A DNA stretch of 64,000 nt from Gammaproteobacteria bacterium. Lineage in GTDB: Bacteria > Pseudomonadota > Gammaproteobacteria > Steroidobacterales > Woeseiaceae. Below, piece by piece: positions 1 through 64,000 of this stretch (position 1 is the first letter of the stretch; the number at the start of each line of letters is the position of its first letter). The stretch lies in contig JAADHU010000069.1 in assembly GCA_013151645.1 (NCBI GenBank), positions 62,001 to 126,000 on the forward strand, read 5' to 3'. Under the pieces are notes generated by a model. The model was not told the origin of the DNA, searched no databases, and was given only the letters and a program-made list of their open reading frames with translations. A program made the position numbers and the translations under genes.

Positions 1-1012
1 CGCTGTCACTGTTGGTCATCACGACGACACTGATGTCCGCATCTACATCGAGCAACAGGTGTGAGCGGTGTGCCGCAAACCAACCCTCGTGACGCGCTAC
101 TGACCGCCCGTTCAGCGTGCCGAGCTTGAGTCCCAGCCCCCATCCGGACGCTTGGCGCGTACGCATGCGTTGACGCATCGCCGTCGATAATACGGGCTCG
201 CCGCCGTGACCCAGCAGGAAGCGGGTAAGTCGCGAAAGGTCGTTGGCACTGGTGTAAATGCCGAAGGCCGGGCTCATCGCTTTTGCATCGTGATATTCGC
301 GAATGTGGCGATTGCCGACGGCGCGACCCACCCCGGCGAACGGTCGATCTTCATTGGGAATCACGCGGCCTACCGGCGTATACCCCGACGAAATAGTGTC
401 GATCGGTCCCGGCGCGCCGGTGGACGTCATGCCAAGCGGGTCGAGTACCCGGGCAAGCAGTGCGTCAGCGTATGGTCGCCCGTCGGCATCTTCGATCACC
501 AGTCCCAGTTTTGCGTAGCCGATATTGGAATAGTGCAACGAGGTGCCCGGCGGATTCCGCAGCTCTGTCGCTCGCAGGTAGCGTTCAAGTGCTGTTCTGT
601 CGGGAAAGTCCGCCGTAAACCAGTATCCGAAATCTCCCTCTCGCTCCAGCCCGGATGCATGCGTCAGCAGATGGGAAATCGTAACGTCAGGAGCGTCGAT
701 CGAGGACTGCGTTGCTATTCCGTCAACCCGGTCACTCAGGGACAATTTTCCGTCCTCGACCAGTTGCAGGGTAAGGACAGCGGTCAGTACCTTGCTGAGA
801 GAACCGGCGTACACGATAGTGTCTGCTGTCATCGCGCGCGCCGTCTCCAGGTCAGCCATGCCGCTCGCCCCGGCGAAGATAACGGTGTTCCGGTAAGTGA
901 TGACGGCGCTGACCCCGGGCAATTCCTGGTCAATACGCATGCGGTCAAGAACCGCCTGAATATCGGTTGTCGCCGAGAAAAGCAAAGTGGAAAGTATCAG
1001 TGCGCCAGTCAT
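1..1012 (-). CDS. Exported serine hydrolase, beta-lactamase (S12) fold, 3' end cut by window edge
   Basis: Reading from ATG at 1012 towards the window edge gives 337 codons without a stop, so the C-terminus lies outside the window. The start follows GAGGAC at good spacing. A short hydrophobic N-terminus suggests export. The S12 serine hydrolase signature is visible: SLSK near residues 71-74 (nucleophile Ser and Lys), a YSN motif about 95 residues later, and an HEG motif near the cut end in the place of the KTG box. The family includes class C beta-lactamases, DD-peptidases and esterases, and sequence alone does not fix the substrate. A long opposite-strand frame at 206-1132 is its shadow. It is the first of three S12 homologues in the window (others at 9.7 and 38.1 kb). 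Confidence 0.85.
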   Translation of the reverse strand, partial: MTGALILSTLLFSATTDIQAVLDRMRIDQELPGVSAVITYRNTVIFAGASGMADLETARAMTADTIVYAGSLSKVLTAVLTLQLVEDGKLSLSDRVDGIATQSSIDAPDVTISHLLTHASGLEREGDFGYWFTADFPDRTALERYLRATELRNPPGTSLHYSNIGYAKLGLVIEDADGRPYADALLARVLDPLGMTSTGAPGPIDTISSGYTPVGRVIPNEDRPFAGVGRAVGNRHIREYHDAKAMSPAFGIYTSANDLSRLTRFLLGHGGEPVLSTAMRQRMRTRQASGWGLGLKLGTLNGRSVARHEGWFAAHRSHLLLDVDADISVVVMTNSDS

Positions 1013-1129
1013 ATTGAAGTCCTCGTTATGGTGACTTCGAACCCGGAACTACCAGGAAGTTCTGGAAGCAATGATAATAGGCACAACAACCGATTGCGTG
1101 CTGCGGACCCAGCTGGTCACACGACCGCC

Positions 1130-1293
1130 TAGCAGTCTGTTGAAAAAACCATCCATGGTATTTTCAACACCGCAATTCGAAAAACGTCGTTTTCGAATTG
1201 CTCACATTTTCAATGGCCAGCCATCGAAAATGACGGTACATCCCTGTACCGTTCGCAGCCCGCCGAAAAACGGTGTTTTTCAACAGGCTGCTA
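1130..1293 (-). repeat. Palindromic mobile-element-like repeat, copy A (164 bp)
   Basis: The ends are inverted repeats of the form CAG(C/T)CTGTTGAAAAA, and CTAG sits at both junctions. The outer 77 bp match the reverse complement of the copy at 21133-21212 almost exactly. Copy A carries an extra internal block of about 85 bp bounded by CGAAAAACG repeats. The CTA at 1291-1293 is, on the minus strand, the TAG stop of the neighbouring SnoaL-like gene. No transposase is encoded, so it looks like a MITE or a REP-like structured element. Confidence 0.75.
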
Positions 1294-1800
1294 GTGCGAC
1301 GATTCCACCCGGTCCTTTTGCTGTCTTGTTTTTCTGCTGAGTTCGACGACCGCGTCCCAGTCTTCATTGAAGACCAGAAATGACATCGCGTAATGTGCGA
1401 TTCGCCAGGAGCCGTTGTTGAGGACCAAAACGCCGGTACCCCGAAATCGGCCGTTCGATGCCGATTCAATGACCTCATCGAACCACGCGGTGTTGGATGA
1501 CTCCGACATACGGATTGTTCGTTCAACGGATTGGTATTCCCAGCCCTTGCCGTCCTTGAAGCGGCTACTGACATAGTTTTCGAAGTCAGGATGTCTGGGC
1601 CAGCGTTCCCATTCGTCGGTGCCCATGAACACGGCCTCATCGGCTAACAGACCGAGGTAACGCGCCTTGTCGCCACGTGCAGCTGCAGCATGGAAATTAT
1701 CGATGACCTCACCAATCGCGACTTGCGCGGTATCGTGACTATCGTCTGCGACCGCTATAGAAAATAGCATCGTCAGTATGAGCAGGTATCGAAATTTCAT
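1291..1800 (-). CDS. Exported SnoaL/DUF4440-like protein (NTF2 fold)
   Basis: 169 residues from ATG at 1800, preceded by AGGAGA six bases upstream. Residues 1-18 form a Sec signal peptide. The rest fits the SnoaL-like/DUF4440 branch of the NTF2-like superfamily: an N-terminal helical stretch (IDNFHAAAARGD), a WFDE segment, and a C-terminal strand block (GTGVLVLNNGSWRIAHYAMS) typical of the cone-shaped fold. Members bind small ligands or act as minor enzymes; no catalytic residue can be assigned here. The stop codon is the first three bases of repeat copy A, so this gene ends exactly where the element begins. The gene appears to stand alone. Confidence 0.75.
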   Translation of the reverse strand: MKFRYLLILTMLFSIAVADDSHDTAQVAIGEVIDNFHAAAARGDKARYLGLLADEAVFMGTDEWERWPRHPDFENYVSSRFKDGKGWEYQSVERTIRMSESSNTAWFDEVIESASNGRFRGTGVLVLNNGSWRIAHYAMSFLVFNEDWDAVVELSRKTRQQKDRVESSH

Positions 1801-1841
1801 GTTTGTCTCCTACGCGTTGTTCAGGTGTTGCTCACTGTGGG

Positions 1842-2108
1842 TTACCGCAATTGACTGTCTTTGCTTCCACGCCGATTGTATCCACTTTGCAGCGCGGCCT
1901 TCTTGTCGTGCTCTGCCTGGCAGCTGAGACACAAACGAACGCCGGGGACGGCCTTGCGACGGGCCAGCGGAATATGTTGGTCGCACTCAGCGCATCTGAG
2001 TCGGCTTTCCCCGCGCGGCAGCTGATCTCGAGCATGTTTTACCGCATCTTCAATCGTTGCATCAATCTGGTCTTGTACTGCACCGTCTTTCGCGAAGCCA
2101 CCCGCCAT
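1842..2108 (-). CDS. DksA/TraR-type C4 zinc-finger protein, YbiI-like
   Basis: 88 residues from ATG at 2108, the same length as E. coli YbiI. The frame is open further upstream, but this start gives the family's N-terminus (MAGGFAKDGAVQDQI) and has a GGGGT sequence before it. The core is an IDATIEDAVKHARDQLPRG helix followed by a C4 zinc finger, CAECDQHIP and then CLSCQ, matching the zf-dskA_traR domain. Full-length DksA has a long coiled coil that reaches into the RNA polymerase secondary channel; this short form lacks it. A role in transcription control is therefore inferred only from the finger. The next gene, at 2293, is divergent with a 184-bp gap. Confidence 0.8.
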   Translation of the reverse strand: MAGGFAKDGAVQDQIDATIEDAVKHARDQLPRGESRLRCAECDQHIPLARRKAVPGVRLCLSCQAEHDKKAALQSGYNRRGSKDSQLR

Positions 2109-2292
2109 CGAAATACCCCGGACTCGATCATATAGGTAACGGGTAGTGTACCGCGTCCTGCCATTCAAATGCCGGCCACCGAAATCGGCTATAGCATGCT
2201 TGAACGAGTTGGCGCGGAGCGGACAATCACCGCTTCCGCCTGACAATACCTGCTTAATACCGACGTCCTGTTTGCGGTATTCTTTGCCTGAT

Positions 2293-4068
2293 ATGGATTT
2301 CACGCAGACGCAATCACACACGATGGTTGGTGGACAGCCTCACTTCGCCGTGCCGCTGATCGTTGCGGTAACAGGCCACCGCGATCTTGTGGACGGTGAG
2401 CTGGCGGGGATTCGTGCAACGGTTCGCCGGTTCTTGAAGGATCTGTTGCAGGAATATCCCGATCGCGGCGTTTCGGTGATGACCGCGCTGGCGGAGGGGG
2501 CCGATCAACTGGTTGCCGAAGAAGCGTTGCACCTCGGGATACCCTTGATCGTGCCACTGCCGATGCAACGAAAGCTGTACCTGGACGATTTCGGTTCGAC
2601 GAATTCCCGCGAGCGGTTTGAAATGCTGAGCAGCCGGGCCGCGGAAATCTATGAATTACCCGTTACACCGGGCAATTCACTGGAAACGATTCGTCAGCAC
2701 GGTGGGAATCGCGATCTGCAATACGCGCAACTCGGCGTTTTTCTCTGCGCACATTGTCATATCCTGCTGGCGCTTTGGGACGGCAAGGACAACGACAAAC
2801 TGGGTGGTACGGCACAGGTTGTTCGGTTTCATCATGATGATGTAATGCCCGGTTACACGCCAGACTCAACCGCCAGCGGCTTTATTCTCGCCGACGATGA
2901 AAGCGATCTTGTGTATCACATTGTCTGTTCTCGGGATCGGCGCGACGGTCAGCCCGCGACACCCTACGAGGCTGGCAACCACTGCTGGTTTTCGCTAGAC
3001 GAGGATTCGCCACGTTCGAGTGTGCTGCCGGAAAGGCATCGTCGGGTGTTTCAATACACCAGCGAGTTCAGTCGGGATGCGGTGAAGTACACCGACAAAA
3101 TTCGAGACGGTGCGTATCCCTTGTTGAGCGGCGATGATCACGCGCTGCTTCGCCCGGGATTGCGTGACATCGACCATGTATTTCGGGCGGCTGACTGGCT
3201 TGCGGTATATTTTCAGAAACGCATGCTGTTTGCGCTTCAGGCAACCCATCTTCTGGCGTTGCTGATGGGCATGATGTACATCGCGTATTCGGACATCTTT
3301 CCAACGCGTTATTTTCTTTACGCCTTTCTTGCGTTCTTTCTTCTGGCGGCATCGATTCATGCGTTCAGCAACTGGCGTTCATGGCATCGAAAATACCTCG
3401 ATTATCGGACGTTGGCGGAAGGGTTACGCGTACAGCTGTATTGGGCGGCGGCCGGCGTATCAACCGGCAACAAATCGAAGTTTGCGCACGACAATTTCCT
3501 GCAAACGCAGGACCCCGATCTTGGCTGGATTCGCAATGTCATGCGGGTCGCAGGAACGGAGTGTGATGCGTCGGATTATGACGAGTCGACGGGCCTGCGA
3601 TTCACAATGCGGGAATGGCTTGGCGACGATAGCTCAGGTCAACTTGGCTATTTTCGCCGTAAGCTCAAGGAGCGTCTGCATCGATTCCGGCGCACCGAAC
3701 GCATGACGCAAATCGCATTTTGGGCCGGATTCGCGGTTATATTCCTGTTTATTCTGGTTAGTGCGGAGTGGGGCGACGTTTTGCGTGATCCTGTCGTTGT
3801 TCTGATGGGTATCATGCTGCTGCTTGTTGGCGTTCGGCAGTCCTATGCATTCAGTATTGCGGATGCGGAGTTAATCAAGCAATACACCTTCATGCAGCGT
3901 ATTTTCGGAAATGCCCGACGGCGCATCGACGCGACTCACAACGACGATGAAAAAAGACGCATCCTGCACGTACTGGGCGAAGCAGCGCTGGGTGAACATG
4001 CGCAATGGATTACGATGCACCGCGAGAGGTCGCTGGAACAGGGCGAAATATTCAGGATGAGCGGTTAG
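2293..4068 (+). CDS. SLOG-domain protein with four C-terminal membrane helices (candidate immune effector)
   Basis: 591 residues from ATG at 2293. The frame is open 49 codons further upstream, but those codons overlap divergent DNA and look non-coding. Residues about 20-165 form a Rossmann-like module with VTGHRDL (26-32), a GADQLVAEEA segment (69-78) and a second strand set (LCAHCHILLALWDG); this fits the SLOG (LOG/DprA-like) nucleotide-binding superfamily. Residues 311-332, 339-358, 474-491 and 498-515 are four hydrophobic helices in two pairs separated by a soluble block, reminiscent of the SLATT-type 2TM effectors that comparative genomics ties to SLOG sensors. The expected model is nucleotide sensing followed by membrane disruption, which is inference. 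The convergent neighbour is a TIR protein, 69 bp away. Confidence 0.65.
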   Translation: MDFTQTQSHTMVGGQPHFAVPLIVAVTGHRDLVDGELAGIRATVRRFLKDLLQEYPDRGVSVMTALAEGADQLVAEEALHLGIPLIVPLPMQRKLYLDDFGSTNSRERFEMLSSRAAEIYELPVTPGNSLETIRQHGGNRDLQYAQLGVFLCAHCHILLALWDGKDNDKLGGTAQVVRFHHDDVMPGYTPDSTASGFILADDESDLVYHIVCSRDRRDGQPATPYEAGNHCWFSLDEDSPRSSVLPERHRRVFQYTSEFSRDAVKYTDKIRDGAYPLLSGDDHALLRPGLRDIDHVFRAADWLAVYFQKRMLFALQATHLLALLMGMMYIAYSDIFPTRYFLYAFLAFFLLAASIHAFSNWRSWHRKYLDYRTLAEGLRVQLYWAAAGVSTGNKSKFAHDNFLQTQDPDLGWIRNVMRVAGTECDASDYDESTGLRFTMREWLGDDSSGQLGYFRRKLKERLHRFRRTERMTQIAFWAGFAVIFLFILVSAEWGDVLRDPVVVLMGIMLLLVGVRQSYAFSIADAELIKQYTFMQRIFGNARRRIDATHNDDEKRRILHVLGEAALGEHAQWITMHRERSLEQGEIFRMSG

Positions 4069-4137
4069 CTGCAGACCGACTGAACGGTTGCTGGTCTCGA
4101 TCAGGGTTAGCCGACGGCCGGTCCGGAGAGGTTCGGA

Positions 4138-5763
4138 TCAGTTCGGTTCATTTCGCCCGGATTTCAGTTGTTCGACCATCGCGCGGTCACTTTCGGCGTC
4201 GTCCAGGTATCCCAACGATTCATACGCGGAACTTCGGACCGAGTAGGCGGCGGCGAATTCGGGGTCGAGTCGAATGGCTTCGCTGCAGTCTCTGACTGTC
4301 GCCTGATAATCCCGGAGCGCGTAATTTGAAACGCCCCGTTTGTAATAGACGTTGGCATCCTGCGGTTCCAGTCGAAGAACTTCTTCATAGTCCTTAATGG
4401 CTGCCTGATAGTCTCCAAGCGCGTGGTATGAGGCGCCTCTTTGCCGGTATGCGAATGCCGGCGTTTCGACGCCAAGTCGGATCGCTTCGTCGTAATTCTG
4501 AATGGCCGCCGCATGATCTCCGAATCCGGCGAGCGAAATGCCTTCCCGAAGCGCTGCGGTCGCATCGATTTTGCGGTTGGCGTTGGCGTCGGCCTCCGCC
4601 TTGCGCCCCGCCGCAGCCTGGGTGGCCCGCCTGGTCTCATCAACGGCATCGGCCGTCCGTTTTGCCTCCGCTTCAGCGTCAGCCGTGAGCCTGGCTTCGG
4701 CGTCGGCGTCCAGTATGACCTGGGCGGCGGCCAGCAGCCTGGCATCAGCCTCAGGATCGGCCGCGGGACTCGTGTCGGAATCGACCAGTGCCGTGGGAGG
4801 CGTTTCGTTCGCCACACCGGTTTCGTCATTCGCCTCTGCGAGCGCATTGGCGTCGCGTTCAGCCTGAGCAACAGCGTCGGCTTCGGCTTCGCGTCGGGCT
4901 GCGGCATCAGCGTCGGCTTCTCGCTTTGCTTCCGCATCGGCCGCGGCTTTCTGAATCGATGCCAACGCCGCGTTCGTTGTGCGGACCTGTTGCTGGTATT
5001 TTACATAGACGAACGATGCGGCGCCGGCGGCGAGAATAAGACCAACGAAGAGGAGTAATGTTCGTGCCACACCGCGTTTTCTGCGCGCGTCCGGTGCAGT
5101 CCCCAATTCAATCTGCTTACGCTTCTTATCGTCCTCCTCAAGTCGTACATCGACTTCAGCAAAGCCGCTTTTCGCCGCGTCGGCATCGCGTTTCGGATTG
5201 ACGTCGGCCAGTGTCTGATCCTGATTTTGTCCATCGGCGGGGCCGGCGGACGAAGTTGGCGCAGGCGAGTTTTCGTTTTTCTCATTTGCCCGTATCGAGA
5301 GCAGGTGCTTGTTCAGGTTCTTGATGAGCCGATCCATATCGGTATGAAAATCGGGAGCAGGCCTGATTTGCGTTCCGTTACGAAACGCGAGATTACGCAA
5401 GGAGTCCGGCAATTCCTCCTCTGTTGGCATCTTCGTGCCTGCGACTAACAATGGAATAACCGGAATATTGCGTTGCAGTGCTGATTCGATTTCGATGCGG
5501 ACGAAATCGGCCGGATCGTGCAGTCGTAGCTGGCCGTCCGCATTTTTTACCGTGATCCAGTTATCCCCGATCACCGCCAGGAGAATGTGGCACTTGGCGA
5601 CCGTTTCATCGAGCACGGCGCGGAAATCGACACCCAGTGCCAGATTGTCTACATCCGTAAACACGGCCTCATCACCGAACTCCTTTCGCAGCCGATCATT
5701 GATATGACCAGTGACATACGCCGCATCGTCACGGCGATAGGAGATAAAGATCTGATCGGGCAT
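4138..5763 (-). CDS. TIR domain-transmembrane-coiled coil-TPR protein
   Basis: 541 residues from ATG at 5763. Residues 1-110 form a bacterial TIR domain (IFISYRRDD at the start, FTDVDNLALG, LLAVIGDNW). E91 in the VRIEIESAL helix is in the position expected for the catalytic glutamate of TIR NAD-cleaving enzymes. A basic stretch (RRKRG) precedes one transmembrane helix (about 234-256). Residues 265-400 are an Ala/Asp/Glu-rich low-complexity coiled coil, followed by four TPRs (about 403-535). The TIR domain is probably cytoplasmic and the TPRs periplasmic, given the positive charges before the helix. TIR enzymes make or consume NAD-derived signals in several phage-defence systems, so its place beside a SLOG-4TM gene is suggestive. 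A housekeeping scaffold role cannot be excluded. Confidence 0.75.
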   Translation of the reverse strand: MPDQIFISYRRDDAAYVTGHINDRLRKEFGDEAVFTDVDNLALGVDFRAVLDETVAKCHILLAVIGDNWITVKNADGQLRLHDPADFVRIEIESALQRNIPVIPLLVAGTKMPTEEELPDSLRNLAFRNGTQIRPAPDFHTDMDRLIKNLNKHLLSIRANEKNENSPAPTSSAGPADGQNQDQTLADVNPKRDADAAKSGFAEVDVRLEEDDKKRKQIELGTAPDARRKRGVARTLLLFVGLILAAGAASFVYVKYQQQVRTTNAALASIQKAAADAEAKREADADAAARREAEADAVAQAERDANALAEANDETGVANETPPTALVDSDTSPAADPEADARLLAAAQVILDADAEARLTADAEAEAKRTADAVDETRRATQAAAGRKAEADANANRKIDATAALREGISLAGFGDHAAAIQNYDEAIRLGVETPAFAYRQRGASYHALGDYQAAIKDYEEVLRLEPQDANVYYKRGVSNYALRDYQATVRDCSEAIRLDPEFAAAYSVRSSAYESLGYLDDAESDRAMVEQLKSGRNEPN

Positions 5764-5793
5764 TTTTGCTCCGAATATTATTATTATCCGTGC

Positions 5794-5799
5794 ATTATA
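5794..5799 (-). promoter_or_regulatory. Possible -10 box of the TIR gene
   Basis: On the minus strand a perfect TATAAT lies 31-36 bp upstream of the TIR gene ATG, with an A/T-rich leader of repeated AATA between them. I could not find a good -35 hexamer at 17 bp, so the call rests on the -10 box alone. Confidence 0.4.
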
Positions 5800-5907
5800 G
5801 TATTTTCGGGGCCGGAATCGCCAGAATTCGGTGCAAATCAGGCGATTCTCGAGAGTACCCAGGCCGGTTTTATCGGTAGCGGCCTACTGTTCGCGTGTTG
5901 CAGCGTT

Positions 5908-8040
5908 CTAATTCAAGCCCAATCGATCGAGTAACGGTTCGATGGACGGGTCCGCGCCGCGAAAGTTTCTGAAAAGTGTCATCGAGTCGACGCTGTTACC
6001 GCGCGAGAGCAGGGTCTCGCGAAAATGGTCGCCGTTTTCCCTAGTCAGGCCGCCGTTCTCCTCAAACCATTTTACGCTGTCGGCATCGAGCACCTGGCTC
6101 CAGAGGTAGGAATAGTATCCGGCGGAATAGCCACCCATAATGTGACTGAAATACGTCGTTCCGTAACGTGGCGGGACAAGCTCATAGTACATGCCTGAAT
6201 CGACCAGTATTTGTTTCTCAAAATCTCTCAGCGCTTCCGGCGGGGGGAGCTGGTCGGCCGTCAACTGGTGCCATGCCTGATCGACGATGGCGGCGGCGAT
6301 GTACTCTGTTTGGTCAAATCCCTGGTTGAACTGATCCGCCGCGATTACCCGATCCAGCAAATCCTGCGGGATGGGTTCGCCGGTCTCGTAGTGCACCGCA
6401 TAGTTCGCGAGAACTTCCGGCCAGGTAGCCCACATTTCATGAACCTGTGAGGGATATTCGACGAAATCCCGTGGCACGCTGGTGCCGGAAAAACGTGGGT
6501 AGGTCACGTTTGAAAAAAGGCCATGCAGTGCGTGACCGAATTCGTGAAAAAGGGTGTTTGCTTCGTCGAGCGTCAGCAGCGTAGCTTCACCCTCCGCGGG
6601 TTTCACGATATTCAGGTGATTGGCAACGACAGCCTTGGTAGCAAACAGGCGGGACTGTGATACGTATGAATTCATCCACGCGCCGCCATTCTTGGAATCA
6701 CGCGCATAGGGATCGAATATAAACAGCCCAAGCGGTTCGCCGTCGTCGAACACCTCGAAAATACGCACGTCTTCCTGGTATACGGGTAGATTCGGTCTTT
6801 CTTCAAAAGTGATGCCGTAAAGTTGCTCTGCAAAGAAAAACACGCCGTCCTGGAGCACACGACTGAGTTCGAAATAGGGTTTTAGCTGGTCGGCGTCGAA
6901 GTCATAACGCTGTTGCCGCAGGATTTCGCTGTAGAACAACCAGTCTGACGCGGCCAGTTGAAACGGTTCCGCTTCGGTTTCGTTAATCAGCTCTTGCAGG
7001 TCGGCCGCTTCCCGGTGTGCGTTGGCCACCGCTCGCGGGCCGAGGCGACCGAGCATGTCGTTCACGGCAGCGACCGTACCGGCAGTACGGTCCGCAATGA
7101 TATAAGCGGCATGGTTTTCGTAACCGAGGAGGGTGGCTCGTTCCGCGCGTAAAGTGAGAACGCCGATAACGATCTCGCGGTTATCGAACTCATTGCCGCG
7201 AGTACCACGAGCGACGGATGTCGCCTGGATTCGACGCCGAAGCTCGCGATTCTTGAGTGAGGAGAGAACGGGTTGCTGTGTTGTGTTTCGCAGCGTTATG
7301 ACGTACCGGCCTTCAAGACCGCGTGCGGTGGCTTCAGCGGCCGCACTCTCGATTTCGTTCTCAGACAATCCTGCCAGTTCATCGCGAGTTTCCACCACGA
7401 TGGCGGAGTCGTTGACTTCATTCAGCACATTTTGATCGAAAGCGGTCGACAGTTCAGCGAGCTCTGCATTAATTTCGCGCAGTCGAATTTTTTCTTCATC
7501 TGAAAGTTGAGCGCCGGCGCGAACGAAATCGGTGAAATATCGTTCCAGCAATCGCGAGGACTCGGCATCCAGACCGAGCTCGGTGCGTGCCTGGTAAAGC
7601 GTGTTGATTCGCGTAAAGAGTTTCTTGTTCAGAAGGATGGCGTCTTCATGAGCCGCAAACTTCGGCGCCATGATTGTTTCGATTTCCTGCAACCTGTCGT
7701 TGGTGTTCGCGTTGCTCATGGCACTAAACACCCGATCTGTGCGGTCGAACATTTGCCCGGCATACTCCATTGCCACGATAGTGTTTTCAAAGGTGGCCGG
7801 CTGCGGATTGTTCGCGATGATTTCGACTTCGCTGATTTCTTCAGCCATGCCGCGATCGAAGGCGGGCAGGTAGTGTTCAGTTCTGATCTGATCAAAGGCC
7901 GGCAGGCCGTACGGGAGTTCGCTCACCGCAAAAAACGGGTTGGTCGGTGTGGCCACGGATGTCTCCGGCGGACTGCTGTCACCGCAGGCGGCAACGAAAA
8001 AGGCGAGGGTCAGGCTGATTAGAATGCGAGCGCGAGGCAT
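5908..8040 (-). CDS. M3 family zinc peptidase, lipoprotein (peptidyl-dipeptidase/oligopeptidase type)
   Basis: 710 residues from ATG at 8040. This start gives a lipoprotein signal with lipobox VAAC (Cys19), while the open frame further upstream gives no export signal. The zinc motif HEFGH lies at residues 499-503 in the sequence LFHEFGHALHG, diagnostic of the M3A family (Dcp, oligopeptidase A). The length is slightly above the 680-residue Dcp because of the leader. E. coli Dcp and OpdA are not lipoproteins, so this enzyme probably trims peptides at the envelope. It follows an M20 peptidase gene (stop at 8182) on the same strand, with a degenerate repeat element in the gap. The ribosome site (AGAG) is weak. 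Confidence 0.9.
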   Translation of the reverse strand: MPRARILISLTLAFFVAACGDSSPPETSVATPTNPFFAVSELPYGLPAFDQIRTEHYLPAFDRGMAEEISEVEIIANNPQPATFENTIVAMEYAGQMFDRTDRVFSAMSNANTNDRLQEIETIMAPKFAAHEDAILLNKKLFTRINTLYQARTELGLDAESSRLLERYFTDFVRAGAQLSDEEKIRLREINAELAELSTAFDQNVLNEVNDSAIVVETRDELAGLSENEIESAAAEATARGLEGRYVITLRNTTQQPVLSSLKNRELRRRIQATSVARGTRGNEFDNREIVIGVLTLRAERATLLGYENHAAYIIADRTAGTVAAVNDMLGRLGPRAVANAHREAADLQELINETEAEPFQLAASDWLFYSEILRQQRYDFDADQLKPYFELSRVLQDGVFFFAEQLYGITFEERPNLPVYQEDVRIFEVFDDGEPLGLFIFDPYARDSKNGGAWMNSYVSQSRLFATKAVVANHLNIVKPAEGEATLLTLDEANTLFHEFGHALHGLFSNVTYPRFSGTSVPRDFVEYPSQVHEMWATWPEVLANYAVHYETGEPIPQDLLDRVIAADQFNQGFDQTEYIAAAIVDQAWHQLTADQLPPPEALRDFEKQILVDSGMYYELVPPRYGTTYFSHIMGGYSAGYYSYLWSQVLDADSVKWFEENGGLTRENGDHFRETLLSRGNSVDSMTLFRNFRGADPSIEPLLDRLGLN

Positions 8041-8139
8041 TTTTTTCTCTGGGCAAAGGAGATGACGCATCATAACAATTTCGGGCCGGGCTCGCCGCCC
8101 GGACCGCGATCCGGTCGATACCCGCAAACACCCGTCTCG

Positions 8140-8185
8140 CAGTCCGTTGAAAAACGCATCCATGATATTTTCGAATGGCTGCTAG
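8140..8185 (-). repeat. Palindromic element, copy C (46 bp, degenerate)
   Basis: It matches one end of copies A and B (CAGTCCGTTGAAAAA, then ATCCATGATATTTTC) joined directly to the opposite terminus (GGCTGCTAG). The central half of the 79-80 bp form is missing. As in the other copies, the terminal CTAG supplies the TAG stop codon of the upstream gene, here the M20 peptidase (stop at 8182-8184). Confidence 0.6.
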
Positions 8186-9549
8186 TCGTAGACCACCGCC
8201 TCAATGATCGCCAGATGATCGCTTACGCCACGCTTGAACGCTTCTACGCTGACGCGCTCATCATTGCCGTGAATTCTGGAGAATTCAGCTTCCGGGACAA
8301 CAATTGGGTCGAAACCGTAGCTGGCGATGCCGAGATCGCGAGTGAAATGGCTGTCGGTAAACCCGCTGCCGACGGAAGGCATGACCCGTGAGCCGGGGTG
8401 GCGTTCACCGGTGACCGACACGATGGCGCGGTAGAGCAGGGAATTGGTCGAGGAAACGGCCGGTGTGAACGCCATGATAACGGAGATTTTTACACCCGTA
8501 TTCTGAATGAGTTCGCGCATTTCGTTGACGAAAATGTCCGCTGGCCGATCCGGCAGGATGCGGCAGTCGATCTCGGCCCAGGCCTTCGGTGGGACGACGT
8601 TGATCTTGTTGGAGGCTTCGAAACGCGTGATCGAGCAAGTGTCACGCGTGAGTGCGTGCAAAAAGGGTGAATGGGATTGCAGTTCGCTCATGAAACCGGG
8701 CTCTTTGATAGCGGCCGGCATATTGGCGTAAGCATCGGCCCATTCCGGCGCGGCGCTTTCCGCGAGAGACTGAAACATGGCATCGACGGCCGGCACGATG
8801 CGTGGCGGTGATGGCTTCGCCTTGATGATGCTCAGTGCGTCGACAATGCGTGTAACCGACGAAGTTGCGTTCGGCATCGAGCCGTGCCCGGGTGTATCGA
8901 CGGCGGTCAGGCGCAGCCAGACGGGAACCTTTTGTGTCACCTCGACGCTGAATATGCGTTCTTTCGCATTGTCCTCGCCACTGCCGCCTTCATTAATCAA
9001 AAGGCCCGCACCCGCAAATATTTCCGGATGATTTTCGGTGAGCCAGCCGGCGCCGTAAAAACCACCGGCTTCCTCGTCCGCCGTAGCGATCAGGATGACG
9101 TCACGATTCAAGGCGACTCCTGCGCGGTGCAGGCTGATAAAGGTCGCCAATTGCGAGATGCCGGTACCTTTCATATCGAGCGTGCCGCGTCCCCAGACAT
9201 AGCCGTCGCGAATTTCACCGGAGAGGGGATCGGTCGTCCAGTAGTCCGGATCGGCCGGCACGACGTCAGTGTGTTGCAGCAGAATAATTGCCGGTTCGTC
9301 GCCGCCTTCCAGGCGCGCCCACAGGTTGCCGCGTCCCGGTGCACTCTCGGCCGTCTGATAGGCGATGCCTTCCTTGTCGAGGATGTCGGCGATGAAACTG
9401 ACGGCCCGAGTCTCGTTGCCCGGCGGATTGATAGTGTCGACACGAATGTAATCCTGCAGCCAGTTCAATGCTTCGTCCTCAATGGACTGAGCGTAGACAG
9501 GCAGGACGAACAGGGCCGCGATAGTGGTGATAGTAAGGCGCTTTAGCAT
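8182..9549 (-). CDS. Exported M20 family zinc peptidase
   Basis: 455 residues from ATG at 9549, chosen because GAGAG precedes it by seven bases and it begins a clean signal peptide (ends VYAQS). The M20 metal motifs are in order: HTDVVPAD (first His and bridging Asp region), a GRGTLDMKG segment and ADEEAGG (catalytic Glu and metal ligand), then IDCRILPD in the dimerisation domain. M20 enzymes include carboxypeptidases, dipeptidases and deacylases; the exported form with a C-terminal catalytic half suggests peptide or acyl-amino-acid cleavage in the periplasm. It sits 103 bp downstream of an S12 hydrolase gene and upstream of the M3 peptidase, all on the same strand. Its stop codon lies in repeat copy C. 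Confidence 0.88.
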   Translation of the reverse strand: MLKRLTITTIAALFVLPVYAQSIEDEALNWLQDYIRVDTINPPGNETRAVSFIADILDKEGIAYQTAESAPGRGNLWARLEGGDEPAIILLQHTDVVPADPDYWTTDPLSGEIRDGYVWGRGTLDMKGTGISQLATFISLHRAGVALNRDVILIATADEEAGGFYGAGWLTENHPEIFAGAGLLINEGGSGEDNAKERIFSVEVTQKVPVWLRLTAVDTPGHGSMPNATSSVTRIVDALSIIKAKPSPPRIVPAVDAMFQSLAESAAPEWADAYANMPAAIKEPGFMSELQSHSPFLHALTRDTCSITRFEASNKINVVPPKAWAEIDCRILPDRPADIFVNEMRELIQNTGVKISVIMAFTPAVSSTNSLLYRAIVSVTGERHPGSRVMPSVGSGFTDSHFTRDLGIASYGFDPIVVPEAEFSRIHGNDERVSVEAFKRGVSDHLAIIEAVVYD

Positions 9550-9652
9550 GGGGTCTCTCATCGTGATGGTCATGATCCTGGCAGGGAGCGTAACAAATGG
9601 TAGCACCCAGGGGATACTCAACTCGTTTGTGGGACTGTCTCAGGAGTTCCTG

Positions 9653-10897
9653 CTACGCAACCTCGTGATTGGGATTGAGGTTCGCGATGAATGACAGCTG
9701 ATCCGCACCCAGGAAGCGCCTGACAATACGCTCGTATACGCCGTTCCCGCCGTCACCGTTGGTTAGCACCACTAGCGATCTTCCGGTTTCCGGTTCGATG
9801 CCCGCATAGGCACGAAACGAGAAGTTGTTGCCTTCATGTCCGACCAGGCGCCGCCCGTCGGTGCGTTTTTCGAGAGCGCAGCCCAGGCCCCACCAAAGGC
9901 CGGCGCCGGGTATTACCTGTACCAATGGACGGGTCATTCGCGCGCGGAGATCGTCGGCAAGATACGGCCCATCCAGGTCGGAAGATGCCGACAACAGGCG
10001 CAGGAATGTGTAAAGGTCCCTCGCTGTTATCACGAGGCTTGCGGCGGCATTCTGGAAAGTGATTTTTGTGTGCTCGCGACCGGGATCCAGATTCGTCGCG
10101 GCGTTCAGCCAGTCCCGATGGGTCCATTCCGCTAGTGGTTTGTTCCATTCAACCGCCAGAGGTTCGACCATCGACAATACGTTGCGAAGACCCTGGTCAG
10201 CGGCGACTCGTCCTTGTTCATGGCCAAAGGCGACCCGGTCGCCAAGCGTACTGTCCCACACGAACCGGGATTCACTCATGCCGCCTGGCTCGAACAATAT
10301 CGAATGCATGAACGCATTCAATCCCTGGCCCGAAATGCGTTCCACGACGAGTTGCAGCCAAAAATACCCTTCGCCGGAATAACGGAACCGGCCTGGATGC
10401 GAAACGATTGGACCTCCATCCGCCTGGCCGTCCTCGATCCAGTTGGGCAGACCGGAGCGATGACTTAGTACGTCTTCCGCCGTTATATCGTCCAACCGTT
10501 CATCGGCCGGAAAATAGTCGGGCCTTAAATACTCGACCAATGGGCGCTTCAGGTCGATATCTCCCCGGTCAGCGAGTAGCAGGACACCGTAAGCGAATAC
10601 GAGCTTGCTTATGGACGCCGCCTGGAAAAGCGTTTCGCTGGATACGGCGGTCTCTTGCTCGGCATTGCAAACACCCAGGTACCATTCTGTCGTCGGTTCA
10701 TCGCGATCGCCAAAAGCCAGGCTCAGTCCTGGCGTCCCCGACACGGCCATGAGGCTTTCAATCCATTCTTGCGGGGGGATATCGGGATCGTTCCGTGCGT
10801 CTTCCGGTCCGGTTGGCAACGAACATGCCGCAAGCGTTGCAAGCGCCGGTACCGACAGTACGGATCGTCGACTAATACGGGCGCCTGGCTGTTTCAT
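9653..10897 (-). CDS. Serine hydrolase lipoprotein, beta-lactamase (S12) fold
   Basis: 414 residues from ATG at 10897. The N-terminus is a twin-arginine-like or lipoprotein leader (ISRRSVLSV) with lipobox LAAC at Cys25. The nucleophile motif SISK is at residues 95-98. A YSGEGY segment replaces the canonical YxN, and a GHEGNNF motif near the C-terminus corresponds to the third box. The family covers DD-peptidases, esterases and beta-lactamase-like proteins; the YSG variation is common in the esterase-like members, but the substrate is unknown. It is probably the first gene of a run of three same-strand hydrolases. Confidence 0.85.
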   Translation of the reverse strand: MKQPGARISRRSVLSVPALATLAACSLPTGPEDARNDPDIPPQEWIESLMAVSGTPGLSLAFGDRDEPTTEWYLGVCNAEQETAVSSETLFQAASISKLVFAYGVLLLADRGDIDLKRPLVEYLRPDYFPADERLDDITAEDVLSHRSGLPNWIEDGQADGGPIVSHPGRFRYSGEGYFWLQLVVERISGQGLNAFMHSILFEPGGMSESRFVWDSTLGDRVAFGHEQGRVAADQGLRNVLSMVEPLAVEWNKPLAEWTHRDWLNAATNLDPGREHTKITFQNAAASLVITARDLYTFLRLLSASSDLDGPYLADDLRARMTRPLVQVIPGAGLWWGLGCALEKRTDGRRLVGHEGNNFSFRAYAGIEPETGRSLVVLTNGDGGNGVYERIVRRFLGADQLSFIANLNPNHEVA

Positions 10898-11396
10898 TTT
10901 TCCCTCGTGAATCGATGCGGGCGATCCAAGGAACCCTTAAGAACGTGCAACGCGAACAAACAGGGAGATTTCGAGGAGATTTCGAGGACATCCATTGGCC
11001 AGTGTGTGTTGACAGTTTGCAAAATGGTGCGCCCGAAAAACTTCAGCATAACGGCGTTGTGGTACGAATAGCCACCGTCTTCACGCAAGTTGCGACCGTC
11101 TTGTCTGAGTCTTTGATATCAGATCGTCATGGTACAGGCCGAATTACCGAGCGGATCAAGGCAGGGCAGGTGCTTTGATTCTCCGAGCGAGGTTCTTCAG
11201 TACACCGCAGATTCCCCGGGGAGCAAATGGAAACATTCATTCAGCCTCGTACGCTGGTGATGATTGAATTTCCTCGTCTTCGTTCCGGGCCACCAACCTG
11301 AACACTGGCCGCGAGGATGCTGGTCGAGGATTACCGGTTTACTTATCCGGGCCACCGGGCAACAATGCCGGCACTTGTGATTCGCTATATGCACGA
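10898..11396. other. Intergenic region, no gene recognised
   Basis: A 499-bp stretch between a minus-strand hydrolase and a plus-strand small gene. The reading frames in it are short and lack ribosome sites. A small direct repeat of TTTCGAGGA occurs near 10968-10988. Promoters for both flanking genes must lie here, but I cannot point to a convincing pair of hexamers. Confidence 0.4.
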
Positions 11397-11822
11397 TTGA
11401 GTCGCACGAAAATCCCCCCCGCGCCGCATCAGGAGACTGGAACAATCGATACCGAATTTGCACACCTTAGTCAGGAAATACAACGCATTCTGGCGCAACT
11501 GGGTCAGGAAACACTGGTTGCGCCGCGCGTTCTTGCCGATGAGCTCGAATCGTATGCGCTTCGTCTGGGCAAAACGGCTCATACCGAGTTTTTCGATCGT
11601 GACACAGCGGAGCGGGTAACGGTACTTTGCCGACGTTTGCTCAAAGCGTTACCGGCAGATCCCGATGAAAAGCAGCATCACCTCACGCAGCTTGCTGTCA
11701 ATTACTTCGTTCTCGAGGAGGACATCGAAGATGACAATGAATCGCCCATCGGTTTCGACGATGATCTGCAGGTTGCCGTTGCGGTCACCCAGGCATTGGG
11801 ACTTGAGGAACTGCTGAACTAA
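11397..11822 (+). CDS. Small acidic protein, DUF1232/YkvA-like C-terminus
   Basis: About 141 residues if the TTG at 11397 is used. The frame contains no ATG, and an AGGAGA at 11430 suggests that the true start could be a rarer codon shortly after it. The C-terminal part (NYFVLEEDIEDD, then GFDDDLQVAVAV) resembles the DUF1232 pattern of a hydrophobic turn, DxxPD-like acidic run and DD-containing helix. The function of that family is unknown. The protein is soluble, with no signal peptide. A clear terminator follows 15 bp after its stop, which supports it being a real transcription unit. Confidence 0.55.
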   Translation: MSRTKIPPAPHQETGTIDTEFAHLSQEIQRILAQLGQETLVAPRVLADELESYALRLGKTAHTEFFDRDTAERVTVLCRRLLKALPADPDEKQHHLTQLAVNYFVLEEDIEDDNESPIGFDDDLQVAVAVTQALGLEELLN

Positions 11823-11836
11823 GGACCGAGAAGCGG

Positions 11837-11866
11837 GAAAAAGGGGCCGGATTCGACCCCTTTTTC
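11837..11866. terminator. Bidirectional intrinsic terminator
   Basis: GAAAAAGGGG pairs with CCCCTTTTTC around a short loop, giving a G:C stem flanked by an A-run and a T-run. It can stop the plus-strand gene ending at 11822 and, read the other way, the minus-strand AlgP-like gene ending at 11942. Confidence 0.8.
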
Positions 11867-11941
11867 ACTTGGGAATACCCAGCGGGCAGGACGCGCCCGT
11901 CTAACAGACCTGGGAAAAAACCAGGTCGATACCGGATCCCG

Positions 11942-12523
11942 TCAAGCCGCCTTCTTCTTTGTAGCCTTTTTTCTGGCTGCCGTTTTCTTAACCGACTTTT
12001 TCTTACCGGCCGCTTTTTTCTTTGCGGTCGGCTTTTTCTTTGCAGTCGGTTTTTTCGTTACTTTTTTCTTGCTGATTTTTTTCTTTGCGGCTTTTTTTCG
12101 GGCTGCCTTTTTCTTCGGCGCGGACTTTTTCGCCAATTCCTTCTGGATACTCGCCAGTGCCCGGTCAATCCGCAGCGCATGCGTAAGGTGGCTGCGCGCA
12201 TTGCGCAAGTCATCCATTACAGGTGCCAGGTCTTTGCGCAACTGTTTGGCTTCGTTCTTCGCACCATCGAGTACTTTGTCCAGATTTCTAATTTGCTTTT
12301 GGAGTTCTCGCTTTGATTTGGCGGCGGTCGTATTTGCCAGTCGCTCGGTTTTTTTCTGCAACTGAAGCGCGGTGCGTTTGGCACGATTGCTGGTACGATC
12401 AATCTCTTTTTTCAAACGCTTGCGTTGCCGATCCAGTTCCTTCGCGGCTCGCTTCGAGGTGCTTAGGAATTGTTTTTTCGTCTGCTGCAGGGTTTTCTCA
12501 ATATCGCTCAGTTCATTGCTCAC
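11942..12523 (-). CDS. AlgP/histone H1-like basic protein with Lys-Ala tail
   Basis: 193 residues from GTG at 12523. That start has GGAG ten bases upstream; the frame is open 38 codons further, but those encode an unrelated hydrophobic stretch. Residues 1-135 are heptad-rich and charged (coiled coil). From about residue 140 to the end the sequence is almost only Lys, Ala, Thr and Arg in KKAA/KKKPTA-type repeats, as in AlgP of Pseudomonas and eukaryotic histone H1 tails. Such proteins bind DNA non-specifically; AlgP has been linked to alginate gene control. No alginate genes are in the window. The tail DNA is repetitive and prone to length change. Confidence 0.75.
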   Translation of the reverse strand: MSNELSDIEKTLQQTKKQFLSTSKRAAKELDRQRKRLKKEIDRTSNRAKRTALQLQKKTERLANTTAAKSKRELQKQIRNLDKVLDGAKNEAKQLRKDLAPVMDDLRNARSHLTHALRIDRALASIQKELAKKSAPKKKAARKKAAKKKISKKKVTKKPTAKKKPTAKKKAAGKKKSVKKTAARKKATKKKAA

Positions 12524-12896
12524 AATGTCAGGTCTCCGAAAATGAATGGTATACACAACGGACGTTAGCAGAAATTGACCGTTTATGGCGTAAGGAATAG
12601 CCGCATTCGGAAACAATGCCGTGTATGAGCGCAGCACTGAAACTGACGGGACTTCAATCTGTGGGTTCGTCGTGCGGAAACTGATTGTCCATCCGCACGT
12701 AAAGCGCTTTGCGATACGTGATCGTGGGGTGGACGTTCCAGCGGTGTTTGATCGGCGCCTGGCGCAAAACGTTGCAGCCTTCTATGCGGATATCGGGGCT
12801 TCGTATACATCGAAATTTCCGTATTCTCATGACAGGTTCAATCACCGCCAGCACCTGTGGTGAGACCACATCGGACAGGTTCTGCGCGCGCATCGA
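12524..12896. other. Intergenic region with one weak 79-codon frame
   Basis: 373 bp between the AlgP-like gene and the MarR gene, both on the minus strand. A minus-strand frame at 12654-12893 (79 residues, starting three bases after the MarR stop) is the best candidate gene. It has no ribosome site, no recognisable domain and an unremarkable composition, so I do not call it. The promoter of the AlgP-like gene should lie near 12530-12600. Confidence 0.35.
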
Positions 12897-13334
12897 CTAG
12901 CGTGCCAGGTCATCCAGCAGTTCGATCATCTGCTCGATTTGAGTTGCAACTCTTCGTGATCGCTGCAAGATGGTAGTCATCGCATCGTCGACGACCCCGG
13001 ATGCATCGTTAACAAGTTCGCGACCGGCGGGCGTCAACGCGGCGATCGCCAGGCGGGCATCCCGTTTGCTCTTGACGGTGGATACCACGCCCAGTTTTTC
13101 CATTGGGCGAAGCGCGCGGGTGACACCGGACGGGGTCATGCCGACGGCACGCGCGAGGTCGACGCGGCTTGCGCGGGAATTCGGGGTACTGGCCAGCGAC
13201 TGCAACAAGCGGTATTCCGCAAGGCTGATGCCGCGAATCGAGCCAAGACTGGCGTCCAGGCGGCTTTCAAGCCGATTCCAGGCGGCCGCGAAGGTGAGCG
13301 CCAGCGCCTGGTTTTCAGTGGGTTGAATATTCAT
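12897..13334 (-). CDS. MarR family transcriptional regulator
   Basis: 145 residues from ATG at 13334. A longer frame from 13370 would read through a palindrome that looks like the operator, so the shorter start is preferred; neither start has a strong ribosome site. The winged helix is visible: SLAEYRLLQSLAS, the recognition helix region DLARAVGMTPSGVTRALRPM, and the wing KSKRDARLAIAALTPAG with the family's D-R pair. MarR proteins are dimeric repressors that release DNA on binding phenolic or oxidant ligands. The neighbouring exporter gene, read in the same direction and ending at 13407, is a plausible but unproven target. Confidence 0.85.
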   Translation of the reverse strand: MNIQPTENQALALTFAAAWNRLESRLDASLGSIRGISLAEYRLLQSLASTPNSRASRVDLARAVGMTPSGVTRALRPMEKLGVVSTVKSKRDARLAIAALTPAGRELVNDASGVVDDAMTTILQRSRRVATQIEQMIELLDDLAR

Positions 13335-13352
13335 GAGAAAAGCATAACAGAA

Positions 13353-13368
13353 GCGTGAGTAATCACGC
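13353..13368. promoter_or_regulatory. Candidate MarR operator palindrome
   Basis: GCGTGAgtaaTCACGC is a perfect six-base inverted repeat with a four-base spacer, 19 bp upstream of the regulator's ATG. Its size and place fit a MarR-dimer autoregulatory site. Confidence 0.55.
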
Positions 13369-13406
13369 AATAGTTAATCAAAATACCGTTCAAACTACTG
13401 TGCAGG

Positions 13407-14318
13407 TCATGCAGCGTCGGCTAAGGCTCGGCGGTGCAGGCGACTCTCTCGCCAGATTATCAACACATTCGAGGCGATAACGATGCTGGCACCGGTGATG
13501 ACAGCGGGCAAAGGCCATTCGTTCCAGATCATCCAGCCGAACAGAGTGGCCCAGATGATGCTGGTGTAGTTAAAGACCGTAACGACGGCGGCCGGGGCAT
13601 TTTTGTAGGCAACTGACAGCAACCATTGCGCCGCAGCACCGGATAAGCCCACGCCGAGCAGCAACGGCACTTCTCTCAACGACGGAGAGACGGCGACAAA
13701 TGGCATCGCTATCGCGGTAACGGCCGCACCGACCGTGAAAAAATAGAAGCTGATCGTTTCCGGGCTCTCGAAGCGGCCCAGATAACGCAAAATGATCTGC
13801 AAAATCGCATGCAGGAGGGCGGTACACAACGCGACAGCAATGCCAAATACAAAGACGTCGCCCGTCGGTCGCACCATGACGATGACTCCCACGAACCCTG
13901 CGACGACGGCGGACCAACGATACAGGCCGACGGACTCTTTGAGAATCAGGACGGCCAGGACCGGAATAAACAGCGATGACGCGAACAACAAGGCTGCGGT
14001 ATCCGCCAATGGCATCAGCGAGTAGGCGTAGAACGTGAGCACGAGACTGGCGGTGCCAAGAACCGCCCGCAGGCCGACCAGCAAGGGTTTGGTGTTCAGT
14101 TTTAGAATATCGCGCCGACCGAGCGCGAATATCAGAAAGAGAAACGGCACGCTACCGATCAGATTCCGGTAGAAGGCAATTTCAATGACCGAGTGATTTG
14201 CGCTCAGCAGTTTGGCGAGCATGATCATGATCGCAAACAGGAAGTGTGCACCCATGGCGGCGGCCATGCCTCGGATGACGTGATCCTGATGAGCGCGTGC
14301 GTGAAGTTCCTGGGACAT
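13407..14318 (-). CDS. EamA/DMT-superfamily membrane transporter
   Basis: 303 residues from ATG at 14318; the upstream open frame has no membrane character. About ten hydrophobic helices lie in two repeats (EamA repeats), starting at residue 17 (GMAAAMGAHFLFAIMIMLAKLL). A charged loop near residues 50-55 (GRRDILKLNTK) and a short basic C-terminus (RESRLHRR) are typical. The family exports amino acids, purines, S-adenosylmethionine or drugs; substrate is not predictable here. No Shine-Dalgarno sequence is evident. It reads in the same direction as, and is located upstream of, the MarR gene at 13334, and the superoxide dismutase homologue is divergent from it. Confidence 0.85.
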   Translation of the reverse strand: MSQELHARAHQDHVIRGMAAAMGAHFLFAIMIMLAKLLSANHSVIEIAFYRNLIGSVPFLFLIFALGRRDILKLNTKPLLVGLRAVLGTASLVLTFYAYSLMPLADTAALLFASSLFIPVLAVLILKESVGLYRWSAVVAGFVGVIVMVRPTGDVFVFGIAVALCTALLHAILQIILRYLGRFESPETISFYFFTVGAAVTAIAMPFVAVSPSLREVPLLLGVGLSGAAAQWLLSVAYKNAPAAVVTVFNYTSIIWATLFGWMIWNEWPLPAVITGASIVIASNVLIIWRESRLHRRALADAA

Positions 14319-14605
14319 GAGGAGAGGATTGCCGGGGGGTGAGTACTGGGTGCGCGTGCGGGGATATCCATTATAGAGGTCCCCGCGAGATTCCCCACCC
14401 CCTTGCCGGAGATGGCAGGGATATCCTCCGACTGAAAGACCCCGACCGACGGCGGACAGCCAAAGTCGAGTTGACGTTGGCCATCCCGAAACGGCCGAAG
14501 TGCATTCATTTGGATTCGCCGGACCAGCCAATCGTTTGCGGTACCATAGGTGCATGCCGAATTTCACACTTCGCTGTAAACGAAGCAATTTTCAGGAGAA
14601 TCGCC

Positions 14606-15379
14606 ATGAAGATCGCAGACAAGGATGACGACGCAACGGATGCCCGTACGTTTTCTATCGAGCGCCGGAGTGTGATTCGTGGCGCGGTCGCTGGATTGTC
14701 AGCGGGCGCGTTCGCTGTCGCAGCACCCGCTCGGGCGGAGTCCCGAGCATCGTCGGACGGATTAGCGATTGACGCCGGCGCCTTCCACGATGCCCACACA
14801 CTTAAACCATTGCCCTATAAAGCAGCGGCTTTGCACGGCTTGTCGGCCCGATTGATCGAATCCCATTGGTCGCACAATTACGGCGGTTCCGTGCGTGCCC
14901 TCAATGTGACGAATAGACTCCTGGCGGCGGCGCTGGCTGACCGTGATTCGCCGGCATTCACGTACAACGATCTGAAGCGCGAACACTTAATGCGTACCGG
15001 ATCGGTCGTTTTGCACGAATTGTATTTCGAAAACATGGGTGGCGACGGTAAAGCGCCGGCCGATGCTCGCCGGTTAATCGCTGCTTCGTTCGGCGACTTC
15101 GATCGCTGGGAGACCGAATACCGCCGAATCGCCGCCGGTCTTGGCGGGGGGGCGGGCTGGGTCGTCTTTGGCTACAACCGGCATTTCCGGGTATTGGAAA
15201 ACTACTGGATGGCCGATCACATGCATTCGCCGGCAAGCACGGTGCCGCTTCTGGTGATGGATATGTACGAGCACTCCTACCAGATGGACTATGGCGCGGC
15301 AACGGCGCGTTATATAGACGCATTTTTTGCGAACATCAACTGGGACCGCGTTATGGCAAGAATCGAAGCCATACACTGA
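14606..15379 (+). CDS. Tat-exported Fe/Mn superoxide dismutase homologue with altered second shell
   Basis: 257 residues from ATG at 14606, after AGGAGA at good spacing. The N-terminus carries a twin-arginine motif (ERRSVIRG, 19-26) and a hydrophobic stretch ending PARAES, so it is probably exported folded. All four metal ligands of Fe/Mn SOD can be placed: H87, H137, D219 and H223 (DMYEH). Several second-shell residues differ from E. coli SodB: the positions of His30, Tyr34, Gln69 and Trp158 are Asn91, Ser95, Ser133 and Tyr221. Metal binding is therefore likely but dismutase activity is uncertain. The gene stands alone; the neighbours do not suggest a redox operon. Confidence 0.8.
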   Translation: MKIADKDDDATDARTFSIERRSVIRGAVAGLSAGAFAVAAPARAESRASSDGLAIDAGAFHDAHTLKPLPYKAAALHGLSARLIESHWSHNYGGSVRALNVTNRLLAAALADRDSPAFTYNDLKREHLMRTGSVVLHELYFENMGGDGKAPADARRLIAASFGDFDRWETEYRRIAAGLGGGAGWVVFGYNRHFRVLENYWMADHMHSPASTVPLLVMDMYEHSYQMDYGAATARYIDAFFANINWDRVMARIEAIH

Positions 15380-15421
15380 TGCTGGTTATAGCGGCCGCCG
15401 AAACAGGACGACCATCACACG

Positions 15422-16261
15422 CTATTGTGCGGTTTCCTGATTCGTCTTCTTAACCGTACGCGTGCTCAGGTCGAAGATGACGCTCGGGTTGAGATCATAG
15501 AACCACTTTGATCCGTGGGGTTTGTTGTCGTAGACAGCAACCCGACCCTGACCGATGATTCGAAACTCGTTGTTGTGGACGACGATTGCGGCGCCTTCAT
15601 CGATACCGATACCCAGCAGGTTGGGATACAGATCGACCGTTGTCACCAGTTGATTCTCCCGCTTCCTCTCGGTCAGGTGAGGGTTAATCACGACGTCTTG
15701 CAGAAATCCGAATCCACGCGTGTGATTTCGCGCGATCAGGGCAGGTTTGTCGGCATGACCGCGAAGCATGAACGACGTAGCGATCATGGCACCGCCCGAC
15801 TGGCCGCCATATACGCCACCGCGTTGGAGAAGTGCCCTGAGTTCGTTGTGACTTTTCGTATCCAGAACCAGGCGGGCCAGATGGCCCTGGTTGCCGCCAC
15901 TGACCCAGACTGCGCTGGATGCCCTGATGGCGTCTGCAAACGCGTCGGAATCCCAATCACTTCGATGGTTCGAATGTAGCAGCGTGATATCCGTCCGAAA
16001 AAGTTTGCGTAGCGTTGCCTCGTACTCTGATCGGCTGCTGACGTGTTTTGGGAGTTCTCGCGGAATCCGTATGTACAGAATCGAGGAACCACCGTCTCCC
16101 GCCAGTTCGAGGAAAGTATCGAGGACGTTCCCCGCTTCGAGTGTTCCACCGCCGGTCAGTACTAACGTACCCTCGGTGGGCTGCGCAGAGGATGTTTGAG
16201 CGAACGTCGGTGTTGCGGCGGCCAGTAGCAGGAGTGGAATTAATCCCAATACGATATTCAT
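15422..16261 (-). CDS. Exported S51-family (cyanophycinase-like) peptidase
   Basis: 279 residues from ATG at 16261, with a signal peptide ending TFAQ. The class I amidotransferase-like fold of S51 shows as LVLTGGGT, WVSGGNQGHL (116-128) and the nucleophile elbow GGQSGGAM with Ser155. In cyanophycinase and peptidase E the elbow is usually GTSAGA, so Gln-Ser-Gly-Gly is a variant. A GIDEGAAIVV strand follows, also typical. Cyanophycinases release Asp-Arg from cyanophycin outside the cell; PepE cleaves Asp dipeptides. Which of these, or another isoaspartyl substrate, applies cannot be told. The TetR gene lies just upstream on the same strand (stop at 16281, 19 bp away). Confidence 0.8.
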   Translation of the reverse strand: MNIVLGLIPLLLLAAATPTFAQTSSAQPTEGTLVLTGGGTLEAGNVLDTFLELAGDGGSSILYIRIPRELPKHVSSRSEYEATLRKLFRTDITLLHSNHRSDWDSDAFADAIRASSAVWVSGGNQGHLARLVLDTKSHNELRALLQRGGVYGGQSGGAMIATSFMLRGHADKPALIARNHTRGFGFLQDVVINPHLTERKRENQLVTTVDLYPNLLGIGIDEGAAIVVHNNEFRIIGQGRVAVYDNKPHGSKWFYDLNPSVIFDLSTRTVKKTNQETAQ

Positions 16262-16280
16262 TTCGATACGGTTCTGGCGG

Positions 16281-16886
16281 CTAGCGTTGGGACAGGCCGC
16301 TGACCAGTATTTGCAACATGTGCGCCACGTTTATCCGGTACTGTTCCGGGCTCAGGTCCGGGCCCCCGAAGGTTTCGATTCCCTCCACAGCGCTAAGAAT
16401 CAGATCCGCTGCCTGGGTCGGTGTAAGGCCACGTTCGTCAAGCTCGATCTCACCGGCATTTTCAGCGTCTTTGAGCAATTGCACCAGCACGGTGTGAAAA
16501 CGAATCTGGCAAGCGGCCGAGACGTCGCCGCACCGGCGGTTGTTTTCGTCCAGCAAATCGCAGCCATGCTCAGTGGACGCCAGCAAATCGAAGACCACAC
16601 TCGCTTTTGCCTCGAACAATGCGCTTAAGCGTGTTTCCAGCGGGCCAGAGCATTCGATCACGGTTTCGGCGGCTACGATCAGCTTGTCGTGAATGTCTTC
16701 GCACAGCGACCGAAACAACGCTTCTTTATTATCGAAGTACAGATATAGCGCAGCACGGGAAATTCCCGCTTCGCCGGCCACTTCATCCATGGAGGTGCGG
16801 CGATAGCCGTGACGTGCGAAACACCGTACAGCCGCACTGATTATCGACTCGTGCCGATCGACTTTTCGCTTCGCTACGCTCCCCAT
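16281..16886 (-). CDS. TetR/AcrR family transcriptional regulator
   Basis: 201 residues from ATG at 16886; the frame is open upstream but that part covers the operator cluster and has no protein character. The N-terminal HTH is classic: IISAAVRCFARHGYRRTSMDEVAGEAGISRAALYLYF broken as helix 1, helix 2 and the recognition helix with YLYFDNKEALF. The remaining 140 residues form the ligand-binding helical domain. The start codon is two bases from a perfect TGTCAA-AG-TTGACA palindrome, so autorepression is likely. The gene and the S51 peptidase gene below it probably share a transcript. Confidence 0.88.
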   Translation of the reverse strand: MGSVAKRKVDRHESIISAAVRCFARHGYRRTSMDEVAGEAGISRAALYLYFDNKEALFRSLCEDIHDKLIVAAETVIECSGPLETRLSALFEAKASVVFDLLASTEHGCDLLDENNRRCGDVSAACQIRFHTVLVQLLKDAENAGEIELDERGLTPTQAADLILSAVEGIETFGGPDLSPEQYRINVAHMLQILVSGLSQR

Positions 16887-16888
16887 AG

Positions 16889-17008
16889 TGTCAAAGTTGA
16901 CAAATCGTGACCAATATGTCAATTTTCGCTGAGTAAACACATTGGACAAATATTGACCAAGTTGTACAGATTTGACGAGTTTTGCCACCAAAGTGATGAG
17001 TCTGTCAA
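16889..17008. promoter_or_regulatory. Cluster of TGTCAA/TTGAC operator half-sites upstream of TetR gene
   Basis: The stretch contains a perfect palindrome TGTCAAAGTTGACA at 16889-16902 and further half-sites at 16917 (TGTCAA), 16953 (TTGACC), near 16971 (TTTGACG) and 17003 (TGTCAA). Such spacing suggests several TetR dimers on one control region. The divergent small gene at 17104 may be controlled too. Confidence 0.55.
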
Positions 17009-17103
17009 CTCGCGTATCTGCCAATTAATCATTATCCATACAGAAAACCGTTTCATATCAATAAGATAAAATATGCCTCACTGGCATCGACAAGGAGATC
17101 AAC

Positions 17104-17394
17104 ATGAACAAGCGTCAAATCATTGTGGCTATCGCAAGCCTGTTTTTCGTCTCGGGCAGTTTCGCAGCCGAAAACGTTGACACCGCAGCCGCAAAAAAAG
17201 CGGCCGTGGAGGCGTGTACTGCCGGAGCAACTGAAAAATACGGAAGTGCGCAAGCGATCTCCAAACCGCGCAAGAAAAGCGTCGGCCGAACCCGCGGTTA
17301 CGGTGTCAAAATGCGCGTCGGTAAAAAGAAAAAGACGATTAACTGCATTGCTTCGAGCGACGGAGCGGTGTCATTTTTTAGCGGTAGTTTCTGA
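17104..17394 (+). CDS. Small exported basic protein, unknown
   Basis: 96 residues from ATG at 17104, with AGGAG seven bases upstream. Residues 1-21 are a signal peptide (ends SFAAE). The mature part is basic (clusters of Lys/Arg such as KPRKKS and GKKKKT) and has two cysteines (38 and 83) that could form a disulphide. I do not recognise a family. It is divergent from the TetR gene and shares its control region, so regulation by that repressor is possible. A strong G+C hairpin follows 15 bp after the stop. Confidence 0.6.
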   Translation: MNKRQIIVAIASLFFVSGSFAAENVDTAAAKKAAVEACTAGATEKYGSAQAISKPRKKSVGRTRGYGVKMRVGKKKKTINCIASSDGAVSFFSGSF

Positions 17395-17408
17395 CACTGG
17401 TTTTTCTT

Positions 17409-17438
17409 CCGGGCGGCGCCATGGCGGTGGCCGCCCGG
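17409..17438 (+). terminator. G+C-rich hairpin after the small exported protein gene
   Basis: CCGGGCGGC and GCCGCCCGG form a nine-base perfect stem around GCCATGGCGGTG. It sits 15 bp past the stop. The T-run precedes rather than follows the stem on this strand, so it may act as a terminator read from either side or as a 3'-end stabiliser. Confidence 0.5.
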
Positions 17439-17686
17439 TCGATTCGTCGTTCAAGACGGACAGTTCGACAATCCCGGCAATATCGTATAACGAGTCTCTT
17501 TTGCCGGGAAAATTTCCGAGTTTGAATACTCGGGCCGGCGAGTTTGGACAGTCGATGCTGTACATCGTCGGTCACGAAACGGTGGAGGTTTTCACGGTTG
17601 CTGCCAGCGCGGCCTGACGGTTTAACACCGACGCAGTGCGTCGTGTTGCCAGCCAGGGTGGCGACCAACAATGTCGCAGCGCTTTG

Positions 17687-18208
17687 TTAGCGTATATCGA
17701 CAATCAGCTGCAGGAAGACGAGGCCTTTAATGCTGTATTTTGGAAAGGGCGGGACCACGGTTGCACGAATGTTGAGCCGCGAAGCAAAGCTCGTCTGGAT
17801 GGAGGGCAGCAAGTAGGGAACGATGTACGAGCCTGCCTTGGTCTTGAATTCATTTTCATACAGCAGGCCGACTTTGAAACCGAAGTCGAGGTATTGCAGT
17901 ACGGGGCGGTATACGCCAAACCCGCCAGCCACGGCCATGTCTGAGTAAGAATCCTTATAAACATCCAGTTCCCAGTACTTGTTCCAACCGTTCAGGATGG
18001 CTTTCTCACTCCGGCTGGTGCCGCTGGATTTTTCGATGCCAAGCCCCCAGCTCTGCTGGTTTGTGTTCTTGCCCTTATCGAAATGAAGCGCGAATCCGTT
18101 GAGATGCACCTTGTAGTTAACCGTGGTAGTGACCGATTCCTGGGCCAGTGAGATCGAAAATAACATCGAAAGCAACGCGATTAGGCACGGTCTGACTTGT
18201 TTGTTCAC
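17687..18208 (-). CDS. Exported protein, probable small beta-barrel, unknown
   Basis: 173 residues from ATG at 18208. A signal peptide ends near residue 22 (ISLAQES). The rest alternates polar and hydrophobic residues in short strands rich in Tyr, Phe and Gly (VNYKVHLNGFALHF, LDFGFKVGLLYENEF, SYIVPYLLPSI), which suggests an outer-membrane beta-barrel of about eight strands or a secreted beta-sandwich. It ends QLIVDIR rather than in a terminal Phe, which is less usual for Bam substrates. No family is recognised. The upstream gene is divergent with a 259-bp gap; 292 bp lie between this gene's end and the previous gene's end. Confidence 0.55.
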   Translation of the reverse strand: MNKQVRPCLIALLSMLFSISLAQESVTTTVNYKVHLNGFALHFDKGKNTNQQSWGLGIEKSSGTSRSEKAILNGWNKYWELDVYKDSYSDMAVAGGFGVYRPVLQYLDFGFKVGLLYENEFKTKAGSYIVPYLLPSIQTSFASRLNIRATVVPPFPKYSIKGLVFLQLIVDIR

Positions 18209-18295
18209 GACGACCTCGAATACTCCAGTGGCGAACCGGTAACATCTGAGAGAAGAGCCTGGTTCACGGTCAGGGTTTCAGTTGCAGGACACGGC

Positions 18296-18314
18296 GCGTT
18301 TATCGATAAAACGC
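18296..18314. promoter_or_regulatory. Inverted repeat in divergent intergenic region
   Basis: GCGTTTATCGATAAAACGC is an almost perfect palindrome in the gap between the barrel-like gene and the amidohydrolase operon. It could be an operator for either gene. No regulator can be assigned. Confidence 0.35.
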
Positions 18315-18467
18315 AACGCTCATGCTATCAATTTGAGTTACAAGTCGATAGGCGGAAGTATTGAGTCAACGGCCGGCACCACTTGCTCGTATTTCCGAAC
18401 GTGAAGCGGCGCCCATTCAGTAGTAAAGTGGCGTCGACAAGCGCGGAATGACTGAGGGGAAATTTTT

Positions 18468-19835
18468 GTGAGCAGATTTATTGTTGTATTGCTGAGTGCG
18501 GCTTTCTGGTTGACCGCCTGCACTAAGGATGTGGCCGACGATGAAACGTCCGTGCCGTTCGCCGGCCGCTACCAGCCATTGCCCGGTGTCACGACGCTGT
18601 TGCGTGGTGCGACGATATTGACGGGCACGGGTTCCCGGCTCGAGAACGCGGATGTGTTGTTGAGTGACGGCAAAATCGTTGCAGTCGGCATCGACCTGGA
18701 TGCTGAAGGCGCAGAAGTGATTGATGCCAGCGATAAATGGATTACGCCGGGCGTAATCGATATTCACTCCCATCTCGGTGTCTACGCATCGCCCGGCACG
18801 GCATCAAGTTCAGACGGTAACGAGGCGACGGCGCCCGTTACGGCGCAGGTTTGGGCCGAGCATAGTGTCTGGCCGCAAGATCCAGGTTTTGTGACGGCAT
18901 TGGCCGGTGGTGTTACGTCGCTGCAGATTCTGCCGGGTTCTGCCAACCTGATCGGCGGGCGCGGCATCACGCTGAAAAATGTGCCGGGACGCGATGTGCA
19001 GAGCATGAAATTTCCCGGCGCGCCGTATGGCCTGAAGATGGCCTGCGGTGAGAATCCGAAGCGCGTCTACGGCGGCCGCGGCATGGCCCCGTCGACCCGA
19101 ATGGGTAATGTTGCCGGTTATCGTGCGGCATGGATCGCGGCGGCGGACTACCGCGACAAGATGGAGGCCGCCGCCAACGGCGAGGGCGAGCCGCCCATGC
19201 GCGATCTCAATCTCGAAACGCTGGTTGGCGTGCTGGACGGGGAGATTCTTGTCCACAATCATTGTTATCGGGCCGATGAAATGTCGGTGATGCTCGATCT
19301 TGCCGATGAGTTCGGTTACAAGATTACGGCTTTTCACCATGCGGTTGAGGCCTACAAGATTGGCGATCTCCTCGCTGAGAACGGTACCTGCGCCGCCATG
19401 TGGGCGGACTGGTGGGGCTTCAAGATGGAAGCTTATGACGGTATTCGCGAGAATGCCGCCCTGGTGGACCAGGCCGGCGCCTGTGCGATCATTCATTCCG
19501 ACGATGCCATCGGCATACAGCAACTAAACCAGGAGACCGCCAAGGTCATGGGTGCGGCGGCTCGCGCTGGTATTGATATACCGCCGGAGCACGCGATTCA
19601 ATGGATTACCCGTAACGTCGCCACGGCGCTCGGTATCGCCGATGAGGTCGGTACACTCGAGCCGGGGAAAATGGCCGATGTGGTTGTCTGGAATGGCAGC
19701 CCATTTAGTGTTTATACAAGAGCAGAGCGTGTCTACATCGATGGTGCGCTGGTCTACGACCGCAATAATCCGGCCGGGAATCCGGTGACCGATTTCTCGC
19801 TTGGAACGTCTTCGTTGACGGGAGGTGCCCGATGA
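18468..19835 (+). CDS. Amidohydrolase lipoprotein (imidazolonepropionase-like), first of a pair
   Basis: 455 residues from GTG at 18468, preceded by GAGGGGA. The leader has lipobox LTAC (Cys18). The composite beta domain starts at residue 44 (LLRGATIL), and VIDIHSHLG carries the HxH metal motif. Later ligands expected for this superfamily are present: HNHCY, a FHH segment and IHSDDA with the catalytic Asp. The C-terminus closes with LEPGKMADVVVWNG, the usual composite-domain ending. Members hydrolyse cyclic amides or dipeptides (Xaa-Pro, Xaa-Arg). The next gene overlaps by four bases, so the two products are probably made together and may form a complex on the envelope. Confidence 0.85.
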   Translation: MSRFIVVLLSAAFWLTACTKDVADDETSVPFAGRYQPLPGVTTLLRGATILTGTGSRLENADVLLSDGKIVAVGIDLDAEGAEVIDASDKWITPGVIDIHSHLGVYASPGTASSSDGNEATAPVTAQVWAEHSVWPQDPGFVTALAGGVTSLQILPGSANLIGGRGITLKNVPGRDVQSMKFPGAPYGLKMACGENPKRVYGGRGMAPSTRMGNVAGYRAAWIAAADYRDKMEAAANGEGEPPMRDLNLETLVGVLDGEILVHNHCYRADEMSVMLDLADEFGYKITAFHHAVEAYKIGDLLAENGTCAAMWADWWGFKMEAYDGIRENAALVDQAGACAIIHSDDAIGIQQLNQETAKVMGAAARAGIDIPPEHAIQWITRNVATALGIADEVGTLEPGKMADVVVWNGSPFSVYTRAERVYIDGALVYDRNNPAGNPVTDFSLGTSSLTGGAR

Positions 19836-21136
19836 ATCATTCAATGTCGAAACTCGCTGTCCTGATGATCTTCCTTAGCGGTCCGGTATGCGCACAAACG
19901 ACGGCTGTCATCGGCGGGACCGTGCACACGGCCGGGCCCGCCGGTACGATCGAAAATGCGACTGTTATTATCGAAGACGGCGTCATTACGGCCGTTGGCA
20001 AGAATATCGCGACGCCGAGCGGCGCGATTATCGTCAACGCTACGGGCAAGTTTGTAACACCGGGTCTTTTTACGCCGTTTGGTCAACTTGGACTCGTGGA
20101 AGTCGGCAACTCGGCCGGACCGCTCGACGCAGTGCAGCGTGGTGATCAGTTCACGGCAGGCTTCGATATCGCCGATGCGTTCAACCCGCGTTCGACGCTG
20201 ATCGCCATCAATCGTATTGAAGGGGTCACTCGTGCACTGATTGCGCCGCGATCGCAGGGGGCGGACGGTGAAGGTCACACCAGTCATGTCATTTCCGGTT
20301 TGGCCGCGGTTGTGAACCTTGGCGATCAATCCGCGCCTATCGACAAGCGTGCCGCTGCGTTGGTCGTGAATCTTGGCGAGCAAGGTGCCGGCCTGGCCGG
20401 CACGTCACGTGTATCGGCGCTACTCGTCTTGCGCAATGCGCTCGATGAAGCGCTCGACTATCGAGCCAATAAGAATGCCTTTGAACGCGGTCAGCGGCGC
20501 GACTACAACTACAGCGTTGCGGATCTTGAAGCGCTACAAGGTGTCTTGATGGGCGACATTCCCTTGCTTGCGCACGTTGAGCGCGCGAGCGATATCGAGG
20601 TATTGATACGGCTTGCAGCACAATACAACATCCGCGCTATCGTCAAGGGCGGTACGGAAGCATGGATGATCGCCGATCAGTTGGCCGCCGCCGATATCCC
20701 GGTTCTTATGGGCCCGACGGCTAACTTACCCTCCAGCTTCGACCGGATTAACGCCCGCCGTGATGCGGCCGGTCTGTTAATCGAGGCCGGCGTGAAGGTC
20801 GGCTTCGTGGGGTCGCAAAGCCAAACACACAATGCACGCAACATCACACAATCGGCTGGCAACGCGGTGTCGGAAGGATTGTCCTGGGATGAGGCCCTGC
20901 GGGCAATTACTCTGGCGCCGGCGGAAATTTACGGTCTTGCGGATCAGATCGGCAGCATCGAGGCAGGCAAACAGGCCGATATCGTCATTTGGCCTGGCGA
21001 CCCTCTGGAACTGACTAACTACCCGGAAAAAGTGTTCATTAACGGCGATGCGATTCCGATGATCAGTCGACAGACGCTGCTGCGTGATCGGTATATGCAA
21101 ACGGAAACGGGCAAGCCACCGGCCTTTCGACACTAG
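19832..21136 (+). CDS. Amidohydrolase homologue lacking HxH, second of a pair
   Basis: 434 residues; the ATG at 19832 overlaps the preceding stop by four bases (ATGA), which implies translational coupling. A Sec signal peptide ends PVCAQ. The fold is the same as its neighbour (TAVIGGTVHTAG at the start, EAGKQADIVIWPGDPLEL at the end), but the first metal motif is missing: where HxH should stand the sequence reads GLFTPFGQLG. LAHVERA remains, while the HH and SDD segments are replaced by KGGTEAW and GSQSQT. It is likely a non-hydrolytic partner or a metal-independent form. The stop codon lies in repeat copy B. Confidence 0.82.
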   Translation: MNHSMSKLAVLMIFLSGPVCAQTTAVIGGTVHTAGPAGTIENATVIIEDGVITAVGKNIATPSGAIIVNATGKFVTPGLFTPFGQLGLVEVGNSAGPLDAVQRGDQFTAGFDIADAFNPRSTLIAINRIEGVTRALIAPRSQGADGEGHTSHVISGLAAVVNLGDQSAPIDKRAAALVVNLGEQGAGLAGTSRVSALLVLRNALDEALDYRANKNAFERGQRRDYNYSVADLEALQGVLMGDIPLLAHVERASDIEVLIRLAAQYNIRAIVKGGTEAWMIADQLAAADIPVLMGPTANLPSSFDRINARRDAAGLLIEAGVKVGFVGSQSQTHNARNITQSAGNAVSEGLSWDEALRAITLAPAEIYGLADQIGSIEAGKQADIVIWPGDPLELTNYPEKVFINGDAIPMISRQTLLRDRYMQTETGKPPAFRH

Positions 21137-21212
21137 CAGCCTGTTGAAAAACACCGTTTTTCGAATTGCGGTGTTGAAAATACCATGGATGGTTTTTTCA
21201 ACAGACTGCTAG
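21133..21212 (+). repeat. Palindromic element, copy B (80 bp)
   Basis: CTAG, then CAGCCTGTTGAAAAA, a central CACCG/CGGTG stem, and the inverted end TTTTTTCAACAGACTG followed by CTAG. It is the reverse complement of copy A with the internal block removed at a CGAAAAACG repeat. The TAG at 21134-21136 is the stop of the second amidohydrolase gene. The whole unit can fold into one long hairpin. Confidence 0.75.
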
Positions 21213-21310
21213 ATAGCGAATAGCGACGACAGGATGCGCCGATAGCGAAGCGGCGTGAATCTGCACGATCCGGGGTCTTTATTGCGGCTCGTGCTGTTCC
21301 GTGCTCAAAT

Positions 21311-22129
21311 TTGCGGGTGGAGCTATCGTCAACCGACCTGATTGTCTTAAAGGAAGCCTATGCAAGGCTTGAGAATCCTTCGCTTGCCATTCGCTTGAGT
21401 TCCGCGGTCGGCATGCCCGTGGAAACCGTCGCGAAACAGCTGGCGAAAAAAGCGCCGCAGGCAGTCATGGACGTGGTTGACAACTCGACTCGCAAGGCTA
21501 TTGAGTTTGTCATGCGAAATACGGTGCGTACCTTAACGCAGGAGGAACACACAGCGGCCAGCCCGCGTATGCATCAGGCCGCCGCCGCGACAACTGGCGC
21601 TGTCTCCGGTTTCTTCGGCATTCATGCGCTAGTGGTGGAATTGCCGGTGACCACCGGCATCATGTTTCGCTCGATCGTTGACATCGCGCGGGCAGAAGGT
21701 GAGTCGCCGCAGGACGACGAAACGATCATTAACGCAATGCAGGTTTTTACGATGGGCAGTGGTCTGTCCGACAAAGACGATGCGGCCGAAACATCCTACT
21801 ACGGCGCACGTCTCGCACTTGGCAAAGCAGTAACCGACGCCCTGCAGTATCTCGCATCACAAGGTGTTCCCAACGCCGGCGCGCCGGTGTTGATGCGCCT
21901 GGTTGCGGTGATCGCACATCGATTTGGCATGGTCGTCACGCAAAAAGCGATGGCTCAAGCATTACCCATTGTCGGTGCCGTGGGTGGTGGACTGGTCAAT
22001 ACGATGTTCATATCGCACTTTCAGGATATGGCGCGTGGACACTTTTCGATCAGACGGCTGGAACGGCAATACGGAGTTGACAAGGTCCGGGAGTCGTACC
22101 AATTGCTGATCGAAGATGACGGCGAATAG
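21311..22129 (+). CDS. EcsC family protein
   Basis: About 272 residues if TTG at 21311 is used; GTG two codons later is an equal choice and neither has a ribosome site. The protein matches the EcsC family: an amphipathic helical N-terminus (MPVETVAKQLAKKAPQAVMD), a Gly/Ala-rich middle (HQAAAATTGAVSGFFGIHAL) with TTGIMFRSIVDIARAEGE, and a C-terminus with PIVGAVGGGLVNTMF and FQDMARGHF. Some segments are hydrophobic enough to touch a membrane. EcsC of Bacillus is encoded with an ABC transporter, but here no transporter is next to it, and its role is unknown. Confidence 0.75.
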   Translation: MRVELSSTDLIVLKEAYARLENPSLAIRLSSAVGMPVETVAKQLAKKAPQAVMDVVDNSTRKAIEFVMRNTVRTLTQEEHTAASPRMHQAAAATTGAVSGFFGIHALVVELPVTTGIMFRSIVDIARAEGESPQDDETIINAMQVFTMGSGLSDKDDAAETSYYGARLALGKAVTDALQYLASQGVPNAGAPVLMRLVAVIAHRFGMVVTQKAMAQALPIVGAVGGGLVNTMFISHFQDMARGHFSIRRLERQYGVDKVRESYQLLIEDDGE

Positions 22130-22132
22130 TTA

Positions 22133-22450
22133 TTACTGAGGAACACCGTTAACAATGACCTGATCGTTAATGTTGTCGACCTGAACAAAGCTGTCGTAGA
22201 AAGTGACGGTGGCTTCTGCGTAGTGTTCTTTCATAAATTCGTACCACTCCGGTGTATACCAGGCCTCGGCATCTTCGCGGGTATTCCAGATGTATATGCC
22301 ACCCAACCCTGCCGAACCGGAGACGTAGTACTTCATCAGCAATCCATCGGCTTTGGCGGCGACAAATTTCGGGGTCGAACTCAAACTCAGCTTGACCATT
22401 TCATCGTGATCCGGCTCGGCTATCTGCATTTGTACAACGGCTACATACAT
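22133..22450 (-). CDS. YdhR-like ABM-fold putative monooxygenase
   Basis: 105 residues from ATG at 22450. The dimeric alpha+beta barrel pattern shows as VAVVQMQIAEPDHDEM, LLMKYYVSGSAGLGGIYIWNTREDAEAWYT and VTFYDSFVQVDN. E. coli YdhR and similar small proteins have this layout and are guessed to be monooxygenases, though no cofactor site can be named. It has no signal peptide. It converges with the EcsC gene (only three bases apart) and ends a run downstream of the S9 peptidase gene on the minus strand, 20 bp from it. Confidence 0.72.
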   Translation of the reverse strand: MYVAVVQMQIAEPDHDEMVKLSLSSTPKFVAAKADGLLMKYYVSGSAGLGGIYIWNTREDAEAWYTPEWYEFMKEHYAEATVTFYDSFVQVDNINDQVIVNGVPQ

Positions 22451-22470
22451 TATTACTGCTCCTTCTGGCT

Positions 22471-24624
22471 TTATTTGCCGTAACCCTCAGGCAATTCGAA
22501 ATCGAGGTTTTCCAGCAGAAACGCCCATCGATCGGCATACTCCTCGATAACCTTGTCCGTAGGGACACCGGCACCGTGGCCGGCCCGGGTCTCAATGCGA
22601 ATCAATACCGGCGCATCACCGGCCTGTGCTGCTTGCAGCGCCGCCGCGTATTTGAAACTGTGGCCGGGAACGACACGGTCGTCCGTGTCCGCCGTGGTGA
22701 CGAGAACGGCCGGGTAATGCGTTTCCGGTTCAATGTTGTGATAGGGCGAATAGGCGTACAGCGCCTTGAATTCCTCCGGGTCGTCGGCCGAACCGTAATC
22801 ATCAACCCAAAAACGACCGGCGGTAAACTTCTGGAAGCGCAGCATGTCCATCACGCCAACAGCCGGGATCGCCGCGGCGAACAGTTCCGGACGTTGATTG
22901 GTCACGGCGCCGACCAGCAGACCGCCGTTGCTGCCGCCGAAAATGGCCAGTTTTCCCGGATTCGTATAGTTCTCTTCGATCAGGTACTCGCCGGCGGCAA
23001 TAAAATCGTCGAATACGTTTTGTTTGTTCAGCCGCGTACCGGCCTGGTGCCATTCCTCTCCATATTCACCGCCGCCGCGCAAATTGGCGACTGCGTATAT
23101 GCCGCCCATTTCCATCCATGCGAGCCTCGTGATCGAGAAGCTCGGCTGTATGGATATATTGAAGCCGCCATAACCGTACAACAACGTGGGCCGATCGCCG
23201 TCGCGTACGACATCTTTGCGATGCGAAATAAACATCGGTACGCGTGTGCCATCCCTGGACTCATAGAAGACCTGTTCGACCGTATAGTCGTCGCTGTTGA
23301 AGTCCACTGCGGATCGTTTAAATATTTCGACTTCACCGCTGACGACATTCAGCCGATTGATGGTTGGTGGTGTGTCGAAGCTCTCGTAACGAAAGAATGT
23401 TTCGGCATCGTCAACTCGGCCACTGAATCCCGATGCAGTACCGATACCCGGCAAGTCTACGGAGCCGACTTGTTTGCCATCGGTGTCGAAAATTCTTACC
23501 AGTGACCAGGCGTCCTGCATGTATTCCCCGATTATGCGCCCACCGACGAGACTGGCGCTCGACAACACGTCGATGTTTTGTGGAATCACTTCGCGCCGTA
23601 AATCAGGGTTGTTCACATCGATCGCGATCAGGCGTCCGCGTGGTGCAGCTTCGTTGGTTCGAAAATAGAGCTCGTTGTCAACGTTGCCAATCAGGGTGTA
23701 GTCGAAGTCAAATCCTTCAATCAGCATGACGGGCTGCGCACCGTCGGTTTGCAAATCCTGGTAGGCAATCTGGTAGCGATCGTCGGTACCCTTCCACACG
23801 GTGATGACGAGATACCGGCCATCGTCCGTCACGTTTGCGCTATAGCCCCAGTCCGGGTGCTCCGGATGAGTGTAAACCAGGCGGTCATCCGCCTGCTTGT
23901 CGCCAATACGGTGAAAATAGACGGCCTGGTTCTTGTTCAGCGACTGGAATTTTTCGTCGGCGCCGGTCGCCGGGTAACGACTGTAGTAAAAACCCGAGCC
24001 GTCTGCGGTCCAGGACAAGCCGGTAAACTTCAGCCACTCAAGTTTGTCGTCCAGCACTTCGCCGCTTTCGATACTCATGATGCGCGCGATTCGCCAGTCC
24101 GAACCTCCGTCCTGAACCAGGTAGGCGAAATAGTCGCCTGTGGGGCTTGGGAAATAACTGGCCAATGCGATCGTGCCGTCGTCCGACCAGGTATTCGGAT
24201 CGATCAACAGCTCGGGTTCGTCCTGCAGGGAGTCCTGCCGATAGACGACTTCCTGATTCTGCAGCCCATCGTTGTAGCTGTAAAAATATCGACCACCCTT
24301 TTTCTGTGGCAGTCCGTAACGCTCGTAATCCCACAAAGCCTCGAGCCGCGCGCGTATCGGTTCACGTTCCTTGATCGTCGCGAGATAAGCAAAGGTCAGT
24401 TCATTTTCACTATCGACCCACTGTTTGACCGTCTCGCTCTCGCGCACGTCATCCTCGAGCCAGCGGTAGGGGTCGGCCACAATAGTGCCGTGATAGTCAT
24501 CGGTTTGATCGATAGTGGCTGTCGGTGGGTATTTGATAGCGGCCGTCTCCGGTAAAGGTGTGTCGTTGCCACAAGCGGTAAGGAGCAAAGCGGCCAAGAG
24601 AACTAACAGGCTGTGCGAATTCAT
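22471..24624 (-). CDS. Prolyl oligopeptidase (S9A), lipoprotein
   Basis: 717 residues from ATG at 24624; this start gives a lipoprotein leader with LLTAC (Cys18), while the open frame upstream adds only unrelated sequence. Residues 33-440 form the beta-propeller and the catalytic domain follows. The triad is Ser565 in GGSNGG, Asp649 in DTDDRVVPG and His683 in RAGHGAG, all in family contexts (also GGFNIS and LRGGGEYG). S9A enzymes cut after proline in peptides under about 30 residues; as a lipoprotein this one would act in the periplasm or on the cell surface. It fits the window's peptide-degrading repertoire. Confidence 0.93.
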   Translation of the reverse strand: MNSHSLLVLLAALLLTACGNDTPLPETAAIKYPPTATIDQTDDYHGTIVADPYRWLEDDVRESETVKQWVDSENELTFAYLATIKEREPIRARLEALWDYERYGLPQKKGGRYFYSYNDGLQNQEVVYRQDSLQDEPELLIDPNTWSDDGTIALASYFPSPTGDYFAYLVQDGGSDWRIARIMSIESGEVLDDKLEWLKFTGLSWTADGSGFYYSRYPATGADEKFQSLNKNQAVYFHRIGDKQADDRLVYTHPEHPDWGYSANVTDDGRYLVITVWKGTDDRYQIAYQDLQTDGAQPVMLIEGFDFDYTLIGNVDNELYFRTNEAAPRGRLIAIDVNNPDLRREVIPQNIDVLSSASLVGGRIIGEYMQDAWSLVRIFDTDGKQVGSVDLPGIGTASGFSGRVDDAETFFRYESFDTPPTINRLNVVSGEVEIFKRSAVDFNSDDYTVEQVFYESRDGTRVPMFISHRKDVVRDGDRPTLLYGYGGFNISIQPSFSITRLAWMEMGGIYAVANLRGGGEYGEEWHQAGTRLNKQNVFDDFIAAGEYLIEENYTNPGKLAIFGGSNGGLLVGAVTNQRPELFAAAIPAVGVMDMLRFQKFTAGRFWVDDYGSADDPEEFKALYAYSPYHNIEPETHYPAVLVTTADTDDRVVPGHSFKYAAALQAAQAGDAPVLIRIETRAGHGAGVPTDKVIEEYADRWAFLLENLDFELPEGYGK

Positions 24625-24872
24625 AATGAGCTTCTCTACAGGGTCATTGGAGGAAGTATAGTCCGGATAGAATGGCAGCAGATTTTTTTGGATCGCATAG
24701 TCATTCTCCGACATGAGCGCGCCAGGCGGTGTGGCGGCAATAATAGCAGACAAAACAGGTCCGCTTTTCGTCACGCTGACGGCGGAATTCGGGATATCTT
24801 CGATTGCTGTCCGGTAAGCGCATCTGTTTTGTTATAGTTGCGCACAATCCGGGCTTGATTCAGGTGGTCGGT

Positions 24873-25292
24873 ATGAACAACAAAATGTTACTCGCATTGT
24901 CGCTTACGATATTTCCAGTCGTGTCATTCGGTCAAGGGGCGCAGGGCTATCAATGCGCCATAGGAGATTTGCAACGAAGAGTTGAAATTCTCTACGAAGC
25001 CGGTGGCTCCGTTCCGTGTGAAGTTCACTACTATAAAAAGGCGGAAGCGGAAAACGAGCGGCAAGTACTTTGGCGGGCACTGAACGAGGAGGGCTATTGC
25101 GAAAGAAAAGCCCGGGAATTTGTCGTCAAGCTTGAAGGCATGGGTTGGAGTTGTGAAGAGATAGAGTCGGCGGTGCAGGAATCTGTAACGCGTACGGCAG
25201 ACAATCCTGAGCTCGGTGCCGGAGACGAACCGGTCGACGATACGGATGCACTCATGCCCGGTGAGGAACCCGCGCCCAGCGATAATCAATAG
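24873..25292 (+). CDS. Exported cysteine-containing protein, unknown
   Basis: 139 residues from ATG at 24873 after AGGTGG. A signal peptide ends VVSFGQ. The mature part has four cysteines (in YQCAIG, VPCEVHY, GYCERKA and WSCEEIE), spaced as for two disulphides, and an acidic tail (GAGDEPVDDTD). The helix between them is rich in Arg and Glu. I do not recognise the family. It reads in the same direction as rsgA, whose likely TTG start is seven bases after this stop, so the two genes may be co-transcribed. Confidence 0.6.
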   Translation: MNNKMLLALSLTIFPVVSFGQGAQGYQCAIGDLQRRVEILYEAGGSVPCEVHYYKKAEAENERQVLWRALNEEGYCERKAREFVVKLEGMGWSCEEIESAVQESVTRTADNPELGAGDEPVDDTDALMPGEEPAPSDNQ

Positions 25293-25299
25293 CGGGAAG

Positions 25300-26358
25300 T
25301 TGAACGCCGAACTGACAGACCTTGGACTCACGCCGTTCTTCACTCAGCAATTGAGCGGGGACGAACTGGAGCAATATAGTCTCGCTCGTGTTACCGAGGT
25401 TCAACGATCGCACATCATCGTCAGCGATGGTATTCATGAGCGGAGTATTACGCTCGGTAGTACGTGGTACCAGCAATCGGCATCGCGACGTCCCACCGTT
25501 GGAGATTGGGTGTTGCTCAATCACGCGAACGAAAAAATACAGCGCTTGCTTAAGCGTAAAAGTGTCTTCCGACGGGTCGCAGCCGGAACCAGGATTGAAG
25601 TCCAGTTGATAGCTGCGAACATCGATACTCTGTTCATCGTGACGTCCTGCAATGAAGAGTTCGAGGAGTCCCGGCTGGAGCGTTATCTTGCGTTGGCAGC
25701 AGAGACAAATGTCGACCCGGTCATTATTCTCACCAAAGCAGATCTTGCAGATGAGGCGGAAAGCTATCGTGAGCGGGTGCGGGCGATCGGTGCGGATTTA
25801 CCGGTGGAAATTGTCAATGCCCTGGATGTCGATTCGCTTTCAGGGACGAAGGCGTGGGTACGCCGAGGTTCGACAGTCGCGCTGGTGGGTTCGTCCGGCG
25901 TGGGCAAGTCGACGCTTGTGAACTCGCTGGCCGGCCGTAAGCGCATGGATACGGGGTCGATACGTGAACAGGATGCGAAAGGTCGTCACACAACCAGTTA
26001 TCGGTCATTGCACCGTCTGCCCGGTGGCGGGCTCTTGCTGGACGTGCCCGGGATGCGTGAGCTGAAGGTGGCTGAGCTGGATACGGCGTTGGCAGAGGTG
26101 TTTTCCGACATCGATTCGCTGGCGGAACAATGCCGGTTTCGCGACTGCGATCATAACGACGAACCGGGCTGTGCCGTGCGCGCGGCGGTCGCTTCCGGCG
26201 ACATCGACGCTCGACGGTTGCGCAACTACCGAAAACTCGTTCTTGAGGAATCGCGAAATACGGCCTCAATTGCCGAGCAACGACAGCGCGACCGTCAGTT
26301 CGGAAAATCCATCAAGGCACATCTCGATCTTAAACGGCAACGCGACACCGCACGATAG
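25300..26358 (+). CDS. rsgA: Ribosome small subunit-dependent GTPase A
   Basis: About 352 residues from TTG at 25300. The frame is open upstream, but that part overlaps the previous gene and no ATG lies in a conserved position; the GGGAAG just before is a weak ribosome site. The circularly permuted GTPase order is clear: an OB-fold N-terminus, then G4 TKAD, G1 GSSGVGKSTL and G3 DVPGMREL, then the zinc motif with C-x5-C-x-H-x5-C (CRFRDCDHNDEPGC). RsgA (YjeQ) checks late 30S assembly and hydrolyses GTP on the subunit. It is cytoplasmic and housekeeping. Confidence in function is high, in the start codon moderate. Confidence 0.92.
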   Translation: MNAELTDLGLTPFFTQQLSGDELEQYSLARVTEVQRSHIIVSDGIHERSITLGSTWYQQSASRRPTVGDWVLLNHANEKIQRLLKRKSVFRRVAAGTRIEVQLIAANIDTLFIVTSCNEEFEESRLERYLALAAETNVDPVIILTKADLADEAESYRERVRAIGADLPVEIVNALDVDSLSGTKAWVRRGSTVALVGSSGVGKSTLVNSLAGRKRMDTGSIREQDAKGRHTTSYRSLHRLPGGGLLLDVPGMRELKVAELDTALAEVFSDIDSLAEQCRFRDCDHNDEPGCAVRAAVASGDIDARRLRNYRKLVLEESRNTASIAEQRQRDRQFGKSIKAHLDLKRQRDTAR

Positions 26359-26408
26359 CGGTGGAGTCGCAGCTCCCGCCATATCGACTGCTTGCAATCA
26401 AGCACAGG

Positions 26409-26433
26409 CCGGATCAACTGCGAGTTGATCCGG
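26409..26433 (+). terminator. Perfect hairpin after rsgA
   Basis: CCGGATCAACT pairs with AGTTGATCCGG across a three-base loop, an 11-bp perfect stem 50 bp beyond the rsgA stop. No T-run follows on the plus strand. It sits between two convergent genes and could stabilise or end both messages. Confidence 0.55.
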
Positions 26434-26446
26434 ACGCTGTTAACGG

Positions 26447-29400
26447 CTACTTGCCGATTTTTCGAATCCAGTAACGCATTACGCCTTTGCTGCAACCGTG
26501 TTTTGTCTTGCCCTTACCGAGGCCGAGCGCACTCGCAATCTGTGTGCAGGAACAGCCTGCCGTATCCAGCGTGCTGTACTGGCGATTGCCATGTTTTTTC
26601 TTGCTTTTCCAGCTCCAGAACCGTTGCAGGTGCTTCTTGCGAGAAATGCTGTCGAAGTCAAAGTCGTCGTCAATCAGAGCGAAATGCTTGACCCGCAGTC
26701 CCTTGGCGAGGGTTTCGGGAATCACCGTACCGGGACACATGTCCGCATCGTCATTGACGCCATCGTCATCCTGATCTTTCGTGATGAACAATACCAAACC
26801 ATCGTGGTCGGACGAACGTAGTGGCGTGCCAATGTCATTGATTAGATCGGCGGCGGCATCCGAGTTTCCGCGGCCGTATTCAAAGCCACGAACCGAACTA
26901 TCCAGAGCCTGACTCGTGAGCGCATGATCCAGAACCTGGGCGTTACCGCGGAAGTTGAAGGAGTAGCGTTCTTCCGGCGCGATGGACAATACCTGATTGA
27001 TTAAGTCGGGATTGACTTCGTCAGGGCCCGAGAGCAGGTTTTCTGCGGGATTCGCAGTGCCCGCGATTTGCCCGACAACATCGACGTAGCTGTCGGAAAA
27101 TTCGAAAGCATTGAAATCGCCGATCACAACCAGCCGGATGGCCGGGTCGTCCGTCTGCAGTTCCTGGACCTTGAGGGCGATCGACTGGGCTTGCGCCAGG
27201 CGTTTCGCTCGAACTCGTTCGCCGCTCCTGGATGAATCGATGCCGCCCAATGACCGGTTGTGCACGACCATAACGGCGATAGGATAGTCTGCGCCGTCAC
27301 CGACCATACGACCTTCAAGTAATAGTGGCGGTCGGTCATGCAGCAACGACATATCGAATTCAAGAATTTCTTCTTTGTTGATTTGCGTAATCGCGTCGAC
27401 GGCAACGTTTTCTCTAACGAGAAAACCGACGTCGATCGTGCCGATATCATTGCCCTCGATCAGGTAAGCTGAATAGCTCACCATGCCGTCCGGCATTGCC
27501 GCGATGTCGGCGGCGAGGTCTTCAAGCACACCGAGTTTTTCGACTTCCTGAACGGCAAGAATGTCCGGCGCACCCAGGACGTTGACGATGTAGTCAGCGA
27601 ATTTAGCGCGGCGAACGGCGTATTCATCGGCGCTGACAACAAAATCGTCCCGTGTCCGGCCCGGTATACTCATATCTTCCGGGTCGTCGAAATCGTCGAA
27701 TATGCGCAGCATATTCAAACTACCGATGGTGAATTCAGCACGTTGCCGCTCCCGGACCGCCTGTCCGAGGGGCGCCTCGTTCACCGTTAACACGGTCGGC
27801 CATAGTTCATAGCCGCCAAACTCGAAACCGATTGCACCGATTGCAGAGAATGTCGAGCCGGCGGGGATAAGCAGATTGGGCAGTCCGAGTTTATCCGGGT
27901 CGAGTTCGAACACTTCCGGGTTTCCATCCCATACTGGAAGGTCGACCAGGCCCGGGAATTCGATACCGGGTTCTCGGAACGTGCGCTCAGTCCCGGCTGT
28001 AATGTTGATTTCCGCAATCGGGTCAGAGCGGAAACCCTGGTTCGGACCAGTGACGGTACCGTGAGCAATCTCGACCAACATACCTTCGTAGCATTCCATT
28101 TCTATTGCGCACGACGGTGTCATGGGATTCGGACTTGGCGTGCTGGCGTCGAAAACCACCGCTGGCGGTAGCGCGCCACCGGAACCAAGCAGGGTGACCT
28201 CTGGTGAGCCCGTGAATTCGGTGAAGCCGAAAAACTCTGCGACACTGCCGGTGACGTCGACAAGATCGCCGGCTACGACTGCGGGTGCGCTACCGGTAAA
28301 GACGTAGATACCATCGGACGTATCGACATTGCCGTCTGACCGGTCGGATGGTGTTTGCATGAAAAAGCCGTTCGGCCCGACCGCCGTTACAACGTTGTTC
28401 TGCGTAATGACGGCTTGCCCGGCGTAAGGGGAGGCCGGTCCCGCGCTTTGTATTTCAAATATTTCAAACGGGCCGACAATCGGGAGGACACAATTTTCCG
28501 CACCGGGTGTGGGTGCAAATTGCACATAAGTGCTCGTGTTGCGAGCGCCGCCTGAGCCGTTGTCGCAGCGCTGATTGGAGTCGGCGGAACTATTACCGTT
28601 CCCGCCTTCATTAACCTGTGGCTGGCCAGGATTAAGGAGAACGAGCAGAGCGGCATCGTCGCCGTCATTAGTGTCGTAGACGATCGCATCGATCACATTC
28701 ACCGACGTCACCGGAGTGTCGTTGGGGAAATTCACGGCATCACCCGAGACAAGTGCAACGGCATCGGCGCCGTTTTGGACGAGATTAGTGTTCGGATCGA
28801 TGTCCAGGTCGCAATTTGCGACGTTAGCGGCGTCGCCACAAAGCACGAAATAGCCCGCGCCGTTGGTTGAGAAACCATCCAGGTCAAATGCCTGGTAAGA
28901 CGCATCGTCACTGCCATTGTAAAGTATGATCGACAGACCGCTCAGATCGGTATTGCCCGTTCCACCGTCATAGAGTTCTACAAACTCAGCACTGTCCGTA
29001 CCCGACTGATCGGCGTCTACTTCGTTAATGATGACCGCAGAGTCGACCGGGATGACACAGATATTTTCGACACCTGGCGTCGGTGTGAATTGTGCGTACG
29101 TATCGGTATTGCGGGCTCCACCAGAACCATTGTCGCAGCGCTGGTTTGAGTGCGCCGTACCGTCCCCGCCATCTCGTTCGTTTACCTGGGGCTGTCCCGG
29201 GTTCAGGAGTGTCAGCAGACCCGGGTCATCGCCGTCGTCCGTGTCATACACGATGGCGTCGAGCAGATTGACGTCCGTTACCGGCGTGTCATTCGGGAAG
29301 TCTACTTCGCTGCCAGCGTATAGCGCGACGGCGTCAGCACCGTTTTGAATCAGGTTGGTGTCAGGCAGGACATCCAGATCGCAGTTGGCGACATTGGCTG

Positions 29401-30280
29401 CGTTGCCGCAAAGCACAAAATATCCAGCACTGTTTGTCGCGCTCCCGTCCAGGCCAAACGCCAGATAGGAGGCATCGTCGCTGCCATTCATTAACACCAC
29501 GACCAGTCCGGAAAGATCCGTGTTGCCAGCGCCGCCGTCGTATAGTTCGACGAACTCCGCGCTGTCGGTGCCCGCCTGGTCGACGTCCACTTCGTTAATG
29601 ACAATTTCGCGCGCCGCAGGTTCGCCGCAGGTATTGGCGACACCTGGCGTCGGCGTAGCCTGCTGGTAACCGCTGGTGTTACGTGCGCCACCGGCGCCGT
29701 TCGCACAACGCTGGTTGGAGTGCCCGGTGCCATCGCCGCCGTCGCGCTCGTTGACCTGGGGCTGGCCGGGGTTGAGCAGGACCAGAAGACCGGCGTCGTC
29801 GCCGTCGTCTGTGTCATACACAATTGCATCGATCAGGTTGGCGAGGGTAACCGGGCTACTGGCGGGGAAATCGGCGCCATCGGCGTTGTAGAGTGCGACC
29901 GCGTCGGCGCCGTTTTGGAGAAGATTTGTGTCCGGTGTGACGTCCAGATCACAATTGGCGACGTTCGTTGCATTGCCACAAACAACAAAATATCCCATCG
30001 CGTTGGTGGTCATTCCGTCCAGATCGAAAGCCTGATAGGACGTGTCGCTGCTACCATTGTAAAAAACCAAAACCTGCCCGCTCAGGTCCGTGCTGCCGAC
30101 GCCACCGTCGAACAATTCTACGAACTCGGCTGCATCGGTGCCGACCTGATCGGCATCCATCTCATTGATGACGATCGACTGGGCTCCTGCGATCGGTACA
30201 AATCCGATGAGAGCGAAAGACATGAGCAAAGCGAAATAACATCGGCGCACTGTGACGGGGGAAGCAATGGAATAGTTCAC
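26447..30280 (-). CDS. ExeM-like extracellular nuclease with three lamin-tail domains
   Basis: 1277 residues from GTG at 30280, chosen because GGAG lies six bases upstream. A signal peptide ends IAGAQS. Then come three LTD (lamin-tail) modules, each opening with INE(M/V)D(A/V)DQ, exactly 190 residues apart. An OB-like region follows (about 605-850), then an endonuclease/exonuclease/phosphatase domain (MLRIFDDFDD, AVQEVEKLG, VIGDFNAFEF, SSDHDGLVL). A calcium-type DDDGVNDD segment and a cysteine tail (TAGCSCTQI, HGCSKGVM) close the protein, a pattern common in surface DNases. It would digest extracellular DNA or phosphodiesters. The plus-strand open frames inside it are shadows. Confidence 0.88.
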   Translation of the reverse strand: MNYSIASPVTVRRCYFALLMSFALIGFVPIAGAQSIVINEMDADQVGTDAAEFVELFDGGVGSTDLSGQVLVFYNGSSDTSYQAFDLDGMTTNAMGYFVVCGNATNVANCDLDVTPDTNLLQNGADAVALYNADGADFPASSPVTLANLIDAIVYDTDDGDDAGLLVLLNPGQPQVNERDGGDGTGHSNQRCANGAGGARNTSGYQQATPTPGVANTCGEPAAREIVINEVDVDQAGTDSAEFVELYDGGAGNTDLSGLVVVLMNGSDDASYLAFGLDGSATNSAGYFVLCGNAANVANCDLDVLPDTNLIQNGADAVALYAGSEVDFPNDTPVTDVNLLDAIVYDTDDGDDPGLLTLLNPGQPQVNERDGGDGTAHSNQRCDNGSGGARNTDTYAQFTPTPGVENICVIPVDSAVIINEVDADQSGTDSAEFVELYDGGTGNTDLSGLSIILYNGSDDASYQAFDLDGFSTNGAGYFVLCGDAANVANCDLDIDPNTNLVQNGADAVALVSGDAVNFPNDTPVTSVNVIDAIVYDTNDGDDAALLVLLNPGQPQVNEGGNGNSSADSNQRCDNGSGGARNTSTYVQFAPTPGAENCVLPIVGPFEIFEIQSAGPASPYAGQAVITQNNVVTAVGPNGFFMQTPSDRSDGNVDTSDGIYVFTGSAPAVVAGDLVDVTGSVAEFFGFTEFTGSPEVTLLGSGGALPPAVVFDASTPSPNPMTPSCAIEMECYEGMLVEIAHGTVTGPNQGFRSDPIAEINITAGTERTFREPGIEFPGLVDLPVWDGNPEVFELDPDKLGLPNLLIPAGSTFSAIGAIGFEFGGYELWPTVLTVNEAPLGQAVRERQRAEFTIGSLNMLRIFDDFDDPEDMSIPGRTRDDFVVSADEYAVRRAKFADYIVNVLGAPDILAVQEVEKLGVLEDLAADIAAMPDGMVSYSAYLIEGNDIGTIDVGFLVRENVAVDAITQINKEEILEFDMSLLHDRPPLLLEGRMVGDGADYPIAVMVVHNRSLGGIDSSRSGERVRAKRLAQAQSIALKVQELQTDDPAIRLVVIGDFNAFEFSDSYVDVVGQIAGTANPAENLLSGPDEVNPDLINQVLSIAPEERYSFNFRGNAQVLDHALTSQALDSSVRGFEYGRGNSDAAADLINDIGTPLRSSDHDGLVLFITKDQDDDGVNDDADMCPGTVIPETLAKGLRVKHFALIDDDFDFDSISRKKHLQRFWSWKSKKKHGNRQYSTLDTAGCSCTQIASALGLGKGKTKHGCSKGVMRYWIRKIGK
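28480..30189 (-). repeat. Three tandem 570-bp coding repeats (LTD modules)
   Basis: The same DNA landmark (GCCGTC-T-GTGTC-TA-AC-AT-GC, within the YDT(D/N)DGDD segment) occurs at about 28661, 29231 and 29801, exactly 570 bp apart. Each unit encodes one 190-residue lamin-tail module. The copies are diverged at third positions and a few residues, so the duplication is not very recent. Confidence 0.85.
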
Positions 30281-30590
30281 AAAAGTCTCCAGTTGATTTT
30301 GTTCTTCCTGGTGGATTTCGTGAGTATACGTCAGATCCAAAATGTGACATAACCGGCGTGCCGCGAGTCTGTATTAAGTTAAATTCCGAAATCGCGGGCT
30401 GACTGGAAGCGGGGTTTGTATGTTTGTTTCTGGAGAACCGGCGCCCGGCCAGGCCGCGAGTTCCGAAGAACCCGTGCGCTCAGGGCGTAAGGCTTCAGCG
30501 CGGAGTTGAAGATTTCAATACGTCGACCGGCTGGTCAAATAAATGTTGAACGCTTCGCGTATGCGATCTCGTGAAGATTCTCTCGCGTTG
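30281..30590. other. Intergenic region, no gene recognised
   Basis: 310 bp between the nuclease start and the rhodanese stop on the same strand. It contains no frame with a ribosome site. The nuclease promoter should lie here, but I see no convincing hexamers. A rather G+C-rich segment at 30440-30510 could fold, with no clear terminator. Confidence 0.35.
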
Positions 30591-31052
30591 CTATTTCTTC
30601 ACGGTTGGCGGATCAATCGTTCCACCGGCCTTCGACCACGCGCTGAAACCGCCTTCGAGATTGACGGGCTTCGTTACGCCCATATCCTGGGCCAACCTGG
30701 TTGCCAGAACCGAGCGCCCACCTCCCGCGCAATAAAATACGACTGTTTTGCCCGAACTGAATATCTTATTGTGCCTTGGATGATTGGGGTCGATGGAATA
30801 TTCGAGGACGCCGCGGGGAATATGCACCGATCCCGGGATTCGGCCGTTTGCAGCGAGTTCTCCGGGTTCGCGTACATCAACGAAGACGACGGAATCATCT
30901 CCCAGCAGGCGGATCGCGCTCGCGGCATTGTACGAAGTTATCGTAGCGATCGCTTCTGCCTCAAGATCATCGACGCTCTTGATGCTGTTATTCTGAACAG
31001 CACAAGCAGAGAGGGCGGTGAGGGCGACGAAAACGAAAGTCAGTATTCGCAT
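30591..31052 (-). CDS. Rhodanese-domain lipoprotein
   Basis: 153 residues from ATG at 31052, after GGGGAAA. The leader has lipobox LSAC (Cys17). A single rhodanese domain covers residues 40-145: VVFVDVREPGE, the HIPRGV turn, and the active-site loop YCAGGGRS with Cys108. This loop length fits sulphurtransferases rather than phosphatases. Being a lipoprotein, it would handle sulphur or thiol transfer in the periplasm. Its direct partners are not evident; neighbours are a nuclease and a TPR protein. Single-domain exported rhodaneses are common in gammaproteobacteria. Confidence 0.85.
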   Translation of the reverse strand: MRILTFVFVALTALSACAVQNNSIKSVDDLEAEAIATITSYNAASAIRLLGDDSVVFVDVREPGELAANGRIPGSVHIPRGVLEYSIDPNHPRHNKIFSSGKTVVFYCAGGGRSVLATRLAQDMGVTKPVNLEGGFSAWSKAGGTIDPPTVKK

Positions 31053-31331
31053 GGTATTTCCCCGAACGTGGTTCTTGTGATCTGAAGTTCCAAGTCTCCA
31101 CCTGTTCGGCCGGCTTCACAAGTATCGGCCTTAAGAACGAATGCTTTCGCGCGCGCCGGCGGTAAAAATCGATGTGACGCCTCAAGACTTCAACGACTTA
31201 CCGAGATTCAGGCACAACTCTCCATAAGCGGGAGTAACATGGTTTAAATCTACCAGGGGCGGGCCGCTTCTGCGGGAGCGGTGCCGAATGCTGTTGTGCT
31301 GCCAATACCGGTTATTGGTAAGGAGCGAGCC

Positions 31332-32840
31332 ATGAACGCACTGAATCCCGGTCGGACACTACGTGTCCTGATCCCGTGTCTGCTTATCATTCTTGCGGCA
31401 TCCTGCGGTCGGCAGGACGATCCGGCGACCGGGTCCGCGGAGGTGGCCGTTGCGGCCAAAGTGCCGATCACCACATCGTCCGATGAAGCACGCGAGGCCT
31501 TCCTGACGGGTCGTGCATTGTTCGACAGTTTGCACCGCACCGAGTCGCTGTCTTATTTCAAGCGAGCGGTTGAGCTGGATCCCGATTTCGCGATGGGCTT
31601 CGTATTGCTTGCCGCCGCATCGCCCACCGCGGTACAGTTTTTCGAGGCGGTGGCAAATGCAGAAGCAACCGGACCTGGTGTATCGGCAGGAGAGCAGCTG
31701 ATCGTCGATGCATTGGTCGCCGGTTCCCGAAACGATCAGACAGGGCAGATTGATGCGCTCAACGGGCTTTTGTCTTCGTACCCGGACGATGAGCGCGTTC
31801 ACAACCGTCTGGCGACTTTCTACAATACCCAGCAGAATTTCGCGCAGGCGATCCGGCACTACCAGAAGGCGGTAAGCATCAATCCTTCATTTGCCGGCGC
31901 CTTTAATTCCATGGGCTATGCGCATCGGTCAAACGATGATCTCGAGAGTGCCAAAGTGGCATTTGCGAGATACATTGAGCTGTTGCCGGACGAGGCCAAT
32001 CCGTATGACTCGTACGCTGAGCTGCTGATGGAGATGGGACAATACGACGAGTCGATTGCAAATTACCGCAAGTCGCTGGCGATTGACCGGAACTTCGCAG
32101 CTTCCTATGCGGGGATCAGTATCAATGAGTCTTTGCGGGGTGATTCGGTGTCGGCGCTGGAAGCGGCCGCACAAATGCGGTCGGTGGCGCGGACGGCGGA
32201 AGAAAAGCAGGCGGCGATTTTCGCCACCGTCGCCTGTCATCTTTTTGCCGGCAATATTGACGGCGCGATTGCCGCCGCGGAAGAAATGTACGCCGTTGCG
32301 GCAGCGGACGGAAACGAAGCAGCGATGGGCGACGTTCGTGAGTACATGGGCGATATCATGCTGGCCGATGGCGATGGCGTAAGGGCGCTTGCGTATTACG
32401 TGGATGCCTTAGGGCGCCGGCAAAAAGCGGATATCAACGCGGCGAGAAAGGCACAAGCGAAAAGAACGCATCTGTTTAAGACGGCCATCGCCGCGATGAT
32501 CAGCGGTGACAACGAGACGGCAACGGATCTGGTGGCGAAATACAAGCGTGCTGCTGAAGAGAACGGAACGTCTTTCGAGCGCCGCCGTGTTCATGAACAC
32601 GCGGCTTACCTGGCAATGCTAAACGACAACAATGCGACGGTTGTGGCAGAACTGGCTTTGGCAGACAAGCTGGATCCAATCGTGTTGTACTGGTCTGCGG
32701 TTGCTAACAGAGATGCAGGAAATACCGGGAAGGCGAGAGACCTTGCGTACCGTGCAGCGCATCGAAATACGCTATCCGCTAACCTGCCCTTCTTCAGAGC
32801 GGACGCGTTGCGCTTGCTCGGTGAATTGTCCGGGACCTAA
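31332..32840 (+). CDS. TPR-repeat lipoprotein
   Basis: 502 residues from ATG at 31332 after AGGAG. The leader has lipobox LAASC. At least four recognisable TPRs lie at about residues 60-90, 150-185, 185-220 and 225-260 (AIRHYQKAVSINPSFAG, SIANYRKSLAIDRNFAA), followed by degenerate helical repeats to the end. There is no catalytic domain. It probably acts as a periplasmic scaffold. The gene stands between divergent and same-strand neighbours and shows no operon partner. Confidence 0.75.
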   Translation: MNALNPGRTLRVLIPCLLIILAASCGRQDDPATGSAEVAVAAKVPITTSSDEAREAFLTGRALFDSLHRTESLSYFKRAVELDPDFAMGFVLLAAASPTAVQFFEAVANAEATGPGVSAGEQLIVDALVAGSRNDQTGQIDALNGLLSSYPDDERVHNRLATFYNTQQNFAQAIRHYQKAVSINPSFAGAFNSMGYAHRSNDDLESAKVAFARYIELLPDEANPYDSYAELLMEMGQYDESIANYRKSLAIDRNFAASYAGISINESLRGDSVSALEAAAQMRSVARTAEEKQAAIFATVACHLFAGNIDGAIAAAEEMYAVAAADGNEAAMGDVREYMGDIMLADGDGVRALAYYVDALGRRQKADINAARKAQAKRTHLFKTAIAAMISGDNETATDLVAKYKRAAEENGTSFERRRVHEHAAYLAMLNDNNATVVAELALADKLDPIVLYWSAVANRDAGNTGKARDLAYRAAHRNTLSANLPFFRADALRLLGELSGT

Positions 32841-32965
32841 GAATTCACGTACACCGGCAGGGGCATCCGCCTCCGATATGGGGGCGGTTGTTCTACTACG
32901 TAGTAATCCGAATGGCGTTCTCTGCTGATCGTTGCTATTGATAGTTCGCGTTAGCGAGGTATCCC

Positions 32966-33331
32966 GTGACTAGCGAGACCAGTAGAAATCAGCGTACGCT
33001 CGCCGCGTATGTAACGACTCTTCTTGAGTATCCGCGTTGGATTATAGAACGCGACGTTGACTTCACTCACTGCCGACTCGGTGGCCACTACAACGAATTC
33101 CTGTCTGAATGCGTTGACTGCAAATTCGGCCCGGGGTGTCGCTGGCTCGACCGGCAACGAACCCAGAAAATTGAGCACGCGTCCCTGCAGCAACTCGTGC
33201 GAGCACTCGAGTGTGCGGTCCGGTACTTTCAACCGCCCAATCAACCGTCACGAATCACCGATCCACAGGGGCGCGGCTGGATTCGCGAGGCACGTCGATT
33301 CTTGCACCACGAATCGGCTGAACGGCTTTAG
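32966..33331 (+). CDS. Small cytoplasmic cysteine-rich protein, unknown
   Basis: 121 residues from GTG at 32966, with GAGG six bases upstream. The region HCRLGGHYNEFLSECVDCKF then GPGCRWL holds four cysteines and two histidines and could bind zinc. The rest is charged and helical (LQQLVRALECAVRYF, GWIREARRFLHH). There is no export signal. I do not know a family. It is followed by 234 bp without a gene and then the six-helix membrane protein on the same strand. Confidence 0.5.
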   Translation: MTSETSRNQRTLAAYVTTLLEYPRWIIERDVDFTHCRLGGHYNEFLSECVDCKFGPGCRWLDRQRTQKIEHASLQQLVRALECAVRYFQPPNQPSRITDPQGRGWIREARRFLHHESAERL

Positions 33332-33565
33332 GCCCCGGCGAGTTGCTATTCCCGTTTCGTGCATAACACTGTCCGTATTATGTCGAGCGCCCGGTATTCA
33401 ATAATCCACTAGCTATCACACTTAACTTAAGCATCAATGCAGTTGGTTGACAGCCGCGCTCCGGAGTGAAAGTCTAGCCGCCTGCATGACAACGGCACGG
33501 CATCCGAAAGGGTGCTTCGCAAAGCTACCGGTCTAAGGTTTGACTACGACAGCGGGGTTACCAGC

Positions 33566-34993
33566 ATGAACTTTCTCTTGAGCATTACTCCCTTTCCCGT
33601 GATTTCAGCATTGTTGTGGATCGTGCTGGTGGTCACGGCGTTGTATTTCGCACGCCCAACCGCTCACAAAACGATCCGTGCGATGTCTCTTGCGTTGCAC
33701 CGCACCTTTCGCGTCGCGTCAAAAGCGGTGATACAAGCGGAATACAGCCTGGCTGCGCGCAACAGAGATGTCCTGCTCGCGGCAGGCCGGGAAGCGAAAG
33801 AAAGAATTGTCGAACGGGAGTTCGACCGCGTCAATGAAACGGTGCGCCGCGATCTTGCCAGTTTTTCAGCGCTGCATCGTGCCTTGAATGAATCGATCAA
33901 TGGCATTGAGAAAGATCATCAGGATGCCGTCGATGTGCCACCGGATCCGCCCGGCTGGGTGAAAGCAGTGGAGGCGGTCGCCAATATAGATTCTCGCGAG
34001 GGTCGCGTCGGTATCGGCAATGTCCTGAGCGATATTCACAAATCTCTCATCAAGGCCCACAAGGAAGCGATGACTGCGTACCGCAAGGCAAGCGGAGAGC
34101 GTCATGCGTTGTTGCGACGCATGCGTCCTGACTGGCGGAAGATTCAGCAGACGTTGAGCCAGGTCGGGAAAGATGTCGACAGTTTGTTAAGTCGATCCGC
34201 CGCCATCGATCGCCATATGCAGGAATACGAAGACATGGTGAGCGGCAAGGATCGCGCGATTTCGATATTGTCGTCGTCATCGCTGATGTACTTTTTCGTT
34301 TCCGGCCTGGTGCTGGCGATTGCGATCGGTGGTGCTACCGTCAACTTTTCCCTGATCGCCAGGCCAATGGCGGAAATGGTTGGCGGCACTTCCCTGATTG
34401 GCGGTTTTCGCACCGCCGATATCGCTGCATTGGTGATTATTCTGGTGGAGATTTCCATGGGCCTGTTTCTCATGGAGTCACTTCGCATTACGCGCTTGTT
34501 CCCCGTGATTGGTGCGCTGCCGGACAAAACCCGTGTACGCATGGTCTGGATCACGTTTTTCTTGTTGTTCATGCTTGCAAGCGTCGAGGCAGGTCTTGCG
34601 TATATGCGAGAAGTCCTGTTGCAGGATGAACTTGCGACGAGTGCATTGCTGCGTGGCGATGTCACTCAAGTACTCTCCGGACAATACTTGTGGATTACGA
34701 CGGCCGCGCAAATGGGTATGGGGTTCATATTGCCGTTCGCCTTGACCTTTGTCGCCATTCCTCTGGAAACATTCGTGCATTCTCTTCGTACCGTTGTGGG
34801 CCTGCTCATGATCGGTCTGTTGCGAATGCTGTCGATCGTATTGCGTCTGATTGGAAATGCCTGCCGATATCTCGGTGCCCTGACTGAACAGTTATACGAC
34901 CTCCCGCTGTTCATTCCACTGTGGCTGGAGGAACGAAACGGGAGTGCACGCCCGGGGTCCGGGGATTCCCGCACCAGCGAGGTGACGTCATGA
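33566..34993 (+). CDS. Multi-helix membrane protein with cytoplasmic coiled-coil domain, unknown
   Basis: 475 residues from ATG at 33566, preceded by GGGG. Helices are predicted at about residues 9-28, 238-262, 284-304, 326-346, 378-400 and 408-432, with a charged helical domain of about 200 residues (35-235) between the first and the second. The two loops between later helices are short. The layout recalls a gating or mechanosensing protein, but I do not recognise a family. The next gene, a VWA lipoprotein, starts within this stop codon (ATGA overlap at 34990), so the two are almost certainly partners. Confidence 0.6.
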   Translation: MNFLLSITPFPVISALLWIVLVVTALYFARPTAHKTIRAMSLALHRTFRVASKAVIQAEYSLAARNRDVLLAAGREAKERIVEREFDRVNETVRRDLASFSALHRALNESINGIEKDHQDAVDVPPDPPGWVKAVEAVANIDSREGRVGIGNVLSDIHKSLIKAHKEAMTAYRKASGERHALLRRMRPDWRKIQQTLSQVGKDVDSLLSRSAAIDRHMQEYEDMVSGKDRAISILSSSSLMYFFVSGLVLAIAIGGATVNFSLIARPMAEMVGGTSLIGGFRTADIAALVIILVEISMGLFLMESLRITRLFPVIGALPDKTRVRMVWITFFLLFMLASVEAGLAYMREVLLQDELATSALLRGDVTQVLSGQYLWITTAAQMGMGFILPFALTFVAIPLETFVHSLRTVVGLLMIGLLRMLSIVLRLIGNACRYLGALTEQLYDLPLFIPLWLEERNGSARPGSGDSRTSEVTS

Positions 34994-35637
34994 AAATGAT
35001 TCTAACCAGGATCGTTTTTCTCTCGCTCCTCGCGGCCTGTTCGCGCTCGACGCCGGTCAACAATGGGGTTTATATGTTGCTCGATACATCAGGTACCTAT
35101 CGACAAGAGCTGCAAAAAGCGGAACAGATTATTCGCTATACACTGTCGCACCTCGATGCGACGGACAGTTTCGCGGTGGCGCGAATCGATACCGGCAGTT
35201 TTAGCGAGAAGGATATCGTTGCAAAAGCGTCATTCGATGATCGGCCGAGTACCATCAATCGACAAAAACGGATGTTCGCCGAAAAGATTGGGGCGTTCGT
35301 CGATAGCGTTCAATCGTCACCGTACACCGATATTACCGGCGGCTTGCTGCAAGCGATCGAATATCTCAATGAGAAGGAAACACAGAACAAAACAATTCTG
35401 ATTTTTTCGGATATGAAGGAGGATTTGCAGGACGGCTATTTGCGGGATATCGATTTCGACCTGAACGGATTCGACGTGATCGCTTTGAACGTGACCAAGC
35501 TGCGCAGTGACAACATTGACCCGCGGGAATACCTGTTGCGGCTGACCCAATGGCAATCCCGAGTCGAAAAATCCGGTGGCCACTGGCGGGTTGTCAATGA
35601 CCTGGATGGTCTTGAGGGCATTCTTCAGGGGCAGTGA
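34990..35637 (+). CDS. VWA-domain lipoprotein
   Basis: 215 residues from ATG at 34990, overlapping the upstream stop by four bases. The lipobox is LLAAC (Cys17). A von Willebrand A domain follows: a strand and MIDAS-like motif LLDTSGTYRQ (31-40; Asp-Thr-Ser, then a Thr where many have Ser), a second strand SFAVARIDTG, and a C-terminal block LIFSDMKEDL. Metal-dependent adhesion through the MIDAS is plausible. Translational coupling points to a complex with the six-helix protein. Confidence 0.72.
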   Translation: MKMILTRIVFLSLLAACSRSTPVNNGVYMLLDTSGTYRQELQKAEQIIRYTLSHLDATDSFAVARIDTGSFSEKDIVAKASFDDRPSTINRQKRMFAEKIGAFVDSVQSSPYTDITGGLLQAIEYLNEKETQNKTILIFSDMKEDLQDGYLRDIDFDLNGFDVIALNVTKLRSDNIDPREYLLRLTQWQSRVEKSGGHWRVVNDLDGLEGILQGQ

Positions 35638-35866
35638 GCGCGGTTTTCGACGTTATGTAATACCGGTACCGGCATCTGTAACGGCGCCGGTCGCTGCAAA
35701 GGTGTAGCCATTTTGCGACGTCTGGACGTCGTACGGAAATTGCGGGAAAGTAGAGCGCACAGCTTCCCTGCGTGCGGCGAGAAGGAGTTGAGGATTTAGG
35801 GCAAGGGATGCACTATTGCAATAGTCCATGCATGCGGCGGGGGTAAATTCACATTGAGCGTATGGC

Positions 35867-37138
35867 ATGTATATAAAAGACTCCGAATCAGCGGCGCGGC
35901 CGCGTAGTACACAGCACTCACCGGCCGAGTTTGTTCAGTACCGGTCACAACAGGAAGCATTCAGATTCTTACGCGAGGTGTTGGCGTCGGAACAGGGCGT
36001 TGGCCTTTTGCACGGTCCGGAATTGTCCGGAAAATCAACGCTGGCTCGTCGATTTATTCAGGAACTTCCGAAGAATCTGGCGGTGGCTGCCGTCGATGGC
36101 GCCCGTCTGAGGACGCCGGATTTTCTCGCCGAGGTACTCGCACAATTCGGCTATGAAGTGGCGCTGGAATCTTCGGACGAATTACTCAGCATGCTAAGCG
36201 TTTTCCTGGTACAGCAAGCTCGGGCCCATCAACCTCCGGTTCTGATTCTCGAAAATATTCACAGCATGTATCCGAGCGCACTGTGTGCGCTTTGTAAATT
36301 GGCGGCGTTGACCATTCACCGGCGATACACGTTACGCATTATTCTTATAAGCAATCGTCCGATTCGACAAATACTCGCATCGCCTGGACTCCGAACCATT
36401 GCGGAGCGTTTGCTGGGTGATTTCCAGCTTGGGCCGCTGACGGCAAAAGAAACGCTGGTCTATCTTTATGCCAAAGCTGAGGCGTTTGGTGTAGAACGAC
36501 CGGACAATCTGTTTTCAGTCGATACCTGTGACAAATTGCATCTGGCGTCGGGTGGCTTGCCGGGTGAACTGGATAACATTGCAATGTCGGCGATTGCCCG
36601 TGCTGCTGAGTCGTCGACTCAACTCGAAAAAATTGACAGCCAGGCGATACACCAGGCATTGAGCGCAGGCGATGAAACCGTCGAAACGGTCTTGAAATCG
36701 CTGCAGGATCTACCGAAGCTGTTGATCACCCGCAATGGCAAGACACTGCAGGAGATCGAACTGGATGCGAGTAAGTCGCTGGTCGGCCGGTCGTCGTTGA
36801 GCGATGTGTTTATTGACGATGAATTTATCAGCAAGCACCACGCAATGTTTGTTCGAGCCAACGGTGCCCTGCATATTCTCGATCTGAATAGTCGAAACGG
36901 GACCTACGTTAATTCACAGCGGGTCAAGACGCGCGTGTTGCGGCATGAAGATATCATTTCACTCGGCAATCACCGTATTAAGGTCATCGATAACAACAGT
37001 CGCGGCCGGGTAGAGCGGGTCTCGTTCGATATGGCTGACACAGCGGCCATGAAAAACATCGCTGACATGAGGCGGCAACACGAACGCGAAGGGTTGCAGC
37101 ATACGGCGCTGATGGCTGCAGGACAACGATTGGACTAA
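35867..37138 (+). CDS. GspA/ExeA-like AAA ATPase fused to an FHA domain
   Basis: 423 residues from ATG at 35867. Residues 24-250 form an AAA-type ATPase with Walker A GPELSGKST (50-58) and Walker B VLILENIH (125-132), as in ExeA/GspA and transposition-helper ATPases. An FHA domain covers about 285-375 with the phosphothreonine-binding triad in GRSS, SKHH and NSRNGT. There is no signal peptide or membrane helix. Fusion of ExeA-like ATPase and FHA suggests phospho-dependent assembly. It follows the VWA gene by 229 bp on the same strand and may be part of that module. Confidence 0.75.
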   Translation: MYIKDSESAARPRSTQHSPAEFVQYRSQQEAFRFLREVLASEQGVGLLHGPELSGKSTLARRFIQELPKNLAVAAVDGARLRTPDFLAEVLAQFGYEVALESSDELLSMLSVFLVQQARAHQPPVLILENIHSMYPSALCALCKLAALTIHRRYTLRIILISNRPIRQILASPGLRTIAERLLGDFQLGPLTAKETLVYLYAKAEAFGVERPDNLFSVDTCDKLHLASGGLPGELDNIAMSAIARAAESSTQLEKIDSQAIHQALSAGDETVETVLKSLQDLPKLLITRNGKTLQEIELDASKSLVGRSSLSDVFIDDEFISKHHAMFVRANGALHILDLNSRNGTYVNSQRVKTRVLRHEDIISLGNHRIKVIDNNSRGRVERVSFDMADTAAMKNIADMRRQHEREGLQHTALMAAGQRLD

Positions 37139-37168
37139 GCCACTACCCAGGGATGTATTTCAGCTGTT

Positions 37169-37969
37169 TCAGGTCGTGAAGGGCTGCCGGTTTTTCCGAT
37201 TGACCACTAGAAGTCCGAGTAGCGTCAAGAAACCGAGACCACCACCGCCACCGCCGGAGCTTGGTGGTGGGAGCGTACCGCCACCGGAACCGGCGGTGCT
37301 GAGCGGCGGGTTGAGTCCCGCCGCACTGTCGACCGTTGAGTCAAATATAGTGACGCTGTTGACGATGACGTAGTTGGTCTCATCGAGTGGATCATTGCTC
37401 CTGTCACCGCGCAGCGGTATTTCCGTAAAGGCACCGTTGAGATCGGACCGGGGCAAGGCCGCGATCTCGTCCAGGACGTCCATGCCGTTGCCGACGACTT
37501 CACCGAACGCGGTGAATCCGCCATTCTGGGTATCCAGTCCGTTCGCGCCGCCGCTGTTATCGGCGAGGTTGAAAAACCACTGGTTCGTTGCGCTATTGGG
37601 GTCTCCGCCCAACTTCGCCATGGATATGGTGCCGCGGACATTGGCGAAAACCGGTTCGTTGACCACTGCCGGATTTGCCGGGATTGAATTGACCTGAAAA
37701 CTCTGTGTGTCGAGGAAGAAACCGCCACCTTGCACAATGAATCCCGGAACGGAGCGGTGATAAATCGAACCGTTGTAGGCGCCGGAATTTACGTAGTCGA
37801 GAAAATTGGCAACCGTTTCCGGCGTATCGTTGTCATAGAGGTTGACTTGAAACGTCCCCACAACCGTGTCGAACTCAACAATTGTTGCGCTTGCAATCTG
37901 GGGGCCGATAGACATGCTGAAAATCAGGGCTGCGAGCCCGAGGCTGCGCCGGCAAGTAGGTGTTTTCAT
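37169..37969 (-). CDS. Exported cyclophilin-type peptidyl-prolyl isomerase with GlyGly-CTERM tail
   Basis: 266 residues from ATG at 37969. A signal peptide ends IASAT. The cyclophilin core is clear: FQVNLYDNDTPETVANFLDYV, YHRSVPGFIVQGGG, ATNQWFFNLADN and FTAFGEVVGNGM. The C-terminus is SGGGGGG followed by a hydrophobic helix and a basic end (VNRKNRQ), the GlyGly-CTERM signal used by rhombosortase. It should be cleaved and either secreted or surface-attached. No rhombosortase gene is visible here, so that enzyme would have to lie elsewhere in the genome. The next gene is convergent, 30 bp away. Confidence 0.85.
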   Translation of the reverse strand: MKTPTCRRSLGLAALIFSMSIGPQIASATIVEFDTVVGTFQVNLYDNDTPETVANFLDYVNSGAYNGSIYHRSVPGFIVQGGGFFLDTQSFQVNSIPANPAVVNEPVFANVRGTISMAKLGGDPNSATNQWFFNLADNSGGANGLDTQNGGFTAFGEVVGNGMDVLDEIAALPRSDLNGAFTEIPLRGDRSNDPLDETNYVIVNSVTIFDSTVDSAAGLNPPLSTAGSGGGTLPPPSSGGGGGGLGFLTLLGLLVVNRKNRQPFTT

Positions 37970-38113
37970 AATGGGGTTCTCGTTGGTTTCGTATTCTGGT
38001 TTCTTATTACAGAGCCCCGACAGGCGGTAGCTGTTGCGAATATACAGTACTAGACATCAGTCGACTGCGTTGGTTCAGCATGGCATTTGTGTTACCGGAA
38101 CCGGTGCTCGACG

Positions 38114-39538
38114 TTAGTCGATCGAAATCGATTTCAAAACTTCGCGAGTAAGATCCCAGCGATCGAAACCCTGGCGCCCGTAGTCCAGTCCGCGGCGTAC
38201 GATGACGACGTCATGCGACGGGACGACGATCACGTACTGGCCGCGATTACCGGCCGTCGCGTAGGCGTCCTTCGGCACATCCGTCCTGTTGTCGGGCACC
38301 AGCCACCACTGACCGCCATAGAAATTGCCGCTCTTGGCCGTTGCCGGGGCCGGCGTGCGTACGAAACGAATCCACTCCTCGGAGAGCAGTTGTTCGCCGT
38401 CCCAAATTCCATTTTGTAAATAGAGCAATCCGAAGCGTGCCAGGTCACGGGCGTTGGTATAGACCTGGCTGCTCAGGATGAAATCACCAAAACGATCCAT
38501 GCTCAGCAGGGTATTGCGCATGCCGATGCGGTCGAGGAGGGCACGGCGCGGGTAGTGGTGATAGCTCGTCTCATCGCCCAGCGCGCGTTTCATGGCGTAG
38601 GTGGCGAGTAAAGTGTCGTAATTTTCGTAGTCCCAGTAGGTTCCGGGTTCGCGTACAAGTCCGCGACTTCTCGCACCATTCACCGAGCTGGCACCCGCCC
38701 AATAAGCAAGACCGGAGCCCGTCGCGTATTCCATGCGAGCATTGTCGACCGGATACAGTCCGCTGGACATGTTCAGTACGTGGCGAAGCGTGATGGCATT
38801 GCGCGGGTCGCTTTCGGTCGAACCAAGGTCTGGCAGCCATTCGAAGCCAAGCGGTGCATCCAGCTCCATTTTTCCGGCGTCGACCAACATACCGAACAAG
38901 GTGACTGCAATGCTCTTGGCGGTGGACCAGGTACGCGTGCGCGTCTGTCTGTCGATGCCGTGTGCATACCGTTCGAGAACGATCTCGCCGCGGTGCAGCA
39001 CGATCAGGCTCAAAGTATCCTGCTCCGAACTGTCGCGATCAAAGGCCCAGTCCGAGGCAGCCCGAAGCCTGGCTGCGTCGACGCTTGCCGGCAATGGCCT
39101 TTCGATGAGCAGATCCCCATTGGGCCAGGCGACGGTGTTCGAGTCGCCATCAGGAGGCGGCCGATTCTGAATCGGCAGGTCGTCAATATCGTCGAACGTC
39201 TGCTGCGGTGACATGACAATGCAGCCGATGCCGTCCCGAAAAGCCGCACGCACGACGGGTCCCGAGGCTGCGCCGCCAACAGCAACGGCTTTTCGCAGCC
39301 AGTCAATCACGTAGTCGCCGCCATTGGCGTCGCCAACGGGTTCTTTCAAATACGCCAGTTCCTGCTTGAAAACGAGTTTGAGGGTACGCTCGGAGGTGAA
39401 CAGGCCGTTGCACATCAGTACAGCTTGTACGCCGTTGCTGATCATTGAGCGGTTGGCGGTGAAATAGTCGTAAGTGTCCGCTTGTTGCGCGTTGACGGGC
39501 AGTGCGAGGAATGCAAGCAATAACAGAGTTCGGGGCAT
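38114..39538 (-). CDS. Exported serine hydrolase, NylB/EstB-like S12 fold
   Basis: 474 residues from ATG at 39538; this start opens a signal peptide ending PVNAQ. An N-terminal extension of about 150 residues precedes the hydrolase. The active-site motif STAK is at 205-208, followed by YEN within a DYENYD segment and a C-terminal RGQY-type strand. The extension plus STAK is typical of the nylon-oligomer hydrolase/EstB group of S12 enzymes. Substrates may be esters or oligoamides; not assignable. The gene is divergent from rhlE and shares its upstream region. Confidence 0.85.
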   Translation of the reverse strand: MPRTLLLLAFLALPVNAQQADTYDYFTANRSMISNGVQAVLMCNGLFTSERTLKLVFKQELAYLKEPVGDANGGDYVIDWLRKAVAVGGAASGPVVRAAFRDGIGCIVMSPQQTFDDIDDLPIQNRPPPDGDSNTVAWPNGDLLIERPLPASVDAARLRAASDWAFDRDSSEQDTLSLIVLHRGEIVLERYAHGIDRQTRTRTWSTAKSIAVTLFGMLVDAGKMELDAPLGFEWLPDLGSTESDPRNAITLRHVLNMSSGLYPVDNARMEYATGSGLAYWAGASSVNGARSRGLVREPGTYWDYENYDTLLATYAMKRALGDETSYHHYPRRALLDRIGMRNTLLSMDRFGDFILSSQVYTNARDLARFGLLYLQNGIWDGEQLLSEEWIRFVRTPAPATAKSGNFYGGQWWLVPDNRTDVPKDAYATAGNRGQYVIVVPSHDVVIVRRGLDYGRQGFDRWDLTREVLKSISID

Positions 39539-39650
39539 GAGCGGGCGGTCCGCGGAGATTGGCAATAGTACTGGAATATAACTGATGCAAGAAAGCGGCG
39601 ACAGGCCCATGAAAATTCTGGCAATTTACCCTTCCATTTAAAAATACACC

Positions 39651-39659
39651 TGCTATAGT
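39651..39659 (+). promoter_or_regulatory. Extended -10 promoter of rhlE
   Basis: TGCTATAGT is an extended -10 box (TGnTATAnT) about 150 bp before the rhlE start. The transcript would have a long leader with a C/G-rich hairpin (CCGCGGCCTCCGGAGTCC followed by TTTT near 39710-39735), which could attenuate or stabilise it. Confidence 0.4.
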
Positions 39660-39811
39660 CCGCTCCGTCCTGGTGCACTTCGGTCTGCGCCACTCACTCC
39701 GCCCCCGCAAATCCGCGGCCTCCGGAGTCCTTTTAGAATTACCAGCCTGGACCGAACCCAACGTGGCGCGAGCTTCGCAATCGGGTCGGGCGTCCTTGGA
39801 GTACAAAATCA

Positions 39812-41110
39812 ATGTTATTTAAAGAACTCGGCCTTTCGGCCGAATTGCTGCGCGCGATCGACAAACAGGGTTACAACGAAGCAACCCCGATCCAGCAGAA
39901 GGCGATCCCGCTCGTTATGTCGGGGCGCGATGTCCTCGCCGGTGCACAAACCGGCACGGGCAAGACGGCGGGTTTTACCCTGCCGTTGCTACAACACCTG
40001 CAACAGTCAAATGAGAACAGACGCAGTATTCGCGCTCTGGTTCTGACGCCGACACGCGAACTCGCAGCCCAGGTGGGTGAGAGCGTGCGCGATTACGGCT
40101 GTTACCTGCCGTTCAAAACGGCGGTCATTTTCGGCGGCGTCAGCATTAATACGCAGTTTGCGAAGCTGAAGAAAGGCGTCGACGTTATCGTTGCTACGCC
40201 GGGTCGACTGCTGGACCACCTTCAACAGGGCACCATCGACCTGTCCAAAATCGATATTCTCGTGCTGGACGAAGCCGATCGCATGCTTGACATGGGCTTT
40301 ATTCGAGACATCCGCAAAATATTCAAGTACTTGCCGAAAAAGCGGCAGACACTCTTGTTTTCAGCAACGTTCTCGGATGATATTCGCCGCCTTGCGGCCG
40401 ATTTGCTCGATAAACCCACCGAAATTCAGGTGGCGACCCGCAACACGACGGCTGATCGCGTAAAACAATTAGTACATCCGGTGGACAAACGTCGCAAGCG
40501 CGAGCTTCTGTCGCATAAAATCGGTGTGGAAAACTGGCGCCAGGTGCTGGTATTTACGCGCACCAAACACGGTGCCAATCGTCTCGCCCAGCAGTTGAGC
40601 GACGATGGCATCGAGTCGTCAGCTATTCACGGCAACAAGTCGCAGGCTGCCCGCACGCGGGCCTTGAAGGAATTCAAAGAAGGAAAAATTCGCGTCCTGG
40701 TCGCAACGGACATTGCCGCTCGCGGTTTGGACATCGAGCGCTTGCCGCATGTCGTCAACTACGAGTTGCCGAACGTACCGGAAGACTATGTACATCGTAT
40801 CGGTCGTACCGCGCGGGCCGGGCAGGACGGTCACGCCGTATCGCTGGTTTGTGTGGATGAACTGAAACTGTTGCGTGATATTGAGAACTTGCTGAAACGC
40901 AAGATCGACAGCGAAATTATTGCCGGTTACGAGCCCGATCCGCGTATCAAAGCGGAGCCGATTCGAAACGGTCGGCAGCAGTCCGGAGGAAAACGGCCTG
41001 GCGCACGGCATAGCAATGGCGGCGCACACAAGAAAAAGCGACAGGGTGCCCCGAAAAACCGCGGCGGCCAGCGTCAGCGTTCCGCCGGACGCCAACGTCG
41101 TACCGGATAA
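39812..41110 (+). CDS. rhlE: DEAD-box RNA helicase RhlE
   Basis: 432 residues from ATG at 39812, after GGAG with ten-base spacing. All helicase motifs are present: Q motif TPIQQKAIP, motif I AQTGTGKT (45-52), DEAD (153-156), SATFSD, and motif VI region [10 protein letters not shown]. The C-terminus from about 380 is basic and low-complexity (GGKRPG, KKKRQG, GQRQRS), as in RhlE-type proteins. RhlE works in 50S assembly and RNA turnover, and often responds to cold. A REP pair starts eight bases past the stop. An unusually long leader separates it from the putative promoter. Confidence 0.93.
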
Positions 41111-41117
41111 CTAATTT

Positions 41118-41180
41118 GCAGGAGCGTCTCCTGAGGCGCGACCAGGCTCAAAAGCTTCGCGCCTCAGGAGACGCTCCTAC
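41118..41180. repeat. Inverted REP pair between convergent genes
   Basis: Two 24-bp arms (41118-41141 and 41157-41180) of the unit GTAGGAGCGTCTCCTGAGGCGCGA in opposite orientation, identical at 23 of 24 positions, around a 15-base loop. The 5' tetranucleotide GTAG plus imperfect palindrome is the REP pattern moved by RAYT transposases. It serves as a 3'-end hairpin for rhlE and for the lipase gene. The lipase stop codon (CTA at 41177-41179) lies in the arm. Confidence 0.85.
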
Positions 41181-42544
41181 TGGTCGACGCTTAGCAATGC
41201 ATGCAGAAGGTTGTTCTGGAAGTCGATGTTACCCGTGAGACTCGCGTGGGTTTCGCAGAGAAACATCGGGTAGTCGAGTGGGAAAAAGCTGTACTTGTGT
41301 CGTGCGACCGTAGGGTCAAAGGTCTGTCGTGCCAGCAAGGATGCCTTGGTGACCACACCGTCGCCGGGTTCCAGCATGAGCTTTTCGTAATCGATATTCG
41401 GCAACGGGTGTTTGATTTCCTTCGGGAACAGCCTCACTTTGGAAACGCCATCGATTTCCTCGACGACGATGCGTGCCGGTGTCGGCTCGCAACTGCCGCC
41501 GAAAACGACGTACTTCACTTTAGGCGCCTCAATTGGCACGGTCAGCGACCAGCTAAAACGCCGCGCTCTTTCCAGGTTCTTGCGGAAGTAGCGCCGTAGC
41601 AGCCAAAGATAGGCTTTGGCATCTGCGGGATCTTCATAGCGCTCGTAGATGCGCTGCTCTACTTCGGGATCGAAGACCGAGAAATTGAATTGCCGCCAGA
41701 AGTTGTAGTCGAACTGGTCGCGTTTCAGTGGTTTTCCGCTGGTGGTGACGAACCAGTCGACGATCGCATGCGGGAGAACCTGGTAGGTGCTCGGAAAAGT
41801 TGCCACGACTTCGGTCGGGATGGTGCCAATAATTACGCGGTAGCCGCGCATGAGCGTACGCAGGGCACCGGCCGAGCCAAGGTTTGGCGTGCCCAGCAGC
41901 ATGACCCGTCGAATTTTCTGCGCGCCGGCCTGAGTGACCGGAAAATCGTTGCCATTGAGGACATCGACGGTGCCATAACGTACGTAGTAACGAGTGATTA
42001 AACCGCCGAGGCTGTGCGCAATGATATCGACTTCGAGATCGGGTTTTCCGTAGTCCGCCCGAATCTGCTCGATGAACGCGTCGAGCCGACGAGCCGAATC
42101 GACAATGTCCAGTCGCCAGTCATAGGAGAACGTGTAGTAACGACGCTCCAGGCCGCCATTGGGTATGCCGGGCTCAGAGGCCCGGTAGCCCGCGGCCGCC
42201 TCGAGTACCTCCAGGATTCGCCCGTAGAAATCGACGCCACCGATGACTTCAGCAATGCCGGAGGGCTGCAAAACGGATTCTGCCGGTGCCATGGTGAGCG
42301 GGTCAATCTCGAGTTCAAGACGCTGATAGTTGCTGAAGACCAGCTTGTTTAGTGCGCCGGGCCAGGCCTCGATGCCCGTGTTCTGGTCGCTCAGCCGGCC
42401 GCCGAGCGCGCCGTGAATGATGATAACGGGCGGTTGCTCCACGACGCCATGCTGGTTTCCGTAGAGTCGAACAAGGTCCGGCTTTGTCGTCGCACAGCCG
42501 GCGAGAATGAACAAGCCGAACAGGAACAGGCTTTTGGCTTTCAT
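41177..42544 (-). CDS. LCAT/lipase-like alpha/beta hydrolase lipoprotein
   Basis: 455 residues from ATG at 42544. The leader has lipobox LAGC (Cys17). The fold shows as PPVIIIHGALGG, a YTFSYDWR segment and the nucleophile elbow IIAHSLGGL; together these fit the lecithin:cholesterol acyltransferase/PGAP1-like group. A PGDGVVTKAS segment in the later part supplies the catalytic Asp region and a late ETHAS the His. It would act on phospholipid or other acyl esters at the envelope. Its stop codon lies in the REP arm shared with rhlE. The upstream TolB/TPR gene is 19 bp away on the same strand, so the two are probably co-transcribed. Confidence 0.82.
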   Translation of the reverse strand: MKAKSLFLFGLFILAGCATTKPDLVRLYGNQHGVVEQPPVIIIHGALGGRLSDQNTGIEAWPGALNKLVFSNYQRLELEIDPLTMAPAESVLQPSGIAEVIGGVDFYGRILEVLEAAAGYRASEPGIPNGGLERRYYTFSYDWRLDIVDSARRLDAFIEQIRADYGKPDLEVDIIAHSLGGLITRYYVRYGTVDVLNGNDFPVTQAGAQKIRRVMLLGTPNLGSAGALRTLMRGYRVIIGTIPTEVVATFPSTYQVLPHAIVDWFVTTSGKPLKRDQFDYNFWRQFNFSVFDPEVEQRIYERYEDPADAKAYLWLLRRYFRKNLERARRFSWSLTVPIEAPKVKYVVFGGSCEPTPARIVVEEIDGVSKVRLFPKEIKHPLPNIDYEKLMLEPGDGVVTKASLLARQTFDPTVARHKYSFFPLDYPMFLCETHASLTGNIDFQNNLLHALLSVDQ

Positions 42545-42563
42545 CGCCGGTATCGATGAGTCG

Positions 42564-44684
42564 CTAAAGAGCGGTCACGCGGTCGATGGGATCGAGACCG
42601 AGAATCGCACGTTGCTCGTTGATCTTGTCGGCGAGACGCGTTCGCATCGTGACAAAACGCGGATTGTCGGCCAGTGATGCGAAAATGGGCTGCGACCAGT
42701 CGAGGGCGGGGTTGCCGCGGAAGCCACGGTCAACGGCTAACTCCAGTTGGCTGATCGCTTCTTCGTCGCGTCCAGCGAGTGCCAGATAGGTTGCGTTTAA
42801 CACCATATTAACCATGTTATCGACACCCTGGGCGGCCAATTCTGACATGGCGTTATCAACCAGCAACATAGCGTCTTCAAATCGTCCGCTATTGCCGGTC
42901 CGGGAGTATGCGAACGCAATTTCCATCATCTCGCCATAGCCATAAGCACCGTGCGGGTGTTCCGCTGCGAAATCGTCCAGGCTGGCCCAGCGTTCTTCGA
43001 GGTAGTCGACAAGCTCCTGACTACGCTCCGCCCGATTGAGCAAGCCAAACAAGTTGCCGACGAATCCTTCCCGCGCCAGTTTGTAAGCCAGCTCAAATGC
43101 CTCATCGCGACGACCGAGAGCATCCAGTGCATCCACCCTGAAAAAATCCAGTCCCTCTTCCTCGATGCGCTCGGGTTGGTGGGTTTGCAGCAAGCCGATG
43201 GTGAGCGCGAACTGCGCGTTAATGTCCGTGGGCGCGAGTTCATAGGCTCGCCTCGCCAGCGGAAGTCCGTGCGCTGACTGGCCGCTCATATAATCCAGCA
43301 AGGCTTCCGCCCGGAATACATGCGGGTCGTTAGGCTCGTATTCGCGGAACCGGTCGATTAGCGCGCGCGCTTCGTCGTCTCGTCCAAAGGCAAGGAATGC
43401 ACCGACGGCATTGCCGAACGCGGGTCGATACAAGGGGTCTCTTTCCCCCATATCTTCGAGGATACGCATGGCCGCGAGTGGTTGACCAGAGGCCGCGAGG
43501 ACGTTTTGCAACCAGTTGCTTGCGTTGATTAAATTGGGATTGATCGACAAGGCTTTGGTCAGTGCGTCGATCGCCTGCTCGTATTGAGAGGGCTGATCGC
43601 TGTAATACAAGCCCAGGCTTGCCCAACCCTCCGCGAGCTCCGGGTCCAGTTCCAGCGCGCGATCGATAAAGCGTTTCGATTGCGCCACCACCTCGACGTT
43701 TGGAATGGTCCCGTAACTGTCGTCCGATAGCAGTTGCATCGCGATCGCGCGCTGCGCATAAGCCGGGGCGTACCGGGGGTCCTTCGCGATGGCCTCATCA
43801 AGCAATTCCACCGCGGATTCCATGGTGCGCCGCGTTCGGCTATACAGCCGTTGTTTCGCCAGCAAATAGAGTTCGTAGACTTCCGGATCGGTACGCTGGC
43901 TGACCAGGTCCTCGAGTACTTCATCCAGCAGTTGCGTCTTCAATTGCCGCAGAATCTCGGTCGCAATCTCGTCCTGAACGGCGAAGACGTCCGTGAGTTG
44001 ACGGTCGTAGGTCTCAGACCACATATGAAAACCGTCTGCGACCTGGATAAGCTGGGCCGTAATGCGTACCTTCGTGCCGGACTTGCGCACCGAACCCTCG
44101 AGAATATGTTCGACACCCAGGGTATCGCCAATCTTGCGGAGGTCGTCGTTTCGTCCTTTAAAAGCGAACGACGACGTACGCCCAGCGACCTTCAATTCCT
44201 TTACCGAAGCCAGCGAATTGAGGATTTCCTCCGTAATACCGTCGGAGAAGAAATCCTGCTCGGGGTCAGAGCTCATGTTGACGAATGGCAGCACGGCGAT
44301 TGACTTGGTGACGGCGGTCTTGACCACCGGAGTTTCAGTGTCGTTGCTGAAACGGTCCATGAGCAACAAACCGACCGCTACGACCAGCACGGCGATGATG
44401 GAATAGTCCAGCTTGCGCCCGGTAACGTTGGTTATGGACTCGGAGCGATCAACATCGCTTTCTTTTTTCAGCCCCTCGGGTGTCAGTTCGAATGCCCAGG
44501 CAAAAATCAGGGCCGGTACAAAGCCGACGGCCAAAAAGACGAAAATAAGCTTTGGCGCCCACTCCGGCAAAGCCAGGATCGGCGTGATGACGTCCACGAC
44601 CTGTAGCAGGGCCCAGGTAGCGATTGTGTAGGCAATGCCAACTCGAAATACGTTGCGGCGTTTCAGCTCGACGAAAAAACTCAA
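42564..44684 (-). CDS. Membrane protein with TolB-like domain and TPRs
   Basis: 706 residues from ATG at 44684. Membrane helices lie at about residues 15-35, 45-65 and 95-110. Next comes a TolB-like/FlgO-like module (SIAVLPFVNMSSDPEQ, EEILNSLASVKELKVAGRTS, LEGSVRKSGTKVRITAQLI, about 127-270). The rest is TPR-like (AIDALTKALSINPNLIN and similar). Proteins of this layout are common in environmental gammaproteobacteria, often next to adenylate-cyclase or winged-helix regulators; here no regulator domain is fused. It probably senses or binds something in the periplasm through the TolB-like part. It is followed 19 bp later by the lipase gene. Confidence 0.75.
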   Translation of the reverse strand: MSFFVELKRRNVFRVGIAYTIATWALLQVVDVITPILALPEWAPKLIFVFLAVGFVPALIFAWAFELTPEGLKKESDVDRSESITNVTGRKLDYSIIAVLVVAVGLLLMDRFSNDTETPVVKTAVTKSIAVLPFVNMSSDPEQDFFSDGITEEILNSLASVKELKVAGRTSSFAFKGRNDDLRKIGDTLGVEHILEGSVRKSGTKVRITAQLIQVADGFHMWSETYDRQLTDVFAVQDEIATEILRQLKTQLLDEVLEDLVSQRTDPEVYELYLLAKQRLYSRTRRTMESAVELLDEAIAKDPRYAPAYAQRAIAMQLLSDDSYGTIPNVEVVAQSKRFIDRALELDPELAEGWASLGLYYSDQPSQYEQAIDALTKALSINPNLINASNWLQNVLAASGQPLAAMRILEDMGERDPLYRPAFGNAVGAFLAFGRDDEARALIDRFREYEPNDPHVFRAEALLDYMSGQSAHGLPLARRAYELAPTDINAQFALTIGLLQTHQPERIEEEGLDFFRVDALDALGRRDEAFELAYKLAREGFVGNLFGLLNRAERSQELVDYLEERWASLDDFAAEHPHGAYGYGEMMEIAFAYSRTGNSGRFEDAMLLVDNAMSELAAQGVDNMVNMVLNATYLALAGRDEEAISQLELAVDRGFRGNPALDWSQPIFASLADNPRFVTMRTRLADKINEQRAILGLDPIDRVTAL

Positions 44685-44915
44685 ACCGGTTGCCCCATTG
44701 ATGCACGTGACTGGCCTGCCGAAACGTCGGCTATCAACACAGCACTTGTCGGCACATATTGTTCGCCTGGCGATCTGCCCATGGCGTTGCCCCCCTGTTC
44801 GGGGCGGATAATAGCAATTTTAGCAGTCCGTGGCGCAGTCGTTTCGCTGCGCGGTCGGCGGTGCCTGCCCGATTCCCCGTATACTCGAGCGCTGCTGCCG
44901 CCAACTGGAGAAACG

Positions 44916-45416
44916 ATGTCCATGCTCACACTGCATCACCTGGAAAATTCACGCTCACAACGTATTCTGTGGCTGCTGGAAGAACTCGGTGTCGACTACA
45001 AGATTCAGAGTTACACGCACGACCCGAAAACAAGTCTGGCACCGGCCGAGCTGTTTGCGGTTCATTCCCCTGGCAAGTCGCCGGTGATCACCGACGGTGA
45101 CCTGACAGTGGCGGAATCCGGTGCCATTATCGAATACCTCGTCGCCAAAGTGCGTGGCGGCTACCTTGGCGCGAACACGACACTTAACCTCGAATACATG
45201 GAGGCTGCGCTCGGTAAATCACGCTGGTTCTGTGGTGAGGCTTTTACTGCGGCGGATATTCAAATGAGTTTTGCGCTTGAGGCGGCGGAGGTGCGTACGA
45301 ACCTGGCGGCAGATTATCCGGGGTTGGCGGAGTTTCTGAAGACGATACGGGCGATGCCGGCTTATCGGAAGGGTATTGAGATGGGCGGACCTTACGCGTT
45401 GATGGGTGATGATTGA
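44916..45416 (+). CDS. Glutathione S-transferase-like protein with short C-terminal domain
   Basis: 166 residues from ATG at 44916, after GGAG. The N-terminal thioredoxin-like half is complete, with SRSQRILWLLEELG, SPGKSPVI and the glutathione-binding ESGAI (67-71). The helical half is cut short: the segment after LVAKVRGGYLG jumps directly to LNLEYMEAALGKSRWFCGEAFTAAD, so about 50-60 residues of a normal GST (200-220 residues) are missing. The frame is kept, which points to an in-frame deletion or a natural short variant. The missing part lines the electrophile site, so catalysis is doubtful. Confidence 0.78.
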   Translation: MSMLTLHHLENSRSQRILWLLEELGVDYKIQSYTHDPKTSLAPAELFAVHSPGKSPVITDGDLTVAESGAIIEYLVAKVRGGYLGANTTLNLEYMEAALGKSRWFCGEAFTAADIQMSFALEAAEVRTNLAADYPGLAEFLKTIRAMPAYRKGIEMGGPYALMGDD

Positions 45417-45462
45417 AGCGGGTTGGCCGCCCTTTCTGCTGGTTTATCAGGATCTGTATTTT

Positions 45463-46989
45463 ATGGTTAAGAAAAAATTAGGATGTTTACGCACGATCGC
45501 CGTGTTGGTTCTGTCAGGTACCGTTTCCGCCTGTGGTATCGCGCAGCCGACGAGAGCGGGTGACCAACAATCCCGTCCGTTGCACCGTTCGCTGCAAGCA
45601 CGGGCGAATATCGTTGCCAACGAATCGACTGCAAAAAATGTCATTCTATTTATCGGCGACGGTATGGGTGTCACCACAGTAACGGCCGCGCGAATTTTCG
45701 ATGGACAGTCGAGGGGAATGAGCGGCGAAAAAAACGTATTGTCGTTTGAGACCTTTCCGAATGTCGCGCTGGTAAAAACGTATGCTTCCAACCAGATGGT
45801 TGCCGACTCGGCGGGCACCGCGTCGGCAATGACCACCGGCGTGAAAACACGTGCGGGTGTGGTGGGTCTCGGTCCTGAGGCCTACCGTCGCAGCTGCGAG
45901 GGACAACTGGCTTATCCGTTGACAACGCTGGGTGAACTTGCGGAGCAGCACGGTAAAGCGACCGGCATTGTAACCACAGCACGAATTACTCATGCGACAC
46001 CGGCTGCGGTATACGCACATTCGGCCGAACGCTATTGGGAGGGCAATGTCTATCTGCCCGGAGATGCCTGGGAGATGGGCTGTCGTGATATCGCGTACCA
46101 GCTTGCACATTTCTCCAGCGGCGACGGCATGGAAGTGATGTTTGGCGGCGGTCGTCGAGCGTTTTTCGGTGCGGATCACAACGGCAGACGTCGTGCAGAC
46201 GATGATGATCTGGTTTCGGTCTGGGCGCAGGCGGCGGCCAATCGGCACTACATTTCGACAGCGGCGGAGCTTTCATCACTACGACCGGACGAGCAGGTTC
46301 TCGGACTGTTTGCTAATGCACATATGACGTACATCGCCGAGCGCGAAGCGGACAGTCAGGAGCCGCAGCTAGCCCAGATGACGGCGAAAGCCATCGATCT
46401 TCTTGCGGCACATGAGAATGGCTACTTTCTGATGGTCGAAGGTGGCCGTATCGATCACGGACATCACGACGGCATGGCCGGTTATGCCCTGCTCGAAGCA
46501 CAGGAGTTTTTCAAGGCGATATCGGTAGCCCTGGACAAAGTCGATTTGTCCGAAACGCTGGTGCTGGTGACAGCGGACCATGGCCATACCTTGTCGATGG
46601 GTGGCTACGCGACGCTAGGCAATCCGATACTCGGACTGGTCGTCACGAACGATGTGACCGGGCGACCGAACGAAGAGCCTTTTGTCGTCGCGGACGATGG
46701 CCTGCCGCATGCTGTACTGGCCTATGCTAACGGACCGGGCGCTTTTGGAAAGACACCTCGGTCAATGCCGGAAACGGGTATCCGCGCCGTGCAGCAGGCG
46801 CTGGTACCACTATTGGACACGGAAATTGACGGTTCCACCAAGCCGGACGAATCGCACGGCGGGCAGGATGTCGCGTTGTACGCCAACGGCCCGTGGTCAC
46901 ATCTTGTCGGTGGAGTCCTGGAACAGAACGCGATTTTCCACGTCATTACCTATGCGTTCGGCTGGGATATGGAGGAGGGACCACACTAA
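45463..46989 (+). CDS. Alkaline phosphatase, lipoprotein
   Basis: 508 residues from ATG at 45463. The leader has lipobox VSAC (Cys24). The nucleophile Ser116 stands in ADSAGTASA, and the metal ligands are evident: FIGDGMG (66-), GRIDHGHHD, TADHGH and SHGGQDV. This is the PhoA superfamily; the lipoprotein form would be tethered and would release phosphate from periplasmic or surface esters. It is 46 bp downstream of the GST gene and reads in the same direction. The next gene, a histidine kinase, is convergent. I see no Pho box upstream. Confidence 0.9.
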   Translation: MVKKKLGCLRTIAVLVLSGTVSACGIAQPTRAGDQQSRPLHRSLQARANIVANESTAKNVILFIGDGMGVTTVTAARIFDGQSRGMSGEKNVLSFETFPNVALVKTYASNQMVADSAGTASAMTTGVKTRAGVVGLGPEAYRRSCEGQLAYPLTTLGELAEQHGKATGIVTTARITHATPAAVYAHSAERYWEGNVYLPGDAWEMGCRDIAYQLAHFSSGDGMEVMFGGGRRAFFGADHNGRRRADDDDLVSVWAQAAANRHYISTAAELSSLRPDEQVLGLFANAHMTYIAEREADSQEPQLAQMTAKAIDLLAAHENGYFLMVEGGRIDHGHHDGMAGYALLEAQEFFKAISVALDKVDLSETLVLVTADHGHTLSMGGYATLGNPILGLVVTNDVTGRPNEEPFVVADDGLPHAVLAYANGPGAFGKTPRSMPETGIRAVQQALVPLLDTEIDGSTKPDESHGGQDVALYANGPWSHLVGGVLEQNAIFHVITYAFGWDMEEGPH

Positions 46990-47030
46990 CGGTTTACGCA
47001 GCGTGTAATTTATTGCCGCAGCAGTTGATT

Positions 47031-49319
47031 TCAATCGGCGGGAAACGACAATCGGAATTCCACACCCGGGTCTTTATTAATTACATCGACCGTGCCGTTC
47101 ATTGCCGTGGTGAGTTGATGCACGATGGCCAGTCCAATGCCTGTACCTACCGTTTCACGAGTGAGCTCGGAACCCGGGCGATAGAAAAGTTTGAAGATTT
47201 TTCTCATTTGGTCTTTGGGTACGCCCGGCCCGTAGTCCCGAACCACGAACACGACGGTGCCGTCACGCGCAGCAGTACTTTGAATTTCGATTCGCTTTGT
47301 CGCGGCATGCCGGGAAAACTTGATGGCGTTATCGACCAGGTTAATGATGACTTGGGCGAAACAATCGTCGTCGATGGCTATCTGCGTCTGATCTGTATCC
47401 GGGTCGCGTTTGAATGACAGTTCGAAGCCGGCATTTTCGACCTGCGTGACGATTTTGGACTCGATTTGGCTCATCAGTTCACCCACGGTGCGGGGTTGCA
47501 TGTCGAACTGCGGTTCATTGCGTGTGATTTTTGCGAGTTGCAGTACGTTGGAGATGAGTCTCGTCAAGCGTTCCGATTCGTCGTGGATAAAACCGTAGTA
47601 TTGTTGTCGTTTATCTTCGTCCGCCCAGCCTTCCCTGAGCATCTCACCGTACATCCGGATCGAGGTTAACGGTGTCTTGAGTTCATGACTGACTGCGGCG
47701 ACAAAGTCCTGCTGTTGCCTGGCCAGATTGATCTGGCTCAGCCCGGTGCGATACAGGGCGAAGAAGCCGCCAAGAAAAACGATCGCGATTACGAACGTGG
47801 TCCAGCCAAGTACCCGCGCGCCGGGTCCGGGCGGCAATCGATCGATAGAGAATGCAAGCTGCAAGCCCGACATGGGCGCCGTGAGACTGGACTGGTAGAG
47901 AAGTGTACCGTCCAGTTCGACGGCGGTTGCCGGGTAGCCGCTATCGATACGACCGGCAAACGTTGCGATGACGTTTTCCTGGTAAGCAACGCTCAAAGTG
48001 GACATCGTCGCCAGCGTCGTGCCGCGAAAGGCGTTAGCGATGATGACGTTCAGGAAATGTTGCTGATCGATAAGAAGGCCCTGAATAAGGCGTTCGCCAT
48101 TGCGCCAGACTTTACGAAACAGCACCATGTGCCCGCTATCGAGCAAGCTGAATTCGAAGGGATCAACTTCACTCTCAAAGGTGTTGATGCGCAGATCGGC
48201 AAGGCCGGCTCTGCCACCGGTTTCCTCGGCTGAGTGGGGCAGGACCACTTCCGGCAAAGCCGATTTTTCAAATCGCTTGCTGCGCGCCGGCGACAGATCG
48301 ACTGCGTTGCCCAGGGCTTGCGGCCGCAATTCTTTGCGTTCCAGTATCTCGCTCTTTTTTCCCGGTGCCGCATCGATTCCAGGCTTAGCGACGTCGCGCT
48401 TGGTATCGCTTCTCTGACGCTCCACGCGCGATTCGCCGATCGCCCCGTCCGGATCGGCAATGCGGTCGTCGGCGATATCGGATTGCAGCAACCCCCCCGG
48501 TTGATTCAATTGATCGAAGATCTGCTGGCTGTAGCCTTCATTCTTGGCGGCGAGTTGTTGAGACGGCGCGGTGGCCAGGCGGTCGGGCGTGTCCTTGTCG
48601 GCGGATAAATCATCCGTGAATTCACCGATGGAATCGGCCACCGTCGTTTTACGTACGGCAAGGGGCGATGCGGATTTCGCAATTGTTGCCGTCTCTCCCG
48701 CGGGCGGGTGTGCGCGTGGCGACGATGTGTCGGGACGTTCGTAATCGCTTTCCTCTTCAGCAGTAGCGGCGGAAAATTCGGGCGTAATGTTGGGCGATTG
48801 TCGAAGTCCGACCTGTGTCCTGGAGCGTATGAGTTGGTTTTCGGCCAGAACCTGCTGGATTTCCTGTGCGAGCTGGGATCTCTGTAAATATTCGTCTTCG
48901 CTGATGCCGACGGCTTCGCGGGCGGTTCCCGCCTCCGGCAAGAGGGGCGTGCTGAACTCACCCTGTACGCCGACCTGGAAATAACCGATGACCCCGGGCA
49001 GATCCTGGGTGACCGGGTAGCTCGACAGTGGCGAGCGTTGCAGGAAGTTGGCCGCAGGATCACCACTGACTCCGAGAAAAGCATAGTCCGTAAAATTGCG
49101 GGCTTCCGCGACATTGATGCCGCTATTCAAAGCAATATCGATACGGTTGGTGAGTTCTTCGGCCATGTTGCGGTATTGATAGAATGCCTCCCATTTCAGC
49201 TGGTCGTATGCCTGCCAAACGAGACCGCCGGTCGGTATGGCGAGAGCGAGAAAAAAGATCGCCAACAGTATCTTCAGACGCTGTGGATTGAAGTCTTTCA
49301 TCAGGCCTGTCGAAGACAT
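47031..49319 (-). CDS. Sensor histidine kinase with large disordered periplasmic insert
   Basis: 762 residues from ATG at 49319, one base after the response-regulator stop (TGACATG). One membrane helix lies at about 14-32 and the other at about 508-530. Between them is an unusual sensor domain of about 470 residues: a folded first part (to about 160), a low-complexity Asp/Ser/Arg/Pro/Ala stretch (about 165-370), then a second folded part. HisKA has the phospho-acceptor His545 in SHELKTP; HATPase has NLVDNAIKFS and GTGIGLAI. It should phosphorylate the linked regulator. Sensing may involve cleavage or binding within the disordered part, which is inference. Confidence 0.9.
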   Translation of the reverse strand: MSSTGLMKDFNPQRLKILLAIFFLALAIPTGGLVWQAYDQLKWEAFYQYRNMAEELTNRIDIALNSGINVAEARNFTDYAFLGVSGDPAANFLQRSPLSSYPVTQDLPGVIGYFQVGVQGEFSTPLLPEAGTAREAVGISEDEYLQRSQLAQEIQQVLAENQLIRSRTQVGLRQSPNITPEFSAATAEEESDYERPDTSSPRAHPPAGETATIAKSASPLAVRKTTVADSIGEFTDDLSADKDTPDRLATAPSQQLAAKNEGYSQQIFDQLNQPGGLLQSDIADDRIADPDGAIGESRVERQRSDTKRDVAKPGIDAAPGKKSEILERKELRPQALGNAVDLSPARSKRFEKSALPEVVLPHSAEETGGRAGLADLRINTFESEVDPFEFSLLDSGHMVLFRKVWRNGERLIQGLLIDQQHFLNVIIANAFRGTTLATMSTLSVAYQENVIATFAGRIDSGYPATAVELDGTLLYQSSLTAPMSGLQLAFSIDRLPPGPGARVLGWTTFVIAIVFLGGFFALYRTGLSQINLARQQQDFVAAVSHELKTPLTSIRMYGEMLREGWADEDKRQQYYGFIHDESERLTRLISNVLQLAKITRNEPQFDMQPRTVGELMSQIESKIVTQVENAGFELSFKRDPDTDQTQIAIDDDCFAQVIINLVDNAIKFSRHAATKRIEIQSTAARDGTVVFVVRDYGPGVPKDQMRKIFKLFYRPGSELTRETVGTGIGLAIVHQLTTAMNGTVDVINKDPGVEFRLSFPAD

Positions 49320-49320
49320 G

Positions 49321-50022
49321 TCAACGCCGCACCACGAGTTTATAGCCGGCGCCCCTCACTGTGAGCAGGTTAGTGGGTTCCTTGGGGTTCGCTTCGATCT
49401 TGCGCCGCAGTTTGGCGATATGGATGTCGACAGTACGTGTCTCCAGTTCGAGGTGACGGTCATACCCCCATACTTTTTCGAGTAACTCATGCCGCGGGAT
49501 CGGCCGCGATGTGTTGGTTGCGAGATAGCTCAGGATGTCAATTTCCCGCCGCGTGAACGTCAGGTTGGCCTGATCGCCGGTAGCCACCAGATTCTCCGTA
49601 TCAATCGAGATGCCATCGAGATGAATGGTTCTGGCCATTTCCTGGCCAGCCGGCGAGCGTCGCAGCACTGCTTCGATGCGCAGCAGCAGCTGCTGGATTG
49701 AAAAGGGCTTCGCCACGTAGTCATCGGCACCGAGTTTAAGTCCCTGGATGATATCTTCTTCCGAGGTTCTGGCCGTCAGCATGATAATGGGCTGCTGACG
49801 ATCCTCAGCGCGAATGCGATTGCAAATTTCGTAACCATCCATGCCGGGCAGCATGATGTCGAGCAGGATCAGGTCGAATTTTCCCGTCAGCGCTTTTTGC
49901 AGGCCAGTCGGTCCACTGGCGGCGCTGTCGGTCTCGTAGCCGTGAAAGACGAGCACATCAATGAGGCCCTGGCGGATGGCCAGCTCGTCTTCTATCACCA
50001 GTATGCGTAGTGGCCTGTTCAT
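49321..50022 (-). CDS. OmpR-type response regulator
   Basis: 233 residues from ATG at 50022. The receiver domain has the acidic pair EDE (11-13), phospho-acceptor Asp55 in LLDIMLP, the switch Thr in LTARTS and Lys in KPF. The winged-helix DNA-binding domain follows (ISYLATNTSRPI, RTVDIHIAKLRRKIE, TVRGAGYKL). It is encoded directly before the histidine kinase with a one-base gap. Targets are not visible; no phosphate or copper genes adjoin it. Confidence 0.93.
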   Translation of the reverse strand: MNRPLRILVIEDELAIRQGLIDVLVFHGYETDSAASGPTGLQKALTGKFDLILLDIMLPGMDGYEICNRIRAEDRQQPIIMLTARTSEEDIIQGLKLGADDYVAKPFSIQQLLLRIEAVLRRSPAGQEMARTIHLDGISIDTENLVATGDQANLTFTRREIDILSYLATNTSRPIPRHELLEKVWGYDRHLELETRTVDIHIAKLRRKIEANPKEPTNLLTVRGAGYKLVVRR

Positions 50023-50101
50023 CAGGCACTCAGGCTACCAGTTCGTGCGTAGGTGCTGCGTGACCGGATGTAACGTTTTTGTAAAACTGCAAAGGGTGAA
50101 C

Positions 50102-50509
50102 TCAGTCATCGAGATCCGGTAAACCGTGCAAAACCAGAAGGTAGTAGCTGACGAGACCAATCACCTTGTCATTCTCGACCACCGGTGCGTGGCTGATGCC
50201 GAAACGTTCAAACAGGCGCGCGCAATAACGAATTTCCATATCCGGCCGCACCGACAAAACCGGTTTTGACATGATTTCATAGATATTCACGCGCTCCGGC
50301 GCGCGATCTCTTGCGATAACCTGTTTAGCGATGTCCGCAAATGACACCATGCCGTATTCGTCGTGCTGGTGTCGTCGTTTGACAATCAGACTCGTTGTGC
50401 CGGCCTTTTTCATGATTTTCAACGCTGACAGTACGTCAACTTTTCCGTCGACTTCGGTCACATCTTTCCTCATGCAATCGCGAACGGGCCCCCGGTTTTG
50501 AGCAGTCAT
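50102..50509 (-). CDS. Tandem CBS-domain protein
   Basis: 135 residues from ATG at 50509, overlapping the P-II-like gene stop by four bases. Two CBS motifs follow each other: RDCMRKDVTEVD... GMVSFADIAKQV and YEIMSKPVLSVRPDM... VIGLVSYYLLVLHG. Such Bateman modules bind adenosine nucleotides. It is the last gene of a four-gene unit and probably couples energy or nucleotide state to the two membrane proteins above it. Confidence 0.85.
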   Translation of the reverse strand: MTAQNRGPVRDCMRKDVTEVDGKVDVLSALKIMKKAGTTSLIVKRRHQHDEYGMVSFADIAKQVIARDRAPERVNIYEIMSKPVLSVRPDMEIRYCARLFERFGISHAPVVENDKVIGLVSYYLLVLHGLPDLDD

Positions 50510-50856
50510 AGGTTTTCCTCCACTATTTCTTCGAGTTCTCTGGCCTGATGTAAAACACCCACGGCGTCTTCGACATCGATAACGACGGCGATGCCGGTGC
50601 CTGGTCTCGCATCGAATTCGCCGACCTCGCCAATATGTTCGAGAATATGCCGGCTCAGGTGCTGTTCAACCAACAGCAAGATGACGTCCCGTTGCGAGGC
50701 CAGGGTCAGGCCGAAAAACGTCTTGTTCTCCTTGATGCCCTCGCCACGGGCGTTATTGATGACGGTGCAGCCGGTTGCACCCGCTTCGCGAGCGGCATCC
50801 ATGATGTCATCGGTTTTGTTATCCTCGACGAAGGCCAGGATCAGTTTAAAGTGCAT
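50506..50856 (-). CDS. P-II-like small signalling protein
   Basis: 116 residues from ATG at 50856, overlapping the stop of the second DUF1538 gene by 11 bases. The ferredoxin-like P-II fold shows as LILAFVEDNKTDDIMDAAREAGATG at the start and GIAVVIDVEDAVGV at the end. The loop (NNARGEGIKENKTFFG) lacks the uridylylation Tyr context of GlnB. P-II-like proteins often gate transporters; here the partner is presumably the DUF1538 pair. Confidence 0.8.
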   Translation of the reverse strand: MHFKLILAFVEDNKTDDIMDAAREAGATGCTVINNARGEGIKENKTFFGLTLASQRDVILLLVEQHLSRHILEHIGEVGEFDARPGTGIAVVIDVEDAVGVLHQARELEEIVEENL

Positions 50857-51664
50857 GATTATCTTCCTGTAGATTATCCAGTTTTCTTTCTGCGAATCTC
50901 GAAGTGCGTTCTCTCAAAACCGCCAGCTGGCCATAAGCAAGGACCGAGATTATCGGGAACAGGCTCGCAAATGCGACCAGCCCGAATCCATCCAGCAATG
51001 GACTGCGTCCCGGTACAGCCTCTGAAAGCCCGAGCCCGAGTGCGGTAACGAGAGGTACTGTGACGGTCGATGTCGTCACGCCGCCAGAGTCGTACGCGAG
51101 CGGCACGATCATTTTCGGTGCCATCGTGGTCTGAATGATAACCACCAGGTATCCGGCCGCAATGAAATAGTGCAATGGCTGACCATCGATGATCCTGTAA
51201 CAGCCGAGACTCACACCGACGCCCACGCCAATGGCGACAGCGATGCGCAGACCCCACACGCCGATAGTACCGCCCGATACTTCGTTGGCTTTCATGGAGA
51301 CCGCGATCAGGGCTGGTTCCGCCAACGTGGTGCTGAAACCAATGAAGAGCGCGAAAATGTAGACCCAGTAATAGTCCTGCCATTCAAGCTCTGCTGTGGT
51401 GCGCCCGGAAACTTCGTACAGGAAATCGGGATTGGTCAGTTGTTGTGCCATGAGGCGACCCAACGGGAATAGTGTTTGCTCGAGACCAACCAGGAACAGG
51501 CCCAGCCCGACCACGACGAATAGAAAACCAAGCGCAATTCGTCGCCAGTTCGGGACGGGCTGACCAATGACCAGCAACTGGAAGGCGAACAGGAATACCA
51601 CAATCGGCAGCACGTCAATGGCACTGTTGGCAATGAACTTCAGACTGTTGACGATCAGATCCAT
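50846..51664 (-). CDS. DUF1538 membrane protein, second of a pair
   Basis: 272 residues from ATG at 51664, the start codon sharing one base with the preceding stop (TAATG). About seven hydrophobic helices. The family signature [21 protein letters not shown] is present once, followed by PLLDGFGLVAFAS. A two-gene DUF1538 pair (UmpAB) from Halomonas has been reported to act as a Na+(Li+,K+)/H+ antiporter, so a cation antiport role is the best guess. Its C-terminus ends in a charged tail (ERTSRFAERKLDNLQED). Confidence 0.85.
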   Translation of the reverse strand: MDLIVNSLKFIANSAIDVLPIVVFLFAFQLLVIGQPVPNWRRIALGFLFVVVGLGLFLVGLEQTLFPLGRLMAQQLTNPDFLYEVSGRTTAELEWQDYYWVYIFALFIGFSTTLAEPALIAVSMKANEVSGGTIGVWGLRIAVAIGVGVGVSLGCYRIIDGQPLHYFIAAGYLVVIIQTTMAPKMIVPLAYDSGGVTTSTVTVPLVTALGLGLSEAVPGRSPLLDGFGLVAFASLFPIISVLAYGQLAVLRERTSRFAERKLDNLQEDNHAL

Positions 51665-52398
51665 TAGACAATGATGCCGTAAATCAATACAAACAAGATA
51701 GGCGTGAGAGAGGCGAGAGCGATAAGCCCGAAGCCATCGGTCAACGGGTTTCGGCCCCGCAGGGAGCTGGCAAGGCCGACGCCCAATGCCGTTACCAGGG
51801 GTACCGTCACCGTCGAGGTTGTGACGCCCCCGGAATCGTAGGCAATACCGATAATCTCTTTGGGGGCAACAGTCGTGAGCAACACGACCAGGACGTAGCC
51901 GCCGATAATCATGAGTGGCAATGACCAGTCAAGCAATATACGCAGTACCCCGACCACCAAAGCCATGCCTACTGCGAGAGCCACCGTCATACGCAGGCCG
52001 AATGCATAGTTGTCCATTGCCGTACGGGTTGATTCAATGTGGTTCGCATTAGCCGCGACTTCAGCGGCTTCGGCGGCTACAGCGATCAGGGCGGGTTCGG
52101 CGACCGTCGTCCCAAAGCCAAGCACGAATGCGAACGTGACCAACCAGAATACGCTGCCCTTTTTAGCCAGCGCATGGGCAAGTCCTTCGCCGATCGGAAA
52201 CAAGGCGAGTCGCAGGCCGAAAATGAAGAACGTCAGGCCGGCGACGACGAGCAGTCCGCCCGCGAGCATCGAGGTCAACTGGCTTGCCGGGCCGCGAAAT
52301 ACAAACAGCTGAAAGACACCGATGACCAGCACGATCGGCAGCAGGTCACGCAAACTGGAAAAAGCGTCTCTGGCGAGGGCATGCAACGACTCTTTCAA
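51664..52398 (-). CDS. DUF1538 membrane protein, first of a pair
   Basis: 244 residues from TTG at 52398; the nearest upstream ATG meets a stop after two codons. The same signature [21 protein letters not shown] is found near residue 190, and the two proteins share the order of helices and the [14 protein letters not shown] segment, so they are paralogues. It is the first gene of the four-gene unit, divergent from the PspA operon with 206 bp between. Probable job: one half of a cation/H+ antiporter. Confidence 0.85.
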
Positions 52399-52604
52399 TT
52401 AGGGCATGTGCCTTCTGATTAGGTGAATCGGATCGTGGTGCTCCGTGCAGTCTAATGAATTCGACGATCCGCCGCACCTGTCCTGCTCTGTAAATGTTTC
52501 GTAAATCTTCCCCGTGAGGTTTTACCCGCTCGTGTCTACGCCGCAGCGGTCGCACTGACTACGATTGTTGTCACTAAAAACCTGAGGACGAAAGGAGCAG
52601 GAAC

Positions 52605-53153
52605 ATGGCACTTGTAAACAGAATTACGCGACTTTTCAAAGCGGATTTTCATGCCGTGCTGGATCGTATTGAGGAACCCGAGCAGTTATTGAGACAGGCC
52701 ATCCGCGATATGGAGGATGAGCTGGCAGGCATGGAGCAGCGCATCAGTATTGCCGTTCACGATCAGGCCAGTATTGCTGGCCGCACAGCAGAGATTGAAG
52801 ATGCGCTCGCGGAGATCGAACAGGAACTCGACCTGTGTTTTGCATCGAAAAAACAGGACCTGGCGCGATCACTCGTCAGGAAGAAACTGGAAAAGCTGCG
52901 CGTCCTGAGACGTCTGGACACTATCCGGACTGAAAATGAGGCGACCCTCGATAAAACACGCGAACAATTCGATACCGATCGCACGTCACTTGAGGGGCTG
53001 AAACAGAAAGCTGAAATCCTCGCGCAGCGAAGCCCCGGTGAGCGTGACACGACCCTTGAGGATCCCGCCTGGATGGCGCGTGACCTGACGGTGAGCGACG
53101 ACGAGATCGATATTGCATTTCTCCGCGAGCAACAGGCGAGGGTCGCATCATGA
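52605..53153 (+). CDS. PspA/IM30-like coiled-coil protein
   Basis: 182 residues from ATG at 52605, after AAGGAG. An amphipathic N-terminus (MALVNRITRLFKADFHAVLD) is followed by long heptads, as in PspA and Vipp1, but the protein is shorter than PspA (222). EEPEQLLRQAIRDME fits the family's start. PspA-type proteins bind stressed membrane and repair it. The next gene overlaps by four bases, and a VWA gene follows, giving a three-gene stress unit facing the DUF1538 unit. Confidence 0.82.
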   Translation: MALVNRITRLFKADFHAVLDRIEEPEQLLRQAIRDMEDELAGMEQRISIAVHDQASIAGRTAEIEDALAEIEQELDLCFASKKQDLARSLVRKKLEKLRVLRRLDTIRTENEATLDKTREQFDTDRTSLEGLKQKAEILAQRSPGERDTTLEDPAWMARDLTVSDDEIDIAFLREQQARVAS

Positions 53154-53716
53154 AGGGGCCGACCTTTTTCCAGGGCGTCATCGTCGCCGCTGTACTGGGT
53201 ATTCTCGCGTCTGCCGTCGTCGCCGTTTTTGTGCCGTTTACCGGTGCCGGCGCCATAACACGCCTGGTGATACCGGGACTGGCGTTAACTTATCTCCTCT
53301 ACCTGTTTAGCAGCAACAGCGAAAGGACGGGGCGGGCCACCACGCTTGTCCTTTGGAGTGCCATGACACTCACGATGTGGTGGTTCTCACCTTCGTTGCC
53401 AATGTACCTGCTGGTCCATATCGGCGCAATCTGGCTGCTACGTTCGCTCTATTTTTATTCCAGCGTTTTGTCTGCCCTGATGGATATGGGCTTGAGTGTT
53501 CTGAGTACGGTTATTGCCCTCTGGGCTATCTCTCGCACAGGCAGCGTGTTTCTCGCGACATGGGGTTTTTTCCTGGTGAGTGCATTGTTCGCGGCGATTC
53601 CGCGAACAATGCAAAAGAAGCGCGAGACACCCCGTCATACGCCGATCGAACACGAGAATTTTGAGCGCGCGAAGCGCCGGGCCGATCAGGCATTACACCA
53701 GCTGTTAACACAATGA
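53150..53716 (+). CDS. Small integral membrane protein, unknown
   Basis: 188 residues from ATG at 53150, overlapping the PspA stop by four bases (ATGA). Five or so hydrophobic helices (about residues 8-30, 35-52, 62-78, 80-100, 105-150) precede a basic, probably cytoplasmic tail (RTMQKKRETPRHTPIEHENFERAKRR). No family is recognised. Coupled translation points to a membrane partner for the PspA-like protein. Confidence 0.7.
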   Translation: MKGPTFFQGVIVAAVLGILASAVVAVFVPFTGAGAITRLVIPGLALTYLLYLFSSNSERTGRATTLVLWSAMTLTMWWFSPSLPMYLLVHIGAIWLLRSLYFYSSVLSALMDMGLSVLSTVIALWAISRTGSVFLATWGFFLVSALFAAIPRTMQKKRETPRHTPIEHENFERAKRRADQALHQLLTQ

Positions 53717-53747
53717 TTTTTCACGCAACTGTACTGAGGATTGAATC

Positions 53748-54935
53748 ATGAATAAGAAACTATTGGGTATCGCCCTTTTTACTCTGACGTTGGGCGCGAT
53801 TGTCTATTTGCCCACGCTGGATGCAAAGAATATGAATACAGAGTCGTCCATCACTTTCGTGCAGAATGAACGGCCGGTCGTCGATGTAGTGTTTGTTCTG
53901 GATACCACCGGCAGCATGTCCGGATTAATCCAGACGGCGAAAGAAAAAATCTGGTCGATCGCGACAACGATGGCTTCCGCACAACCGATGCCGAATATTC
54001 GCATTGGCCTGGTCGCCTACCGCGATCGGGGCGATGCTTACGTGACGCGAACGGTCGATTTGTCCAACGATCTCGATTCGGTATACGCAACCCTGATGGA
54101 TTTTCAGGCGGATGGAGGTGGCGATGGACCGGAGAGTGTCAATGCAGCGCTCTACGATGCAGTTCATAACATGTCCTGGAGTCAGGCCGATCAGGCTTAT
54201 CAGGTGATTTTCCTGATCGGCGACGCGCCGCCTCATATGGACTACCAGGACGATGTGAAGTATCCGGCAATACTTGCGTCGGCCGCCGAGCGGGGCATTG
54301 TCGTCAATACGATTCAGTGCGGTAACATGCCGACGACGGTCACTCCGTGGACACAAATCGCGAGCCTTGGGCAGGGCAACTTTTTCCAGGTCGAACAATC
54401 CGGTGGCGCCGTTGCATACTCGACGCCGTTTGACGACGAGATCGCCGATTTGTCGGCCAGCCTGGACGAGACTCGCTTGTACTACGGCAGCACAGAAGAG
54501 AAGGACAAAATGGCGGCGAAGGTCGCCGCGACGGAAAAACTTGAGTCCAGCGCTTCGCCGGCATCCCGGGCGAGACGAGGCGTATTTAACGCGAGCATCG
54601 CCGGTAAAACCAACCTGCTGGGCGAGAATGAACTGGTTGATGCCATCGCAAGTGGCACTGTGACGCTGGCCGAAATTGACAGCGAGGCTTTACCCGAATC
54701 GATCAAGCCAATGGCGCCGGCGGAACAAGAAGCGTACATCGTCGGTCTCGCCGAAAAACGAAGTGAATTGCAGCGGCAAATTCATGCACTCTCGGCTGAT
54801 CGTGATGGTTATCTGTCGAAGAAGGTGAAAGAGGATGGTGGTCGAAAGGACTCGCTGGACCAGAAGCTCTATGACACGGTGAAAGAGCAAGGCGGAAGAG
54901 TGGGCTTTGAGTACGAGGACGGTCCGGCCTACTGA
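53748..54935 (+). CDS. Exported VWA-domain protein
   Basis: 395 residues from ATG at 53748. A signal-like N-terminus ends near residue 26. The VWA domain starts VVDVVFVLDTTGSMSG with a complete MIDAS (DTTGSMS, 52-58) and continues YRDRGDAYVTRTVDL and FLIGDAPPHMDY. A C-terminal helical part of about 150 residues (DKMAAKVAATEKLE, AYIVGLAEKRSELQRQI) follows. It would bind a protein partner through a divalent ion in the periplasm. It is third in the PspA unit, 31 bp after the membrane protein, and ends at a strong terminator. Confidence 0.8.
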   Translation: MNKKLLGIALFTLTLGAIVYLPTLDAKNMNTESSITFVQNERPVVDVVFVLDTTGSMSGLIQTAKEKIWSIATTMASAQPMPNIRIGLVAYRDRGDAYVTRTVDLSNDLDSVYATLMDFQADGGGDGPESVNAALYDAVHNMSWSQADQAYQVIFLIGDAPPHMDYQDDVKYPAILASAAERGIVVNTIQCGNMPTTVTPWTQIASLGQGNFFQVEQSGGAVAYSTPFDDEIADLSASLDETRLYYGSTEEKDKMAAKVAATEKLESSASPASRARRGVFNASIAGKTNLLGENELVDAIASGTVTLAEIDSEALPESIKPMAPAEQEAYIVGLAEKRSELQRQIHALSADRDGYLSKKVKEDGGRKDSLDQKLYDTVKEQGGRVGFEYEDGPAY

Positions 54936-54954
54936 ATATTGAAGATGCAACGGG

Positions 54955-54976
54955 GCGGGGCCGCATGCGGCCCCGC
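54955..54976 (+). terminator. Terminator-type palindrome after the VWA gene
   Basis: GCGGGGCCGCATGCGGCCCCGC is a perfect 22-bp palindrome, 20 bp past the VWA stop. Its 11-bp G+C stem would be very stable; it is followed by TTATGG, so the T-run is weak. Confidence 0.65.
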
Positions 54977-55107
54977 TTATGGTTATTGTGTGGCCGGTCA
55001 CATTCAACAGGGCCTGTTTGTTGATAGCCTTCGGTTGTGTATCCTGCGGCATAGGGCGACGGGACGCATTCGCCGTTTCAGTCCAGCGGTTTCGCGGAGG
55101 AATCGAG

Positions 55108-55494
55108 ATGTTCAGGCTATTTTCGAAACAATTGTTTGTCGTTGCAATGACACTATGTTTGGTCACGCTCCCCTTGATTCAGACTGCAGCGGCGGCGATC
55201 ATATCGACCGAGACAGCCATTGAATTGACAGACCGGGTGGCTCAGGTCGACAGAATCAACGCCGTGCTGGCTCGCGAATCGGTTCAAGACGCACTGATTC
55301 GAATGGGCGTCGATCCGGTCAATGCGATGGCAAGGGTTGACGTACTGACGAATCAGGAATTGCAGACACTCGAGCAGCAGTTGGACAAGCTGCCCGCGGG
55401 TGGTGTTGGCGTTGTTGAGGTGGTGGGAATTGTGGCCATCGTTCTGGTTATCCTTGAACTGCTGCATGTAACCAACTTCTTCAGCGAATTCTAG
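55108..55494 (+). CDS. PA2779 family protein
   Basis: 128 residues from ATG at 55108, after GGAGG. A leader-like hydrophobic stretch ends AAAAIIST. The central part (RVAQVDRINAVLARESVQDALIRMGVDPVNAMARV) and the final helix (VEVVGIVAIVLVILELL) are those of the PA2779 family. It is paired with a PA2778-type peptidase gene as in many gammaproteobacteria; the pair's role is not established. The two genes are nine bases apart. Confidence 0.85.
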   Translation: MFRLFSKQLFVVAMTLCLVTLPLIQTAAAAIISTETAIELTDRVAQVDRINAVLARESVQDALIRMGVDPVNAMARVDVLTNQELQTLEQQLDKLPAGGVGVVEVVGIVAIVLVILELLHVTNFFSEF

Positions 55495-55503
55495 ATCCGC
55501 ATT

Positions 55504-56457
55504 TTGTCGAGCCAACCTCTCCAGCGATTCGCCCTCGTTGCGGGGGCCATGTTGCTCGCCGGCTGTGCCGGCAATGTACGCGTCATGATGGCCGATATTG
55601 AACAGCAGACCGACTCCGTTGAACTTGTCGATACGCCGTTCTATCCACAAACCACCGATCAGTGTGGTCCGTCGGCTCTGGCGACAGTTCTGAACGTTGC
55701 GGGTGTCGACGTATCGCCGATGAATCTGAAGTCCAGCATCTATATTCCAGATCGACAGGGAAGTCTGCAGCTCGAACTGCTGGCAGCAACGCGCAGTCAC
55801 CAACGAATACCGTACACACTTGAGCCTGAAATAACGGCTGTACTGGTGGCATTGCGGTCGGGCAACCCGGTGCTCGTATTGCAAAATCTGGGCATGAATT
55901 CAAGGCCGGTTTGGCACTACGCGGTTGTGGTCGGATATCTGTCCGGCGAACAACGCTTTATCCTGCGTTCCGGAGACCAGAAACGTTATCTCGTCAAGCC
56001 GGCAAAATTCCTGCGATCGTGGCGACGGGCCGGCTATTGGGCGATGATAGCGCTGCAGCCGGGCAGCGTTCCCGCCACCGCGACGCCGACGATGTACCTG
56101 CGTGCGCTGGCGGCGTTCGAGGTGACGGGCAATAGCGAAACAAACGTCTTGAACTATGCGGCAGCGGTTGCGAAGTGGCCGAAGAACAGTCTGGCCGGTC
56201 TCGGATTGGGGAACGCATATTATGCGAACGGACAGTTTGAGTTGGCGGAACGGGCGTATGCAGAGGTGCTGCGGACAGATCCGCACAATGCGATTATTCT
56301 GAACAATCTTGCCCAGGTATATTTCGAACGAGGCTTCCGAAAGAAGGCCGAAGGGGCGATCGTCGCGGCCTTGTCCGTGGCAACAGTCGATAGTTCCGAA
56401 TACCGGTTGGCGTTACAAACACAGCAGGAAATCTCGCAACAGCTCCGCAATCCGTAA
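55504..56457 (+). CDS. PA2778 family cysteine peptidase with TPR tail
   Basis: About 317 residues from TTG at 55504, needed to give a full lipoprotein leader (lipobox LAGC). The C39-like peptidase fold shows Cys in TTDQCGPSALATVL and the His in VWHYAVVVGY. A TPR-like tail (about 195-300, ANGQFELAERAYAEVLRTDP) follows. Members are annotated by similarity to bacteriocin-leader peptidases but their substrate is unknown; the partner PA2779 protein may be one. No ribosome site is evident; translation may be coupled to the gene upstream. Confidence 0.85.
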   Translation: MSSQPLQRFALVAGAMLLAGCAGNVRVMMADIEQQTDSVELVDTPFYPQTTDQCGPSALATVLNVAGVDVSPMNLKSSIYIPDRQGSLQLELLAATRSHQRIPYTLEPEITAVLVALRSGNPVLVLQNLGMNSRPVWHYAVVVGYLSGEQRFILRSGDQKRYLVKPAKFLRSWRRAGYWAMIALQPGSVPATATPTMYLRALAAFEVTGNSETNVLNYAAAVAKWPKNSLAGLGLGNAYYANGQFELAERAYAEVLRTDPHNAIILNNLAQVYFERGFRKKAEGAIVAALSVATVDSSEYRLALQTQQEISQQLRNP

Positions 56458-56529
56458 CGCCACGCGGTCAGGATAAAGATTAAATTGTGGCCAGCTACCA
56501 CGCATCGCGAAACTCTCTGTATGGCGGTG

Positions 56530-58005
56530 TCAACGCCGGAAATCGACATCCAACTCAGCGGCAACGTAGAAAAAAGTTGCATACGCCGCAGTCAGATAAC
56601 GCATGTCCTCGGGAACAATCTTGTCAAAGGTATCGTTCGGTGTGTGGTGGTAGTCGAAATAGTCATTCGGGTTTTGTGCGAAGTCCAAAGCCGGCATCCC
56701 GGCTTTTCCCAATACGCTCATATCCGATGCACCTTTGGCGTCATTTGCATCACTCCATTCGATACCCAGTGGCGCAATGAGTTTGTAAATCTCGCGGACG
56801 ACGGGCAGCGCATTCTTGCCCACGCCGGACGTCAATGTGTGTATTCGGCCGCCACCACCATCAACCTCCGCGCCCATGATATGTTCATGCACGTCGTTCT
56901 TGTGTCGTTCGATATAGGAGCGAATGCCATAGAATCCGATTTCCTCGCCGGCAAACAGCAACACACGAATCGATCGTCTTGGTCGCTGTTCCATCTGAGC
57001 GATGAGTGCAGCGGCCGCCATCATGGAGCCTACGCCGGCACCATCGTCGATGGCACCGGTGCCCTCGTCCCAGGAGTCGATGTGCGCACCGAGTACGAGG
57101 TATTCGTCCGAGCCTTCACGACCGGTGATTTCGCCGATTATGTTCGCGCTCCTGGTCGGTCCCGTGATCTTCGACGTCAAATTCATCTTGAGAGTGACCG
57201 GTTTGCCACGCCGCAACATGTTTTGTATCAAGATTGCGTCTGGCGGTGAAATCGCCGCGGCCGGGATTTTTTCCACGCCGTCGACGTATCCGTAACCGCT
57301 GCCGGTATGCGCATACCGGTTGGTGTCGGTACCGACGGAACGAATGAGCAGCGCAGCCGCGCCACGTTTTGCGGCGATAACATGGCCACGCCCGCGAGCC
57401 CGGGTGCCTTTTCCATAGCCGGCCATGTTCGACTCACCGGGAAGCGGTTCGTAGTCGCGCATGCTGTAAGAAACGAACGCGATCTTTCCTCTAAGGCTAT
57501 CGCCTTCCGGGACCGCTTCAAGGTCATCGAGTGTCTTGAATTCCACGATTTCGCCAACGAGATCACCCTCGGTACCGACACTGTAGCCCAGCGCCGTGAG
57601 TACAATATTGTGAGGATAGGGCGAAACGATTGCCGCCTTGGCGTCGCCACGAATCCAGCCACGATCAAGGTCGACTTCTTCAATCCACACTCGATCAAAA
57701 CCGAGTTGTCGAAACTTGTCTTGTGCCCACGCGATGGCGCGCTTGTCGCCCGGCGTTCCTATGCGTCTCGGCCCGACTTCAGTGGTCAGGGATTCGACGA
57801 TATCGACCGAGAGATTGTCGAGGAGCGCGCGTTCACGCAGCAGGATGGCCGTATTCTCGATTTCCGCCGAAACGATGGAATGATCGAGTGACTGGTGCGG
57901 TGCCGAACCGGCCGTAAATGCGGTCGTTGCCATGAGTAAACCGCTCACGGCCAGCAGGATTGATACCGTCGTTGAATGCAACTGCTTGTTTCTGTACATA
58001 GTCAT
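56530..58005 (-). CDS. Exported M28 family zinc aminopeptidase
   Basis: 491 residues from ATG at 58005 (a second ATG two codons on is equally possible). A signal peptide ends FTAG. A PA-type insert lies before the catalytic part. M28 metal ligands and catalytic residues: His308 and Asp310 in GAHIDSWDEG, Asp320/321 in IDDGAG, Glu354/355 in AGEEIG, Asp382 and His453 in YHHTPNDT. The length and order match exported aminopeptidases. It would trim N-terminal residues from periplasmic peptides. The divergent Kelch operon starts 152 bp upstream of it. Confidence 0.9.
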   Translation of the reverse strand: MTMYRNKQLHSTTVSILLAVSGLLMATTAFTAGSAPHQSLDHSIVSAEIENTAILLRERALLDNLSVDIVESLTTEVGPRRIGTPGDKRAIAWAQDKFRQLGFDRVWIEEVDLDRGWIRGDAKAAIVSPYPHNIVLTALGYSVGTEGDLVGEIVEFKTLDDLEAVPEGDSLRGKIAFVSYSMRDYEPLPGESNMAGYGKGTRARGRGHVIAAKRGAAALLIRSVGTDTNRYAHTGSGYGYVDGVEKIPAAAISPPDAILIQNMLRRGKPVTLKMNLTSKITGPTRSANIIGEITGREGSDEYLVLGAHIDSWDEGTGAIDDGAGVGSMMAAAALIAQMEQRPRRSIRVLLFAGEEIGFYGIRSYIERHKNDVHEHIMGAEVDGGGGRIHTLTSGVGKNALPVVREIYKLIAPLGIEWSDANDAKGASDMSVLGKAGMPALDFAQNPNDYFDYHHTPNDTFDKIVPEDMRYLTAAYATFFYVAAELDVDFRR

Positions 58006-58157
58006 CTAATCCATTACCGTGAAAGCTGTTGTGATACCGAGTGTGGAGCGAAAGACAATGAATTGCACTGTGCGGGCACCACGAACGTTTTGTCTGATGC
58101 AACGAGGGTATGCGAAAAGGGTATACTCGAATGCTTGCACAGCTGAGAGAGTGAAGC

Positions 58158-58307
58158 ATGGCCCATGCTGATCAGGCGAATGTCCATCTTACTGGAATTC
58201 GCGTCACGGTCGTCGCGGCAGGAATTCTTGAGTGGACGCTATTCAGGGCGGGGCTTGAATCTCGCCGCATTCGGAATGGGTCAGGGTGTGACGTTGCACG
58301 GCCATGA
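58158..58307 (+). CDS. 49-residue small ORF coupled to the Kelch gene
   Basis: ATG at 58158 after GAGAGAG (58146-58152), reading 49 codons to a TGA that overlaps the next gene's ATG by three bases (ATGA at 58304-58307). The sequence (MAHADQANVHLTGIRVTVVA and on) has a short hydrophobic stretch, then basic residues, and no known domain. The ribosome site and the overlap favour a real leader peptide or a translational coupling device for the Kelch gene, which has no ribosome site of its own. Confidence 0.45.
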   Translation: MAHADQANVHLTGIRVTVVAAGILEWTLFRAGLESRRIRNGSGCDVARP

Positions 58308-59389
58308 TTAAGACGAGCCGGCGTCATTGGCTAACAGGGTACGTCGTTTTCCTGGTGCTTGCTGCGACGGTTTGCAACGCCGAGCGTCAGGATGAAATCC
58401 GCATGGTCGAGCTTGCGTCGCTACCCATGCCGGTGAGCAACAATGCGGTCACGGTAGTAACGGTCGGGCAAAGACAGTTTGTCGTTAGTTTTATGGGTAT
58501 CGGGTCCGGCAAGACCTTCAGGGACACCTTGAGCGATACCACGGTACTGGACACAACCAGCGGACAGTGGCGTGTTGCCGCGCCGGTGCCGGGCAGCGCA
58601 GGCCGATTGGCTTCCGTCGCCGTATCGACGGGTGAACTCGCCTATGTGTTTGGCGGATATACGGTGGCAGAAGATGGTGCAGAGGTTTCGACACCCTGGA
58701 CGCATTCATTCGATCCGGTATCGGGAGTGTTCCGGGATCGTGCGCCGATGCCGGTACCGGTCGATGACGCCGTTGCCGTGTCCTACGAGCAACGCTACAT
58801 ATACCTGATCAGCGGCTGGCACGATATCGGCAACGTAAATCTGGTGCAGCGCTACGATACGCAAACGGATACGTGGGTGCAGGCAACACCCATTCCGGGC
58901 AAAGCCGTTTTTGGACACGCTGGCGGAATCGTTGGCAATCGTATCGTTTACTGCGATGGCGTGGCGATCCGTTCGCACGCAGACAAGCGTCGCGATTACG
59001 CCGCAAATGACGAATGTTTCATCGGCATCATCGATGAAAACGACAGCCGTCAGATTGACTGGCGTACGATTGATGGGCACCCGGGAGCGGCTCGCTATCG
59101 AATGGCTGCCGCCGGGGTGGTGGAACGGCAGTCGGTCATGTTTGTCGGAGGTACAGACAATCCCTACAACTATAACGGGATCGGCTACGACGGCAGGCCA
59201 TCGGAACCGGTCGATGATGCCCTGGTCTTTAATGTTAATTCACTCGAATGGACGACGCTGTCCACCGTTGGCACAGCAACAATGGATCACCGCGGTCTCG
59301 TTGCCAGCGACGGCGGGTGGCTTACCGTCGGTGGCATGCTGTCAGGCCAAATCGTTACCGACAGGGTCGTTCAGTATACGTTCCGCTAA
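58304..59389 (+). CDS. Exported Kelch-repeat beta-propeller protein
   Basis: 361 residues from ATG at 58304. A signal peptide ends VCNAE. Kelch repeats are visible as GG doublets and tyrosine/tryptophan pairs: AYVFGGYTV, YIYLISGWHDI, MFVGGTDNPYN and WLTVGGMLS. The size resembles NanM-type sialate mutarotases, but the match is only at fold level. Translation probably depends on the 49-codon ORF that overlaps its start. The next gene, OPT, is convergent. Confidence 0.78.
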   Translation: MIKTSRRHWLTGYVVFLVLAATVCNAERQDEIRMVELASLPMPVSNNAVTVVTVGQRQFVVSFMGIGSGKTFRDTLSDTTVLDTTSGQWRVAAPVPGSAGRLASVAVSTGELAYVFGGYTVAEDGAEVSTPWTHSFDPVSGVFRDRAPMPVPVDDAVAVSYEQRYIYLISGWHDIGNVNLVQRYDTQTDTWVQATPIPGKAVFGHAGGIVGNRIVYCDGVAIRSHADKRRDYAANDECFIGIIDENDSRQIDWRTIDGHPGAARYRMAAAGVVERQSVMFVGGTDNPYNYNGIGYDGRPSEPVDDALVFNVNSLEWTTLSTVGTATMDHRGLVASDGGWLTVGGMLSGQIVTDRVVQYTFR

Positions 59390-59395
59390 AGGACG

Positions 59396-61318
59396 TTATG
59401 CGCGTCTGGCTGACACCCGGTAGAGCCAAAGAACCACGCCGGCAATAACCACAATTCCGGCAAGACTCCCCATCCTGAGCGAATCATCGATCGCCAGTAC
59501 ATCCGCGTTTTTATAAATCACAATCGGTATCGCCATCAAAATACCAACCAGCGCTTCACCCGTTATCAGACCGGCGGCGAACAGCAAGCCATGGCGCATA
59601 CTCGTTTCGCCGTCGTCGCCACGTCTGGCGTGCGCCCTGGATGCGAAATGGGCGATGAGTCCGCCGACCAATATTGCCGAGGACAATTCGAGCGGCAGAT
59701 AGATTCCCACCGCGACCGCAAGAATCGGAGCGCGAAACGACGAGCCTTTTGCTTTGAGTATTTCGTCAACAACGATGATGGCGACACCGATGCCCGCGCC
59801 AATGCTTATCATTGTCCAGGGCAAGCCTCCCCGAAACACGCCTTCGGCCACCGAGGCCATTAAGGTGGCTTGCGGTGCTGCCAGCGGATTCGGATGCTCG
59901 GCTGTGGGCACGCCAATGCCATAGGCCTGCAATAGCAGATTGAGAATGGGTGCCATCAACAGAACTGCGGACAAGACACCGACGATTTGCATCGTTTGTT
60001 GTTTCCAGGGCGTGGCGCCGAGGATATGTCCGGCTTTAAGGTCCTGCATGTTGTCGCCCGCCAGTGCAGCGGCACACGCCACAACGGCACCGATCATGAT
60101 GGCGGCCGCCGGTCCGTTTCCGGCATCAGCACCGAGCATCAACAACAGGATAAGCGACGCAAACAAGATGGTGGCAATGGTTACGCCAGAGATCGGATTG
60201 TTGGATGAACCGACGAGACCGGCCATGTAGGCCGCGACCGACGAAAACAGGAAACCGGCAACGATCATGATGAGGGTCATCGACAAGGCAACGCCGATAT
60301 GGCCCACAATATTCTGGTAGAGGACGAATATTGGCAGGACAAATATGGCAATACCGATCAGGACGTAGTTCATGGGTATGTCGCGTTCGGTGTGGGGCGC
60401 GTTCTGCGCGTCGCCGCTTTTGTACTTGTGCAAGCCGCTTTTTATGCCGTCGACCAGTGAACGGCGCATTGATATTAGTGCCCATATACCGCCGACGACC
60501 ATCGCACCAACACCCACGTAGCGGATCTGCGAGGTCCATATACCCCAGGCCAGATCTTCGGCTGAACCACCGTTCTGATACAACGCGAGGAGGTCGGGAC
60601 TGTTGTCGAGGAAAAAGCCGGAGAAGATTGGTATCGCCACGTACCACGAAATTGCGCCGCCGACAAAAACCAGCACAGCAATATTCAAGCCGACAATGTA
60701 ACCGACACTGATGAGCGCCGGGGACAGATTCATGCCGACGTAGCCAACGGAGCTGTTGCCAAAATAGCGTGCAGCGGCTGCAGATCCCGTCCAGGCTTTG
60801 AGACCGGTCGTCGCGAATTTTATGACCGCACCTGCAATAGCGGCCAGGGCCAGAAATTTCACACCCTCGGAGCTGCCCTGGCCAACTTTCAGGACCTCAG
60901 CGGTTGCCTTGCCTTCCGGGAACGTCAGATTCTGCTCGACGATCAGGGATCGCCTCAGCGGTATGGTAAACAGGACGCCGAGCAAACCGCCGACAGCGGC
61001 GATGGCCGTCACCCACCAGTAGTCGAAAACATTCCAATAGCCGAGGATAACCAACGCGGGAAGCGTGAAGATGACGCCCGCAGCAATGGATTCACCGGCC
61101 GATGCGGCCGTTTGCACGATGTTATTCTCGAGAATATTGGATTCTCTGAACATCTTGAGAATCGCCATTGAAATTACCGCAGCCGGGATAGAAGCGGAAA
61201 CGGTCATGCCGGCGAAAAGACCCAAATAGGCGTTGGCACCCGCCAATACCATCGATAGTACGATGCCCAGCAAAATGGCCTTGATGGTGAGTTGTGGTGG
61301 CGTGGTGACAGAATCCAT
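59396..61318 (-). CDS. OPT family oligopeptide transporter
   Basis: 640 residues from ATG at 61318. The protein has about 14-16 hydrophobic helices and OPT landmarks: an early SASIPAAVISMAILK segment, IVQTAASAGESIAAG, then NLTFPEGKATAEVLK and NNPISGVTIATILF. OPT proteins import tri- to hexapeptides or metal-chelate complexes with protons. With several exported peptidases encoded in the window, peptide uptake is the simpler assumption, but metal chelates cannot be excluded. The upstream M13 gene is divergent with about 200 bp between. Confidence 0.9.
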   Translation of the reverse strand: MDSVTTPPQLTIKAILLGIVLSMVLAGANAYLGLFAGMTVSASIPAAVISMAILKMFRESNILENNIVQTAASAGESIAAGVIFTLPALVILGYWNVFDYWWVTAIAAVGGLLGVLFTIPLRRSLIVEQNLTFPEGKATAEVLKVGQGSSEGVKFLALAAIAGAVIKFATTGLKAWTGSAAAARYFGNSSVGYVGMNLSPALISVGYIVGLNIAVLVFVGGAISWYVAIPIFSGFFLDNSPDLLALYQNGGSAEDLAWGIWTSQIRYVGVGAMVVGGIWALISMRRSLVDGIKSGLHKYKSGDAQNAPHTERDIPMNYVLIGIAIFVLPIFVLYQNIVGHIGVALSMTLIMIVAGFLFSSVAAYMAGLVGSSNNPISGVTIATILFASLILLLMLGADAGNGPAAAIMIGAVVACAAALAGDNMQDLKAGHILGATPWKQQTMQIVGVLSAVLLMAPILNLLLQAYGIGVPTAEHPNPLAAPQATLMASVAEGVFRGGLPWTMISIGAGIGVAIIVVDEILKAKGSSFRAPILAVAVGIYLPLELSSAILVGGLIAHFASRAHARRGDDGETSMRHGLLFAAGLITGEALVGILMAIPIVIYKNADVLAIDDSLRMGSLAGIVVIAGVVLWLYRVSARRA

Positions 61319-61515
61319 GAGGTCCTCGTTTTATTATTATTGGTATCAGGAGCGGATGTCGGGCTCCATTGTAGCCTACCAGAGGGCATCGATTCGGCAC
61401 CGAACGGCCTACTTCGGTTAATATGGGTGCCCTGATGCAGGTCGCGGTTGATGATCGCGGGTCGTTTTTCAGCGCGGCGTATTATTTCTTAGGCATTCAA
61501 ACAAGGGCAAATATT

Positions 61516-63570
61516 GTGAATAAAATTACCGTCACCGTGGCCTTGTCCCTCCTGCTGACGGGCTGTGGTCAGGACAAAGACATTGTGGAGTCTGTCGAGA
61601 TAAAAGGGATAAGTCCTGGGAAACACTCAGGAATTCTTTCCCAGTATATGAATATGGACGTTCGGCCGGGCGAGGATTTCAATGCGTTTGTCAATGGTAC
61701 CTGGATTGACAACGCCGTGATTCCGGCGGACCGTGCGAGTGACAGCGTCGGTTTGTTGCTGCATGAAGAATCGCAGGAAAATGTCAGGAAGATTATCGAG
61801 GAAGCGGCGGTCGGTGACTTCGCTAAAGGCAGCGACGAGCAGAAAGTGGGTGATCTCTATGCGTCCTACATGGACATGGCTGCTCGAAATCGCCTGGGGA
61901 TGACGCCTCTCAATGCCGAATTCGAGAGAATCGACGGGCTTGAGAACTATGAGCAACTTGCTGTGTATTTCGCGGCAGCCAACAAGATCGGTGTTAACGT
62001 GCCGTTCGCGCTGGGTCAGTACGTCGACTTCAAGAATCCTGATACCTACATGATGTACACCTGGCAGGGTGGACTCGGTTTGCCTGACCGCGAGTATTAC
62101 TTTGAAGAAGGCGATCGGTCCGACGAGATTCGAGACGCTTACCTCGCACACATTGAAGCGATGTTCGGGATGGCCGGACTGGCTGATGGCGCGAGCGCCG
62201 CCAGTATGATCATGGCGCTGGAAACCCGCATGGCGGCCGAGCACCTGAAAAAAGAGCTTACGCGTGACATGGTTGCGCTCTATAACAAGATCCCGCTCAA
62301 TGAATTGCCTGACCTCATGCCTGATTTCGCCTGGGACGCTTACCTGGCGGAGGCGGGGGTCGATAACATCGATGGCCTCGTGGTGACGCAGCTCGACCAC
62401 ATGAGAGCGCTGGACTCGATCATCCGTGACACGAGTATGGAAGACTGGAAAACCTATCTGACGTGGTCCGTCCTGAATGCGAATGCGAACCTTCTTAACG
62501 AAGAAGCTGATCAACAAAATTTCGAGTTTTATTCGAAAACGTTGCAGGGTGTTGAAGAGCAACTACCGAACTGGAAACGTGCAGTAAGTACGGTCAATGC
62601 CCATCTCGGCGAGGTCGTCGGCAAGGTCTATGTCGCGCGCCACTTCTCGCCAGAAGCCAAGGCCGGGATGCTGGAACTCGTCCACAACCTGACCAAAGCC
62701 TACGAAATCAGCATCAGGGAGCTCGACTGGATGGGAGACGAGACGAAAGCGGAAGCGCTCGACAAGCTCTCGAAATTTACACCGAAAATCGGTTATCCGG
62801 ACAAATGGAAGGATTACTCGGCACTCAACATCGAGCCGGATGACCTCGTTGGCAACATTCATCGCTCGGCGTTGTTCGTGTATGAGAGCAATCTCGCCAG
62901 GCAGGGGGGTCCCGTCGACAAAAGTGAATGGAATATGACGCCACAGACGGTGAATGCTTACTACAATCCACCCTTGAATGAGATCGTTTTTCCGGCGGCG
63001 ATTTTGCAGCCACCATTTTTCGATTTAAACGCTGAGAATGCCGTGAATTATGGCGGTATTGGGGCGGTCATCGGTCACGAAATCGGTCATGGGTTTGATG
63101 ACAGTGGCAGTACGTTCGACGGTGATGGAGTGTTGCGCAACTGGTGGACGGAAGAAGATAAAATTGAATTTGAAGATCGAACCCGCAAACTTATTGAACA
63201 ATATTCCGCGTTTAAACCGTTCGACGATTTGAACCTGAACGGCGAATTTACGCTCGGCGAAAACATCGGCGATCTCGGTGGATTGACTATCGCGCTGCTG
63301 GCCTACCAATTGTCACTGGCGGGAGAAGAAGCCCCGATCATGGACGGCTATACCGGTCAGCAACGTGTGTTTATCGGCTATGCTCAGGGTTGGCGTGGCA
63401 AGGCTCGTGACGAAGCGCTACGGCACCAGGTCAATACCGATCCACATTCACCGCGTCAGTACCGCGTCAACGGGGTTGTGCGCAACGTCCCCGAATTCTA
63501 TGAGGCGTTCGATATTGCCGCGGATGATGCGCTGTATCTCGCGCCCGGGGAGCGAGTGAAAATCTGGTAG
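61516..63570 (+). CDS. M13 family (neprilysin-like) metallopeptidase, lipoprotein
   Basis: 684 residues from GTG at 61516, which has AAGGG ahead and opens a lipoprotein leader (LLTGC, Cys17). An open frame of 31 codons upstream has no such feature. The zinc motif HEIGH starts at residue 521 in VIGHEIGHGFDD; the third ligand region GENIGDLGG lies about 60 residues on. A final CxxW-type end is replaced by VKIW. M13 enzymes cut short peptides on the outside; bacterial PepO is similar. It joins the S9, M3, M20 and M28 enzymes in the window's peptide-degrading set. Confidence 0.92.
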   Translation: MNKITVTVALSLLLTGCGQDKDIVESVEIKGISPGKHSGILSQYMNMDVRPGEDFNAFVNGTWIDNAVIPADRASDSVGLLLHEESQENVRKIIEEAAVGDFAKGSDEQKVGDLYASYMDMAARNRLGMTPLNAEFERIDGLENYEQLAVYFAAANKIGVNVPFALGQYVDFKNPDTYMMYTWQGGLGLPDREYYFEEGDRSDEIRDAYLAHIEAMFGMAGLADGASAASMIMALETRMAAEHLKKELTRDMVALYNKIPLNELPDLMPDFAWDAYLAEAGVDNIDGLVVTQLDHMRALDSIIRDTSMEDWKTYLTWSVLNANANLLNEEADQQNFEFYSKTLQGVEEQLPNWKRAVSTVNAHLGEVVGKVYVARHFSPEAKAGMLELVHNLTKAYEISIRELDWMGDETKAEALDKLSKFTPKIGYPDKWKDYSALNIEPDDLVGNIHRSALFVYESNLARQGGPVDKSEWNMTPQTVNAYYNPPLNEIVFPAAILQPPFFDLNAENAVNYGGIGAVIGHEIGHGFDDSGSTFDGDGVLRNWWTEEDKIEFEDRTRKLIEQYSAFKPFDDLNLNGEFTLGENIGDLGGLTIALLAYQLSLAGEEAPIMDGYTGQQRVFIGYAQGWRGKARDEALRHQVNTDPHSPRQYRVNGVVRNVPEFYEAFDIAADDALYLAPGERVKIW

Positions 63571-63642
63571 CCCCGGGGAACGGCGAATCCAGGGTCGACC
63601 CGCGGAACTGTTAGAACCCTGACCCCCTTTCTGGCGCCGCTG

Positions 63643-63963
63643 TCAGGCGTCCTCCACAACGACGGCGGTGCCGATGGCGAGCAACTCTGCGGCTCCGCCC
63701 ATAATGAAAGAAGTGGTAAATCGGGCGGTGAGAATCGCGTTTGCGCCCAGATCTTGCGCTTCGTTGACCATGCGATCGAGCGCTTGCTCGCGACTTTCGG
63801 CGATCAGTTTCGCGTACTCGTGTATCTCGCCACCGACAATATTACGCAGGCCGGCCATGATATCTTTGCCTACGTGGCGAGCTCGAACGGTATTGCCGCG
63901 CACCAGGCCCAGTGTCTTTACGACTCGCTTGTTCGCGATGCATTCTGTTGTCACAACAATCAT
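63643..63963 (-). CDS. YbjQ family (UPF0145) protein
   Basis: 106 residues from ATG at 63963, after GGAG. The protein shows the YbjQ pattern: VVTTECIANKRVVKTLGLVRGNTVRARHVGKD at the N-terminus, then ALDRMVNEAQDLGANAILTARF and a hydrophobic C-terminus (AAELLAIGTAVVVE). The family forms pentamers and some members relate to transport of heavy-metal or lipid; a function is not established. It lacks a signal peptide. The gene converges with the M13 gene (72-bp gap) and its own upstream region runs off the window. Confidence 0.88.
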   Translation of the reverse strand: MIVVTTECIANKRVVKTLGLVRGNTVRARHVGKDIMAGLRNIVGGEIHEYAKLIAESREQALDRMVNEAQDLGANAILTARFTTSFIMGGAAELLAIGTAVVVEDA

Positions 63964-64000
63964 AATCAGATCTCCACGTCTTTGTATTTGTCAGTTTTTC

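Follow-up and report, generated by a model that had tools for sequence, protein, structure and literature searches.

A conserved membrane protein–VWA-like lipoprotein pair and its facultative AAA-FHA neighbor: a possible trans-envelope complex and candidate phospho-switch in some Woeseiaceae

Three consecutive genes on the + strand of a 64,000-nucleotide stretch of Woeseiaceae DNA (the window) raise the question of whether a membrane protein, a VWA-like lipoprotein, and an AAA-FHA protein constitute one envelope module, as a first-pass annotation had claimed, and how they might work together. All three are real ORFs: the membrane-protein gene (33566–34993, 475 aa), the lipoprotein gene (34990–35637, 215 aa), and the AAA-FHA gene (35867–37138, 423 aa). 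The start of the second lies inside the stop of the first (34990 versus 34993), as the annotated ATGA overlap had implied, and this 4-nt overlap is found in 54 of the 68 relatives in which both ORFs could be parsed, with a 1-nt overlap in 7 more. The lipoprotein and AAA-FHA genes are separated by 229 nt, in which no terminator-like site was flagged; neither this gap nor the degenerate Walker B motif described below had been mentioned in the annotation. Judged by sequence conservation, the membrane-VWA pair is a conserved two-gene unit and the three genes are not one module.

The pairing of the first two genes is borne out well beyond the window. A VWA match is present in 78 of 80 public membrane-gene loci, and in both exceptions the contig ends too early. 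Distant Pseudomonadota have the pair as well. A phylum-wide search gave 21 genomes, and 14 stretches from 13 genomes were examined. Four distant homologs retain the pair at a membrane-protein identity of 24–28%, the metal-site residues and lipobox Cys being preserved in these distant pairs (~25% identity), and a membrane gene without VWA was found in two of the 14 stretches (L242 and L243). A plasmid or phage origin of the pair found no support: 72,556 plasmid records contained no match, and pattern searching of viral contigs gave 53 matches, none of which encodes a relative. A conserved third neighbor was rejected: when 1240 genes from the 80 loci, obtained by a crude gene call, were clustered, the pair itself was the most widespread, followed by an ORF antisense to VWA in 17 loci and by AAA-FHA in 10. 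By tblastn, 11 of the 80 loci have an AAA-FHA match; one of these, L035, lies outside the AAA-FHA family at 26% identity and with neither Walker A nor tail, leaving 10.

We call the lipoprotein VWA-like because the VWA_2 profile scores 23.3 bits on the window protein, under the Pfam gathering score of 27; among relatives it matches at E ≤ 0.01 in 21 of 34 (best 2.9e-5). In the metal-site stretch (35083–35412, +), residues D32, S34, T113, and D141, which from the known DxSxS-T-D pattern we take to be the MIDAS, occur in all 80 aligned rows (L246, L250, and L253 omitted), with T36 in 76, and the lipobox Cys (C17, in LAAC) is likewise present in 80/80. The +2 residue is Ser in the window protein and Asp in just 2 of the 80 rows. 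The lipobox predicts export of the protein out of the cytoplasm, and by the +2 rule its location is probably the outer membrane, so that the pair would bridge the envelope.

The membrane protein has an N-terminal membrane helix (residues ~10–28) followed by a long helical region (~30–236) that is predicted to be cytoplasmic, and after residue ~236 come four membrane helices and a sixth hydrophobic or amphipathic segment (~411–432). The annotation had counted six helices, and five are clear from hydropathy and the structure model while the sixth may be either membrane or amphipathic; the topology was derived from the positive-inside rule, and the model itself is weak (pLDDT 68). A family search returned nothing over cut-off, and a Foldseek comparison with solved structures gave 236 matches at E ≤ 10 and none at E 0.001. 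A known fold was sought among 339 aligned chains and rejected, the matches being mainly to long helices (best Z 10.0, rmsd 32.3), which we read as common coiled-coil geometry. Across 87 aligned relatives (omitting L091, which is short; L243, with an internal deletion; L246, split in two frames; L250; and L253) there are 28 invariant positions, eight of which (N260, F261, L263, I264, R266, P267, E270, and G273) fall in the first loop, residues 259–283 (34340–34414, +), which is predicted to be periplasmic. The membrane segments carry the conserved acids E295 (86/87), E304, and E341 (87/87).

The relationship of the AAA-FHA gene to this pair is a looser one. A copy lies within 1 kb of the membrane gene on the same strand in 6 of 32 membrane-gene genomes, five of them other than that of the window and with the copy on either side, so the adjacency that the annotation had noted does recur in relatives; within 20 kb, upstream or downstream, the count is 9 of 32. 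The claimed three-gene module nevertheless finds no support, since 23 of the 32 genomes have no copy in the examined flank (often a short one), and AAA-FHA is a multi-copy Woeseiaceae family with members also on other contigs and in genomes that lack the pair. These same observations, together with the 229-nt gap in the window, favor a reading in which the pair acts alone and AAA-FHA is an unrelated neighbor that spread by duplication within the Woeseiaceae, the adjacency being inherited history, and we regard this as quite possible, if somewhat short of an even call. It has to contend with the fact that the linked genomes show at least three different arrangements with the same strand in 8/9, and that the adjacency is far above a rough Poisson estimate of chance over 29 family genomes (0.07–0.12 genomes). 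It also has to account for the confinement of linked copies to two clades, A (6/11) and B (9/28), with none seen in the other 32 tree rows, although several contigs were too short to show linkage. The tree comprises 71 copies, a chosen set from which L035, L150 (an outgroup-type sequence), and two ORFs 225 and 168 aa long were omitted, with at least about 15 likely clade-C copies lying outside it. A strict link between clade A and the membrane gene was rejected: the comparison of 8/10 with 21/51 genomes (p = 0.037) is weak and uncorrected for kinship, and clade A membership was judged from fetched copies only. The best reading is that AAA-FHA is an optional neighbor of the pair, attached to it in some Woeseiaceae.

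The AAA-FHA protein of the window matches AAA_22 (45.0 bits, cut-off 27) and FHA (64.4 bits, cut-off 20.7; 1.3e-17), and its model consists of an AAA followed by an FHA domain. For the annotated ExeA-like character there is only a match with TIGR03015, the XrtA/PEP-CTERM ATPase model, that stays below the curated cut-off (87.5 versus 324.5 bits), the AAA type being similar to that of ExeA/GspA. ExeA is a peptidoglycan-binding protein that acts together with ExeB on behalf of the secretin (PMC4098917). The window protein departs from ExeA in its C-terminal half, which is FHA, there being no Pfam match to a peptidoglycan-binding domain after the AAA at E ≤ 1, in its degenerate Walker B, and in its surroundings, where no secretion gene was recognized among the immediate neighbors scanned with Pfam profiles (TPR, rhodanese, and cyclophilin proteins) or among the remainder, read by eye. 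The Walker A motif (GPELSGKS, residues 50–57; 36014–36037, +) retains G50, G55, and K56 in 71/71 family rows, whereas the Walker B motif (LILEN, residues 126–130; 36242–36256, +) has lost the D-E pair in all 71, canonical relatives having D-E. At the Glu position, residue 130, we find N in 62 rows, H in 4, D in 4, S in 1, and E in none. An acid remains at the Walker B position in four copies (E-D once, D-D three times), which leaves it uncertain whether these four have lost hydrolysis. From these motifs the AAA domain probably binds ATP and hydrolyzes it poorly. A canonical relative in the same genome (L150) has DEAQ and lacks the tail motif described next.

The FHA domain (residues 284–374; 36716–36988, +) is intact, as annotated, with G307, R308, S322, H325, and N344 present in the window protein and the last four preserved in every row of the 71-row alignment that is ungapped there; its nearest solved counterparts in a structure comparison include GarA, OdhI, and DgcB. 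Downstream of it, T392 (codon 37040–37042, +; in DTAAM) is the sole invariant column in residues 374–423, where mean pairwise identity is 39%. It is Thr, and never Ser, in 68/68 rows with a residue at the column, the three gapped rows of 71 being two that end early (L282 and L295) and one with a broken FHA end (L296). The usual motif is [D/E]TxxM, with Met at +3 in 60/68, and the conserved tail extends to residue 402 as [D/E]TxxMKx[L/I]xDxR. TxxM is short, however, and among the 22 relatives of canonical or other type two (L329 and L335) also align a Thr here, without Met at +3.

Two readings of this threonine have to be weighed. In the first, the retained Walker A and FHA residues, the lost Walker B Glu, and the invariant tail Thr together predict a self-binding phosphothreonine switch, in which T392 is a candidate FHA ligand within the AAA-FHA protein. 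In the second, the tail would be a docking or oligomerization helix capped by T392, and the FHA domain would read a phosphothreonine on another protein; we consider this possible but doubtful. The second reading draws on the run of conservation to residue 402 and on a helix modeled, at low confidence, from residue 398, but residues 379–395, including T392 itself, have pLDDT <50. Cap positions usually tolerate Ser, Asp, or Asn, whereas T392 is always Thr, and FHA domains prefer phosphothreonine over phosphoserine. For the self-binding switch there is precedent with a hydrophobic +3 residue in GarA, OdhI, and DgcB, the Bdellovibrio FHA-GGDEF protein whose FHA domain reads the phosphorylated tail of DgcB itself (PMC6733907). 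The window protein likewise combines intact phosphothreonine-binding residues with a conserved tail Thr followed by a hydrophobic residue at +3, and, as in GarA and OdhI, the protein that carries the FHA domain also has a Thr in a flexible tail. It differs from these two in that their tail is N-terminal, their switch has been shown experimentally, and they have no AAA domain, whereas the AAA-FHA tail is C-terminal and its switch is a prediction. In DgcB the tail is also N-terminal and the output is a diguanylate cyclase rather than an AAA domain.

The annotation had described the trigger of the FHA domain as unknown because no kinase or secretion gene lay nearby. None of the 17 Ser/Thr kinase (Pkinase) matches in the genome is indeed on the contig of the window, but with 17 in the genome, and a kinase-PP2C-FHA cluster elsewhere in it, this is no puzzle, and the kinase matches and the invariant tail Thr as candidate ligand narrow the question of the trigger.

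In Sulfolobus, ArnA and ArnB are FHA and vWA proteins that work together (PMC6509490). The VWA protein of the window has a lipobox and is expected to be exported from the cytoplasm, which makes it unlikely that the FHA and VWA proteins touch directly. The locus might alternatively encode a pared-down version of the Myxococcus Glt/Agl machinery for adhesion or motility, with the VWA protein as adhesin, the membrane protein as motor, and the FHA protein as regulator, although we consider this improbable. CglB of Myxococcus is reportedly a VWA adhesin. Its system has like parts, the FHA protein GltG, the outer-membrane lipoprotein CglB, and inner-membrane components (PMC3169522), and the conserved acids in the membrane helices of the window protein would fit this reading. 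The fliA-like gene that precedes the pair in five loci (L096, L097, L098, L100, and L105) points the same way, but this flagellar context may represent one lineage, and the VWA protein comprises little more than a VWA-sized domain. A MotA/TolQ/ExbB match (PF01618) is absent from the window membrane protein at E ≤ 1 and from the 38 members of membrane-protein set A1 at E ≤ 0.01. No AglRQS-type channel was seen among the profile-scanned window neighbors; those of the 80 loci were clustered and read by eye, and a MotA/ExbB gene lies on another contig of the genome. GltG, moreover, is a membrane protein with a TonB-like part, whereas at this locus the FHA domain belongs to an AAA protein. In the literature searched, with most subscription papers outside the search, we found no paper pairing Woeseiaceae with an FHA domain and none pairing ExeA with one.

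We tentatively put forward, with somewhat less than even confidence, that the membrane-VWA pair forms a trans-envelope complex and that AAA-FHA is its facultative phospho-switch in some Woeseiaceae, both functions being predicted. In the proposed mechanism, the membrane protein would reside in the inner membrane and extend its long helical rod into the cytoplasm. Its periplasmic loops, which are strictly conserved, may contact the VWA lipoprotein on the face that holds the metal site, and anchoring of the lipoprotein in the outer membrane would complete the bridge. The acids within the membrane helices may serve in ion coupling or gating. AAA-FHA would act as a cytoplasmic switch that holds ATP with poor hydrolysis, and a Ser/Thr kinase encoded elsewhere may phosphorylate the tail at T392, after which phosphorylated T392 would dock in an FHA domain, either that of its own subunit or that of a neighbor. 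Where AAA-FHA is encoded beside the pair, this docking could alter its hold on the cytoplasmic rod. The full version, in which the pair is a hitherto unrecognized ion-coupled machine that bridges the envelope through a metal-dependent contact, governed in some Woeseiaceae from the cytoplasm by a non-hydrolyzing, ATP-binding AAA protein locked via its own phosphorylated tail, we regard as a long shot.

The pair is a conserved envelope unit in several Pseudomonadota lineages and has no assigned family, so removing it from a Steroidobacter that can be cultured might bring a general role to light. For the AAA-FHA family the analysis yields one sharp prediction, that a single invariant Thr is the FHA ligand. 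If true, this would show how an AAA protein without a catalytic Glu turned into a phospho-switch, and, as the targets of bacterial Ser/Thr kinases in this group are to our knowledge largely unknown, it would provide a pointer to what these kinases act on.

The membrane protein of 475 aa (33566-34993, + strand) and the VWA-like lipoprotein of 215 aa (34990-35637, +) are encoded by genes that share an ATGA overlap, as the first-pass annotation had read it, and the same 4-nt overlap is found in 54 of the 68 pairs parsed from relatives, with a 1-nt overlap in another 7 of the 68. The gene for the AAA-FHA protein of 423 aa (35867-37138, +) follows after 229 nt. The conserved unit is the membrane-VWA pair. 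At the best 80 of 193 public loci encoding a relative of the membrane protein, the VWA gene is present in 78, and in the two without it (L077 and L107) the contig stops at or just past the membrane gene. Among the labels of the carriers are Woeseiaceae, Steroidobacter, and Peristeroidobacter, besides one Thiotrichales and two Alphaproteobacteria assemblies. The membrane gene, single copy in the window's 3.96-Mb genome, occurs in 21 of the 398 genomes of the phylum sample (the window's own counted), and a profile search also found the VWA gene in 12 of 14 phylum-sample stretches containing it. Among these 12, the pair is kept in four homologs with 24-28% membrane-protein identity (L240, L241, L249, and L251). 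The profile search detected no VWA gene in two stretches that carry diverged membrane-protein homologs, L242 (3700-5202) and L243 (9279-10649), the latter copy lacking part of the region near model positions 338-386. By a crude gene call over the 80 loci, no third gene is widely recurrent beside the pair, the widest clusters after it being an ORF antisense to the VWA gene (17/80) and then AAA-FHA (10/80), and a search of plasmid records and viral contigs for the pair returned nothing.

Several neighboring features were also seen. By eye, the pair lies directly after fliA-like genes at five loci (L096, L097, L098, L100, and L105), with a flagellar cluster in four of them. In the window, a possible 121-aa cysteine-containing protein (32966-33331, +) lies upstream of the membrane gene and was not detected at the other 109 loci, same genus included, some of which have no upstream stretch. 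Farther away, a 1297-aa protein (26447-30340, –) appears by eye to have three similar tandem repeats of ~190 residues (INEVDADQ-like), followed by a C-terminal half resembling an endonuclease/exonuclease.

The AAA-FHA gene is a facultative neighbor of the pair. Of the 32 genomes carrying the membrane gene, six have a family copy on the same strand and no more than 1 kb from the pair, namely the window's own and five others (G001, G010, G020, G047, and G055), so the adjacency does recur in relatives; the rough Poisson expectation by chance, from 29 family genomes, is 0.07-0.12 genomes. Two more (G026 and G029) have a copy within 3 kb upstream of the pair and one (G016) has a copy on the opposite strand at a distance of 12-19 kb, giving linkage in at least 9 of the 32, a lower bound because the flanks examined spanned from almost nothing to ~20 kb. 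Related genomes inflate the observed count of same-strand copies within 1 kb, nonetheless there are at least three arrangements, and the gene is upstream of the pair in some genomes and downstream in others. In a midpoint-rooted tree of 71 copies, pair-linked copies make up 6 of 11 in clade A, which includes that of the window, and 9 of 28 in clade B, with none seen in the remaining 32 rows, several of which come from contigs that end too soon to show linkage. The three-gene observation is real and conserved, and what had been taken for a single envelope module is made of two separable parts.

The membrane protein gave nothing over cut-off in Pfam, NCBIfam, PADLOC, or PHROGs, there was no consistent Pfam match at E ≤0.01 among 38 relatives scanned one by one, and its model, of moderate confidence (pLDDT 68, pTM 0.46), had no match to solved structures at E 0.001. 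The alignment of 87 membrane proteins has 28 invariant positions, including eight in the short loop after the second membrane helix (259-283) and further ones near E341-L351 and within the fifth helix. Mean net charges are +0.7 for loop 259-283, +3.9 for 307-325, –2.9 for 347-373, and +5.1 for the long region 29-236, and from these the positive-inside rule would place loops 259-283 and 347-373 in the periplasm. The membrane segments carry the acids E341 (87/87), E295 (86/87), and E304 (84/87). The VWA protein matches Pfam VWA_2 below cut-off, and 21 of 34 relatives scanned match it at E ≤0.01 (best 2.9e-5). D32, S34, T113, D141, and C17 are invariant across 80 VWA proteins. Asp follows the lipid cysteine in just 2 of the 80, from which the E. 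coli sorting rule predicts that the VWA lipoprotein goes to the outer membrane. Our best reading is that the membrane protein would sit in the inner membrane and, with its conserved face toward the periplasm, grip the metal-site domain of the outer-membrane-anchored VWA partner. We infer this contact and location, together with ion coupling and the function of the pair.

In the AAA-FHA protein, FHA and AAA_22 both score above the Pfam cut-off. Walker A residues G50, G55, and K56 are present in all 71 copies, and the Walker B D-E pair in none because the catalytic-Glu position is N (62), H (4), D (4), or S (1), four copies keeping another acid pair (E-D or D-D). The phosphothreonine-binding motifs, reported as intact at first, indeed are, with R308, S322, H325, and N344 in all rows that are ungapped at these columns. 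Just under twenty residues beyond the FHA domain is T392, found in all 68 rows with a residue at that column and never replaced by Ser, preceded by D/E in 67 and with Met at +3 in 60; over residues 374-423, where mean pairwise identity is 39%, no other column is invariant. The model has good AAA and FHA domains, pLDDT <50 over residues 379-395, which include T392, and a low-confidence helix at 398-420; the T392-containing tail is probably disordered. The AAA part has TnsC, MuB, and ORC/Cdc6 among its fold neighbors, and the FHA part has GarA, OdhI, and DgcB. Among 22 more distant AAA-FHA proteins (one from the window's genome, the rest from its family and order), DEAQ is kept in 18 and other degenerate Walker B forms occur in four (L327, L330, L335, and L336); Thr aligns at the tail position in two (L329 and L335) and [D/E]TxxM in none. 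Several of L322-L339, from other families, have T-x-x-hydrophobic words in their tails that do not align with [D/E]TxxM; T-x-x-hydrophobic is too loose a motif for interpretation. Among the matches listed from the order sample (196 genomes), all high-scoring copies are in the window's family.

Several known systems were compared. The AAA-FHA protein is not ExeA, as it has neither the peptidoglycan-binding part nor the Walker B D-E pair, and it is not TIGR03015, scoring under the cut-off. ArnA and ArnB are described as FHA and VWA partners (PMC6509490); unlike them, the VWA protein here has a lipobox that predicts exit from the cytoplasm. Comparable parts are found in the Myxococcus gliding complex, although the membrane protein of the window has no match to the channel family of that complex. 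A literature search on the pair and this AAA-FHA family found no paper. The FHA domains of DgcB, GarA, and OdhI are described as binding a Thr in their own tail, for which a hydrophobic +3 residue is important (PMC6733907). Because of the intact FHA domain, the strictly conserved tail Thr, and the AAA domain without the Walker B Glu, the AAA-FHA protein is best explained, by analogy, as a switch of this kind that would operate alike: its FHA domain would bind T392 of its own tail, whose phosphorylation we infer, and its AAA domain would bind ATP and serve as the output. The absence of a nearby kinase noted previously holds for the contig, and the kinase need not be close because all 17 Pkinase matches in the genome are on other contigs. 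Elsewhere in that genome, L154 (G000:C35:31000-49000) encodes in series a CHASE2 Ser/Thr kinase, a PP2C phosphatase, and an FHA protein (5572-9535, +), and L152 (G000:C82:204000-223000), unlinked to the window, has a cluster (7965-16428, –) in which a Ser/Thr kinase and a MotA/TolQ/ExbB channel are accompanied by a PEGA/FGE-sulfatase protein, an FHA protein, and a protein matching VWA below cut-off. In T392, the AAA-FHA family offers one sharp testable residue.
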